Of a stretch of 64,000 nt of DNA, positions 1-64,000 are shown one piece after another. The notes below the pieces were generated by a model. The model ran no database searches. It had not been told where the DNA came from and saw nothing but the letters and a program-made list of their open reading frames with translations. This stretch comes from Antedon bifida. Its lineage: Eukaryota > Echinodermata > Crinoidea > Comatulida > Antedonidae. The stretch's first letter is position 1; each line of letters begins with the position of its first letter. Both the position numbers and the translations under genes were made by a program. Location: positions 25,239,001-25,303,000 of the forward strand of contig OY727095.1 in NCBI GenBank assembly GCA_963402885.1. Reading direction: 5' to 3'.

Positions 1-824
1 TTGTACCTGATTAATTTGGACAACTCGTACCTAATTAATTTGGACAACTCGTACCTGATTAATTTAGCTAACTCGTACCTGAATTATTTGGACAACTCGT
101 ACCTAATTAAATTGAAAAACTCGTACCTGATTAATTTGGAAAACTCGTACCTGATTAATTTGGACAACTCGTACCTAATTATTTGGACAACTCGTACCTG
201 ATTAATTTGGACAACTCGTACCTAATAATTTGGCTAAATCATACCTAATTAATTTGGACAACTCGTACCTAATTAAATTGGACAACTCGTACCCGATTAA
301 TTTGGACAACTCGTACCTAATTAATTTGGACAACTCGTACCTAATTAATTTGGCTAACTCGTACCTGATTAATTTGGACAACTCGTACCTGATTATTTGG
401 ACAACTCGTACCTGATTAATTTGGACAACTCGTACCTAATTAAATTGGACAACTCGTACCTAATTAATTTGGCTAACTCGTACCTGATTAATTTGGACAA
501 CTCGTACCTGATTATTTGGACAACTCGTACCTGATTAATTTGGACAACTCGTACCAAATAATTTGGCTAAATCATACCTGATTAATTTGGACAACTCATA
601 CCTAATTAAATTGGACAACTCGTACCCGATTAATTTGGACAACACGTACCTAATTAATTTGGACAACTTGTACCTAATTAATTTGGCTAACTCGTACCTG
701 ATTAATTTGGACAACTCGTACCTAATTAAATTGGACAACTCGTACCCGATTAATTTGGACAACTCGTACCTAATTAATTTGGACAACTCGTACCTGATTA
801 ATTTAGCTAACTCGTACCTGATTT

Positions 825-2559
825 ATTTGGACAACTCGTACCTAATTAAATTGGAAAACTCGTACCTAATTAAATTGGACAACTCGTACCCGATTAATTT
901 GGACAACACGTACCTAATTAATTTGGAAAACTCGTACCTGATTAATTTGGACAACTCGTACCTAATAATTTGGCTAAATCATACCTGATTAATTAGGACA
1001 ACTCGTACCTAATTAAATTGGACAACTCGTACCTGATTAACTTGGACAACTTGTACCTAATAATTTGGCTAAATCATACCTGATTAATTTGGACAACTCG
1101 TACCTAATTAAATTGGACAACTCGTACCTGATTAATTTGGACAACTCGTACCTAATAATTTGGCTAAATCATACCTGATTAATTTGGACAACTCGTACCT
1201 AATTAAATTGGACAATTCGTACCTAATAATTTGGCTAAATCATACCTGATTAATTTGGACAACTCGTACCTAATTAAATTGGACAACTCGTACCCGATTA
1301 ATTTGGACAACTCGTACCTGATTAATTTGGACAACTCGTATCTTATTATTTGGACAACTCGTACCTAATAATTTGGCTAAATCATACCTGATTAATTTGG
1401 ACAACTCGTACCTAATTAAATTGGACAACTTGTACCTAATTAATTTGTCTAACTCGTACCTGAATAATTTGGACAACTCGTACCTGATTATTTGGACAAT
1501 TCGTACCTGATTAATTTGGACAACTCGTACCTAATAATTTGGCTAAATCATACCTGATTAATTTGGACAACTCGTACCTAATTAAATTGGACAACTCGTA
1601 CCTAATTAATTTGGCTAACTCGTCCCTGATTAATTTGGACAACTCGTACCTGATTATTTGGACAACTTGTACCTGATTAATTTGGACAACTCGTCCCTAA
1701 TAATTTGGCTAAACCATACCTGATTAATTTGGATAACTCGTACCTAATTAATTCGGACAACTCGTACCTGATTAATTTAGCTAACTCGTACCTGATTTAT
1801 TTGGACAACTCGTACCTGATTAATTTGGACAACTCGTACCTGATTATTTGGACAACTCGTACCTGATTAATTTGGACAACTCGTACCTAATAATTTGGCT
1901 AAATCATACTTGATTAATTTGGACAACTCGTACCTAATTAAATTGGACAACTCGTACCTAATTAATTTGGCTAACTCGTACCTGAATAATTTGGACAACT
2001 CGTACCTGATTATTTGGACAACTTGTACCTGATTAATTTGGACAACTCGTACCTAATTAATTTGGACAACTCGTACCTGATTAATTTAGCTAACTCGTAC
2101 CTGATTTATTTGGACAACTCGTACCTAATTAAATTGAAAAACTCGTACCTGATTAATTTGGACAATTCGTACCTGATTAATTTGGACAACTCGTACCTAA
2201 TTATTTGGACAACTCGTACCTGATTAATTTGGACAACTCGTACCTAATAATTTGGACAACTCGTACCTGATTAATTTAGCTAACTCGTACCTGATTTATT
2301 TGGACAACTCGTACCTAATTAAATTGAAAAACTCGTACCTGATTAATTTGGACAACTCGTACCTGATTAATTTGGACAACTCGTACCTGATTACTTTGGA
2401 CAACTCGTACCTAATAATTTGGCTAAATCATACCTGATTAATTTGGACAACTCGTACCTAATTAAATTGGACAACTCGTACCCGATTAATTTGGACAACT
2501 CGTACCCCATTAATTTGGACAACTCGTACCTAATAATTTCGCTAAATCATACCCGATTA
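825..2559 (+). repeat. 1,735-bp tandem higher-order unit, copy 1
   Basis: Repeated directly by 2560-4294. The GGAAAACTCG unit at 853, the GTCTAACTCG unit near 1446, CTCGTCCCT at 1621 and 1689, and the CATACTTGATT unit near 1906 recur exactly 1,735 bp later. The same pair occurs at 50019-51753 and 51754-53488. Confidence 0.85.
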
Positions 2560-4294
2560 ATTTGGACAACTCGTACCTAATTAAATTGGAAAACTCGTAC
2601 CTAATTAAATTGGACAACTCGTACCCGATTAATTTGGACAACACGTACCTAATTAATTTGGAAAACTCGTACCTGATTAATTTGGACAACTCGTACCTAA
2701 TAATTTGGCTAAATCATACCTGATTAATTAGGACAACTCGTACCTAATTAAATTGGACAACTCGTACCTGATTAACTTGGACAACTTGTACCTAATAATT
2801 TGGCTAAATCATACCTGATTAATTTGGACAACTCGTACCTAATTAAATTGGACAACTCGTACCTGATTAATTTGGACAACTCGTACCTAATAATTTGGCT
2901 AAATCATACCTGATTAATTTGGACAACTCGTACCTAATTAAATTGGACAATTCGTACCTAATAATTTGGCTAAATCATACCTGATTAATTTGGACAACTC
3001 GTACCTAATTAAATTGGACAACTCGTACCCGATTAATTTGGACAACTCGTACCTGATTAATTTGGACAACTCGTATCTTATTATTTGGACAACTCGTACC
3101 TAATAATTTGGCTAAATCATACCTGATTAATTTGGACAACTCGTACCTAATTAAATTGGACAACTTGTACCTAATTAATTTGTCTAACTCGTACCTGAAT
3201 AATTTGGACAACTCGTACCTGATTATTTGGACAATTCGTACCTGATTAATTTGGACAACTCGTACCTAATAATTTGGCTAAATCATACCTGATTAATTTG
3301 GACAACTCGTACCTAATTAAATTGGACAACTCGTACCTAATTAATTTGGCTAACTCGTCCCTGATTAATTTGGACAACTCGTACCTGATTATTTGGACAA
3401 CTTGTACCTGATTAATTTGGACAACTCGTCCCTAATAATTTGGCTAAACCATACCTGATTAATTTGGATAACTCGTACCTAATTAATTCGGACAACTCGT
3501 ACCTGATTAATTTAGCTAACTCGTACCTGATTTATTTGGACAACTCGTACCTGATTAATTTGGACAACTCGTACCTGATTATTTGGACAACTCGTACCTG
3601 ATTAATTTGGACAACTCGTACCTAATAATTTGGCTAAATCATACTTGATTAATTTGGACAACTCGTACCTAATTAAATTGGACAACTCGTACCTAATTAA
3701 TTTGGCTAACTCGTACCTGAATAATTTGGACAACTCGTACCTGATTATTTGGACAACTTGTACCTGATTAATTTGGACAACTCGTACCTAATTAATTTGG
3801 ACAACTCGTACCTGATTAATTTAGCTAACTCGTACCTGATTTATTTGGACAACTCGTACCTAATTAAATTGAAAAACTCGTACCTGATTAATTTGGACAA
3901 TTCGTACCTGATTAATTTGGACAACTCGTACCTAATTATTTGGACAACTCGTACCTGATTAATTTGGACAACTCGTACCTAATAATTTGGACAACTCGTA
4001 CCTGATTAATTTAGCTAACTCGTACCTGATTTATTTGGACAACTCGTACCTAATTAAATTGAAAAACTCGTACCTGATTAATTTGGACAACTCGTACCTG
4101 ATTAATTTGGACAACTCGTACCTGATTACTTTGGACAACTCGTACCTAATAATTTGGCTAAATCATACCTGATTAATTTGGACAACTCGTACCTAATTAA
4201 ATTGGACAACTCGTACCCGATTAATTTGGACAACTCGTACCCCATTAATTTGGACAACTCGTACCTAATAATTTCGCTAAATCATACCCGATTA
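2560..4294 (+). repeat. 1,735-bp tandem higher-order unit, copy 2
   Basis: Second member of the pair. The end is placed where GGACAACTCG at 4321-4330 replaces the GGAAAACTCG expected if a third copy followed. Confidence 0.83.
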
Positions 4295-5403
4295 ATTTGG
4301 ACAACTCGTACCTAATTAAATTGGACAACTCGTACCTAATTAATTTGGCTAACTCGTACCTGATTAATTTGGACAACTTGTACCTAATAATTTGGCTAAA
4401 TCATACCTGATTAATTTGGACAACTCGTACCTAATTAAATTGGACAACTCGTACCCGATTAATTTGGACAACTCGTACCTAATAATTTGGCTAAATCATA
4501 CCTGATTAATTTGGACAAATCGTACCTAATAATTTTGCTATATCATACCTGATTAATTTGGACAACTCGTACCTAATTAAATTGGACAAATCGTACCTAA
4601 TTAATTTGGACAACTCGTACCTAATTAATTTGGCTAACTCGTACCTGATTAATTCGGACAACTCGTACCTGATTATTTGGACAACTCGTACCTGATTAAT
4701 ATGGACAACTTCATACCTAATAATTTGGCTAAATCATACCTGATTAATTTGGAAACTTGTTCCTAATTAAATTGGACAACTCGTACCCGATTAATTTGGC
4801 TAACTAGTACCTTATTAATTTGGACAATTCGTACCTGATTATTTGGACAACTTGTACCTGATTAATTTGGACAACTCGTACCTAATAATTTGGCTAAATC
4901 ATACCTGATTAATTTGGACAACTCGTACCTAATTAATTTGGCTAACTCGTACCTGATTAATTTGGACAACTCGTACCTTATTATTTGGACAATTCGTACC
5001 TGATTAATTTGGACAACTCGTACCTAATAATTTGGCTAAATCATACTTGATTAATTTGGACAACTCGTACCTAATTAAATTGGACAACTCGTACCTAATT
5101 AATTTGGCTAACTCGTACCTGATTAATTTGGACAACTTGTACCTAATAATTTGGCCAAATCATACCTGATTAATTTGGACAACTCGTACCTGATTATTTG
5201 GACAACTTGTACCTGATTAATTTGGACAACTCGTACCTAATAATTTGGCTAAACCATACCTGATTAATTTGGATAACTCGTACCTAATTAATTTGGACAA
5301 CTCGTACCTGATTAATTTAGCTAACTCGTACCTGATTTATTTGGACAACTCGTACCTGATTATTTGGACAACTCGTACCTGATTAATTTGGACAACTCGT
5401 ACC

Positions 5404-6093
5404 CAATAATTTGGCTAAATCATACCTGATTAATTTGGACAACTCGTACCTAATTAAATTGGACAACTCGTACCTAATTAATTTGGCTAACTCGTACCTG
5501 AATAATTTGGACAACTCGTACCTGATTATTTGGACAACTTGTACCTGATTAATTTGGACAACTCGTACCTAATTAATTTGGACAACTCGTACCTGATTAA
5601 TTTAGCTAACTCGTACCTGAATTATTTGGACAACTCGTACCTAATTAAATTGAAAAACTCGTACCTGATTAATTTGGAAAACTCGTACCTGATTAATTTG
5701 GACAACTCGTACCTAATTATTTGGACAACTCGTACCTGATTAATTTGGACAACTCGTACCTAATAATTTGGCTAAATCATACCTAATTAATTTGGACAAC
5801 TCGTACCTAATTAAATTGGACAACTCGTACCCGATTAATTTGGACAACTCGTACCTAATTAATTTGGACAACTCGTACCTAATTAATTTGGCTAACTCGT
5901 ACCTGATTAATTTGGACAACTCGTACCTGATTATTTGGACAACTCGTACCTGATTAATTTGGACAACTCGTACCTAATTAAATTGGACAACTCGTACCTA
6001 ATTAATTTGGCTAACTCGTACCTGATTAATTTGGACAACTCGTACCTGATTATTTGGACAACTCGTACCTGATTAATTTGGACAACTCGTACC
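5404..6093 (+). repeat. 690-bp segment present in copy 1 of block A context, absent after copy 2
   Basis: The segment lies between GTACCCAATAAT (5401) and GTACCAAATAAT (6091). In the paralogous region at 54595 the two edges are joined directly. A near copy of most of this segment is present at 49058-49747 (offset 43656), which shows that the segment exists elsewhere and that its absence is a deletion or an alternative junction. Confidence 0.75.
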
Positions 6094-7794
6094 AAATAAT
6101 TTGGCTAAATCATACCTGATTAATTTGGACAACTCATACCTAATTAAATTGGACAACTCGTACCCGATTAATTTGGACAACACGTACCTAATTAATTTGG
6201 ACAACTTGTACCTAATTAATTTGGCTAACTCGTACCTGATTAATTTGGACAACTCGTACCTAATTAAATTGGACAACTCGTACCCGATTAATTTGGACAA
6301 CTCGTACCTAATTAATTTGGACAACTCGTACCTGATTAATTTAGCTAACTCGTACCTGATTTATTTGGACAACTCGTACCTAATTAAATTGGAAAACTCG
6401 TACCTAATTAAATTGGACAACTCGTACCCGATTAATTTGGACAACACGTACCTAATTAATTTGGAAAACTCGTACCTGATTAATTTGGACAACTCGTACC
6501 TAATAATTTGGCTAAATCATACCTGATTAATTAGGACAACTCGTACCTAATTAAATTGGACAACTCGTACCTGATTAACTTGGACAACTTGTACCTAATA
6601 ATTTGGCTAAATCATACCTGATTAATTTGGACAACTCGTACCTAATTAAATTGGACAACTCGTACCTGATTAATTTGGACAACTCGTACCTAATAATTTG
6701 GCTAAATCATACCTGATTAATTTGGACAACTCGTACCTAATTAAATTGGACAATTCGTACCTAATAATTTGGCTAAATCATACCTGATTAATTTGGACAA
6801 CTCGTACCTAATTAAATTGGACAACTCGTACCCGATTAATTTGGACAACTCGTACCTGATTAATTTGGACAACTCGTATCTTATTATTTGGACAACTCGT
6901 ACCTAATAATTTGGCTAAATCATACCTGATTAATTTGGACAACTCGTACCTAATTAAATTGGACAACTTGTACCTAATTAATTTGTCTAACTCGTACCTG
7001 AATAATTTGGACAACTCGTACCTGATTATTTGGACAATTCGTACCTGATTAATTTGGACAACTCGTACCTAATAATTTGGCTAAATCATACCTGATTAAT
7101 TTGGACAACTCGTACCTAATTAAATTGGACAACTCGTACCTAATTAATTTGGCTAACTCGTCCCTGATTAATTTGGACAACTCGTACCTGATTATTTGGA
7201 CAACTTGTTCCTGATTAATTTGGACAACTCGTCCCTAATAATTTGGCTAAACCATACCTGATTAATTTGGATAACTCGTACCTAATTAATTCGGACAACT
7301 CGTACCTGATTAATTTAGCTAACTCGTACCTGATTTATTTGGACAACTCGTACCTGATTAATTTGGACAACTCGTACCTGATTATTTGGACAACTCGTAC
7401 CTGATTAATTTGGACAACTCGTACCTAATAATTTGGCTAAATCATACTTGATTAATTTGGACAACTCGTACCTAATTAAATTGGACAACTCGTACCTAAT
7501 TAATTTGGCTAACTCGTACCTGAATAATTTGGACAACTCGTACCTGATTATTTGGACAACTTGTACCTGATTAATTTGGACAACTCGTACCTAATTAATT
7601 TGGACAACTCGTACCTGATTAATTTAGCTAACTCGTACCTGATTTATTTGGACAACTCGTACCTAATTAAATTGAAAAACTCGTACCTGATTAATTTGGA
7701 CAATTCGTACCTGATTAATTTGGACAACTCGTACCTAATTATTTGGACAACTCGTACCTGATTAATTTGGACAACTCGTACCTAATAATTTGGA

Positions 7795-8960
7795 CAACTC
7801 GTACCTGATTAATTTGGACAACTCGTACCTGATTAATTTGGACAACTCGTACCTAATTATTTCGACAACTCGTACCTGATTAATTTAGCTAACTCGTACC
7901 TGATTAATTTGGACAACTCGTACCTGATTATTTGGACAACTCGTACCTGATTAATTTGGACAACTCGTACCTAATAATTTGGCTAAATCATACCTGATTA
8001 ATTTGGACAACTCGTACCTAATTAAATTGGACAACTCGTACCTAATTAATTTGGCTAACTCGTACCTGAATAATTTGGACAACTCGTACCTGATTATTTG
8101 GACAACTTGTACCTGATTAATTTGGACAACTCGTACCTAATTAATTTGGACAACTCGTACCTGATTAATTTAGCTAACTCGTACCTGATTTATTTGGACA
8201 ACTCGTACCTAATTAAATTGAAAAACTCGTACCTGATTAATTTGGACAACTCGTACCTAATTATTTGGACAACTCGTACCTAATTAATTTGGACAACTCG
8301 TACCTAATAATTTGGACAACTCGTACCTGATTAATTTAGCTAACTCGTACCTGATTTATTTGGACAACTCGTACCTAATTAAATTGAAAAACTTGTACCT
8401 GATTAATTTGGACAACTCGTACCTGATTAATTTGGACAACTCGTACCTAATTATTTGGACAACTCGTACCTGATTACTTTGGACAACTCGTACCTAATAA
8501 TTTGGCTAAATCATACCTGATTAATTTGGACAACTCGTACCCGATTAATTTGGACAACTCGTACCTAATTAAATTGAACAACTCGTACCCCATTAATTTG
8601 GACAACTCGTACCTAATAATTTCGCTAAATCATACCCGATTAATTTGGACAACTCGTACCTAATTAAATTGGACAACTCGTACCTAAAGAATTTGGCTAA
8701 CTCGTACCTGATTAATTTGGACAACTCGTACCTGATTATTTGGACAACTCGTACCTGATTAATTTGGACAACTCGTACCTAATAATTTGGCTAAATCATA
8801 CCTGATTAATTTGGACAACTCGTACCTAATTAAATTGGACAACTCGTACCTAATTAATTTGGCTAACTCGTACCTGAATAATTTGGACAACTCGTACCTG
8901 ATTATTTGGACAACTTGTACCTGATTAATTTGGACAACTCGTACCTGATTTATTTGGACA
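7795..8960 (+). repeat. 1.5-kb-period duplication, copy 1
   Basis: Matches 9293-10480 at offset 1498, becoming 1522 after a one-unit insertion near 10200. Shared markers are ATTTCGACAACTCG (7860 / 9358) and TTTCGCTAAATC (8618 / 10116). A private TAAAGAATTTGG at 8684 is TAAATAATTTGG in the partner. Confidence 0.75.
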
Positions 8961-9292
8961 ACTCGTACCTGATTTATTTGGACAACTCGTACCTGATTAA
9001 TTTGGACAACTCGTACCTGATTAATTTGGACAACTCGTACCTAATTATTTGGACAACTCGTACCTGATTAATTTGGACAACTCGTACCTAATAATTTGGA
9101 CAACTCGTACCTGATTAATTTAGCTAACTCGTACCTGATTTATTTGGACAACTCGTACCTAATTAAATTGAAAAACTTGTACCTGATTAATTTGGACAAC
9201 TCGTACCTAATTAATTTGGACAACTCGTACCTGATTAATTTAGCTAACTCGTACCTGATTTATTTGGACAACTCGTACCTAATTAAATTGAA

Positions 9293-10480
9293 AAACTCGT
9301 ACCTGATTAATTTGGACAACTCGTACCTGATTAATTTGGACAACTCGTACCTAATTATTTCGACAACTCGTACCTGATTAATTTAGCTAACTCGTACCTG
9401 ATTAATTTGGACAACTCGTACCTGATTATTTGGACAACTCGTACCTGATTAATTTGGACAACTCGTACCTAATAATTTGGCTAAATCATACCTGATTAAT
9501 TTGGACAACTCGTACCTAATTAAATTGGACAACTCGTACCTAATTAATTTGGCTAACTCGTACCTGAATAATTTGGACAACTCGTACCTGATTATTTGGA
9601 CAACTTGTACCTGATTAATTTGGACAACTCGTACCTAATTAATTTGGACAACTCGTACCTGATTAATTTAGCTAACTCGTACCTGATTTATTTGGACAAC
9701 TCGTACCTAATTAAATTGAAAAACTCGTACCTGATTAATTTGGACAACTCGTACCTAATTATTTGGACAACTCGTACCTGATTAATTTGGACAACTCGTA
9801 CCTAATAATTTGGACAACTCGTACCTGATTAATTTAGCTAACTCGTACCTGATTTATTTGGACAACTCGTACCTAATTAAATTGAAAAACTTGTACCTGA
9901 TTAATTTGGACAACTCGTACCTGATTAATTTGGACAACTCGTACCTAATTATTTGGACAACTCGTACCTGATTACTTTGGACAACTCGTACCTAATAATT
10001 TGGCTAAATCATACCTGATTAATTTGGACAACTCGTACCCGATTAATTTGGACAACTCGTACCTAATTAAATTGAACAACTCGTACCCCATTAATTTGGA
10101 CAACTCGTACCTAATAATTTCGCTAAATCATACCCGATTAATTTGGACAACTCGTACCTAATTAAATTGGACAACTCGTACCTAAATAATTTGGCTAACT
10201 CGTACCTGATTAATTTAGCTAACTCGTACCTGATTAATTTGGACAACTCGTACCTGATTATTTGGACAACTCGTACCTGATTAATTTGGACAACTCGTAC
10301 CTAATAATTTGGCTAAATCATACCTGATTAATTTGGACAACTCGTACCTAATTAAATTGGACAACTCGTACCTAATTAATTTGGCTAACTCGTACCTGAA
10401 TAATTTGGACAACTCGTACCTGATTATTTGGACAACTTGTACCTGATTAATTTGGACAACTCGTACCTGATTTATTTGGA
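9293..10480 (+). repeat. 1.5-kb-period duplication, copy 2
   Basis: Partner of 7795-8960, with one extra TTAGCTAACTCG unit near 10200 that accounts for the 24-bp change in offset. Confidence 0.75.
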
Positions 10481-11409
10481 CAACTCGTACCTAATTAAAT
10501 TGAAAAACTTGTACCTGATTAATTTGGACAACTCGTACCTGATTAATTTGGACAACTTGTACCTGATTAATTTGGACAACTCGTACCTAATTAATTTGGA
10601 CAACTCGTACCTGATTAATTTAGCTAACTCGTACCTGATTTATTTGGACAACTCGTACCTAATTAAATTGAAAAACTCGTACCTGATTAATTTAGACAAC
10701 TCGTACCTGATTAATTTGGACAACTCGTACCTAATTATTTGGACAATTCGCACCTGATTAATTTGGACAACTCGTACCTAATAATTTGGCTAAATCATAC
10801 CCGATTAATTTGGACAACTCGTACCTAATTAAATTGGACAACTCGTACCTGAATAATTTGGCTAACTCGTACCTGATTATTTGGACAACTTGTACCTGAT
10901 TAATTTGGACAACTCGTACCTAATTAATTTGGACAACTCGTACCTGATTAATTTAGCTAACTCGTACCTGATTTATTTGGACAACTCGTACCTAATTAAA
11001 TTGAAAAACTCGTACCTGATTAATTTGGACAACTCGTACCTGATTAATTTGGACAACTCGTACCTAATTATTTCGACAACTCGTACCTGATTAATTTGGA
11101 CAACTCGTACCTAATAATTTGGCTAAATCATACCTGATTAATTTGGACAACTCGTACCTAATTAAATTGGACAACTCGTACCCGATTAATTTGGACAACT
11201 CGTACCTAATTAAATTGAACAACTCGTACCCCATTAATTTGGACAACTCGTACCTAATAATTTGGCTAAATCATACCCGATTAATTTGGACAACTCGTAC
11301 CTAAATAATTTGGCTAACTCGTACCTGATTAATTTGGACAACTCGTACCTGATTAATTTGGACAACTCGTACCTGATTATTTGGACAATTCGTACCTGAT
11401 TAATTTGGA

Positions 11410-11955
11410 CAACTCGTACCTAATAATTTGGCTAAATCATACCTGATTAATTTGGAAAACTCGTACCTAATTAAATTGGACAACTCGTACCTAATTAATT
11501 TGGCTAACTCGTACCTGATTAATTTGGACAACTCGTACCTGATTAATTTGGACAACTCGTACCTGATTAATTTGGACAACTCGTACCTAATAATTTGGCT
11601 AAATCATACCTGATTAATTTGGACAACTCGTACCTAATTAAATTGGACAACTCGTACCTAATAATTTGGCTAAATCATACCTGATTAATTTGGACAACTC
11701 GTACCTAATTAAATTGGACAACTCGTACCCGATTAATTTGGACAACTCGTACCTAATTAATTTGGACAACTCGTACCTAATTAATTTGGCTAACTCGTAC
11801 CTGATTAATTTGGACAACTCGTATCTGATTATTTGGACAACTCGTACCTAATAATTTGGCTAAATCATACCTGATTAATTTGGACAACTCGTACCTAATT
11901 AAATTGGACAACTCGTACCTAATTAATTTGTCTAACTCGTACCTGAATAATTTGG
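11410..11955 (+). repeat. 782-bp-period duplication, copy 1
   Basis: A string of subtypes including the GGAAAACTCG unit (11456), three consecutive canonical units, the CGTATCTGATT unit (11820) and the GTCTAACTCG unit (11931). It recurs 782 bp later, and again at 61030-61580 (offset 49623). Confidence 0.72.
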
Positions 11956-12191
11956 ACAATTCGTACCTGATTATTTGGACAACTCGTACCTGATTAATTT
12001 GGACAACTCGTACCTAATAATTTAGCTAACTCGTACCTGATTTATTTGGACAACTCGTACCTGATTAATTTGGACAATCGTACCTGATTATTTGGACAAC
12101 TCGTACCTGATTAATTTGGACAACTCGTACCTAATAATTTGGCTAAATCATACCTGATTAATTTGGACAACTCGTACCTAATTAAATTGGA

Positions 12192-12737
12192 CAACTCGTA
12201 CCTAATAATTTGGCTAAATCATACCTGATTAATTTGGAAAACTTGTACCTAATTAAATTGGACAACTCGTACCTAATTAATTTGGCTAACTCGTACCTGA
12301 TTAATTCGGACAACTCGTACCTGATTAATTTGGACAACTCGTACCTGATTAATTTGGACAACTCGTACCTAATAATTTGGCTAAATCATACCTGATTAAT
12401 TTGGACAACTCGTACCTAATTAAATTGGACAACTCGTACCTAATAATTTGGCTAAATCATACCTGATTAATTTGGACAACTCGTACCTAATTAAATTGGA
12501 CAACTCGTACCCGATTAATTTGGACAACTCGTACCTAATTAATTTGGACAACTCATACCTAATTAATTTGGCTAACTCGTACCTGATTAATTTGGACAAC
12601 TCGTATCTGATTATTTGGACAACTCGTACCTAATAATTTGGCTAAATCATACCTGATTAATTTGGACAACTCGTACCTAATTAAATTGGACAACTCGTAC
12701 CTAATTAATTTGTCTAACTCGTACCTGAATAATTTGG
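12192..12737 (+). repeat. 782-bp-period duplication, copy 2
   Basis: Second copy, with private substitutions GGAAAACTTG near 12237 and TTAATTCGGAC near 12300. Confidence 0.72.
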
Positions 12738-15004
12738 ACAACTCGTACCTGATTATTTGGACAATTCGTACCTGATTAATTTGGACAACTCGTACCTAAT
12801 AATTTGGCTAAATCATACCTGATTAATTTGGACAACTCGTACCTAATTAAATTGGACAACTCGTACCTAATTAATTTGGCTAACTCGTACCTGATTAATT
12901 TGGACAACTCGTACCTGATTATTTGGACAACTTGTACCTGATTAATTTGGACAACTCGTACCTAATAATTTGGCTAAACCATACCTGATTAATTTGGATA
13001 ACTCGTACCTAATTAATTTGGACAACTCGTACCTGATTAATTTAGCTAACTCGTACCTGATTTATTTGGACAACTCGTACCTGATTAATTTGGACAACTC
13101 GTACCTGATTATTTGGACAACTCGTACCTGATTAATTTGGACAACTCGTACCTAATAATTTGGCTAAATCATACCTGATTAATTTGGACAACTCGTACCT
13201 AATTAAATTGGACAACTCGTACCTAATTAATTTGGCTAACTCGTACCTGAATAATTTGGACAACTCGTACCTGATTATTTGGACAACTTGTACCTGATTA
13301 ATTTGGACAACTCGTACCTAATTAATTTGGACAACTCGTACCTGATTAATTTAGCTAACTCGTACCTGATATATTTGGACAACTCGTACCTAATTAAATT
13401 GAAAAACTCGTACCTGATTAATTTGGACAATTCGTACCTGATTAATTTGGACAACTCGTACCTAATTATTTGGACAACTCGTACCTGATTAATTTGGACA
13501 ACTCGTACCTAATAATTTGGCTAAATCATACCTGATTAATTTGGACAACTCGTACCTAATTAAATTGGACAACTCGTACCTGAATTATTTGGCTAACTCG
13601 TACCTGATTATTTGGACAACTCGTACCTAATTAAATTGAAAAACTCGTACCTGATTAATTTGGACAAATCGTACCTGATTAATTTGGACAACTCGTACCT
13701 AATTATTTCGACAACTCGTACCTGATTAATTTGGACAACTCGTACCTAATAATTTGGCTAAATCATACCTGATTAATTTGGACAACTCGTACCTAATTAA
13801 ATTGGACAACTCGTACCCGATTAATTTGGACAACTCGTACCTAATTAAATTGAACAACTCGTACCCCATTAATTTGGACAACTCGTACCTAATAATTTGG
13901 CTAAATCATACCCGATTAATTTGGACAACTCGTACCTAAATAATTTGGCTAACTCGTACCTGATTAATTTGGACAACTCGTACCTGATTAATTTGGACAA
14001 CTCGTACCTGATTATTTGGACAATTCGTACCTGATTAATTTGGACAACTCGTACCTAATAATTTGGCTAAATCATACCTGATTAATTTGGAAAACTCGTA
14101 CCTAATTAAATTGGACAACTCGTACCTAATTAATTGGGCTAACTCGTACCTGATTAATTTGGACAACTCGTACCTGATTAATTTGGACAACTCGTACCTG
14201 ATTAATTTGGCTAAATCATACCTGATTAATTTGGACAACTCGTACCTAATTAAATTGGACAACTCGTACCCGATTAATTTGGACAACTCGTACCTAATTA
14301 ATTTGGACAACTCGTACCTAATTAATTTGGCTAACTCGTACCTGATTAATTTGGACAACTCGTATCTGATTATTTGGACAACTCGTACCTAATAATTTGG
14401 CTAAATCATACCTGATTAATTTGGACAACTCGTACCTAATTAAATTAGACAACTCGTACCTAATTAATTTGTCTAACTCGTACCTGAATAATTTGGACAA
14501 TTCGTACCTGATTATTTGGACAACTCGTACCTGATTAATTTGGACAACTCGTACCTAATAATTTAGCTAACTCGTACCTGATTTATTTGGACAACTCGTA
14601 CCTGATTAATTTGGACAACTCGTACCTGATTATTTGGACAACTCGTACCTCATTAATTTGGACAACTCGTACCTAATAATTTGGCTAAATCATATCTGAT
14701 TATTTGGACAACTCGTACCTAATAATTTGGCTAAATCATACCTGATTAATTTGGACAACTCGTACCTAATTAAATTGGACAACTCGTACCTAATTAATTT
14801 GTCTAACTCGTACCTGAATAATTTGGACAACTCGTACCTGATTATTTGGACAATTCGTACCTGATTAATTTGGACAACTCGTACCTAATAATTTGGCTAA
14901 ATCATACCTGATTAATTTGGACAACTCGTACCTAATTAAATTGGACAACTCGTACCTAATTAATTTGGCTAACTCGTACCTGATTAATTTGGACAACTCG
15001 TACC

Positions 15005-15030
15005 TGATTATTTGGACCATACCTGATTAA
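15005..15030 (+). other. Out-of-register deletion junction in the satellite
   Basis: ATTTGGACCATACCTG joins the first bases of one core to the CCATACC end of another. Compared with the paralogous string at 12917-12985, 51 bp are missing, which is not a sum of 23- and 24-bp units. This is an end-joining or slippage type of event rather than in-register exchange. Confidence 0.7.
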
Positions 15031-15194
15031 TTTGGATAACTCGTACCTAATTAATTTGGACAACTCGTACCTGATTAATTTAGCTAACTCGTACCTGATT
15101 TATTTGGACAACTCGTACCTGATTAATTTGGACAACTCGTACCTGATTATTTGGACAACTCGTACCTGATTAATTTGGACAACTCGTACCTAAT

Positions 15195-16150
15195 AATTTG
15201 GCTAAATCATACCTGATTAATTTGGACAACTCGTACCTAATTAAATTGGACAACTCGTACCTAATTAATTTGGCTAACTCGTACCTGAATAATTTGGACA
15301 ACTCGTACCTGATTATTTGGACAACTTGTACCTGATTAATTTGGACAACTCGTACCTAATTAATTTGGACAACTCGTACCTGATTAATTTAGCTAACTCG
15401 TACCTGATATATTTGGACAACTCGTACCTAATTAAATTGAAAAACTCGTACCTGATTAATTTGGACAACTCGTACCTGATTAATTTGGACAACTCGTACC
15501 TAATTATTTGGACAACTCGTACCTGATTAATTTGGACAACTCGTACCTAATAATTTGGCTAAATCATACCTGATTAATTTGGACAACTCGTACCTAATTA
15601 AATTGGACAACTCGTACCCGATTAATTTGGACAACTCGTACCTAATTAATTTGGACAACTCGTACCTAATTAATTTGGCTAACTCGTACCTGATTAATTT
15701 GGACAAATCGTACCTGATTATTTGGACAACTCGTACCTGATTAATTTGGACAACTCGTACCTAATTAAATTGGACAACTCGTACCTAATTAATTTGGCTA
15801 ACTCGTACCTGATTAATTTGGACAACTCGTACCTGATTATTTGGACAACTCGTACCTGATTAATTTGGACAACTCGTACCAAATAATTTGGCTAAATCAT
15901 ACCTGATTAATTTGGACAACTCATACCTAATTAAATTGGACAACTCGTACCCGATTAATTTGGACAACACGTACCTAATTAATTTGGACAACTTGTACCT
16001 AATTAATTTGGCTAACTCGTACCTGATTAATTTGGACAACTCGTACCTAATTAAATTGGACAACTCGTACCCGATTAATTTGGACAACTCGTACCTAATT
16101 AATTTGGACAACTCGTACCTGATTAATTTAGCTAACTCGTACCTGATTAA
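15195..16150 (+). repeat. Segment paralogous to 5408-6363
   Basis: Offset 9787. It shares ACCAAATAAT (15878 / 6091), CTCATACC (15921 / 6134), GACAACACG (15964 / 6177) and the ACTTGT unit that follows. A copy of the block-A subfamily therefore lies within the otherwise different 10-24 kb region. Confidence 0.72.
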
Positions 16151-16214
16151 TTTGGACAACTCGTACCTAATTAAATTGGACAACTCGTACCCGAATAATT
16201 TGGACAACTCGTAC

Positions 16215-17430
16215 CTAATAATTTGGCTAAATCATACCTGATTAATTTGGACAACTCGTACCTAATAATTTTGCTATATCATACCTGATTAATTTGGACA
16301 ACTCGTACCTAATTAAATTGGACAAATCGTACCCGATTAATTTGGACAACTCGTACCTAATTAATTTGGACAACTCGTACCTAATTAATTTGGCTAACTC
16401 GTACCTGATTATTTGGACAACTCGTACCTGATTAATTTGGACAACTTCATACCTAATAATTTGGCTAAATCATACCTGATTAATTTGGAAACTTGTTCCT
16501 AATTAAATTGGACAACTCGTACCCGATTAATTTGGCTAACTAGTACCTTATTAATTTGGACAACTCGTACCTGATTATTTGGACAACTTGTACCTGATTA
16601 ATTTGGACAACTCGTACCTAATAATTTGGCTAAATCATACCTGATTAATTTGGACAACTCGTACCTAATTAATTTGGCTAACTCGTACCTGATTAATTTG
16701 GACAACTCGTACCTTATTATTTGGACAATTCGTACCTGATTAATTTGGACAACTCGTACCTAATAATTTGGCTAAATCATACCTGATTAATTTGGACAAC
16801 TCGTACCTAATTAAATTGGACAACTCGTACCTAATTAATTTGGCTAACTCGTACCGGATTAATTTGGACAATTCGTACCTGATTAATTTGGACAACTCGT
16901 ACCTGATTAATTTGGACAACTTGTACCTGATTAATTTGGCTAAATCATACCTGATTAATTTGGATAACTCGTACCTAATTAATTTGGACAACTCGTACCT
17001 GATTAATTTAGCTAACTCGTACCTAATTTATTTGGACAACTCGTACCTAATTAAATTGAAAAATTCGTACCTGATTAATTTGGACAACTCGTACCTGATT
17101 AATTTGGACAACTCGTACGTGATTATTTGGACAACTCGTACCTAATAATTTGGCTAAATCATACCTGATTAATTTGGACAACTCGTACCTAATTAAATTG
17201 GACAACTCGTACCCGATTAATTTGGACAACTCGTACCTAATAATGTGGCTAAATCATACCTGATTAATTTGGACAACTCGTACCTAATTAAATTGGACAA
17301 CTCGTACCAGATTAATTTGGACAACTCGTACCTAATTAATTTGGCTAACTCGTACCTGATTAATTTGGACAACTCGTACCTGATTATTTGGACAACTCGT
17401 ACCAGATTAATTTGGACAACTCGTACCTAA
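16215..17430 (+). repeat. 2.1-kb-period duplication, copy 1
   Basis: Matches 18305-19544 at offset 2090, which becomes 2114 because the second copy has one extra TTAATTCGGAC unit. Markers are TTGCTATATC (16271 / 18361), the 25-bp TTCATACC unit (about 16447 / 18560), GTACCGGATT (16852 / 18966), GTACGTGATT (17116 / 19230) and AATGTGGCTAAATC (17242 / 19356). Confidence 0.8.
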
Positions 17431-18304
17431 TAATTTGGCTAAATCATACCTGATTAATTTGGACAACTCGTACCTAATTAAATTGGACAACTCGTACCCG
17501 AATAATTTGGACAACTCGTACCTAATAATTTGGCTAAATCATACCTGATTAATTTGGACAACTCGTACCTAATAATTTTGCTATATCATACCTGATTAAT
17601 TTGGACAACTCGTACCTAATTAAATTGGACAAATCGTACCCGATTAATTTGGACAACTCGTACCTAATTAATTTGGACAACTCGTACCTAATTAATTTGG
17701 CTAACTCGTACCTGATTAATTCGGACAACTCGTACCTGATTATTTGGACAACTCGTACCTGATTAATTTGGACAACTTCATACCTAATAATTTGGCTAAA
17801 TCATACCTGATTAATTTGGAAACTTGTTCCTAATTAAATTGGACAACTCGTACCCGATTAATTTGGCTAACTAGTACCTTATTAATTTGGACAATTCGTA
17901 CCTGATTATTTGGACAACTTGTACCTGATTAATTTGGACAACTCGTACCTAATAATTTGGCTAAATCATACCTGATTAATTTGGACAACTCGTACCTAAT
18001 TAATTTGGCTAACTCGTACCTGATTAATTTGGACAACTCATACCTTATTATTTGGACAATTCGTACCTGATTAATTTGGACAACTCGTACCTAATAATTT
18101 GGCTAAATCATACTTGATTAATTTGGACAACTCGTACCTAATTAAATTGGACAACTCGTACCTAATTAATTTGGCTAACTCGTACCTGATTAATTTGGAC
18201 AACTTGTACCTAATAATTTGGCTAAATCATACCTGATTAATTTGGACAACTCGTACCTAATTAAATTGGACAACTCGTACCCGATTAATTTGGACAACTC
18301 GTAC

Positions 18305-19544
18305 CTAATAATTTGGCTAAATCATACCGGATTAATTTGGACAACTCGTACCTAATAATTTTGCTATATCATACCTGATTAATTTGGACAACTCGTACCT
18401 AATTAAATTGGACAACTCGTACCCGATTAATTTGGACAACTCGTACCTAATTAATTTGGACAACTCGTACCTAATTAATTTGGCTAACTCGTACCTGATT
18501 AATTCGGACAACTCGTACCTGATTATTTGGACAACTCGTACCTGATTAATTTGGACAACTTCATACCTAATAATTTGGCTAAATCATACCTGATTAATTT
18601 GGAAACTTGTTCCTAATTAAATTGGACAACTCGTACCTGATTAATTTGGCTAACTAGTACCTTATTAATTTGGACAACTCGTACCTGATTATTTGGACAA
18701 CTTGTACCTGATTAATTTGGACAACTCGTACCTAATAATTTGGCTAAATCATACCTGATTAATTTGGACAACTCGTACCTAATTAATTTGGCTAACTCGT
18801 ACCTGATTAATTTGGACAACTCGTACCTTATTATTTGGACAATTCGTACCTGATTAATTTGGACAACTCGTACCTAATAATTTGGCTAAATCATACCTGA
18901 TTAATTTGGACAACTCGTACCTAATTAAATTGGACAACTCGTACCTAATTAATTTGGCTAACTCGTACCGGATTAATTTGGACAATTCGTACCTGATTAA
19001 TTTGGACAACTCGTACCTGATTAATTTGGACAACTTGTACCTGATTAATTTGGCTAAATCATACCTGATTAATTTGGATAACTCGTACCTAATTAATTTG
19101 GACAACTCGTACCTGATTAATTTAGCTAACTCGTACCTGATTTATTTGGACAACTCGTACCTAATTAAATTGAAAAATTCGTACCTGATTAATTTGGACA
19201 ACTCGTACCTGATTAATTTGGACAACTCGTACGTGATTATTTGGACAACTCGTACCTAATAATTTGGCTAAATCATACCTGATTAATTTGGACAACTCGT
19301 ACCTAATTAAATTGGACAACTCGTACCCGATTAATTTGGACAACTCGTACCTAATAATGTGGCTAAATCATACCTGATTAATTTGGACAACTCGTACCTA
19401 ATTAAATTGGACAACTCGTACCAGATTAATTTGGACAACTCGTACCTAATTAATTTGGCTAACTCGTACCTGATTAATTTGGACAACTCGTACCTGATTA
19501 TTTGGACAACTCGTACCAGATTAATTTGGACAACTCGTACCTAA
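18305..19544 (+). repeat. 2.1-kb-period duplication, copy 2
   Basis: Second copy. The TTGCTATATC and TTCATACC markers occur once more between the two copies (17578 and about 17778), so the first few hundred bases of the unit are present three times. Part of this unit (18850-19460) is also present at 62870-63480, offset about 44021. Confidence 0.8.
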
Positions 19545-19559
19545 TAATTTGGCTAAATC

Positions 19560-21400
19560 ATACCTGATTAATTTGGACAACTCGTACCTAATTAAATTGG
19601 ACAACTCGTACCTAATTAATTTGGCTAACTCGTACCTGATTAATTTGGACAACTCGTACCTGATTATTTGGACAATTCGTACCTGACTAATTTGGACAAC
19701 TCGTACCTAATAATTTGGCTAAATCATACCTGATTAATTTGGACAACTCGTACCTAATTAATTTGGACAACTCGTACCTGATTAATTTGGACAACTCGTA
19801 CCTTATTTATTTGGACAACTCGTACCTTATTAATTTGGACAACTCGTACCTGATTATATGGACAACTCGTACCTGATTAATTTGGACAACTCGTACCCGA
19901 TTAATTTGGACAACTCGTACCTAATTAAATTGAACAACTCGTACCCCATTAATTTGGACAACTCGTACCTAATAATTTGGCTAAATCATACCCGATTAAA
20001 TTGGACAACTCGTACCTAATTAAATTGGACAACTCGTACCTAAATAATTTGGCTAACTCGTACCTGATTAATTTGGACAACTCGTACCTGATTAATTTGG
20101 ACAATTCGTACCTGATTAATTTGGACAACTCGTACCTAATAATTTGGCTAAATCATACCTGATTAATTTGGACAACTCGTACCTAATTAAATTGGACAAC
20201 TCGTACCTAATTAATTTAGCTAACTTGTACCTGATTAATTTGGACAACTCGTACCTGATTAATTTGGACAACTCGTACCTAATAATTTGGCTAAATCATA
20301 CCTGATTAATTTCGACAACTCGTACCTAATTAAATTGGACAACTCGTACCCGATTAATTTGGACAACTCGTACCTAATAATTTGGCTAAATCATACCTGA
20401 TTAATTTGGACAACTCGTACCTAATTAAATTGGACAACTCGTACCCGATTAATTTGGACAACTCGTACCTAATTAATTTGGACAACTCGTACCTAATTAA
20501 TTTGGCTAACTCGTACCTGATTAATTTGGACAACTCGTACCTGATTATTTGGACAACTCGTACCTGATTAATTTGGACAACTCGTACCTAATAATTTGGC
20601 TAAATCATACCTGTTTAATTTGGACAACTCGTACCTAATTAAATTGAAAAACTCGTACCTGATTAATTTGGACAACTCGTACCTGATTAATTTGGACAAC
20701 TCGTACCTAATTATTTGGACAACTCGTACCTGATTAATTTGGACAACTCGTACCTAATAATTTGGCTAAATCATACCTGATTAATTTGGACAACTCGTAC
20801 CTAATTAAATTGGACAACTCGTACCCGATTAATTTGGACAACTCGTACCTAATTAAATTGAACAACTCGTACCCCATTAATTTGGACAACTCGTACCTAA
20901 TAATTTGGCTAAATCATACCCGATTAATTTGGACAACTCGTTCCTAATTAAATTGGACAACTCGTACCTAAATAATTTGGCTAACTCGTACCTGATTAAT
21001 TTGGACAATTCGTACCTGATTAATTTGGACAACTCGTACCTGATTATTTGGACAATTCGTACCTGATTAATTTGGACAACTCGTACCTAATAATTTGGCT
21101 AAATCATACCTGATTAATTTGGAAAACTCGTACCTAATTAAATTGGACAACTCGTACCTAATTAATTTGGCTAACTCGTACCTAATTAAATTGGACAACT
21201 CGTACCCGATTAATTTGGACAACTCGTACCTAATAATTTGGCTAAATCATACCTGATTAATTTGGACAACTCGTACCTAATTAAATTGGACAACTCGTAC
21301 CCGATTAATTTGGACAACTCGTACCTAATTAATTTGGACAACTCGTACCTAATTAATTTGGCTAACTCGTACCTGATTAATTTGGACAACTCGTAACTGA
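19560..21400 (+). repeat. Long-range paralogous segment, copy 1
   Basis: Matches about 57660-59560 at offset 38098 rising to 38146. Shared rare units are CCTGACTAATTTGG (19682 / 57780), consecutive GTACCTTATT units (19799 / 57897), TTAGCTAACTTG (20216 / 58338), AATTTCGACAAC (20308 / 58453) and CTCGTTCCTAATT (20938 / 59084). Confidence 0.75.
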
Positions 21401-24400
21401 TTATTTGGACAAGTCGTACCTGATTAATTTGGACAACTCGTACCTAATAATTTGGCTAAATCATACCTGATTAATTTGGACAACTCGTACCTAATTAAAT
21501 TGAAAAACTCGTACCTGATTAATTTGGACAACTCGTACCTGATTAATTTGGACAACTCGTACCTAATTATTTGGACAACTCGTACCTGATTAATTTGGAC
21601 AACTCGTACCTAATAATTTGGCTAAATCATACCTGATTAATTTGGACAACTCGTACCCGATTAATTTGGACAACTCGTACCTAATTAAATTGAACAACTC
21701 GTACCCCATTAATTTGGACAACTCGTACCTAATAATTTGGCTAAATCATACCCGATTAATTTGGACAACTCGTACCTAATTAAATTGGACAACTCGTACC
21801 TGATTAATTTGGACAAATCGTACCTGATTAATTTGGACAACTCGTACCTGATTATTTGGACAATTCGTACCTGATTAATTTGGACAACTCGTACCTAATA
21901 ATTTGGCTAAATCATACCTGATTAATTTGGAAAACTCGTACCTAATTAAATTGGACAACTCGTACCTAATTAATTTGGCTAACTCGTACCTGATTAATTT
22001 GGACAACTCGTACCTGATTAATTTGGACAACTCGTACCTGATTAATTTGGACAACTCATACCTAATAATTTGGCTAAATCATACCTGATTAATTTGGACA
22101 ACTCGTACCTAATTAAATTGGACAACTCGTACCTAATAATTTGGCTAAATCATACCTGATTAATTTGGACAACTCGTACCTAATTAAATTGGACAACTCG
22201 TACCCGATTAATTTGGACAACTCGTACCTAATTAATTTGGACAACTCGTACCTAATTAATTTGGCTAACTCGTACCTGATTAATTTGGACAACTCGTATC
22301 TGATTATTTGGACAACTCGTACCTAATAATTTGGCTAAATCATACCTGATTAATTTGGACAACTCGTACCTAATTAAATTGGACAACTCGTACCTAATTA
22401 ATTTGTCTAACTCGTACCTGAATAATTTGGACAACTCGTACCTGATTAATTTGGACAACTCGTACCTGATTAATTTGGACAACTCGTACCTAATAATTTG
22501 GCTAAATCATACCTGATTAATTTGGACAACTCGTACCTAATTAAATTGGACAACTCGTACCTAATTAATTTGGCTAACTCGTACCTGATTAATTTGGACA
22601 ACTCGTACCTGATTATTTGGACAACTTGTACCTGATTAATTTGGACAACTCGTACCTAATAATTTGGCTAAACCATACCTGATTAATTTGGCTAACTCGT
22701 ACCTGAATAATTTGGACAACTCGTACCTGATTATTTGGACAACTTGTACCTGATTAATTTGGACAACTCGTACCTGATTAATTTGGACAACTCGTACCTG
22801 ATTAATTTGGACAATTCGTACCTGATTAATTTGGACAACTCGTACCTGATTATTTGGACAATTCGTACCTGATTAATTTGGACAACTCGTACCTAATAAT
22901 TTGGCTAAATCATACCTGATTAATTTGGACAACTCGTACCTAATTAAATTGGACAACTCATACCTAATTAATTTGGCTAACTCGTACCTGATTATTTGGA
23001 CAACTCGTACCTGATTAATTTGGAAAACTCGTACCTGATTAATTTGGACAACTCGTACCTAATAATTTGGCTAAATCATACCTGATTAATTTGGACAACT
23101 CGTGCCTAATTAAATTGGACAACTCGTACCCGATTAATTTGGACAACTCGTACCTAATAATTTGGCTAAATCATACCTGATTAATTTGGACAACTCGTAC
23201 CTAATTAAATTGGACAACTCGTACCCGATTAATTTGGACAACTCGTACCTAGTTAATTTGGACAACTCGTACCTAATTAATTTGGCTAACTCGTACCTGA
23301 TTAATTTGGACAACTCGTACCTGATTATTTGGACAACTCGTACCTGATTAATTTGGACAACTCGTACCTAATAATTTGGCTAAATCATACCTGATTAATT
23401 TGGACAACTCGTACCTAATTAAATTGGACAACTCGTACCCGATTAATTTGGACAACTCGTACCTAATAATTTGGCTAAATCATACCTGATTAATTTGGAC
23501 AACTCGTACCTAATTAAATTGGACAACTCGTACCCGATTAATTTGGACAACTCGTACCTGATTAATTTGGACAACTCGTACCTAATAATTTGGCTAAATC
23601 ATACCTGATTAATTTGGACAACTCGTACCTAATTAAATTGAAAAACTCGTACCTAATAATTTGGCTAAATCATACCTGATTAATTTGGACAACTCGTACC
23701 TAATTAAATTGGACAACTCGTACCCGATTAATTTGGACAACTCGTACCTAATAATTTGGCTAAATCATACCTGATTAATTTGGACAACTCCTACCTAATT
23801 AAATTGGACAACTAGTACCCGATTAATTTGGACAACTCGTACTTAATTAATTTGGACAACTCGTACCTAATTAATTTGGCTAACTCGTACCTGATTAATT
23901 TGGACAACTCGTACCTGATTATTTGGACAATTCGTACCTGATTAATTTGGACAACTCGTACCTAATAATTTGGCTAAATCATACCTGATTAATTTGGACA
24001 ACTCGTACCTGATTAATTTGGACAACTCGTACCTGATTAATTTGGCTAACTTGTACCTGATTAATTTGGACAAATCGTACCTGATTATTTGGACAACTCG
24101 TACCTAATTATTTGGAAAACTCGTACCTGATTAATTTGGACAACTCGTACCTAATTAATGTGGCTAAATCATACCTGATTAATTTGGACAATTCATACCT
24201 AATTAAATTGGACAACTCGTACACGATTAATTTGGACAACTCGTACCTAATTAATTTGGACAACTCGTACCTAATTAATTTGGCTAACTCGTACCTGATT
24301 AATTTGGACAACTCGTACCTGATTATTTGGACAACTCGTACCTGATTAATTTGGACAACTCGTACCTAATAATTTGGCTAAATAATACCTGATTAATTTG

Positions 24401-25034
24401 GACAACTCGTACCTAATAATTTGGCTAAATCATACCTGATTAATTTGGACAACTCGTACCTAATTAAATTGGACAACTCGTACCTAATTAATTTGGACAA
24501 CTCGTACCTAATTAAATTGGACAACTCGTACCTAATTAATTTGGCTAAATCGTACCTGATTAATTTGGACAACTCGTACCTAATTAATTTGGACAACTCG
24601 TACCTAATTAAATTGGACAACTCGTACCTAATTAATTTGGCTAACTCGTACCTGATTAATTTGGACAACTCGTACCTTATTAATTTGGACAACTCGTACC
24701 TGATTATTTGGACAACTCGTACCTGATTAATTTGGACAACTCGTACCTAATTAAATTGGACAACTCGTACCCGATTAATTTGGACAACTCGTACCTAATA
24801 ATTTGGCTAAATCATACCCGATTAATTTGGACAACTCGTACCTAATTAAATTGGACAACTCGTACCTAAATAATTTGGCTAACTCGTACCTGATTAATTT
24901 GGACAACTCGTACCTGATTAATTTGGACAACTCGTACCTGATTATTTGGACAACTCGTACCTGATTATTTGGACAACTCGTACCTAATAATTTGGCTAAA
25001 TCATACCTGAATAATTTGGACAACTCGTACCTAA

Positions 25035-25038
25035 TTAA
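25035..25038. repeat. TTAA target-site duplication, left
   Basis: Left copy of the tetranucleotide flanking the element, within the satellite linker CCTAATTAA. TTAA occurs once in most satellite units, so the target site belongs to the host repeat. Confidence 0.88.
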
Positions 25039-25053
25039 AGACCCCTTCCCTGC
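25039..25053 (+). repeat. Terminal inverted repeat, left end
   Basis: AGACCCCTTCCCTGC. It pairs with the inverted right end at 13 of 15 positions; mismatches are at positions 3 and 14. Confidence 0.85.
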
Positions 25054-25061
25054 AATTTTGG

Positions 25062-25070
25062 ACGTTTTTT
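25062..25070 (+). repeat. Subterminal motif ACGTTTTTT, left
   Basis: This 9-mer is also found in inverted orientation at the right end (25641-25649), where it follows the CCCT of the terminal repeat directly. On the left about 10 extra bases lie between. The terminal repeats therefore look longer than 15 bp, with an indel in one arm, and the motif may be part of a transposase-recognition region. Confidence 0.55.
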
Positions 25071-25225
25071 GGAAAATAATACATATATATCACTTTAAAA
25101 ACATTAAACCATGTCATTCCTTGTCTTAAATGTACGTTTTATGGTAAATTATGATAAAAAGTGAGAAACAATGCACTACCTAAGTAGCTCGCGGCGATCG
25201 ACCTCTCGTGGACGGTCTTAGGCCT

Positions 25226-25239
25226 AGCCTAGCTAGGCT
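25226..25239. repeat. 14-bp perfect palindrome inside the transposon
   Basis: AGCCTAGCTAGGCT is its own reverse complement. It sits in a local run of repeated CCTAG/CTAGG motifs (about 25219-25260). It could form a small cruciform or be a remnant of a short internal tandem repeat; no function is implied. Confidence 0.7.
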
Positions 25240-25501
25240 TAGTTTTGTAGGCCTAGCTGGTAAACATCGGTAACGTACGAACATCGTACGCTAGCTATAT
25301 ACCTAGCCTGACGTTGTATAGTTGCTGCATTAATTGTCTTTCTATTTTTGCCAGACTCCGTTGATACAAATTGGGGAAAACCCGGTATTTTCGCTGAAAA
25401 GTTAGGAGTCTTCCATTTGTTTTGGCCTCACGATCGATCGAAAAGTGGGCGAATTACAGGTGAAAAACAAAAATATCAATCAGCGCAATGCATTTTGGGA
25501 T

Positions 25502-25520
25502 TTATAGCGGGCCGCTATAA
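25502..25520. repeat. 19-bp inverted repeat inside the transposon
   Basis: TTATAGCGG and CCGCTATAA are exact reverse complements separated by one G, giving a perfect 9-bp stem. There is no T-tract or neighbouring gene, so I do not call it a terminator. Confidence 0.7.
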
Positions 25521-25640
25521 TTATTAGAATCGACTTATTGTTCACATTTTTAACCGTTTAAAGACGAAAAAAGTTATCGCAATAGGACCATATAGTATTA
25601 TTTGTACATCAAATATAGTTTGTGATCTTAAATTAGATCT

Positions 25641-25649
25641 AAAAAACGT
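25641..25649 (-). repeat. Subterminal motif ACGTTTTTT, right
   Basis: Inverted counterpart of the left subterminal motif. It overlaps the inner two bases of the 15-bp terminal repeat. Confidence 0.55.
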
Positions 25650-25662
25650 AGGGAAGGGGGCT
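25648..25662 (-). repeat. Terminal inverted repeat, right end
   Basis: On the minus strand this reads AGCCCCCTTCCCTAC, the partner of the left terminus. It directly abuts the right TTAA. Confidence 0.85.
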
Positions 25663-25666
25663 TTAA
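25663..25666. repeat. TTAA target-site duplication, right
   Basis: Right copy of the tetranucleotide, followed directly by ATTGGACAACTCG, the remainder of the interrupted A-start satellite unit. Together with the left copy it shows a clean 4-bp duplication with no loss of host sequence. Confidence 0.88.
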
Positions 25667-25669
25667 ATT

Positions 25670-26200
25670 GGACAACTCGTACCCGATTAATTTGGACAAC
25701 TTGTACCTAATAATGTGGCTAAATCATACCTGATTAAATTGGACAACTCGTACCCGATTAATTTGGACATCTCGTACCTAATTAATTTGGACAACTCGTA
25801 CCTAATTAATTTGGCTAAATCGTACCTGATTAATTTGGACAACTCGTACCTGATTATTTGGACAACTCGTACCTGATTAATTTGGACATTTGTACCTAAT
25901 AATTTGGTTAAATCATACCTGATTAATTTGGACAACTCGTACCTAATTAAATTGGACAACTCGTACCTAATTAATTTGGCTAACTCGTACCTAATTAATT
26001 TGGCTAACTCGTACCTGATTAATTTGGACAACTCGTACCTGATTATTTGGACAACTCGTACCTGATTAATTTGGACATTTGTACCTAATAATTTGGCTAA
26101 ATCATACCTGATTAATTTGGACAACTCGTACCTAATTAAATTGGACAACTCGTACCTAATTAATTTGGCTAACTCGTACCTGATTAATTTGGACAACTCG
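25670..26200 (+). repeat. Right flank of the transposon: 189-bp local duplication with short ACATTTGTACC units
   Basis: Two shortened units reading GGACATTTGTACC (25884 and 26073) lie 189 bp apart, a distance equal to five 24-bp and three 23-bp units. I did not see this variant elsewhere in the window, so it is private to the right side of the insertion. The minus strand stays open for 169 codons here only because the 23-bp steps happen to compensate. Confidence 0.65.
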
Positions 26201-26963
26201 TACCTGATTATTTAGACAATTCGTACCTGATTAATTTGGACAACTCGTACCTAATAATTTGGCTAAATCATACCTGATTAATTTGGACAACTCGTACCTA
26301 ATTAATTTGGACAACTCGTCACTAATTAATTTGGCTAACTCGTACCTGATTAATTTGGACAACTCGTACCTTATTAATTTGGACAACTGGTACCTGATTA
26401 TTTGGACAACTCGTACCTGATTAATTTGGACAACTCGTACCTAATTAAATTGGACAACTCGTACCTAATTAAATTGGACAACTCGTACCCGATTAATTTG
26501 GACAACTCGTACCTAATTAAATTGAACAACTCGTACCCCATTAATTTGGACAACTCGTACCTAATAATTTGACTAAATCATACCCGATTAATTTGGACAA
26601 CTCGTACCTAATTAAATTGGACAACTCGTACCTAAATAATTTGGCTAACTCGTACCTGATTAATTTGGACAACTCGTACCTGATTAATTTGGACAACTCG
26701 TACCTGATTATTTGGACAATTCGTACCTGATTAATTTGGACAACTCGTACCTAATAATTTGGCTAAATCATACCTGATTAATTTGGACAACTCGTACCTA
26801 ATTAAATTGGACAACTCATACCTAATTAATTTGGCTAACTCGTACCTGATTAATTTGGACAACTCGTACCTGATTAATTTGGACAACTCGTACCTGATTA
26901 ATTTGGACAACTCGTACCTAATAATTTGGCTAAATCATACCTGATTAATTTGGACAACTCGTA

Positions 26964-29900
26964 CCTAATTAAATTGGACAACTCGTACCCGATTAATTTG
27001 GACAACTCGTACCTAATAATTTGGCTAAATCATACCTGATTAATTTGGACAACTCGTACCTAATTAAATTGGACAACTCGTACCCGATTAATTTGGACAA
27101 CTCGTACCTAATTAATTTGGCTAACTCGTACCTGATTAATTTGGACAACTCGTACCTGATTATTTGGACAACTCGTACCTGATTAATTTGGACAACTCGT
27201 ACCTAATAATTTGGCTAAATCATACCTGATTAATTTGGACAACTCGTACCTAATTAAATTGGACAACTCGTACCCGATTAATTTGGACAACTCGTACCTA
27301 ATAATTTGGCTAAATCATACCTGATTAATTTGGACAACTCGTACCTAATTAAATTGGACAACTCGTACCCGATTAATTTGGACAACTCGTACCTAATAAT
27401 TTGGCTAAATCATACCTGATTAATTTGGACAACTCGTACCTAATTAAATTGGACAACTAATACCCGATTAATTTGGACAACTCGTACTTAATTAATTTGG
27501 ACAACTCGTACCTAATTAATTTGGCTAACTCGTACCTGATTAATTTGGACAACTCGTACCTGATTATTTGGACAATTCGTACCTGATTAATTTGGACAAC
27601 TCGTACCTAATAATTTGGCTAAATCATACCTGATTAATTTGGACAACTCGTACCTAATTAAATTGGACAACCCGTACCTAATTAATTTGGCTAACTCGTA
27701 CCTGATTAATTTGGACAATTCGTACCTGATTAATTTGGACAACTCGTACCTGATTATTTGGACAACTCGTACCTAATTATTTGGACAACTCGTACCTGAT
27801 TAATTTGGACAACTCGTACCTAATATTTTGGCTAAATCATACCTGATTAATTTGGACAACTCGTACCTAATTAAATTGGACAACTCGTACCTAATTAATT
27901 TGGCTAACTCGTACCTGATTAATTTGGACAACTCGTACCTAATAATTTGGCTAAATCATACCTGATTAATTTGGACAACTCGTACCTAATTAAATTGGAC
28001 AACTCGTACCTAATTAATTTGGCTAACTCGTACCTGATTAATTTGGACAACTCGTACCTGATTAAATTGGACAACTCTTACCTGATTATTTGGACAACTC
28101 GTACCTGATTAATTTGGACAACTCGTACCTAATAATTTGGCTAAATCATACCTGATTAATTTGGACAACTCGTACCTAATTAAATTGGACAACTCGTTCC
28201 CGATTAATTTGGACAACTCGTACCTAATAATTTGGCTAAATCAAACCTGATTAATTTGGACAACTCGTACCTAATTAAATTCGACAAGTCGTACCCGATT
28301 AATTTGGACAACTCGTACCTAATTATTTTGGACAACTCGTACCTAATTAATTTGAACAACTCGTACCTGATTATTTGAACAACTCGTACCTGATTAATTT
28401 GGACAACTCGTACCTGATTAATTTGGACAACTCGTACCTAATAATTTGGCTAAATCATACCTGATTAATTTGGACAACTCGTACCTAATTAAATTGGACA
28501 ACTCGTACCCGATTAATTTGGACAACTCGTACCTAATAATGTGGCTAAATCATACCTGATTAATTTGGACAACTCGTACCTAATTAAATTGGACAACTCG
28601 TACCCGATTAATTTGGACAACTAGTACCTAAATAATTTGGACAACTCGTACCTAATTAATTTGGCGAACTCGTACCTGAATAATTTGGACAACTCGTACC
28701 TGATTATTTGGACAACTCGTACCTGATTAATTTGGACAACTCGTACCTAATAATTTGGCTAAATCATACCTGATTAATTTGGACAACTCGTACCTAATTA
28801 AATTGGACAACTCGTACCTAATTAATTTGGCTAACTCGTACCTGATTAATTTGGACAACTCGTACCTGATTATTTGGACAATTCGTACCTGATTAATTTG
28901 GACAACTCGTACCTAATAATTTGGCTAAATCATACCTGATTAATTTGGACAACTCGTACCTAATTAAATTGGACAACTCGTACCTAATTAATTTGGCTAA
29001 CTCGTACCTGATTAATTTGGACAACTCGTACCTTATTAATTTGGACAACTCGTACCTGATTATTTGGACAACTCGTACCCGATTAATTTGGACAACTCGT
29101 ACCTAATTAAATTGGACAACTCGTACCTAATTAAATTGGACAACTCGTACCCGATTAATTTGGACAACTCGTACCTAATTAAATTGGACAACTCGTACCT
29201 AAATAATTTGGCTAACTCGTACCTGATTAATTTGGACAATTCGTACCTGATTAATTTGGACAACTCGTACCTGATTATTTGGACAATTCGTACCTGATTA
29301 ATTTGGACAACTCGTACCTAATAATTTGGCTAAATCATACCTGATTAATTTGGACAACTCGTACCTAATTAATTTGGCTAACTCGTACCTGATTAATTTG
29401 GACAACTCGTACCTGATTAATTTGGACAACTCGTACCTGATTAATTTGGACAACTCGTACCTGATTAATTTGGACAACTCGTACCTGATTAATTTGGACA
29501 ACTCGTACCTAATAATTTGGCTAAATCATACCTGATTAATTTGGACAACTCGTACCTAATTAAATTGGACAACTCGTACCTGATTAATTTGGACAACTTG
29601 TACCTAATAATTTGGCTAAATCATAACTGATTAATTTGGACAACTCGTACCTAATTAAATTGGACAACTCGTACCCGATTAATTTGGACAACTCGTACCT
29701 AATTAATTTGGACAACTCGTACCTAATTAATTTGGCTAACTCGTACCTGATTAATTTGGCTAACTCGTACCTGATTAATTTGGACAACTCGTACCTGACT
29801 ATTTGGACAACTTGTACCTGATTAATTTGGACAACTCGTACCTAATAATTTGGCTAAATCATACCTGATTAATTTGGACAACTCGTACCTAATTAATTTG

Positions 29901-32900
29901 GCTAACTCGTACCTGATTAATTTGGACAACTCGTACCTTATTATTTGGACAATTCGTACCTGATTAATTTGGACAACTCGTACCTAATAATTTGGCTAAA
30001 TCATACCTGATTAATTTGGACAACTCGTACCTAATTAAATTGGACAACTCGTACCTAATTAATTTGGCTAACTCGTACCTGATTAATTTGGACAACTTGT
30101 ACCTGATTAATTTGGCTGAATCATACCTGATTAATTTGGATAACTCGTACCTAATTAATTTGGACAACACGTACCTGATTAATTTAGCTAACTCGTACCT
30201 GATTTATTTGGACAACTCGTACCTAATTAAATTGAAAAACTCGTACCTGATTAATTTGGACAACTCGTACCTGATTAATTTGGACAACTCGTACCTGATT
30301 ATTTGGACAACTCGTACCTATTAATTTGGCTAAATCATACCTGATTAATTTGGACAACTCGTACCTAATTAAATTGGACAACTCGTACCTTATTAATTTG
30401 GACAACTCGTACCTGATTATTTGGACAACTCGTACCCGATTAATTTGGACAACTCGTACCTAATTAAATTGGACAACTCGTACCCGATTAATTTGGACAA
30501 CTCGTACCTAATTAAATTGGACAACTCGTACCCGATTAATTTGGACAACTCGTACCTAATTAAATTGGACAACTCGTACCTAAATAATTTGGCTAACTCA
30601 TACCTGATTAATTTGGACAACTCGTACCTGATTAATTTGGACAACTCGTACCTGATTATTTGGACAATTCGTACCTGATTAATTTGGACAACTCGTACCT
30701 GATTATTTGGACAATTCGTACCTGATTAATTTGGACAACTCGTACCTAATAATTTGGCTAAATCATACCTGATTAATTTGGACAACTCGTACCTAATTAA
30801 TTTGGCTAACTCGTACCTGATTAATTTGGACAACTCGTACCTGATTAATTTGGACAACTCGTACCTGATTATTTTGGACAACTCGTACCTAATAATTTGG
30901 CTAAATCATACCTGATTAATTTAGACAACTCGTACCTAATTAAATTGGACAACTCGTACCTGATTAATTTGGACAACTTGTACCTAATTAAATTGGACAA
31001 CTCGTACCCGATTAATTTGGACAACTCGTACCTAATTAATTTGGACAACTCGTACCTAATTAATTTGGACAACTCGTACCTGATTATTTGGACAACTTGT
31101 ACCTGATTAATTTGGACAATTCGTACCTAATAATTTGGCTAAATCATACCTGATTAATTTGGACAACTCGTACCTAATTAATTTGGCTAACTCGTACCTG
31201 ATTAATTTGGACAACTCGTACCTTATTATTTGGACAATTCGTACCTGATTAATTTGGACAACTCGTACCTAATAATTTGGCTAAATCATACCTGATTAAT
31301 TTGGACAACTCGTACCTAATTAAATTGGCTAACTCGTACCTGATTAATTTGGACAACTCGTACCTTATTATTTGGACAACTCGTACCTGATTAATTTGGA
31401 CAACTCGTACCTGATTAATTTGGACAACTTGTACCTGATTAATTTGGCTAAATCATACCTGATTAATTTGGATAACTCGTACCTAATTAATTTGGACAAC
31501 TTGTACCTGATTAATTTAGCTAACTCGTACCTGATTTATTTGGACAACTCGTACCTAATTAAATTGAAAAACTCGTACCTGATTAATTTGGACAACTCGT
31601 ACCTGATTAATTTGGACAACTCGTACCTAATAATTTGGCTAAATCATACCTGATTAATTTGGACAACTCGTACCTAATTAAATTGGACAACTCGTACCCG
31701 ATTAATTTGGACAACTCGTACCTGATTAATTTAAACAACTCGTACCTAATTAATTTGGCTAAATCATACCTGATTAATTTGGACAACTCGTACCTAATTA
31801 AATTGAAAAACTCGTACCTGATTAATTTGGACAACTCGTACCTAATTATTTGGACAACTCGTACCTGATTAATTTGGACAACTCGTACCTGATTAATTTG
31901 GACAACTCGTACCTAATAATTTGGCTAAATCATACCTGATTAATTTGGACAACTCGTATCTAATTAAATTGGACAACTCGTACCCGATTAATTTGGACAA
32001 CTCGTACCTAATTAAATTGAACAACTCGTACCCCATTAATTTGGACAACTCGTACCTAATAATTTGGCTAAATCATACCCGATTAATTTGGACAACTCGT
32101 ACCTAATTAAATTGGACAACTCGTACCTAAATAATTTGGCTAACTCGTACCTGATTAATTTGGACAAATCGTACCTGATTAATTTGGACAACTCGTACCT
32201 GATTATTTGGACAATTCGTACCTGATTAATTTGGACAACTCGTACCTAATAATTTGGCTAAATCATACCTGATTAATTTGGAAAACTCGTACCTAATTAA
32301 ATTGGACAACTCGTACCTAATTAATTTGGCTAACTCGTACCTGATTAATTTGGACAACTCGTACCTGATTAATTTGGACAACTCGTACCTGATTAATTTG
32401 GACAACTCGTACCTAATAATTTGGCTAAATCATACCTGATTAATTTGGACAACTCGTACCTAATTAAATTGGACAACTCGTACCTAATAATTTGGCTAAA
32501 TCATACCTGATTAATTTGGACAACTCGTACCTAATTAAATTGGACAACTCGTACCCGATTAATTTGGACAACTCGTACCTAATTAATTTGGCTAACTCAT
32601 ACCTGATTAATTTGGACAACTCGTATCTGATTATTTGGACAACTCGTACCTAATAATTTGGCTAAATCATACCTGATTAATTTGGACAACTCGTACCTAA
32701 TTAAATTGGACAACTTGTACCTAATTAATTTGTCTAACTCGTACCTGAATAATTTGGACAACTCATACCTGATTATTTGGACAATTCGTACCTGATTAAT
32801 TTGGACAACTCGTACCTAATAATTTGGCTAAATCATACCTGATTAATTTGGACAAATCGTACCTAATTAAATTGGACAACTCGTACCTAATTAATTTGGC

Positions 32901-35900
32901 TAACTCGTACCTGATTAATTTGGACAACTCGTACCTGATTATTTGGACAACTTGTACCTGATTAATTTGGACAACTCGTACCTAATAATTTGGCTAAACC
33001 ATACCTGATTAATTTGGATAACTCGTACCTAATTAATTCGGACAACTCGTACCTGATTAATTTAGCTAACTCGTACCTGATTTATTTGGACAACTCGTAC
33101 CTGATTAATTTGGACAACTCGTACCTGATTATTTGGACAACTCGAACCTGATTAATTTGGACAACTCGTACCTAATAATTTGGCTAAATCATACCTGATT
33201 AATTTGGACAACTCGTACCTAATTAAATTGGACAACTCGTACCTAATTAATTTGGCTAACTCGTACCTGAATAATTTGGACAACTCGTACCTGATTATTT
33301 GGACAACTTGTACCTGATTAATTTGGACAACTCGTACCTAATTAATTTGGACAACTCGTACCTGATTAATTTAGCTAACTCGTACCTGATTTATTTGGAC
33401 AACTCGTACCTAATTAAATTGAAAAACTTGTACCTGATTAATTTGGACAATTCGTACCTGATTAATTTGGACAACTCGTACCTAATTATTTGGACAACTC
33501 GTACCTGATTAATTTGGACAACTCGTACCTAATAATTTGGACAACTCGTACCTGATTAATTTAGCTAACTCGTACCTGATTTATTTGGACAACTCGTACC
33601 TAATTAAATTGAAAAACTCGTACCTGATTAATTTGGACAACTCGTACCTGATTAATTTGGACAACTCGTACCTAATTATTTGGACAACTCGTACCTGATT
33701 ACTTTGGACAACTCGTACCTAATAATTTGGCTAAATCATACCTGATTAATTTGGACAACTCGTACCTAATTAAATTGGACAACTCGTACCCGATTAATTT
33801 GGACAACTCGTACCCCATTAATTTGGACAACTCGTACCTAATAATTTCGCTAAATCATACCCGATTAATTTGGACAACTCGTACCTAATTAAATTGGACA
33901 ACTCGTACCTAAATAATTTGGCTAACTCGTACCTGATTAATTTGGACAAATCGTACCTGATTAATTTGGACAACTCGTACCTGATTAATTTGGACAACTC
34001 GTACCTAATTAATTTGGACAACTCGTACCTGATTAATTTAGCTAACTCGTACCTGATTTATTTGGACAACTCGTACCTAATTAAATTGAAAAACTCGTAC
34101 CTGATTAATTTAGACAACTCGTACCTGATTAATTTGGACAACTCGTACCTAATTATTTGGACAACTCGTACCTGATTAATTTGGACAACTCGTACCTAAT
34201 AATTTTGCTAAATCATACCTGATTAATTTGGACAACTCGTACCTAATTAAATTGGACAACTCGTACCCGATTAATTTGGACAACTCGTACCTAATTAAAT
34301 TGAACAACTCGTACCCCATTAATTTGGACAACTCGTACCTAATAATTTGGCTAAATCATACCCGATTAATTTGGACAACTCGTACCTAATTAAATTGGAC
34401 AACTCGTACCTGAATAATTTGGCTAACTCGTACCTGATTATTTGGACAACTTGTACCTGATTAATTTGGACAACTCGTACCTAATTAATTTGGACAACTC
34501 GTACCTGATTAATTTAGCTAACTCGTACCTGATTTATTTGGACAACTCGTACCTAATTAAATTGAAAAACTCGTACCTGATTAATTTGGACAACTCGTAC
34601 CTGATTAATTTGGACAACTCGTACCTAATTATTTGGACAACTCGTACCTGATTAATTTGGACAACTCGTACCTGATTAATTTGGACAACTCGTACCTAAT
34701 AATTTGGCTAAATCATACCTGATTAATTTGGACAACTCGTACCTAATTAAATTGGACAACTCGTACCCGATTAATTTGGACAACTCGTACCTAATTAAAT
34801 TGAACAACTCGTACCCCATTAATTTGGACAACTCGTACCTAATAATTTGGCTAAATCATACCCGATTAATTTGGACAACTCGTACCTAATTAAATTGGAC
34901 AACTCGTACCTAAATAATTTGGCTAACTCGTACCTGATTAATTTGGACAACTCGTACCTGATTATTTGGACAATTCGTACCTGATTAATTTGGACAACTC
35001 GTACCTAATAATTTGGCTAAATCATACCTGATTAATTTGGAAAACTCGTACCTAATTAAATTGGACAACTCGTACCTAATTAATTTGGCTAACTCGTACC
35101 TGATTAATTTGGACAACTCGTACCTGATTAATTTGGACAACTCGTACCTGATTAATTTGGACAACTCGTACCTAATAATTTGGCTAAATCATACCTGATT
35201 AATTTGGACAACTCGTACCTAATTAAATTGTACAACTCGTACCTAATAATTTGGCTAAATCATACCTGATTAATTTGGACAACTCGTACCTAATTAAATT
35301 GGACAACTCGTACCCGATTAATTTGGACAACTCGTACCTAATTAATTTGGCTAACTCGTACCTGATTAATTTGGACAACTCGTATCTGATTATTTGGACA
35401 ACTCGTACCTAATAATTTGGCTAAATCATACCTGATTAATTTGGACAACTCGTACCTAATTAAATTGGACAACTTGTACCTAATTAATTTGTCTAACTCG
35501 TACCTGAATAATTTGGACAACTCGTACCTGATTATTTGGACAATTCGTACCTGATTAATTTGGACAACTCGTACCTAATAATTTGGCTAAATCATACCTG
35601 ATTAATTTGGACAAATCGTACCTAATTAAATTGGACAACTCCTACCTAATTAATTTGGCTAACTCGTACCTGATTAATTTGGACAACTCGTACCTGATTA
35701 TTTGGACAACTTGTACCTGATTAATTTGGACAACTCGTACCTAATAATTTGGCTAAACCATACCTGATTAATTTGGATAACTCGTACCTAATTAATTCGG
35801 ACAACTCGTACCTGATTAATTTAGCTAACTCGTACCTGATTTATTTGGACAACTCGTACCTGATTAATTTGGACAACTCGTACCTGATTATTTGGACAAC

Positions 35901-37299
35901 TCGTACCTGATTAATTTGGACAACTCGTACCTAATAATTTGGCTAAATCATACCTGATTAATTTGGACAACTCGTACCTAATTAAATTGGACAACTCGTA
36001 CCTAATTAATTTGGCTAACTCGTACCTGAATAATTTGGACAACTCGTACCTGATTATTTGGACAACTTGTACCTGATTAATTTGGACAACTCGTACCTAA
36101 TTAATTTGGACAACTCGTACCTGATTAATTTGGACAACTCGTACCTAATTAAATTGGACAACTCGTACCTAATTAATTTGGCTAACTCGTACCTGATTAA
36201 TTTGGACAACTCGTACCTGATTATTTGGACAACTTGTACCTGATTAATTTGGACAACTCGTACCTAATAATTTGGCTAAACCATGCCTGATTAATTTGGA
36301 TAACTCGTACCTAATTAATTTGGACAACTCGTACCTGATTAATTTAGCTAACTCGTACCTGATTTATTTGGACAACTCGTACCTGATTATTTGGACAACT
36401 CGTACCTGATTAATTTGGACAACTCGTACCTAATAATTTGGCTAAATCATACCTGATTAATTTGGACAACTCGTACCTAATTAAATTGGACAACTCGTAC
36501 CTAATTAATTTGGCTAACTCGTACCTGAATAATTTGGACAACTCGTACCTGATTATTTGGACAACTTGTACCTGATTAATTTGGACAACTCGTACCTAAT
36601 TAATTTGGACAACTCGTACCTGATTAATTTAGCTAACTCGTACCTGATTTATTTGGACAACTCGTACCTAATTAAATTGAAAAACTCGTACCTGATTAAT
36701 TTGGAAAACTCGTACCTGATTAATTTAGCTAACTCGTACCTGATTTATTTGGACAACTCGTACCTGATTATTTGGACAACTCGTACCTGATTAATTTGGA
36801 CAACTCGTACCTAATTAAATTGGACAACTCGTACCCGATTAATTTGGACAACTCGTACCTAATTAAATTGAACAACTCGTACCCCATTAATTTGGACAAC
36901 TCGTACCTAATAATTTGGCTAAATCATACCCGATTAATTTGGACAACTCGTACCTAATTAAATTGGACAACTCGTACCTAAATAATTTGGCTAACTCGTA
37001 CCTGATTAATTTGGACAACTCGTACCTGATTAATTTGGACAACTCGTACCTGATTATTTGGACAATTCGTACCTGATTAATTTGGACAACTAGTACCTAA
37101 TAATTTGGCTAAATCATACCTGATTAATTTGGAAAACTCGTACCTAATTAAATTGGACAACTCGTACCTAATTAATTTGGCTAACTCGTACCTGATTAAT
37201 TTGGACAACTTGTACCTAAATAATTTGGCTAACTCGTACCTGATTAATTTGGACAACTCGTACCTGATTAATTTGGACAACTCGTACCTGATTATTTGG
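26964..37299 (+). repeat. 10.4-kb segmental duplication, copy 1
   Basis: Matches 37381-47692 at an offset of 10417 bp, falling to 10393 bp after a one-unit (24-bp) difference near 29560/39968. Rare private variants are shared at the same offset: CTAATACCC then GTACTTAATT (about 27456-27493 / 37873-37910), TCAAACCTG (28251 / 38668), GGCGAACTCG (28662 / 39079), GGCTGAATCA (30114 / 40507) and CTAGTACC (37091 / 47484). By eye I noticed only about ten single-base differences over 10.3 kb, so the duplication is very recent, or the assembly duplicated it. Confidence 0.9.
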
Positions 37300-37380
37300 C
37301 TAACTCGTCCCTGATTAATTTGGACAACTCGTACCTGATTATTTGGACAACTTGTACCTGATTAATTTGGACAACTCGTC
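37300..37380 (+). repeat. Junction sliver between the 10.4-kb copies, from another subfamily
   Basis: About 80 bp carrying two units with the rare CTCGTCCCT variant. The same pair, equally spaced around an ACTTGT unit, is seen at 1621-1697, 3356-3432, 7159-7235, 50815-50892, 52550-52626 and 55664-55740, but not elsewhere in the 10.4-kb copies. It marks the recombination point and suggests that the exchange involved, or was patched with, a subfamily otherwise confined to the blocks near the two ends of the window. Confidence 0.65.
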
Positions 37381-40300
37381 CCTAATTAAATTGGACAACT
37401 CGTACCCGATTAATTTGGACAACTCGTACCTAATAATTTGGCTAAATCATACCTGATTAATTTGGACAACTCGTACCTAATTAAATTGGACAACTCGTAC
37501 CCGATTAATTTGGACAACTCGTACCTAATTAATTTGGCTAACTCGTACCTGATTAATTTGGACAACTCGTACCTGATTATTTGGACAACTCGTACCTGAT
37601 TAATTTGGACAACTCGTACCTAATAATTTGGCTAAATCATACCTGATTAATTTGGACAACTCGTACCTAATTAAATTGGACAACTCGTACCCGATTAATT
37701 TGGACAACTCGTACCTAATAATTTGGCTAAATCATACCTGATTAATTTGGACAACTCGTACCTAATTAAATTGGACAACTCGTACCCGATTAATTTGGAC
37801 AACTCGTACCTAATAATTTGGCTAAATCATACCTGATTAATTTGGACAACTCGTACCTAATTAAATTGGACAACTAATACCCGATTAATTTGGACAACTC
37901 GTACTTAATTAATTTGGACAACTCGTACCTAATTAATTTGGCTAACTCGTACCTGATTAATTTGGACAACTCGTACCTGATTATTTGGACAATTCGTACC
38001 TGATTAATTTGGACAACTCGTACCTAATAATTTGGCTAAATCATACCTGATTAATTTGGACAACTCGTACCTAATTAAATTGGACAACCCGTACCTAATT
38101 AATTTGGCTAACTCGTACCTGATTAATTTGGACAATTCGTACCTGATTAATTTGGACAACTCGTACCTGATTATTTGGACAACTCGTACCTAATTATTTG
38201 GACAACTCGTACCTGATTAATTTGGACAACTCGTACCTAATATTTTGGCTAAATCATACCTGATTAATTTGGACAACTCGTACCTAATTAAATTGGACAA
38301 CTCGTACCTAATTAATTTGGCTAACTCGTACCTGATTAATTTGGACAACTCGTACCTAATAATTTGGCTAAATCATACCTGATTAATTTGGACAACTCGT
38401 ACCTAATTAAATTGGACAACTCGTACCTAATTAATTTGGCTAACTCGTACCTGATTAATTTGGACAACTCGTACCTGATTAAATTGGACAACTCTTACCT
38501 GATTATTTGGACAACTCGTACCTGATTAATTTGGACAACTCGTACCTAATAATTTGGCTAAATCATACCTGATTAATTTGGACAACTCGTACCTAATTAA
38601 ATTGGACAACTCGTACCCGATTAATTTGGACAACTCGTACCTAATAATTTGGCTAAATCAAACCTGATTAATTTGGACAACTCGTACCTAATTAAATTCG
38701 ACAAGTCGTACCCGATTAATTTGGACAACTCGTACCTAATTATTTTGGACAACTCGTACCTAATTAATTTGAACAACTCGTACCTGATTATTTGAACAAC
38801 TCGTACCTGATTAATTTGGACAACTCGTACCTGATTAATTTGGACAACTCGTACCTAATAATTTGGCTAAATCATACCTGATTAATTTGGACAACTCGTA
38901 CCTAATTAAATTGGACAACTCGTACCCGATTAATTTGGACAACTCGTACCTAATAATGTGGCTAAATCATACCTGATTAATTTGGACACCTCGTACCTAA
39001 TTAAATTGGACAACTCGTACCCGATTAATTTGGACAACTCGTACCTAATTAATTTGGACAACTCGTACCTAATTAATTTGGCGAACTCGTACCTGAATAA
39101 TTTGGACAACTCGTACCTGATTATTTGGACAACTCGTACCTGATTAATTTGGACAACTCGTACCTAATAATTTGGCTAAATCATACCTGATTAATTTGGA
39201 CAACTCGTACCTAATTAAATTGGACAACTCGTACCTAATTAATTTGGCTAACTCGTACCTGATTAATTTGGACAACTCGTACCTGATTATTTGGACAATT
39301 CGTACCTGATTAATTTGGACAACTCGTACCTAATAATTTGGCTAAATCATACCTGATTAATTTGGACAACTCGTACCTAATTAAATTGGACAACTCGTAC
39401 CTAATTAATTTGGCTAACTCGTACCTGATTAATTTGGACAACTCGTACCTTATTAATTTGGACAACTCGTACCTGATTATTTGGACAACTCGTACCCGAT
39501 TAATTTGGACAACTCGTACCTAATTAAATTGGACAACTCGTACCTAATTAAATTGGACAACTCGTACCCGATTAATTTGGACAACTCGTACCTAATTAAA
39601 TTGGACAACTCGTACCTAAATAATTTGGCTAACTCGTACCTGATTAATTTGGACAATTCGTACCTGATTAATTTGGACAACTCGTACCTGATTATTTGGA
39701 CAATTCGTACCTGATTAATTTGGACAACTCGTACCTAATAATTTGGCTAAATCATACCTGATTAATTTGGACAACTCGTACCTAATTAATTTGGCTAACT
39801 CGTACCTGATTAATTTGGACAACTCGTACCTGATTAATTTGGACAACTCGTACCTGATTAATTTGGACAACTCGTACCTGATTAATTTGGACAACTCGTA
39901 CCTGATTAATTTGGACAACTCGTACCTAATAATTTGGCTAAATCATACCTGATTAATTTGGACAACTCGTACCTGATTAATTTGGACAACTTGTACCTAA
40001 TAATTTGGCTAAATCATAACTGATTAATTTGGACAACTCGTACCTAATTAAATTGGACAACTCGTACCCGATTAATTTGGACAACTCGTACCTAATTAAT
40101 TTGGACAACTCGTACCTAATTAATTTGGCTAACTCGTACCTGATTAATTTGGCTAACTCGTACCTGATTAATTTGGACAACTCGTACCTGACTATTTGGA
40201 CAACTTGTACCTGATTAATTTGGACAACTCGTACCTAATAATTTGGCTAAATCATACCTGATTAATTTGGACAACTCGTACCTAATTAATTTGGCTAACT

Positions 40301-43300
40301 CGTACCTGATTAATTTGGACAACTCGTACCTTATTATTTGGACAATTCGTACCTGATTAATTTGGACAACTCGTACCTAATAATTTGGCTAAATCATACC
40401 TGATTAATTTGGACAACTCGTACCTAATTAAATTGGACAACTCGTACCTAATTAATTTGGCTAACTCGTACCTGATTAATTTGGACAACTTGTACCTGAT
40501 TAATTTGGCTGAATCATACCTGATTAATTTGGATAACTCGTACCTAATTAATTTGGACAACACGTACCTGATTAATTTAGCTAACTCGTACCTGATTTAT
40601 TTGGACAACTTGTACCTAATTAAATTGAAAAACTCGTACCTGATTAATTTGGACAACTCGTACCTGATTAATTTGGACAACTCGTACCTGATTATTTGGA
40701 CAACTCGTACCTATTAATTTGGCTAAATCATACCTGATTAATTTGGACAACTCGTACCTAATTAAATTGGACAACTCGTACCTTATTAATTTGGACAACT
40801 CGTACCTGATTATTTGGACAACTCGTACCCGATTAATTTGGACAACTCGTACCTAATTAAATTGGACAACTCGTACCCGATTAATTTGGACAACTCGTAC
40901 CTAATTAAATTGGACAACTCGTACCCGATTAATTTGGACAACTCGTACCTAATTAAATTGGACAACTCGTACCTAAATAATTTGGCTAACTCATACCTGA
41001 TTAATTTGGACAACTCGTACCTGATTAATTTGGACAACTCGTACCTGATTATTTGGACAATTCGTACCTGATTAATTTGGACAACTCGTACCTGATTATT
41101 TGGACAATTCGTACCTGATTAATTTGGACAACTCGTACCTAATAATTTGGCTAAATCATACCTGATTAATTTGGACAACTCGTACCTAATTAATTTGGCT
41201 AACTCGTACCTGATTAATTTGGACAACTCGTACCTGATTAATTTGGACAACTCGTACCTGATTATTTTGGACAACTCGTACCTAATAATTTGGCTAAATC
41301 ATACCTGATTAATTTAGACAACTCGTACCTAATTAAATTGGACAACTCGTACCTGATTAATTTGGACAACTTGTACCTAATTAAATTGGACAACTCGTAC
41401 CCGATTAATTTGGACAACTCGTACCTAATTAATTTGGACAACTCGTACCTAATTAATTTGGACAACTCGTACCTGATTATTTGGACAACTTGTACCTGAT
41501 TAATTTGGACAATTCGTACCTAATAATTTGGCTAAATCATACCTGATTAATTTGGACAACTCGTACCTAATTAATTTGGCTAACTCGTACCTGATTAATT
41601 TGGACAACTCGTACCTTATTATTTGGACAATTCGTACCTGATTAATTTGGACAACTCGTACCTAATAATTTGGCTAAATCATACCTGATTAATTTGGACA
41701 ACTCGTACCTAATTAAATTGGCTAACTCGTACCTGATTTATTTGGACAACTCGTACCTTATTATTTGGACAACTCGTACCTGATTAATTTGGACAACTCG
41801 TACCTGATTAATTTGGACAACTTGTACCTGATTAATTTGGCTAAATCATACCTGATTAATTTGGATAACTCGTACCTAATTAATTTGGACAACTTGTACC
41901 TGATTAATTTAGCTAACTCGTACCTGATTTATTTGGACAACTCGTACCTAATTAAATTGAAAAACTCGTACCTGATTAATTTGGACAACTCGTACCTGAT
42001 TAATTTGGACAACTCGTACCTAATAATTTGGCTAAATCATACCTGATTAATTTGGACAACTCGTACCTAATTAAATTGGACAACTCGTACCCGATTAATT
42101 TGGACAACTCGTACCTGATTAATTTAAACAACTCGTACCTAATTAATTTGGCTAAATCATACCTGATTAATTTGGACAACTCGTACCTAATTAAATTGAA
42201 AAACTCGTACCTGATTAATTTGGACAACTCGTACCTAATTATTTGGACAACTCGTACCTGATTAATTTGGACAACTCGTACCTGATTAATTTGGACAACT
42301 CGTACCTAATAATTTGGCTAAATCATACCTGATTAATTTGGACAACTCGTATCTAATTAAATTGGACAACTCGTACCCGATTAATTTGGACAACTCGTAC
42401 CTAATTAAATTGAACAACTCGTACCCCATTAATTTGGACAACTCGTACCTAATAATTTGGCTAAATCATACCCGATTAATTTGGACAACTCGTACCTAAT
42501 TAAATTGGACAACTCGTACCTAAATAATTTGGCTAACTCGTACCTGATTAATTTGGACAAATCGTACCTGATTAATTTGGACAACTCGTACCTGATTATT
42601 TGGACAATTCGTACCTGATTAATTTGGACAACTCGTACCTAATAATTTGGCTAAATCATACCTGATTAATTTGGAAAACTCGTACCTAATTAAATTGGAC
42701 AACTCGTACCTAATTAATTTGGCTAACTCGTACCTGATTAATTTGGACAACTCGTACCTGATTAATTTGGACAACTCGTACCTGATTAATTTGGACAACT
42801 CGTACCTAATAATTTGGCTAAATCATACCTGATTAATTTGGACAACTCGTACCTAATTAAATTGGACAACTCGTACCTAATAATTTGGCTAAATCATACC
42901 TGATTAATTTGGACAACTCGTACCTAATTAAATTGGACAACTCGTACCCGATTAATTTGGACAACTCGTACCTAATTAATTTGGCTAACTCATACCTGAT
43001 TAATTTGGACAACTCGTATCTGATTATTTGGACAACTCGTACCTAATAATTTGGCTAAATCATACCTGATTAATTTGGACAACTCGTACCTAATTAAATT
43101 GGACAACTTGTACCTAATTAATTTGTCTAACTCGTACCTGAATAATTTGGACAACTCATACCTGATTATTTGGACAATTCGTACCTGATTAATTTGGACA
43201 ACTCGTACCTAATAATTTGGCTAAATCATACCTGATTAATTTGGACAAATCGTACCTAATTAAATTGGACAACTCGTACCTAATTAATTTGGCTAACTCG

Positions 43301-46300
43301 TACCTGATTAATTTGGACAACTCGTACCTGATTATTTGGACAACTTGTACCTGATTAATTTGGACAACTCGTACCTAATAATTTGGCTAAACCATACCTG
43401 ATTAATTTGGATAACTCGTACCTAATTAATTCGGACAACTCGTACCTGATTAATTTAGCTAACTCGTACCTGATTTATTTGGACAACTCGTACCTGATTA
43501 ATTTGGACAACTCGTACCTGATTATTTGGACAACTCGAACCTGATTAATTTGGACAACTCGTACCTAATAATTTGGCTAAATCATACCTGATTAATTTGG
43601 ACAACTCGTACCTAATTAAATTGGACAACTCGTACCTAATTAATTTGGCTAACTCGTACCTGAATAATTTGGACAACTCGTACCTGATTATTTGGACAAC
43701 TTGTACCTGATTAATTTGGACAACTCGTACCTAATTAATTTGGACAACTCGTACCTGATTAATTTAGCTAACTCGTACCTGATTTATTTGGACAACTCGT
43801 ACCTAATTAAATTGAAAAACTTGTACCTGATTAATTTGGACAATTCGTACCTGATTAATTTGGACAACTCGTACCTAATTATTTGGACAACTCGTACCTG
43901 ATTAATTTGGACAACTCGTACCTAATAATTTGGACAACTCGTACCTGATTAATTTAGCTAACTCGTACCTGATTTATTTGGACAACTCGTACCTAATTAA
44001 ATTGAAAAACTCGTACCTGATTAATTTGGACAACTCGTACCTGATTAATTTGGACAACTCGTACCTAATTATTTGGACAACTCGTACCTGATTACTTTGG
44101 ACAACTCGTACCTAATAATTTGGCTAAATCATACCTGATTAATTTGGACAACTCGTACCTAATTAAATTGGACAACTCGTACCCGATTAATTTGGACAAC
44201 TCGTACCCCATTAATTTGGACAACTCGTACCTAATAATTTCGCTAAATCATACCCGATTAATTTGGACAACTCGTACCTAATTAAATTGGACAACTCGTA
44301 CCTAAATAATTTGGCTAACTCGTACCTGATTAATTTGGACAAATCGTACCTGATTAATTTGGACAACTCGTACCTGATTAATTTGGACAACTCGTACCTA
44401 ATTAATTTGGACAACTCGTACCTGATTAATTTAGCTAACTCGTACCTGATTTATTTGGACAACTCGTACCTAATTAAATTGAAAAACTCGTACCTGATTA
44501 ATTTAGACAACTCGTACCTGATTAATTTGGACAACTCGTACCTAATTATTTGGACAACTCGTACCTGATTAATTTGGACAACTCGTACCTAATAATTTTG
44601 CTAAATCATACCTGATTAATTTGGACAACTCGTACCTAATTAAATTGGACAACTCGTACCCGATTAATTTGGACAACTCGTACCTAATTAAATTGAACAA
44701 CTCGTACCCCATTAATTTGGACAACTCGTACCTAATAATTTGGCTAAATCATACCCGATTAATTTGGACAACTCGTACCTAATTAAATTGGACAACTCGT
44801 ACCTGAATAATTTGGCTAACTCGTACCTGATTATTTGGACAACTTGTACCTGATTAATTTGGACAACTCGTACCTAATTAATTTGGACAACTCGTACCTG
44901 ATTAATTTAGCTAACTCGTACCTGATTTATTTGGACAACTCGTACCTAATTAAATTGAAAAACTCGTACCTGATTAATTTGGACAACTCGTACCTGATTA
45001 ATTTGGACAACTCGTACCTAATTATTTGGACAACTCGTACCTGATTAATTTGGACAACTCGTACCTGATTAATTTGGACAACTCGTACCTAATAATTTGG
45101 CTAAATCATACCTGATTAATTTGGACAACTCGTACCTAATTAAATTGGACAACTCGTACCCGATTAATTTGGACAACTCGTACCTAATTAAATTGAACAA
45201 CTCGTACCCCATTAATTTGGACAACTCGTACCTAATAATTTGGCTAAATCATACCCGATTAATTTGGACAACTCGTACCTAATTAAATTGGACAACTCGT
45301 ACCTAAATAATTTGGCTAACTCGTACCTGATTAATTTGGACAACTCGTACCTGATTATTTGGACAATTCGTACCTGATTAATTTGGACAACTCGTACCTA
45401 ATAATTTGGCTAAATCATACCTGATTAATTTGGAAAACTCGTACCTAATTAAATTGGACAACTCGTACCTAATTAATTTGGCTAACTCGTACCTGATTAA
45501 TTTGGACAACTCGTACCTGATTAATTTGGACAACTCGTACCTGATTAATTTGGACAACTCGTACCTAATAATTTGGCTAAATCATACCTGATTAATTTGG
45601 ACAACTCGTACCTAATTAAATTGGACAACTCGTACCTAATAATTTGGCTAAATCATACCTGATTAATTTGGACAACTCGTACCTAATTAAATTGGACAAC
45701 TCGTACCCGATTAATTTGGACAACTCGTACCTAATTAATTTGGCTAACTCGTACCTGATTAATTTGGACAACTCGTATCTGATTATTTGGACAACTCGTA
45801 CCTAATAATTTGGCTAAATCATACCTGATTAATTTGGACAACTCGTACCTAATTAAATTGGACAACTTGTACCTAATTAATTTGTCTAACTCGTACCTGA
45901 ATAATTTGGACAACTCGTACCTGATTATTTGGACAATTCGTACCTGATTAATTTGGACAACTCGTACCTAATAATTTGGCTAAATCATACCTGATTAATT
46001 TGGACAAATCGTACCTAATTAAATTGGACAACTCGTACCTAATTAATTTGGCTAACTCGTACCTGATTAATTTGGACAACTCGTACCTGATTATTTGGAC
46101 AACTTGTACCTGATTAATTTGGACAACTCGTACCTAATAATTTGGCTAAACCATACCTGATTAATTTGGATAACTCGTACCTAATTAATTCGGACAACTC
46201 GTACCTGATTAATTTAGCTAACTCGTACCTGATTTATTTGGACAACTCGTACCTGATTAATTTGGACAACTCGTACCTGATTATTTGGACAACTCGTACC

Positions 46301-47692
46301 TGATTAATTTGGACAACTCGTACCTAATAATTTGGCTAAATCATACCTGATTAATTTGGACAACTCGTACCTAATTAAATTGGACAACTCGTACCTAATT
46401 AATTTGGCTAACTCGTACCTGAATAATTTGGACAACTCGTACCTGATTATTTGGACAACTTGTACCTGATTAATTTGGACAACTCGTACCTAATTAATTT
46501 GGACAACTCGTACCTGATTAATTTGGACAACTCGTACCTAATTAAATTGGACAACTCGTACCTAATTAATTTGGCTAACTCGTACCTGATTAATTTGGAC
46601 AACTCGTACCTGATTATTTGGACAACTTGTACCTGATTAATTTGGACAACTCGTACCTAATAATTTGGCTAAACCATGCCTGATTAATTTGGATAACTCG
46701 TACCTAATTAATTTGGACAACTCGTACCTGATTAATTTAGCTAACTCGTACCTGATTTATTTGGACAACTCGTACCTGATTATTTGGACAACTCGTACCT
46801 GATTAATTTGGACAACTCGTACCTAATAATTTGGCTAAATCATACCTGATTAATTTGGACAACTCGTACCTAATTAAATTGGACAACTCGTACCTAATTA
46901 ATTTGGCTAACTCGTACCTGAATAATTTGGACAACTCGTACCTGATTATTTGGACAACTTGTACCTGATTAATTTGGACAACTCGTACCTAATTAATTTG
47001 GACAACTCGTACCTGATTAATTTAGCTAACTCGTACCTGATTTATTTGGACAACTCGTACCTAATTAAATTGAAAAACTCGTACCTGATTAATTTGGAAA
47101 ACTCGTACCTGATTAATTTAGCTAACTCGTACCTGATTTATTTGGACAACTCGTACCTGATTATTTGGACAACTCGTACCTGATTAATTTGGACAACTCG
47201 TACCTAATTAAATTGGACAACTCGTACCCGATTAATTTGGACAACTCGTACCTAATTAAATTGAACAACTCGTACCCCATTAATTTGGACAACTCGTACC
47301 TAATAATTTGGCTAAATCATACCCGATTAATTTGGACAACTCGTACCTAATTAAATTGGACAACTCGTACCTAAATAATTTGGCTAACTCGTACCTGATT
47401 AATTTGGACAACTCGTACCTGATTAATTTGGACAACTCGTACCTGATTATTTGGACAATTCGTACCTGATTAATTTGGACAACTAGTACCTAATAATTTG
47501 GCTAAATCATACCTGATTAATTTGGAAAACTCGTACCTAATTAAATTGGACAACTCGTACCTAATTAATTTGGCTAACTCGTACCTGATTAATTTGGACA
47601 ACTTGTACCTAAATAATTTGGCTAACTCGTACCTGATTAATTTGGACAACTCGTACCTGATTAATTTGGACAACTCGTACCTGATTATTTGG
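37381..47692 (+). repeat. 10.4-kb segmental duplication, copy 2
   Basis: Second copy, in direct orientation and almost abutting the first. Relative to copy 1 it lacks one 24-bp unit near 39968. Noticed substitutions include A versus T at 38615 (28198 in copy 1), C versus A at 39040 (28623), CGTACC to TGTACC near 40611, and GATTTATTT versus GATTAATTT near 41734. Its right end diverges at 47693, where sequence resembling 45363 onward resumes. Confidence 0.9.
45363..46640 (+). repeat. 2.3-kb-offset duplication, copy 1 (inside the 10.4-kb copy 2)
   Basis: Repeats at 47693-48900 at offset 2330, falling to 2259 after a 71-bp (three-unit) deletion in the second copy near 48630. The match begins exactly where the 10.4-kb duplication ends, so the two rearrangements share a breakpoint. 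The corresponding sequence in 10.4-kb copy 1 is about 34970-36247. Confidence 0.75.
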
Positions 47693-48900
47693 ACAATTCG
47701 TACCTGATTAATTTGGACAACTCGTACCTAATAATTTGGCTAAATCATACCTGATTAATTTGGAAAACTCGTACCTAATTAAATTGGACAACTCGTACCT
47801 AATTAATTTGGCTAACTCGTACCTGATTAATTTGGACAACTCGTACCTGATTAATTTGGACAACTCGTACCTGATTAATTTGGACAACTCGTACCTAATA
47901 ATTTGGCTAAATCATACCTGATTAATTTGGACAACTCGTACCTAATTAAATTGGACAACTCGTACCTAATAATTTGGCTAAATCATACCTGATTAATTTG
48001 GACAACTCGTACCTAATTAAATTGGACAACTCGTACCCGATTAATTTGGACAACTCGTACCTAATTAATTTGGCTAACTCGTACCTCATTAATTTGGACA
48101 ACTCGTATCTGATTATTTGGACAACTCGTACCTAATAATTTGGCTAAATCATACCTGATTAATTTGGACAACTCGTACCTAATTAAATTGGACAACTTGT
48201 ACCTAATTAATTTGTCTAACTCGTACCTGAATAATTTGGACAACTCGTACCTGATTATTTGGACAATTCGTACCTGATTAATTTGGACAACTCGTACCTA
48301 ATAATTTGGCTAAATCATACCTGATTAATTTGGACAAATCGTACCTAATTAAATTGGACAACTCGTACCTAATTAATTTGGCTAACTCGTACCTGATTAA
48401 TTTGGACAACTCGTACCTGATTATTTGGACAACTTGTACCTGATTAATTTGGACAACTCGTACCTAATAATTTGGCTAAACCATACCTGATTAATTTGGA
48501 TAACTCGTACCTAATTAATTCGGACAACTCGTACCTGATTAATTTAGCTAACTCGTACCTGATTTATTTGGACAACTCGTACCTGATTAATTTGGACAAC
48601 TCGTACCTGATTATTTGGACAACTCGTACCTAATTAAATTGGACAACTCGTACCTAATTAATTTGGCTAACTCGTACCTGAATAATTTGGACAACTCGTA
48701 CCTGATTATTTGGACAACTTGTACCTGATTAATTTGGACAACTCGTACCTAATTAATTTGGACAACTCGTACCTGATTAATTTGGACAACTCGTACCTAA
48801 TTAAATTGGACAACTCGTACCTAATTAATTTGGCTAACTCGTACCTGATTAATTTGGACAACTCGTACCTGATTATTTGGACAACTTGTACCTGATTAAT
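47693..48900 (+). repeat. 2.3-kb-offset duplication, copy 2
   Basis: Continues from the end of the 10.4-kb copy 2. It carries private CCTCATTAATTTGG near 48086 and the three-unit deletion. Around 48.9-49.06 kb the sequence passes into block A (the GTACCCAATAAT marker at 49055 equals 5399, offset 43656). Confidence 0.72.
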
Positions 48901-50018
48901 TTGGACAACTCGTACCTAATAATTTGGCTAAACCATACCTGATTAATTTGGATAACTCGTACCTAATTAATTTGGACAACTCGTACCTGATTAATTTAGC
49001 TAACTCGTACCTGATTTATTTGGACAACTCGTACCTGATTAATTTGGACAACTCGTACCCAATAATTTGGCTAAATCATACCTGATTAATTTGGACAACT
49101 CGTACCTAATTAAATTGGACAACTCGTACCTAATTAATTTGGCTAACTCGTACCTGAATAATTTGGACAACTCGTACCTGATTATTTGGACAACTTGTAC
49201 CTGATTAATTTGGACAACTCGTACCTAATTAATTTGGACAACTCGTACCTGATTAATTTAGCTAACTCGTACCTGAATTATTTGGACAACTCGTACCTAA
49301 TTAAATTGAAAAACTCGTACCTGATTAATTTGGAAAACTCGTACCTGATTAATTTGGACAACTCGTACCTAATTATTTGGACAACTCGTACCTGATTAAT
49401 TTGGACAACTCGTACCTAATAATTTGGCTAAATCATACCTAATTAATTTGGACAACTCGTACCTAATTAAATTGGACAACTCGTACCCGATTAATTTGGA
49501 CAACTCGTACCTAATTAATTTGGACAACTCGTACCTAATTAATTTGGCTAACTCGTACCTGATTAATTTGGACAACTCGTACCTGATTATTTGGACAACT
49601 CGTACCTGATTAATTTGGACAACTCGTACCTAATTAAATTGGACAACTCGTACCTAATTAATTTGGCTAACTCGTACCTGATTAATTTGGACAACTCGTA
49701 CCTGATTATTTGGACAACTCGTACCTGATTAATTTGGACAACTCGTACCAAATAATTTGGCTAAATCATACCTGATTAATTTGGACAACTCATACCTAAT
49801 TAAATTGGACAACTCGTACCCGATTAATTTGGACAACACGTACCTAATTAATTTGGACAACTTGTACCTAATTAATTTGGCTAACTCGTACCTGATTAAT
49901 TTGGACAACTCGTACCTAATTAAATTGGACAACTCGTACCCGATTAATTTGGACAACTCGTACCTAATTAATTTGGACAACTCGTACCTGATTAATTTAG
50001 CTAACTCGTACCTGATTT

Positions 50019-51753
50019 ATTTGGACAACTCGTACCTAATTAAATTGGAAAACTCGTACCTAATTAAATTGGACAACTCGTACCCGATTAATTTGGACAA
50101 CACGTACCTAATTAATTTGGAAAACTCGTACCTGATTAATTTGGACAACTCGTACCTAATAATTTGGCTAAATCATACCTGATTAATTAGGACAACTCGT
50201 ACCTAATTAAATTGGACAACTCGTACCTGATTAACTTGGACAACTTGTACCTAATAATTTGGCTAAATCATACCTGATTAATTTGGACAACTCGTACCTA
50301 ATTAAATTGGACAACTCGTACCTGATTAATTTGGACAACTCGTACCTAATAATTTGGCTAAATCATACCTGATTAATTTGGACAACTCGTACCTAATTAA
50401 ATTGGACAATTCGTACCTAATAATTTGGCTAAATCATACCTGATTAATTTGGACAACTCGTACCTAATTAAATTGGACAACTCGTACCCGATTAATTTGG
50501 ACAACTCGTACCTGATTAATTTGGACAACTCGTATCTTATTATTTGGACAACTCGTACCTAATAATTTGGCTAAATCATACCTGATTAATTTGGACAACT
50601 CGTACCTAATTAAATTGGACAACTTGTACCTAATTAATTTGTCTAACTCGTACCTGAATAATTTGGACAACTCGTACCTGATTATTTGGACAATTCGTAC
50701 CTGATTAATTTGGACAACTCGTACCTAATAATTTGGCTAAATCATACCTGATTAATTTGGACAACTCGTACCTAATTAAATTGGACAACTCGTACCTAAT
50801 TAATTTGGCTAACTCGTCCCTGATTAATTTGGACAACTCGTACCTGATTATTTGGACAACTTGTACCTGATTAATTTGGACAACTCGTCCCTAATAATTT
50901 GGCTAAACCATACCTGATTAATTTGGATAACTCGTACCTAATTAATTCGGACAACTCGTACCTGATTAATTTAGCTAACTCGTACCTGATTTATTTGGAC
51001 AACTCGTGCCTGATTAATTTGGACAACTCGTACCTGATTATTTGGACAACTCGTACCTGATTAATTTGGACAACTCGTACCTAATAATTTGGCTAAATCA
51101 TACTTGATTAATTTGGACAACTCGTACCTAATTAAATTGGACAACTCGTACCTAATTAATTTGGCTAACTCGTACCTGAATAATTTGGACAACTCGTACC
51201 TGATTATTTGGACAACTTGTACCTGATTAATTTGGACAACTCGTACCTAATTAATTTGGACAACTCGTACCTGATTAATTTAGCTAACTCGTACCTGATT
51301 TATTTGGACAACTCGTACCTAATTAAATTGAAAAACTCGTACCTGATTAATTTGGACAATTCGTACCTGATTAATTTGGACAACTCGTACCTAATTATTT
51401 GGACAACTCGTACCTGATTAATTTGGACAACTCGTACCTAATAATTTGGACAACTCGTACCTGATTAATTTAGCTAACTCGTACCTGATTTATTTGGACA
51501 ACTCGTACCTAATTAAATTGAAAAACTCGTACCTGATTAATTTGGACAACTCGTACCTGATTAATTTGGACAACTCGTACCTGATTACTTTGGACAACTC
51601 GTACCTAATAATTTGGCTAAATCATACCTGATTAATTTGGACAACTCGTACCTAATTAAATTGGACAACTCGTACCCGATTAATTTGGACAACTCGTACC
51701 CCATTAATTTGGACAACTCGTACCTAATAATTTCGCTAAATCATACCCGATTA
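50019..51753 (+). repeat. 1,735-bp tandem higher-order unit, copy 3 (distal locus)
   Basis: Equivalent of 825-2559 at offset 49194. The dimer was therefore already formed when block A was copied. Confidence 0.83.
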
Positions 51754-53488
51754 ATTTGGACAACTCGTACCTAATTAAATTGGAAAACTCGTACCTAATT
51801 AAATTGGACAACTCGTACCCGATTAATTTGGACAACACGTACCTAATTAATTTGGAAAACTCGTACCTGATTAATTTGGACAACTCGTACCTAATAATTT
51901 GGCTAAATCATACCTGATTAATTAGGACAACTCGTACCTAATTAAATTGGACAACTCGTACCTGATTAACTTGGACAACTTGTACCTAATAATTTGGCTA
52001 AATCATACCTGATTAATTTGGACAACTCGTACCTAATTAAATTGGACAACTCGTACCTGATTAATTTGGACAACTCGTACCTAATAATTTGGCTAAATCA
52101 TACCTGATTAATTTGGACAACTCGTACCTAATTAAATTGGACAATTCGTACCTAATAATTTGGCTAAATCATACCTGATTAATTTGGACAACTCGTACCT
52201 AATTAAATTGGACAACTCGTACCCGATTAATTTGGACAACTCGTACCTGATTAATTTGGACAACTCGTATCTTATTATTTGGACAACTCGTACCTAATAA
52301 TTTGGCTAAATCATACCTGATTAATTTGGACAACTCGTACCTAATTAAATTGGACAACTTGTACCTAATTAATTTGTCTAACTCGTACCTGAATAATTTG
52401 GACAACTCGTACCTGATTATTTGGACAATTCGTACCTGATTAATTTGGACAACTCGTACCTAATAATTTGGCTAAATCATACCTGATTAATTTGGACAAC
52501 TCGTACCTAATTAAATTGGACAACTCGTACCTAATTAATTTGGCTAACTCGTCCCTGATTAATTTGGACAACTCGTACCTGATTATTTGGACAACTTGTA
52601 CCTGATTAATTTGGACAACTCGTCCCTAATAATTTGGCTAAACCATACCTGATTAATTTGGATAACTCGTACCTAATTAATTCGGACAACTCGTACCTGA
52701 TTAATTTAGCTAACTCGTACCTGATTTATTTGGACAACTCGTACCTGATTAATTTGGACAACTCGTACCTGATTATTTGGACAACTCGTACCTGATTAAT
52801 TTGGACAACTCGTACCTAATAATTTGGCTAAATCATACTTGATTAATTTGGACAACTCGTACCTAATTAAATTGGACAACTCGTACCTAATTAATTTGGC
52901 TAACTCGTACCTGAATAATTTGGACAACTCGTACCTGATTATTTGGACAACTTGTACCTGATTAATTTGGACAACTCGTACCTAATTAATTTGGACAACT
53001 CGTACCTGATTAATTTAGCTAACTCGTACCTGATTTATTTGGACAACTCGTACCTAATTAAATTGAAAAACTCGTACCTGATTAATTTGGACAATTCGTA
53101 CCTGATTAATTTGGACAACTCGTACCTAATTATTTGGACAACTCGTACCTGATTAATTTGGACAACTCGTACCTAATAATTTGGACAACTCGTACCTGAT
53201 TAATTTAGCTAACTCGTACCTGATTTATTTGGACAACTCGTACCTAATTAAATTGAAAAACTCGTACCTGATTAATTTGGACAACTCGTACCTGATTAAT
53301 TTGGACAACTCGTACCTGATTACTTTGGACAACTCGTACCTAATAATTTGGCTAAATCATACCTGATTAATTTGGACAACTCGTACCTAATTAAATTGGA
53401 CAACTCGTACCCGATTAATTTGGACAACTCGTACCCCATTAATTTGGACAACTCGTACCTAATAATTTCGCTAAATCATACCCGATTA
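51754..53488 (+). repeat. 1,735-bp tandem higher-order unit, copy 4 (distal locus)
   Basis: Equivalent of 2560-4294 at offset 49194. A further, variant copy of the same arrangement follows after the 690-bp jump (about 54880-56620). Confidence 0.82.
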
Positions 53489-56400
53489 ATTTGGACAACT
53501 CGTACCTAATTAAATTGGACAACTCGTACCTAATTAATTTGGCTAACTCGTACCTGATTAATTTGGACAACTTGTACCTAATAATTTGGCTAAATCATAC
53601 CTGATTAATTTGGACAACTCGTACCTAATTAAATTGGACAACTCGTACCCGATTAATTTGGACAACTCGTACCTAATAATTTGGCTAAATCATACCTGAT
53701 TAATTTGGACAAATCGTACCTAATAATTTTGCTATATCATACCTGATTAATTTGGACAACTCGTACCTAATTAAATTGGACAAATCGTACCTAATTAATT
53801 TGGACAACTCGTACCTAATTAATTTGGCTAACTCGTACCTGATTAATTCGGACAACTCGTACCTGATTATTTGGACAACTCGTACCTGATTAATATGGAC
53901 AACTTCATACCTAATAATTTGGCTAAATCATACCTGATTAATTTGGAAACTTGTTCCTAATTAAATTGGACAACTCGTACCCGATTAATTTGGCTAACTA
54001 GTACCTTATTAATTTGGACAATTCGTACCTGATTATTTGGACAACTTGTACCTGATTAATTTGGACAACTCGTACCTAATAATTTGGCTAAATCATACCT
54101 GATTAATTTGGACAACTCGTACCTAATTAATTTGGCTAACTCGTACCTGATTAATTTGGACAACTCGTACCTTATTATTTGGACAATTCGTACCTGATTA
54201 ATTTGGACAACTCGTACCTAATAATTTGGCTAAATCATACTTGATTAATTTGGACAACTCGTACCTAATTAAATTGGACAACTCGTACCTAATTAATTTG
54301 GCTAACTCGTACCTGATTAATTTGGACAACTTGTACCTAATAATTTGGCCAAATCATACCTGATTAATTTGGACAACTCGTACCTGATTATTTGGACAAC
54401 TTGTACCTGATTAATTTGGACAACTCGTACCTAATAATTTGGCTAAACCATACCTGATTAATTTGGATAACTCGTACCTAATTAATTTGGACAACTCGTA
54501 CCTGATTAATTTAGCTAACTCGTACCTGATTTATTTGGACAACTCGTACCTGATTATTTGGACAACTCGTACCTGATTAATTTGGACAACTCGTACCAAA
54601 TAATTTGGCTAAATCATACCTGATTAATTTGGACAACTCATACCTAATTAAATTGGACAACTCGTACCCGATTAATTTGGACAACACGTACCTAATTAAT
54701 TTGGACAACTTGTACCTAATTAATTTGGCTAACTCGTACCTGATTAATTTGGACAACTCGTACCTAATTAAATTGGACAACTCGTACCCGATTAATTTGG
54801 ACAACTCGTACCTAATTAATTTGGACAACTCGTACCTGATTAATTTAGCTAACTCGTACCTGATTTATTTGGACAACTCGTACCTAATTAAATTGGAAAA
54901 CTCGTACCTAATTAAATTGGACAACTCGTACCCGATTAATTTGGACAACACGTACCTAATTAATTTGGAAAACTCGTACCTGATTAATTTGGACAACTCG
55001 TACCTAATAATTTGGCTAAATCATACCTGATTAATTAGGACAACTCGTACCTAATTAAATTGGACAACTCGTACCTGATTAACTTGGACAACTTGTACCT
55101 AATAATTTGGCTAAATCATACCTGATTAATTTGGACAACTCGTACCTAATTAAATTGGGCAACTCGTACCTGATTAATTTGGACAACTCGTACCTAATAA
55201 TTTGGCTAAATCATACCTGATTAATTTGGACAACTCGTACCTAATTAAATTGGACAATTCGTACCTAATAATTTGGCTAAATCATACCTGATTAATTTGG
55301 ACAACTCGTACCTAATTAAATTGGACAACTCGTACCCGATTAATTTGGACAACTCGTACCTGATTAATTTGGACAACTCGTATCTTATTATTTGGACAAC
55401 TCGTACCTAATAATTTGGCTAAATCATACCTGATTAATTTGGACAACTCGTACCTAATTAAATTGGACAACTTGTACCTAATTAATTTGTCTAACTCGTA
55501 CCTGAATAATTTGGACAACTCGTACCTGATTATTTGGACAATTCGTACCTGATTAATTTGGACAACTCGTACCTAATAATTTGGCTAAATCATACCTGAT
55601 TAATTTGGACAACTCGTACCTAATTAAATTGGACAACTCGTACCTAATTAATTTGGCTAACTCGTCCCTGATTAATTTGGACAACTCGTACCTGATTATT
55701 TGGACAACTTGTACCTGATTAATTTGGACAACTCGTCCCTAATAATTTGGCTAAACCATACCTGATTAATTTGGATAACTCGTACCTAATTAATTCGGAC
55801 AACTCGTACCTGATTAATTTAGCTAACTCGTACCTGATTTATTTGGACAACTCGTACCTGATTAATTTGGACAACTCGTACCTGATTATTTGGACAACTC
55901 GTACCTGATTAATTTGGACAACTCGTACCTAATAATTTGGCTAAATCATACTTGATTAATTTGGACAACTCGTACCTAATTAAATTGGACAACTCGTACC
56001 TAATTAATTTGGCTAACTCGTACCTGAATAATTTGGACAACTCGTACCTGATTATTTGGACAACTTGTACCTGATTAATTTGGACAACTCGTACCTAATT
56101 AATTTGGACAACTCGTACCTGATTAATTTAGCTAACTCGTACCTGATTTATTTGGACAACTCGTACCTAATTAAATTGAAAAACTCGTACCTGATTAATT
56201 TGGACAATTCGTACCTGATTAATTTGGACAACTCGTACCTAATTATTTGGACAACTCGTACCTGATTAATTTGGACAACTCGTACCTAATAATTTGGACA
56301 ACTCGTACCTGATTAATTTAGCTAACTCGTACCTGATTTATTTGGACAACTCGTACCTAATTAAATTGAAAAACTCGTACCTGATTAATTTGGACAACTC

Positions 56401-57659
56401 GTACCTGATTAATTTGGGCAACTCGTACCTGATTACTTTGGACAACTCGTACCTAATAATTTGGCTAAATCATACCTGATTAATTTGGACAACTCGTACC
56501 TAATTAAATTGGACAACTCGTACCCGATTAATTTGGACAACTCGTACCCCATTAATTTGGACAACTCGTACCTAATAATTTCGCTAAATCATACCCGATT
56601 AATTTGGACAACTCGTACCTAATTAAATTGGACAACTCGTACCTAATTAATTTGGCTAACTCGTACCTGATTAATTTGGACAACTTGTACCTAATAATTT
56701 GGCTAAATCATACCTGATTAATTTGGACAACTCGTACCTAATTAAATTGGACAACTCGTACCCGATTAATTTGGACAACTCGTACCTAATAATTTGGCTA
56801 AATCATACCTGATTAATTTGGACAAATCGTACCTAATAATTTTGCTATATCATACCTGATTAATTTGGACAACTCGTACCTAATTAAATTGGACAAATCG
56901 TACCTAATTAATTTGGACAACTCGTACCTAATTAATTTGGCTAACTCGTACCTGATTAATTCGGACAACTCGTACCTGATTATTTGGACAACTCGTACCT
57001 GATTAATATGGACAACTTCATACCTAATAATTTGGAAACTTGTTCCTAATTAAATTGGACAACTCGTACCCAATTAATTTGGCTAACTAGTACCTTATTA
57101 ATTTGGACAATTCGTACCTGATTATTTGGACAACTTGTACCTGATTAATTTGGACAACTCGTACCTAATAATTTGGCTAAATCATACCTGATTAATTTGG
57201 ACAACTCGTACCTAATTAATTTGGCTAACTCGTACCTGATTAATTTGGACAACTCGTACCTTATTATTTGGACAATTCGTACCTGATTAATTTGGACAAC
57301 TCGTACCTAATAATTTGGCTAAATCATACTTGATTAATTTGGACAACTCGTACCTAATTAAATTGGACAACTCGTACCTAATTAATTTGGCTAACTCGTA
57401 CCTGATTAATTTGGACAACTTGTACCTAATAATTTGGCCAAATCATACCTGATTAATTTGGACAACTCGTACCTAATTAAATTGGACAACTCGTACCCGA
57501 TTAATTTGGACAACTCGTACCTAATAATTTGGCTAAATCATACCTGATTAATTTGGACAACTCGTACCTAATAATTTTGCTATATCATACCTGATTAATT
57601 TGGACAACTCGTACCTGATTAATTTGGACAACTCGTACCTAATAATTTGGCTAAATCAT

Positions 57660-59560
57660 ACCTGATTAATTTGGACAACTCGTACCTAATTAAATTGGAC
57701 AACTCGTACCTAATTAATTTGGCTAACTCGTACCTGATTAATTTGGACAACTCGTACCTGATTATTTGGACAATTCGTACCTGACTAATTTGGACAACTC
57801 GTACCTAATAATTTGGCTAAATCATACCTGATTAATTTGGACAACTCGTACATAATTAATTTGGACAACTCGTACCTGATTAATTTGGACAACTCGTACC
57901 TTATTAATTTGGACAACTCGTACCTTATTAATTTGGACAACTCGTACCTGATTATTTGGACAACTCGTACCTGATTAATTTGGACATCTCGTACCCGATT
58001 AATTTGGACAACTCGTACCTAATTAAATTGAACAACTCGTACCCCATTAATTTGGACAACTCGTACCTAATAATTTGGCAAAATCATACCCGATTAAATT
58101 GGACAACTCGTACCTAATTAAATTGGACAACTCGTACCTAAATAATTTGGCTAACTCGTACCTGATTAATTTGGACAACTCGTACCTGATTAATTTGGAC
58201 AATTCGTACCTGATTATTTGGACAATTCGTACCTGATTAATTTGGACAACTCGTACCTAATAATTTGGCTAAATCATACCTGATTAATTTGGACAACTCG
58301 TACCTAATTAAATTGGACAACTCGTACCTAATTAATTTAGCTAACTTGTACCTGATTAATTTGGACAACTCGTACCTGATTAATTTGGACAACTCGTACC
58401 TGATTAATTTGGACAACTCGTACCTAATAATTTGGCTAAATCATACCTGATTAATTTCGACAACTCGTACCTAATTAAATTGGACAACTCGTACCTGATT
58501 AATTTGGACAACTCGTACCTAATAATTTGGCTAAATCATACCTGATTAATTTGGACAACTCGTACCTAATTAAATTGGACAACTCGTACCCGATTAATTT
58601 GGACAACTCGTACCTAATTAATTTGGACAACTCGTACCTAATTAATTTGGCTAACTCGTACCTGATTAATTTGGACAACTCGTACCTGATTAATTTGGAC
58701 AACTCGTACCTGATTAATTTGGACAACTCGTACCTAATAATTTGGCTAAATCATACCTGATTAATTTGGACAACTCGTACCTAATTAAATTGAAAAACTC
58801 GTACCTGATTAATTTGGACAACTCGTACCTGATTAATTTGGACAACTCGTACCTAATTATTTGGACAACTCGTACCTGATTAATTTGGACAACTCGTACC
58901 TAATAATTTGGCTAAATCATACCTGATTAATTTGGACAACTCGTACCTAATTAAATTGGACAACTCGTACCCGATTAATTTGGACAACTCGTACCTAATT
59001 AAATTGAACAACTCGTACCCCATTAATTTGGACAACTCGTACCTAATAATTTGGCTAAATCATACCCGATTAATTTGGACAACTCGTTCCTAATTAAATT
59101 GGACAACTCGTACCTAAAAATAATTTGGCTAACTCGTACCTGATTAATTTGGACAACTCGTACCTGATTAATTTGGACAACTCGTACCTGATTATTTGGA
59201 CAATTCGTACCTGATTAATTTGGACAACTCGTACCTAATAATTTGGCTAAATCATACCTGATTAATTTGGAAAACTCGTACCTAATTAAATTGGACAACT
59301 CGTACCTAATTAATTTGGCTAACTCGTACCTAATTAAATTGGACAACTCGTACCCGATTAATTTGGACAACTCGTACCTAATAATTTGGCTAAATCATAC
59401 CTGATTAATTTGGACAACTCGTACCTAATTAAATTGGACAACTCGTACCCGATTAATTTGGACAACTCGTACCTAATTAATTTGGACAACTCGTACCTAA
59501 TTAATTTGGCTAACTCATACCTGATTAATTTGGACAACTCGTACCTGATTATTTGGACAA
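57660..59560 (+). repeat. Long-range paralogous segment, copy 2
   Basis: Partner of 19560-21400, with private changes such as GTACATAATT (57849), GGCAAAATCA (58077) and a 2-bp insertion, CCTAAAAATAATTT, near 59113. Confidence 0.75.
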
Positions 59561-60118
59561 CTCGTACCTGATTAATTTGGACAACTCGTACCTAATAATT
59601 TGGCTAAATCATACCTGATTAATTTGGACAACTCGTACCTAATTAAATTGAAAAACTCGTACCTGATTAATTTGGACAACTCGTACCTGATTAATTTGGA
59701 CAACTCGTACCTAATTATTTGGACAACTCGTACCTGATTAATTTGGACAACTCGTACCTAATAATTTGGCTAAATCATACCTGATTAATTTGGACAACTC
59801 GTACCTAATTAAATTGGACAACTCGTACCCGATTAATTTGGACAACTCGTACCTAATTAAATTGAACAACTCGTACCCCATTAATTTGGACAACTCGTAC
59901 CTAATAATTTGGCTAAATCATACCCGATTAATTTGGACAACTCGTACCTAATTAAATTGGACAACTCGTACCTAAATAATTTGGCTAACTCGTACCTGAT
60001 TAATTTGGACAACTCGTACCTGATTAATTTGGACAACTCGTACCTAATAATTTGGCTAAATCATACCTGATTAATTTGGAAAACTCGTACCTAATTAAAT
60101 TGGACAACTCGTACCTAA
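59120..60118 (+). repeat. 999-bp tandem higher-order unit, copy 1
   Basis: Repeated directly at 60119-61190. The GACAATTCG unit (59200 / 60199), the GGAAAACTCG unit (59269 / 60268), CTCATACC (59516 / 60515) and the TTGAACAACTCG then GTACCCCATT pair (about 59860 / 60859) all recur 999 bp apart. Confidence 0.8.
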
Positions 60119-61190
60119 TTAATTTGGCTAACTCGTACCTGATTAATTTGGACAACTCGTACCTGATTAATTTGGACAACTCGTACCTGATTATTTGGAC
60201 AATTCGTACCTGATTAATTTGGACAACTCGTACCTAATAATTTGGCTAAATCATACCTGATTAATTTGGAAAACTCGTACCTAATTAAATTGGACAACTC
60301 GTACCTAATTAATTTGGCTAACTCGTACCTAATTAAATTGGACAACTCGTACCCGATTAATTTGGACAACTCGTACCTAATAATTTGGCTAAATCATACC
60401 TGATTAATTTGGACAACTCGTACCTAATTAAATTGGACAACTCGTACCCGATTAATTTGGACAACTCGTACCTAATTAATTTGGACAACTCGTACCTAAT
60501 TAATTTGGCTAACTCATACCTGATTAATTTGGACAACTCGTACCTGATTATTTGGACAACTCGTACCTGATTAATTTGGACAACTCGTACCTAATAATTT
60601 GGCTAAATCATACCTGATTAATTTGGACAACTCGTACCTAATTAAATTGAAAAACTCGTACCTGATTAATTTGGACAACTCGTACCTGATTAATTTGGAC
60701 AACTCGTACCTAATTATTTGGACAACTCGTACCTGATTAATTTGGACAACTCGTACCTAATAATTTGGCTAAATCATACCTGATTAATTTGGACAACTCG
60801 TACCTAATTAAATTGGACAACTCGTACCCGATTAATTTGGACAACTCGTACCTAATTAAATTGAACAACTCGTACCCCATTAATTTGGACAACTCGTACC
60901 TAATAATTTGGCTAAATCATACCCGATTAATTTGGACAACTCGTACCTAATTAAATTGGACAACTCGTACCTAAATAATTTGGCTAACTCGTACCTGATT
61001 AATTTGGACAACTCGTACCTGATTAATTTGGACAACTCGTACCTAATAATTTGGCTAAATCATACCTGATTAATTTGGAAAACTCGTACCTAATTAAATT
61101 GGACAACTCGTACCTAATTAATTTGGCTAACTCGTACCTGATTAATTTGGACAACTCGTACCTGATTAATTTGGACAACTCGTACCTGAT
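60119..61190 (+). repeat. 999-bp tandem higher-order unit, copy 2
   Basis: Second copy. The match fails near 61190, where a 24-bp TGATTAA unit stands in place of the 23-bp TGATTA unit. Confidence 0.78.
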
Positions 61191-64000
61191 TAATTTGGAC
61201 AACTCGTACCTAATAATTTGGCTAAATCATACCTGATTAATTTGGACAACTCGTACCTAATTAAATTGGACAACTCGTACCTAATAATTTGGCTAAATCA
61301 TACCTGATTAATTTGGACAACTCGTACTTAATTAAATTGGACAACTCGTACCCGATTAATTTGGACAACTCGTACCTAATTAATTTGGACAACTCGTACC
61401 TAATTAATTTGGCTAACTCGTACCTGATTAATTTGGACAACTCGTATCTGATTATTTGGACAACTCGTACCTAATAATTTGGCTAAATCATACCTGATTA
61501 ATTTGGACAACTCGTACCTAATTAAATTGGACAACTCGTACCTAATTAATTTGTCTAACTCGTACCTGAATAATTTGGACAACTCGTACCTGATTATTTG
61601 GACAATTCGTACCTGATTAATTTGGACAACTCGTACCTAATAATTTGGCTAAATCATACCTGATTAATTTGGACAACTCGTACCTAATTAAATTGGACAA
61701 CTCGTACCTAATTAATTTGGCTAACTCGTACCTGATTAATTTGGACAACTCGTACCTGATTATTTGGACAACTTGTACCTGATTAATTTGGACAACTCGT
61801 ACCTAATAATTTGGCTAAACCATACCTGATTAATTTGGATAACTCGTACCTAATTAATTTGGACAACTCGTACCTGATTAATTTAGCTAACTCGTACCTG
61901 ATTTATTTGGACAACTCGTACCTGATTAATTTGGACAACTCGTACCTGATTATTTGGACAACTCGTACCTGATTAATTTGGACAACTCGTACCTAATAAT
62001 TTGGCTAAATCATACCTGAATAATTTGGACAACTCGTACCTGATTATTTGGACAACTTGTACCTGATTAATTTGGACAACTCGTACCTAATTAATTTGGA
62101 CAACTCGTACCTGATTAATTTAGCTAACTCGTACCTGATTTATTTGGACAACTCGTACCTAATTAAATTGAAAAACTCGTACCTGATTAATTTGGACAAC
62201 TCGTACCTGATTAATTTGGACAACTCGTACCTAATTATTTGGACAAATCGTACCTGATTAATTTGGACAACTCGTACCTAATAATTTGGACAACTCGTAC
62301 CTGATTAATTTAGCTAACTCGTACCTGATTTATTTGGACAACTCGTACCTAATTAAATTGAAAAACTCGTACCTGATTAATTTGGACAACTCGTACCTGA
62401 TTAATTTGGACAACTCGTACCTAATTATTTGGACAACTCGTACCTGATTACTTTGGACAACTCGTACCTAATAATTTGGCTAAATCATACCTGATTAATT
62501 TGGACAACTCGTACCTAATTAAATTGAACAACTCGTACCCCATTAATTTGGACAACTCGTACCTAATAATTTGGACAACTCGTACCTAATTAAATTGGAC
62601 AACTCGTACCTAATAATTTGGCTAAATCATACCTGATTAATTTGGACAACTCGTACCTAATTAAATTGGACAACTCGTACCCGATTAATTTGGACAACTC
62701 GTACCTAATTAATTTGGACAACTCGTACCTGATTAATTTGGACAACTCGTATCTGATTATTTGGACAACTCGTACCTAATAATTTGGCTAAATCATACCT
62801 GATTAATTTGGACAACTCGTACCTAATTAAATTGGACAACTCGTACCTAATTAATTTGTCTAACTCGTACCTGAATAATTTGGACAACTCGTACCTAATA
62901 ATTTGGCTAAATCATACCTGATTAATTTGGACAACTCGTACCTAATTAAATTGGACAACTCGTACCTAATTAATTTGGCTAACTCGTACCGGATTAATTT
63001 GGACAACTCGTACCTGATTAATTTGGACAACTCGTACCTGATTAATTTGGACAACTTGTACCTGATTAATTTGGCTAAATCATACCTGATTAATTTGGAT
63101 AACTCGTACCTAATTAATTTGGACAACTCGTACCTGAATAATTTAGCTAACTCGTACCTGATTTATTTGGACAACTCGTACCTAATTAAATTGAAAAATT
63201 CGTACCTGATTAATTTGGACAACTCGTACCTGATAAATTTGGACAACTCGTACGTGATTATTTGGACAACTCGTACCTAATAATTTGGCTAAATCATACC
63301 TGATTAATTTGGACAATCGTACCTAATTAAATTGGACAACTCGTACCCGATTAATTTGGACAACTCGTACCTAATAATGTGGCTAAATCATACCTGATTA
63401 ATTTGGACAACTCGTACCTAATTAAATTGGACAACTCGTACCAGATTAATTTGGACAACTCGTACCTAATTAATTTGGCTAACTCGTACCTGATTAATTT
63501 GGACAACTCGTACCTAATTAAATTGGACAACTCGTACCCGATTAATTTCGACAACTCGTACCTAATTAAGTTGGACAACTCGTACCTGATTAATTTGGAC
63601 AACTCGTATCTGATTATTTGGACAACTCGTACCTAATAATTTGGCTAAATCATACCTGATTAATTTGGACAACTCGTACCTAATTAAATTGGACAACTCG
63701 TACCTAATTAATTTGGCTAACTCGTACCTGATTAATTTGGACAACTCGTACCTGATTATTTGGACAACTTGTACCTGATTAATTTGGACAACTCGTACCT
63801 AATAATTTGGCTAAACCATACCTGATTAATTTGGATAACTCGTACCTAATTAATTTGGACAACTCGTACCTGATTAATTTAGCTAACTCGTACCTGATTT
63901 ATTTGGACAACTCGTACCTGATTAATTTGGACAACTCGTACCTGATTATTTGGACAACTCGTACCTGATTAATTTGGACAACTCGTACCTAATAATTTGG

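Follow-up and report, generated by a model that had tools for sequence, protein, structure and literature searches.

A young, high-copy TTAA-targeting MITE family, most likely of Kolobok type, in Antedon bifida, with one insertion carried in a 24-bp satellite array

The stretch of the Antedon bifida genome analyzed here, a window of 64,000 nucleotides (C8:25239001-25303000 of a 315.6 Mb assembly in which eleven large contigs of 19-37 Mb make up nearly the whole), raises the question of what kind of sequence interrupts its tandem satellite array, and how that sequence came to be there. In this study, we show that the interruption is a copy of a real, young, high-copy family of nonautonomous TTAA-targeting DNA transposons, that is, a miniature inverted-repeat transposable element (MITE), a clear case of a type of mobile DNA that is in itself ordinary. 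Our preferred reading, to which we give a probability of about three in four, is that this young MITE inserts at TTAA by means of a trans-acting transposase that most likely belongs to the Kolobok superfamily, and that it entered the satellite once and was then copied together with the array.

The features of the insertion are given in Table 1. The TTAA duplication and the 15-bp terminal inverted repeats that the first-pass annotation had described were confirmed at exactly the same coordinates. When the family consensus was shuffled 1000 times with its dinucleotides and its first and last base preserved, the best shuffle matched at 11 of 15 positions, below the agreement between the actual termini. 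With the TTAA included, the inverted repeat extends over 25 nt at 84% identity. The shared subterminal motifs claimed in the same annotation proved to be ACGTTTTTT, present in inverted orientation near both ends, and the left one is possibly a transposase-binding site. It was also correct that the insertion lacks an open reading frame, as the longest stop-to-stop frame lying wholly within it has 71 aa. A search of Rfam gave one match only, far below threshold (E 5.5).

Table 1. Features of the insertion and of the array around it (positions are those of the window)
Feature	Position	Strand	Basis or remark
24-bp tandem satellite array holding the insertion	3..64000	.	TRF, period 24, 2691.7 copies
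Left TTAA target site duplication	25035..25038	+	TTAA at both edges also in 38/38 other copies scored
MITE copy	25039..25662	+	624 bp; 2-bp deletion and 4 substitutions against the 626-bp consensus of 36 dispersed copies
Left terminal inverted repeat, AGACCCCTTCCCTGC	25039..25053	+	13/15 against the right end
Left subterminal ACGTTTTTT motif	25062..25073	+	inverted partner 25638-25649, 92%
Diverged repeat of the block at 25059-25080 (left subterminal)	25131..25152	+	same orientation, 82% over 22 nt
Sequence similar to a ZNF143/THAP11 (SBS/M4) promoter site	25486..25508	-	20/23 to the consensus assumed by us
Right subterminal ACGTTTTTT motif	25638..25649	-	inverted partner of 25062-25073, 92%
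Right terminal inverted repeat, AGCCCCCTTCCCTAC	25648..25662	-	13/15 against the left end; AGCCCCCTTCCCTAC is given as the reverse complement
Right TTAA target site duplication	25663..25666	+	same basis as left TTAA

The claim that removal of the insertion restores an exact satellite unit held for the unit itself. When the two flanks are rejoined with a single TTAA, they yield CTCGTACCTAATTAAATTGGACAACTCG, a 28-base satellite stretch with 246 further occurrences in the window, whereas a longer join of 62 bases has no occurrence elsewhere in the window. Hence the restoration is exact for the satellite unit but not for the longer neighbourhood.

The case for a MITE rests on the other copies in the host genome. 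Using the 624 bases as query, we obtained 2125 candidates and scored the best 40; these are all full-length matches and comprise the window copy, two further copies in the same array (100% identity) and 37 dispersed copies (99%), and two partial relatives were also among the matches listed. From the 39 loci retrieved, one copy nested in an older relative (L009, with TTAA on both sides as judged by eye) was left out of the count. Each of the remaining 38 copies, drawn from the best 40 of 2125, is flanked by TTAA on both sides and has AG...CT ends; none overran the boundaries, lacked TTAA at its edges or failed to share the termini, any of which the first-pass annotation had named as evidence against its proposal. 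The 36 dispersed copies among these best-scoring matches are all 626 bp long and differ from their consensus at 0-3 bases, with a mean pairwise difference of 0.49%, a value that favours the youngest copies since it was taken from the best-scoring of 2125 candidates, the whole family being older on average than it implies. Moreover, the terminus pattern TTAAAGVCCCCTTCCCTV occurs 1219 times in the genome and its reversed control not once. Among 100 of these 1219 sites that were listed, all on contig C1, we found 36 inward-facing pairs; the elements that they delimit measure 573-630 bp, and 21 have a length of exactly 626 bp. The element is thus short and noncoding, bears terminal inverted repeats and a target duplication, and is present in many near-identical copies, and the TTAA-targeting MITE suggested from the window sequence is borne out by the 38/38 copies with TTAA and by the 1219 terminus matches against none in the control. 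Because many copies are near-identical, the transposase is suggested to have been active recently in the host genome.

Some termini read TTAAAGACCCCTTCCCTA instead of the young-family form, and they belong to an older sibling subfamily. The variant AGACCCCTTCCCTA accounts for 8 of the 28 termini that were left unpaired among the 100 sites listed, and seven of these eight loci can be aligned with the consensus along 187-630 bases at ~86-94% identity; the remaining locus (L054) keeps only ~31 bases before another repeat begins. Four older copies were aligned, and in the two that retain both ends (L056 and L059) AGACCCC stands at either end; in each of the two, one flank retains an unaltered TTAA and the opposite flank has a single changed base (TTAT or TTTA). 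Since AGACCCC is thus found at both ends of these older copies, the right-end C of the young subfamily probably represents the derived state. Another, more distant relative, with 76% identity over 411 aligned positions, begins with AGTTGCATTCTCTGC after TTAA. As judged from the divergence of the sibling subfamily (~86-94%) and of this 76% relative, the family comprises older and younger layers. Two young copies (L009 and L026) are nested in, or adjacent to, older members of the family.

The target site alone does not identify the superfamily. PiggyBac also targets TTAA and its ends begin with CCC, TTAA is likewise the target of Sola3, and the Kolobok DDE transposase is marked by a C/DxxH motif, often together with a THAP domain. 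Membership of the piggyBac superfamily would account for the target duplication found in 38/38 copies scored, which resembles that of piggyBac MITEs; however, all 38 begin with AG and end with CT, so that the CCC start is absent, as the first-pass annotation had already remarked of the window copy. A further TTAA-targeting group such as Sola3 would explain the same target preference, and we consider it highly improbable. TTAA together with 5'-RR...YY-3' ends are the features by which Kolobok is separated from piggyBac (PMC9587614), and both are present in 38/38 copies scored, which makes a piggyBac origin unlikely. Similarly, the ten full-length Xenopus Kolobok elements in one table of PMC6004289 all have AG ends. 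Kolobok is therefore a better fit than piggyBac, given TTAA plus AG...CT ends, and we infer a Kolobok-type superfamily; the initial suggestion that the element may belong to Kolobok is favoured by the same ends (PMC6004289; PMC9587614). The closest parallel drawn here is with the T2-MITE/Kolobok (XKol) elements of Xenopus, which share the TTAA target and AG ends and are likewise noncoding, high in copy number, very similar among young copies and divided into several subfamilies (PMC6004289). The T2 ends read AGGRR, in contrast to AGACC/AGCCC here. In the T2 member Xmix an internal segment has been amplified as a simple repeat, whereas the MITE described here sits inside an unrelated satellite. 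We found no literature report that treats a crinoid genome and Kolobok together.

A rival that is serious on the grounds of size and ends is that the 626-bp unit is not a MITE formed by internal deletion but derives from a composite transposon of the KolobokP type, as a long terminal direct repeat (LTDR) standing solo. Such LTDRs are described as having terminal inverted repeats of their own of 11-18 bp and RR...YY ends, and as being ~450 or 660 bp long and often solo, and KolobokP is reported from three echinoderm classes (PMC9587614). The unit here is alike in its short terminal inverted repeats (~13-15 bp), its RR...YY ends, its size of several hundred bases and its occurrence in an echinoderm, but at 626 bp it is near, not at, the size classes described (PMC9587614). 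Against this reading, in two pairs of copies on C1 that share a strand and are ~8 kb apart, the sequences enclosed are mutually unmatched (no match at E 1e-5 beyond MITE-related pieces), and each copy in both pairs has its own ends, so that an LTDR-INT-LTDR arrangement, which KolobokP would show, is rejected for these two pairs only. For the His-Me finger homing endonuclease that belongs to KolobokP, a profile of the homing-endonuclease zinc loop (PF05551) gave no matches, but its control matched in none of 14 genomes. We regard a solo LTDR as quite unlikely and prefer a MITE that would be mobilised by a Kolobok-type transposase.

If the MITE is mobilised in trans, its autonomous partner might be marked by termini without a partner of the same length class nearby. 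The 28 unpaired sites among the 100 listed on C1 comprise the eight variant termini, one site (C1:7082900) that is a full copy already among those scored, and 19 others. Reading 1 kb inward from these 19 revealed no longer coding element: 14 are near-full-length MITEs (at least 611 of 626 positions), three are truncated, one is rearranged and one is split. The idea that these unpaired sites mark a long autonomous element was rejected, and in the loci examined no transposase could be linked to the family's ends. The split one (L092, with 66 bp kept; L101, G000:C1:18139620-18149600) is an older MITE copy interrupted by 4.5 kb of inserted DNA, in which there is a tandem array with a 147-bp unit; the same 13 MITE bases stand on either side of the insertion, and in the 10 kb examined around this copy no frame of at least 120 aa was found. 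Apart from this, the locus L060 (G000:C1:21734100-21744000) contains, at 3439-9901, what is likely a separate DNA transposon, bounded by long inverted repeats of 499 nt (96%) that reach the end of the locus. A frame of 562 aa between these repeats looks like a DDE transposase by eye; no Pfam family matches it at E <= 1, and against solved structures there is only a weak zinc-finger match (E 0.0024, residues 398-426). We did not adopt this frame as the partner of the MITE; within L060, the terminus pattern of the family is confined to a MITE copy some kilobases away.

With regard to the satellite, the array holds three identical 624-bp copies, at C8:25143766, C8:25214845 and C8:25264039, the last being the window copy. 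They share the 2-bp deletion and the four substitutions that set them apart from the dispersed consensus; the deletion and three of the substitutions occur in 0/36 dispersed copies, and the fourth substitution in 2/36. Because three identical copies in one array share private changes, they are most simply explained by a single insertion and later duplication of the array blocks around it. The window copy and C8:25214845 have near-identical surroundings, with 2 differences in 10,000 positions of the right flanks and 2 differences in the first 8,371 positions of the left flanks. The third copy, C8:25143766, has an insertion site identical to the other two; in an ungapped comparison its right flank diverges from theirs after ~190 bases and its left flank after ~1.2 kb. 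Beyond these points its gapped identity to the window is ~89-91%, no better than that of array parts generally, and array duplication as its source would account for the shared site and changes. In the same window, one run of rare satellite variants is found twice, at 28233-28383 and 38650-38800, 10,417 bases apart, as expected of block duplication within the array. Landing in repeats is not unique to the window copy, since two dispersed copies also lie in repetitive DNA as judged by mutually similar left and right flanks: in L044 both flanks look tandem-repetitive, and in L041 they resemble each other.

We propose that a transposase acting in trans, most likely from a Kolobok element, would recognise the AG(A/C)CCCCTTCCCT ends, perhaps aided by the ACGTTTT subterminal motifs, excise the 626-bp element and insert it at TTAA with duplication of those four bases. 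The window copy would have entered a TTAA within a 24-bp satellite unit on a single occasion, and satellite turnover would then have copied the block that carried it, giving rise to the three identical copies in one array. This would be a clean case of a transposon inside a satellite that was apparently copied by the turnover of the satellite itself, in which the passenger MITE lets the scale and age of array duplication be read. The partner transposase, if found, could supply a new active TTAA system.

The segment resembling a ZNF143/THAP11 site within the element is suggestive only, a lead and not a result. Its score in Table 1 was obtained with what we take to be the ZNF143/Staf consensus and was reached by 0/1000 shuffles. 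Against the motifs SBS2 and SBS1 as printed in PMC7154149, the same segment scores 18/27 and 16/27, values reached by 7/1000 and 184/1000 shuffles, respectively. All four older copies in the alignment have the site, though one of them carries an extra base within it, whereas the more distant relative (76% over 411 positions) lacks it, through loss or from the outset. The M4 motif is bound by THAP11 (PMC5006282), and Kolobok transposases usually carry a THAP domain (PMC6004289). It is conceivable, though very doubtful, that a recently exploding Kolobok-type MITE with a ZNF143/THAP11-like site may seed promoter or chromatin-loop sites genome-wide; if so, the THAP domain of Kolobok could tie this site to the transposon's own control.

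Finally, the contig C27 (15,844 bp) of the same assembly contains a frame, read by eye as cytochrome b, with 8 AAA and 8 TGA codons. Several of its AAA codons fall at what we take to be conserved asparagines (in HANGAS, ITNLL, SVDNATL, GSNNP and PANPL), and AAA read as asparagine points to the mitochondrial code of echinoderms and so to an echinoderm host.
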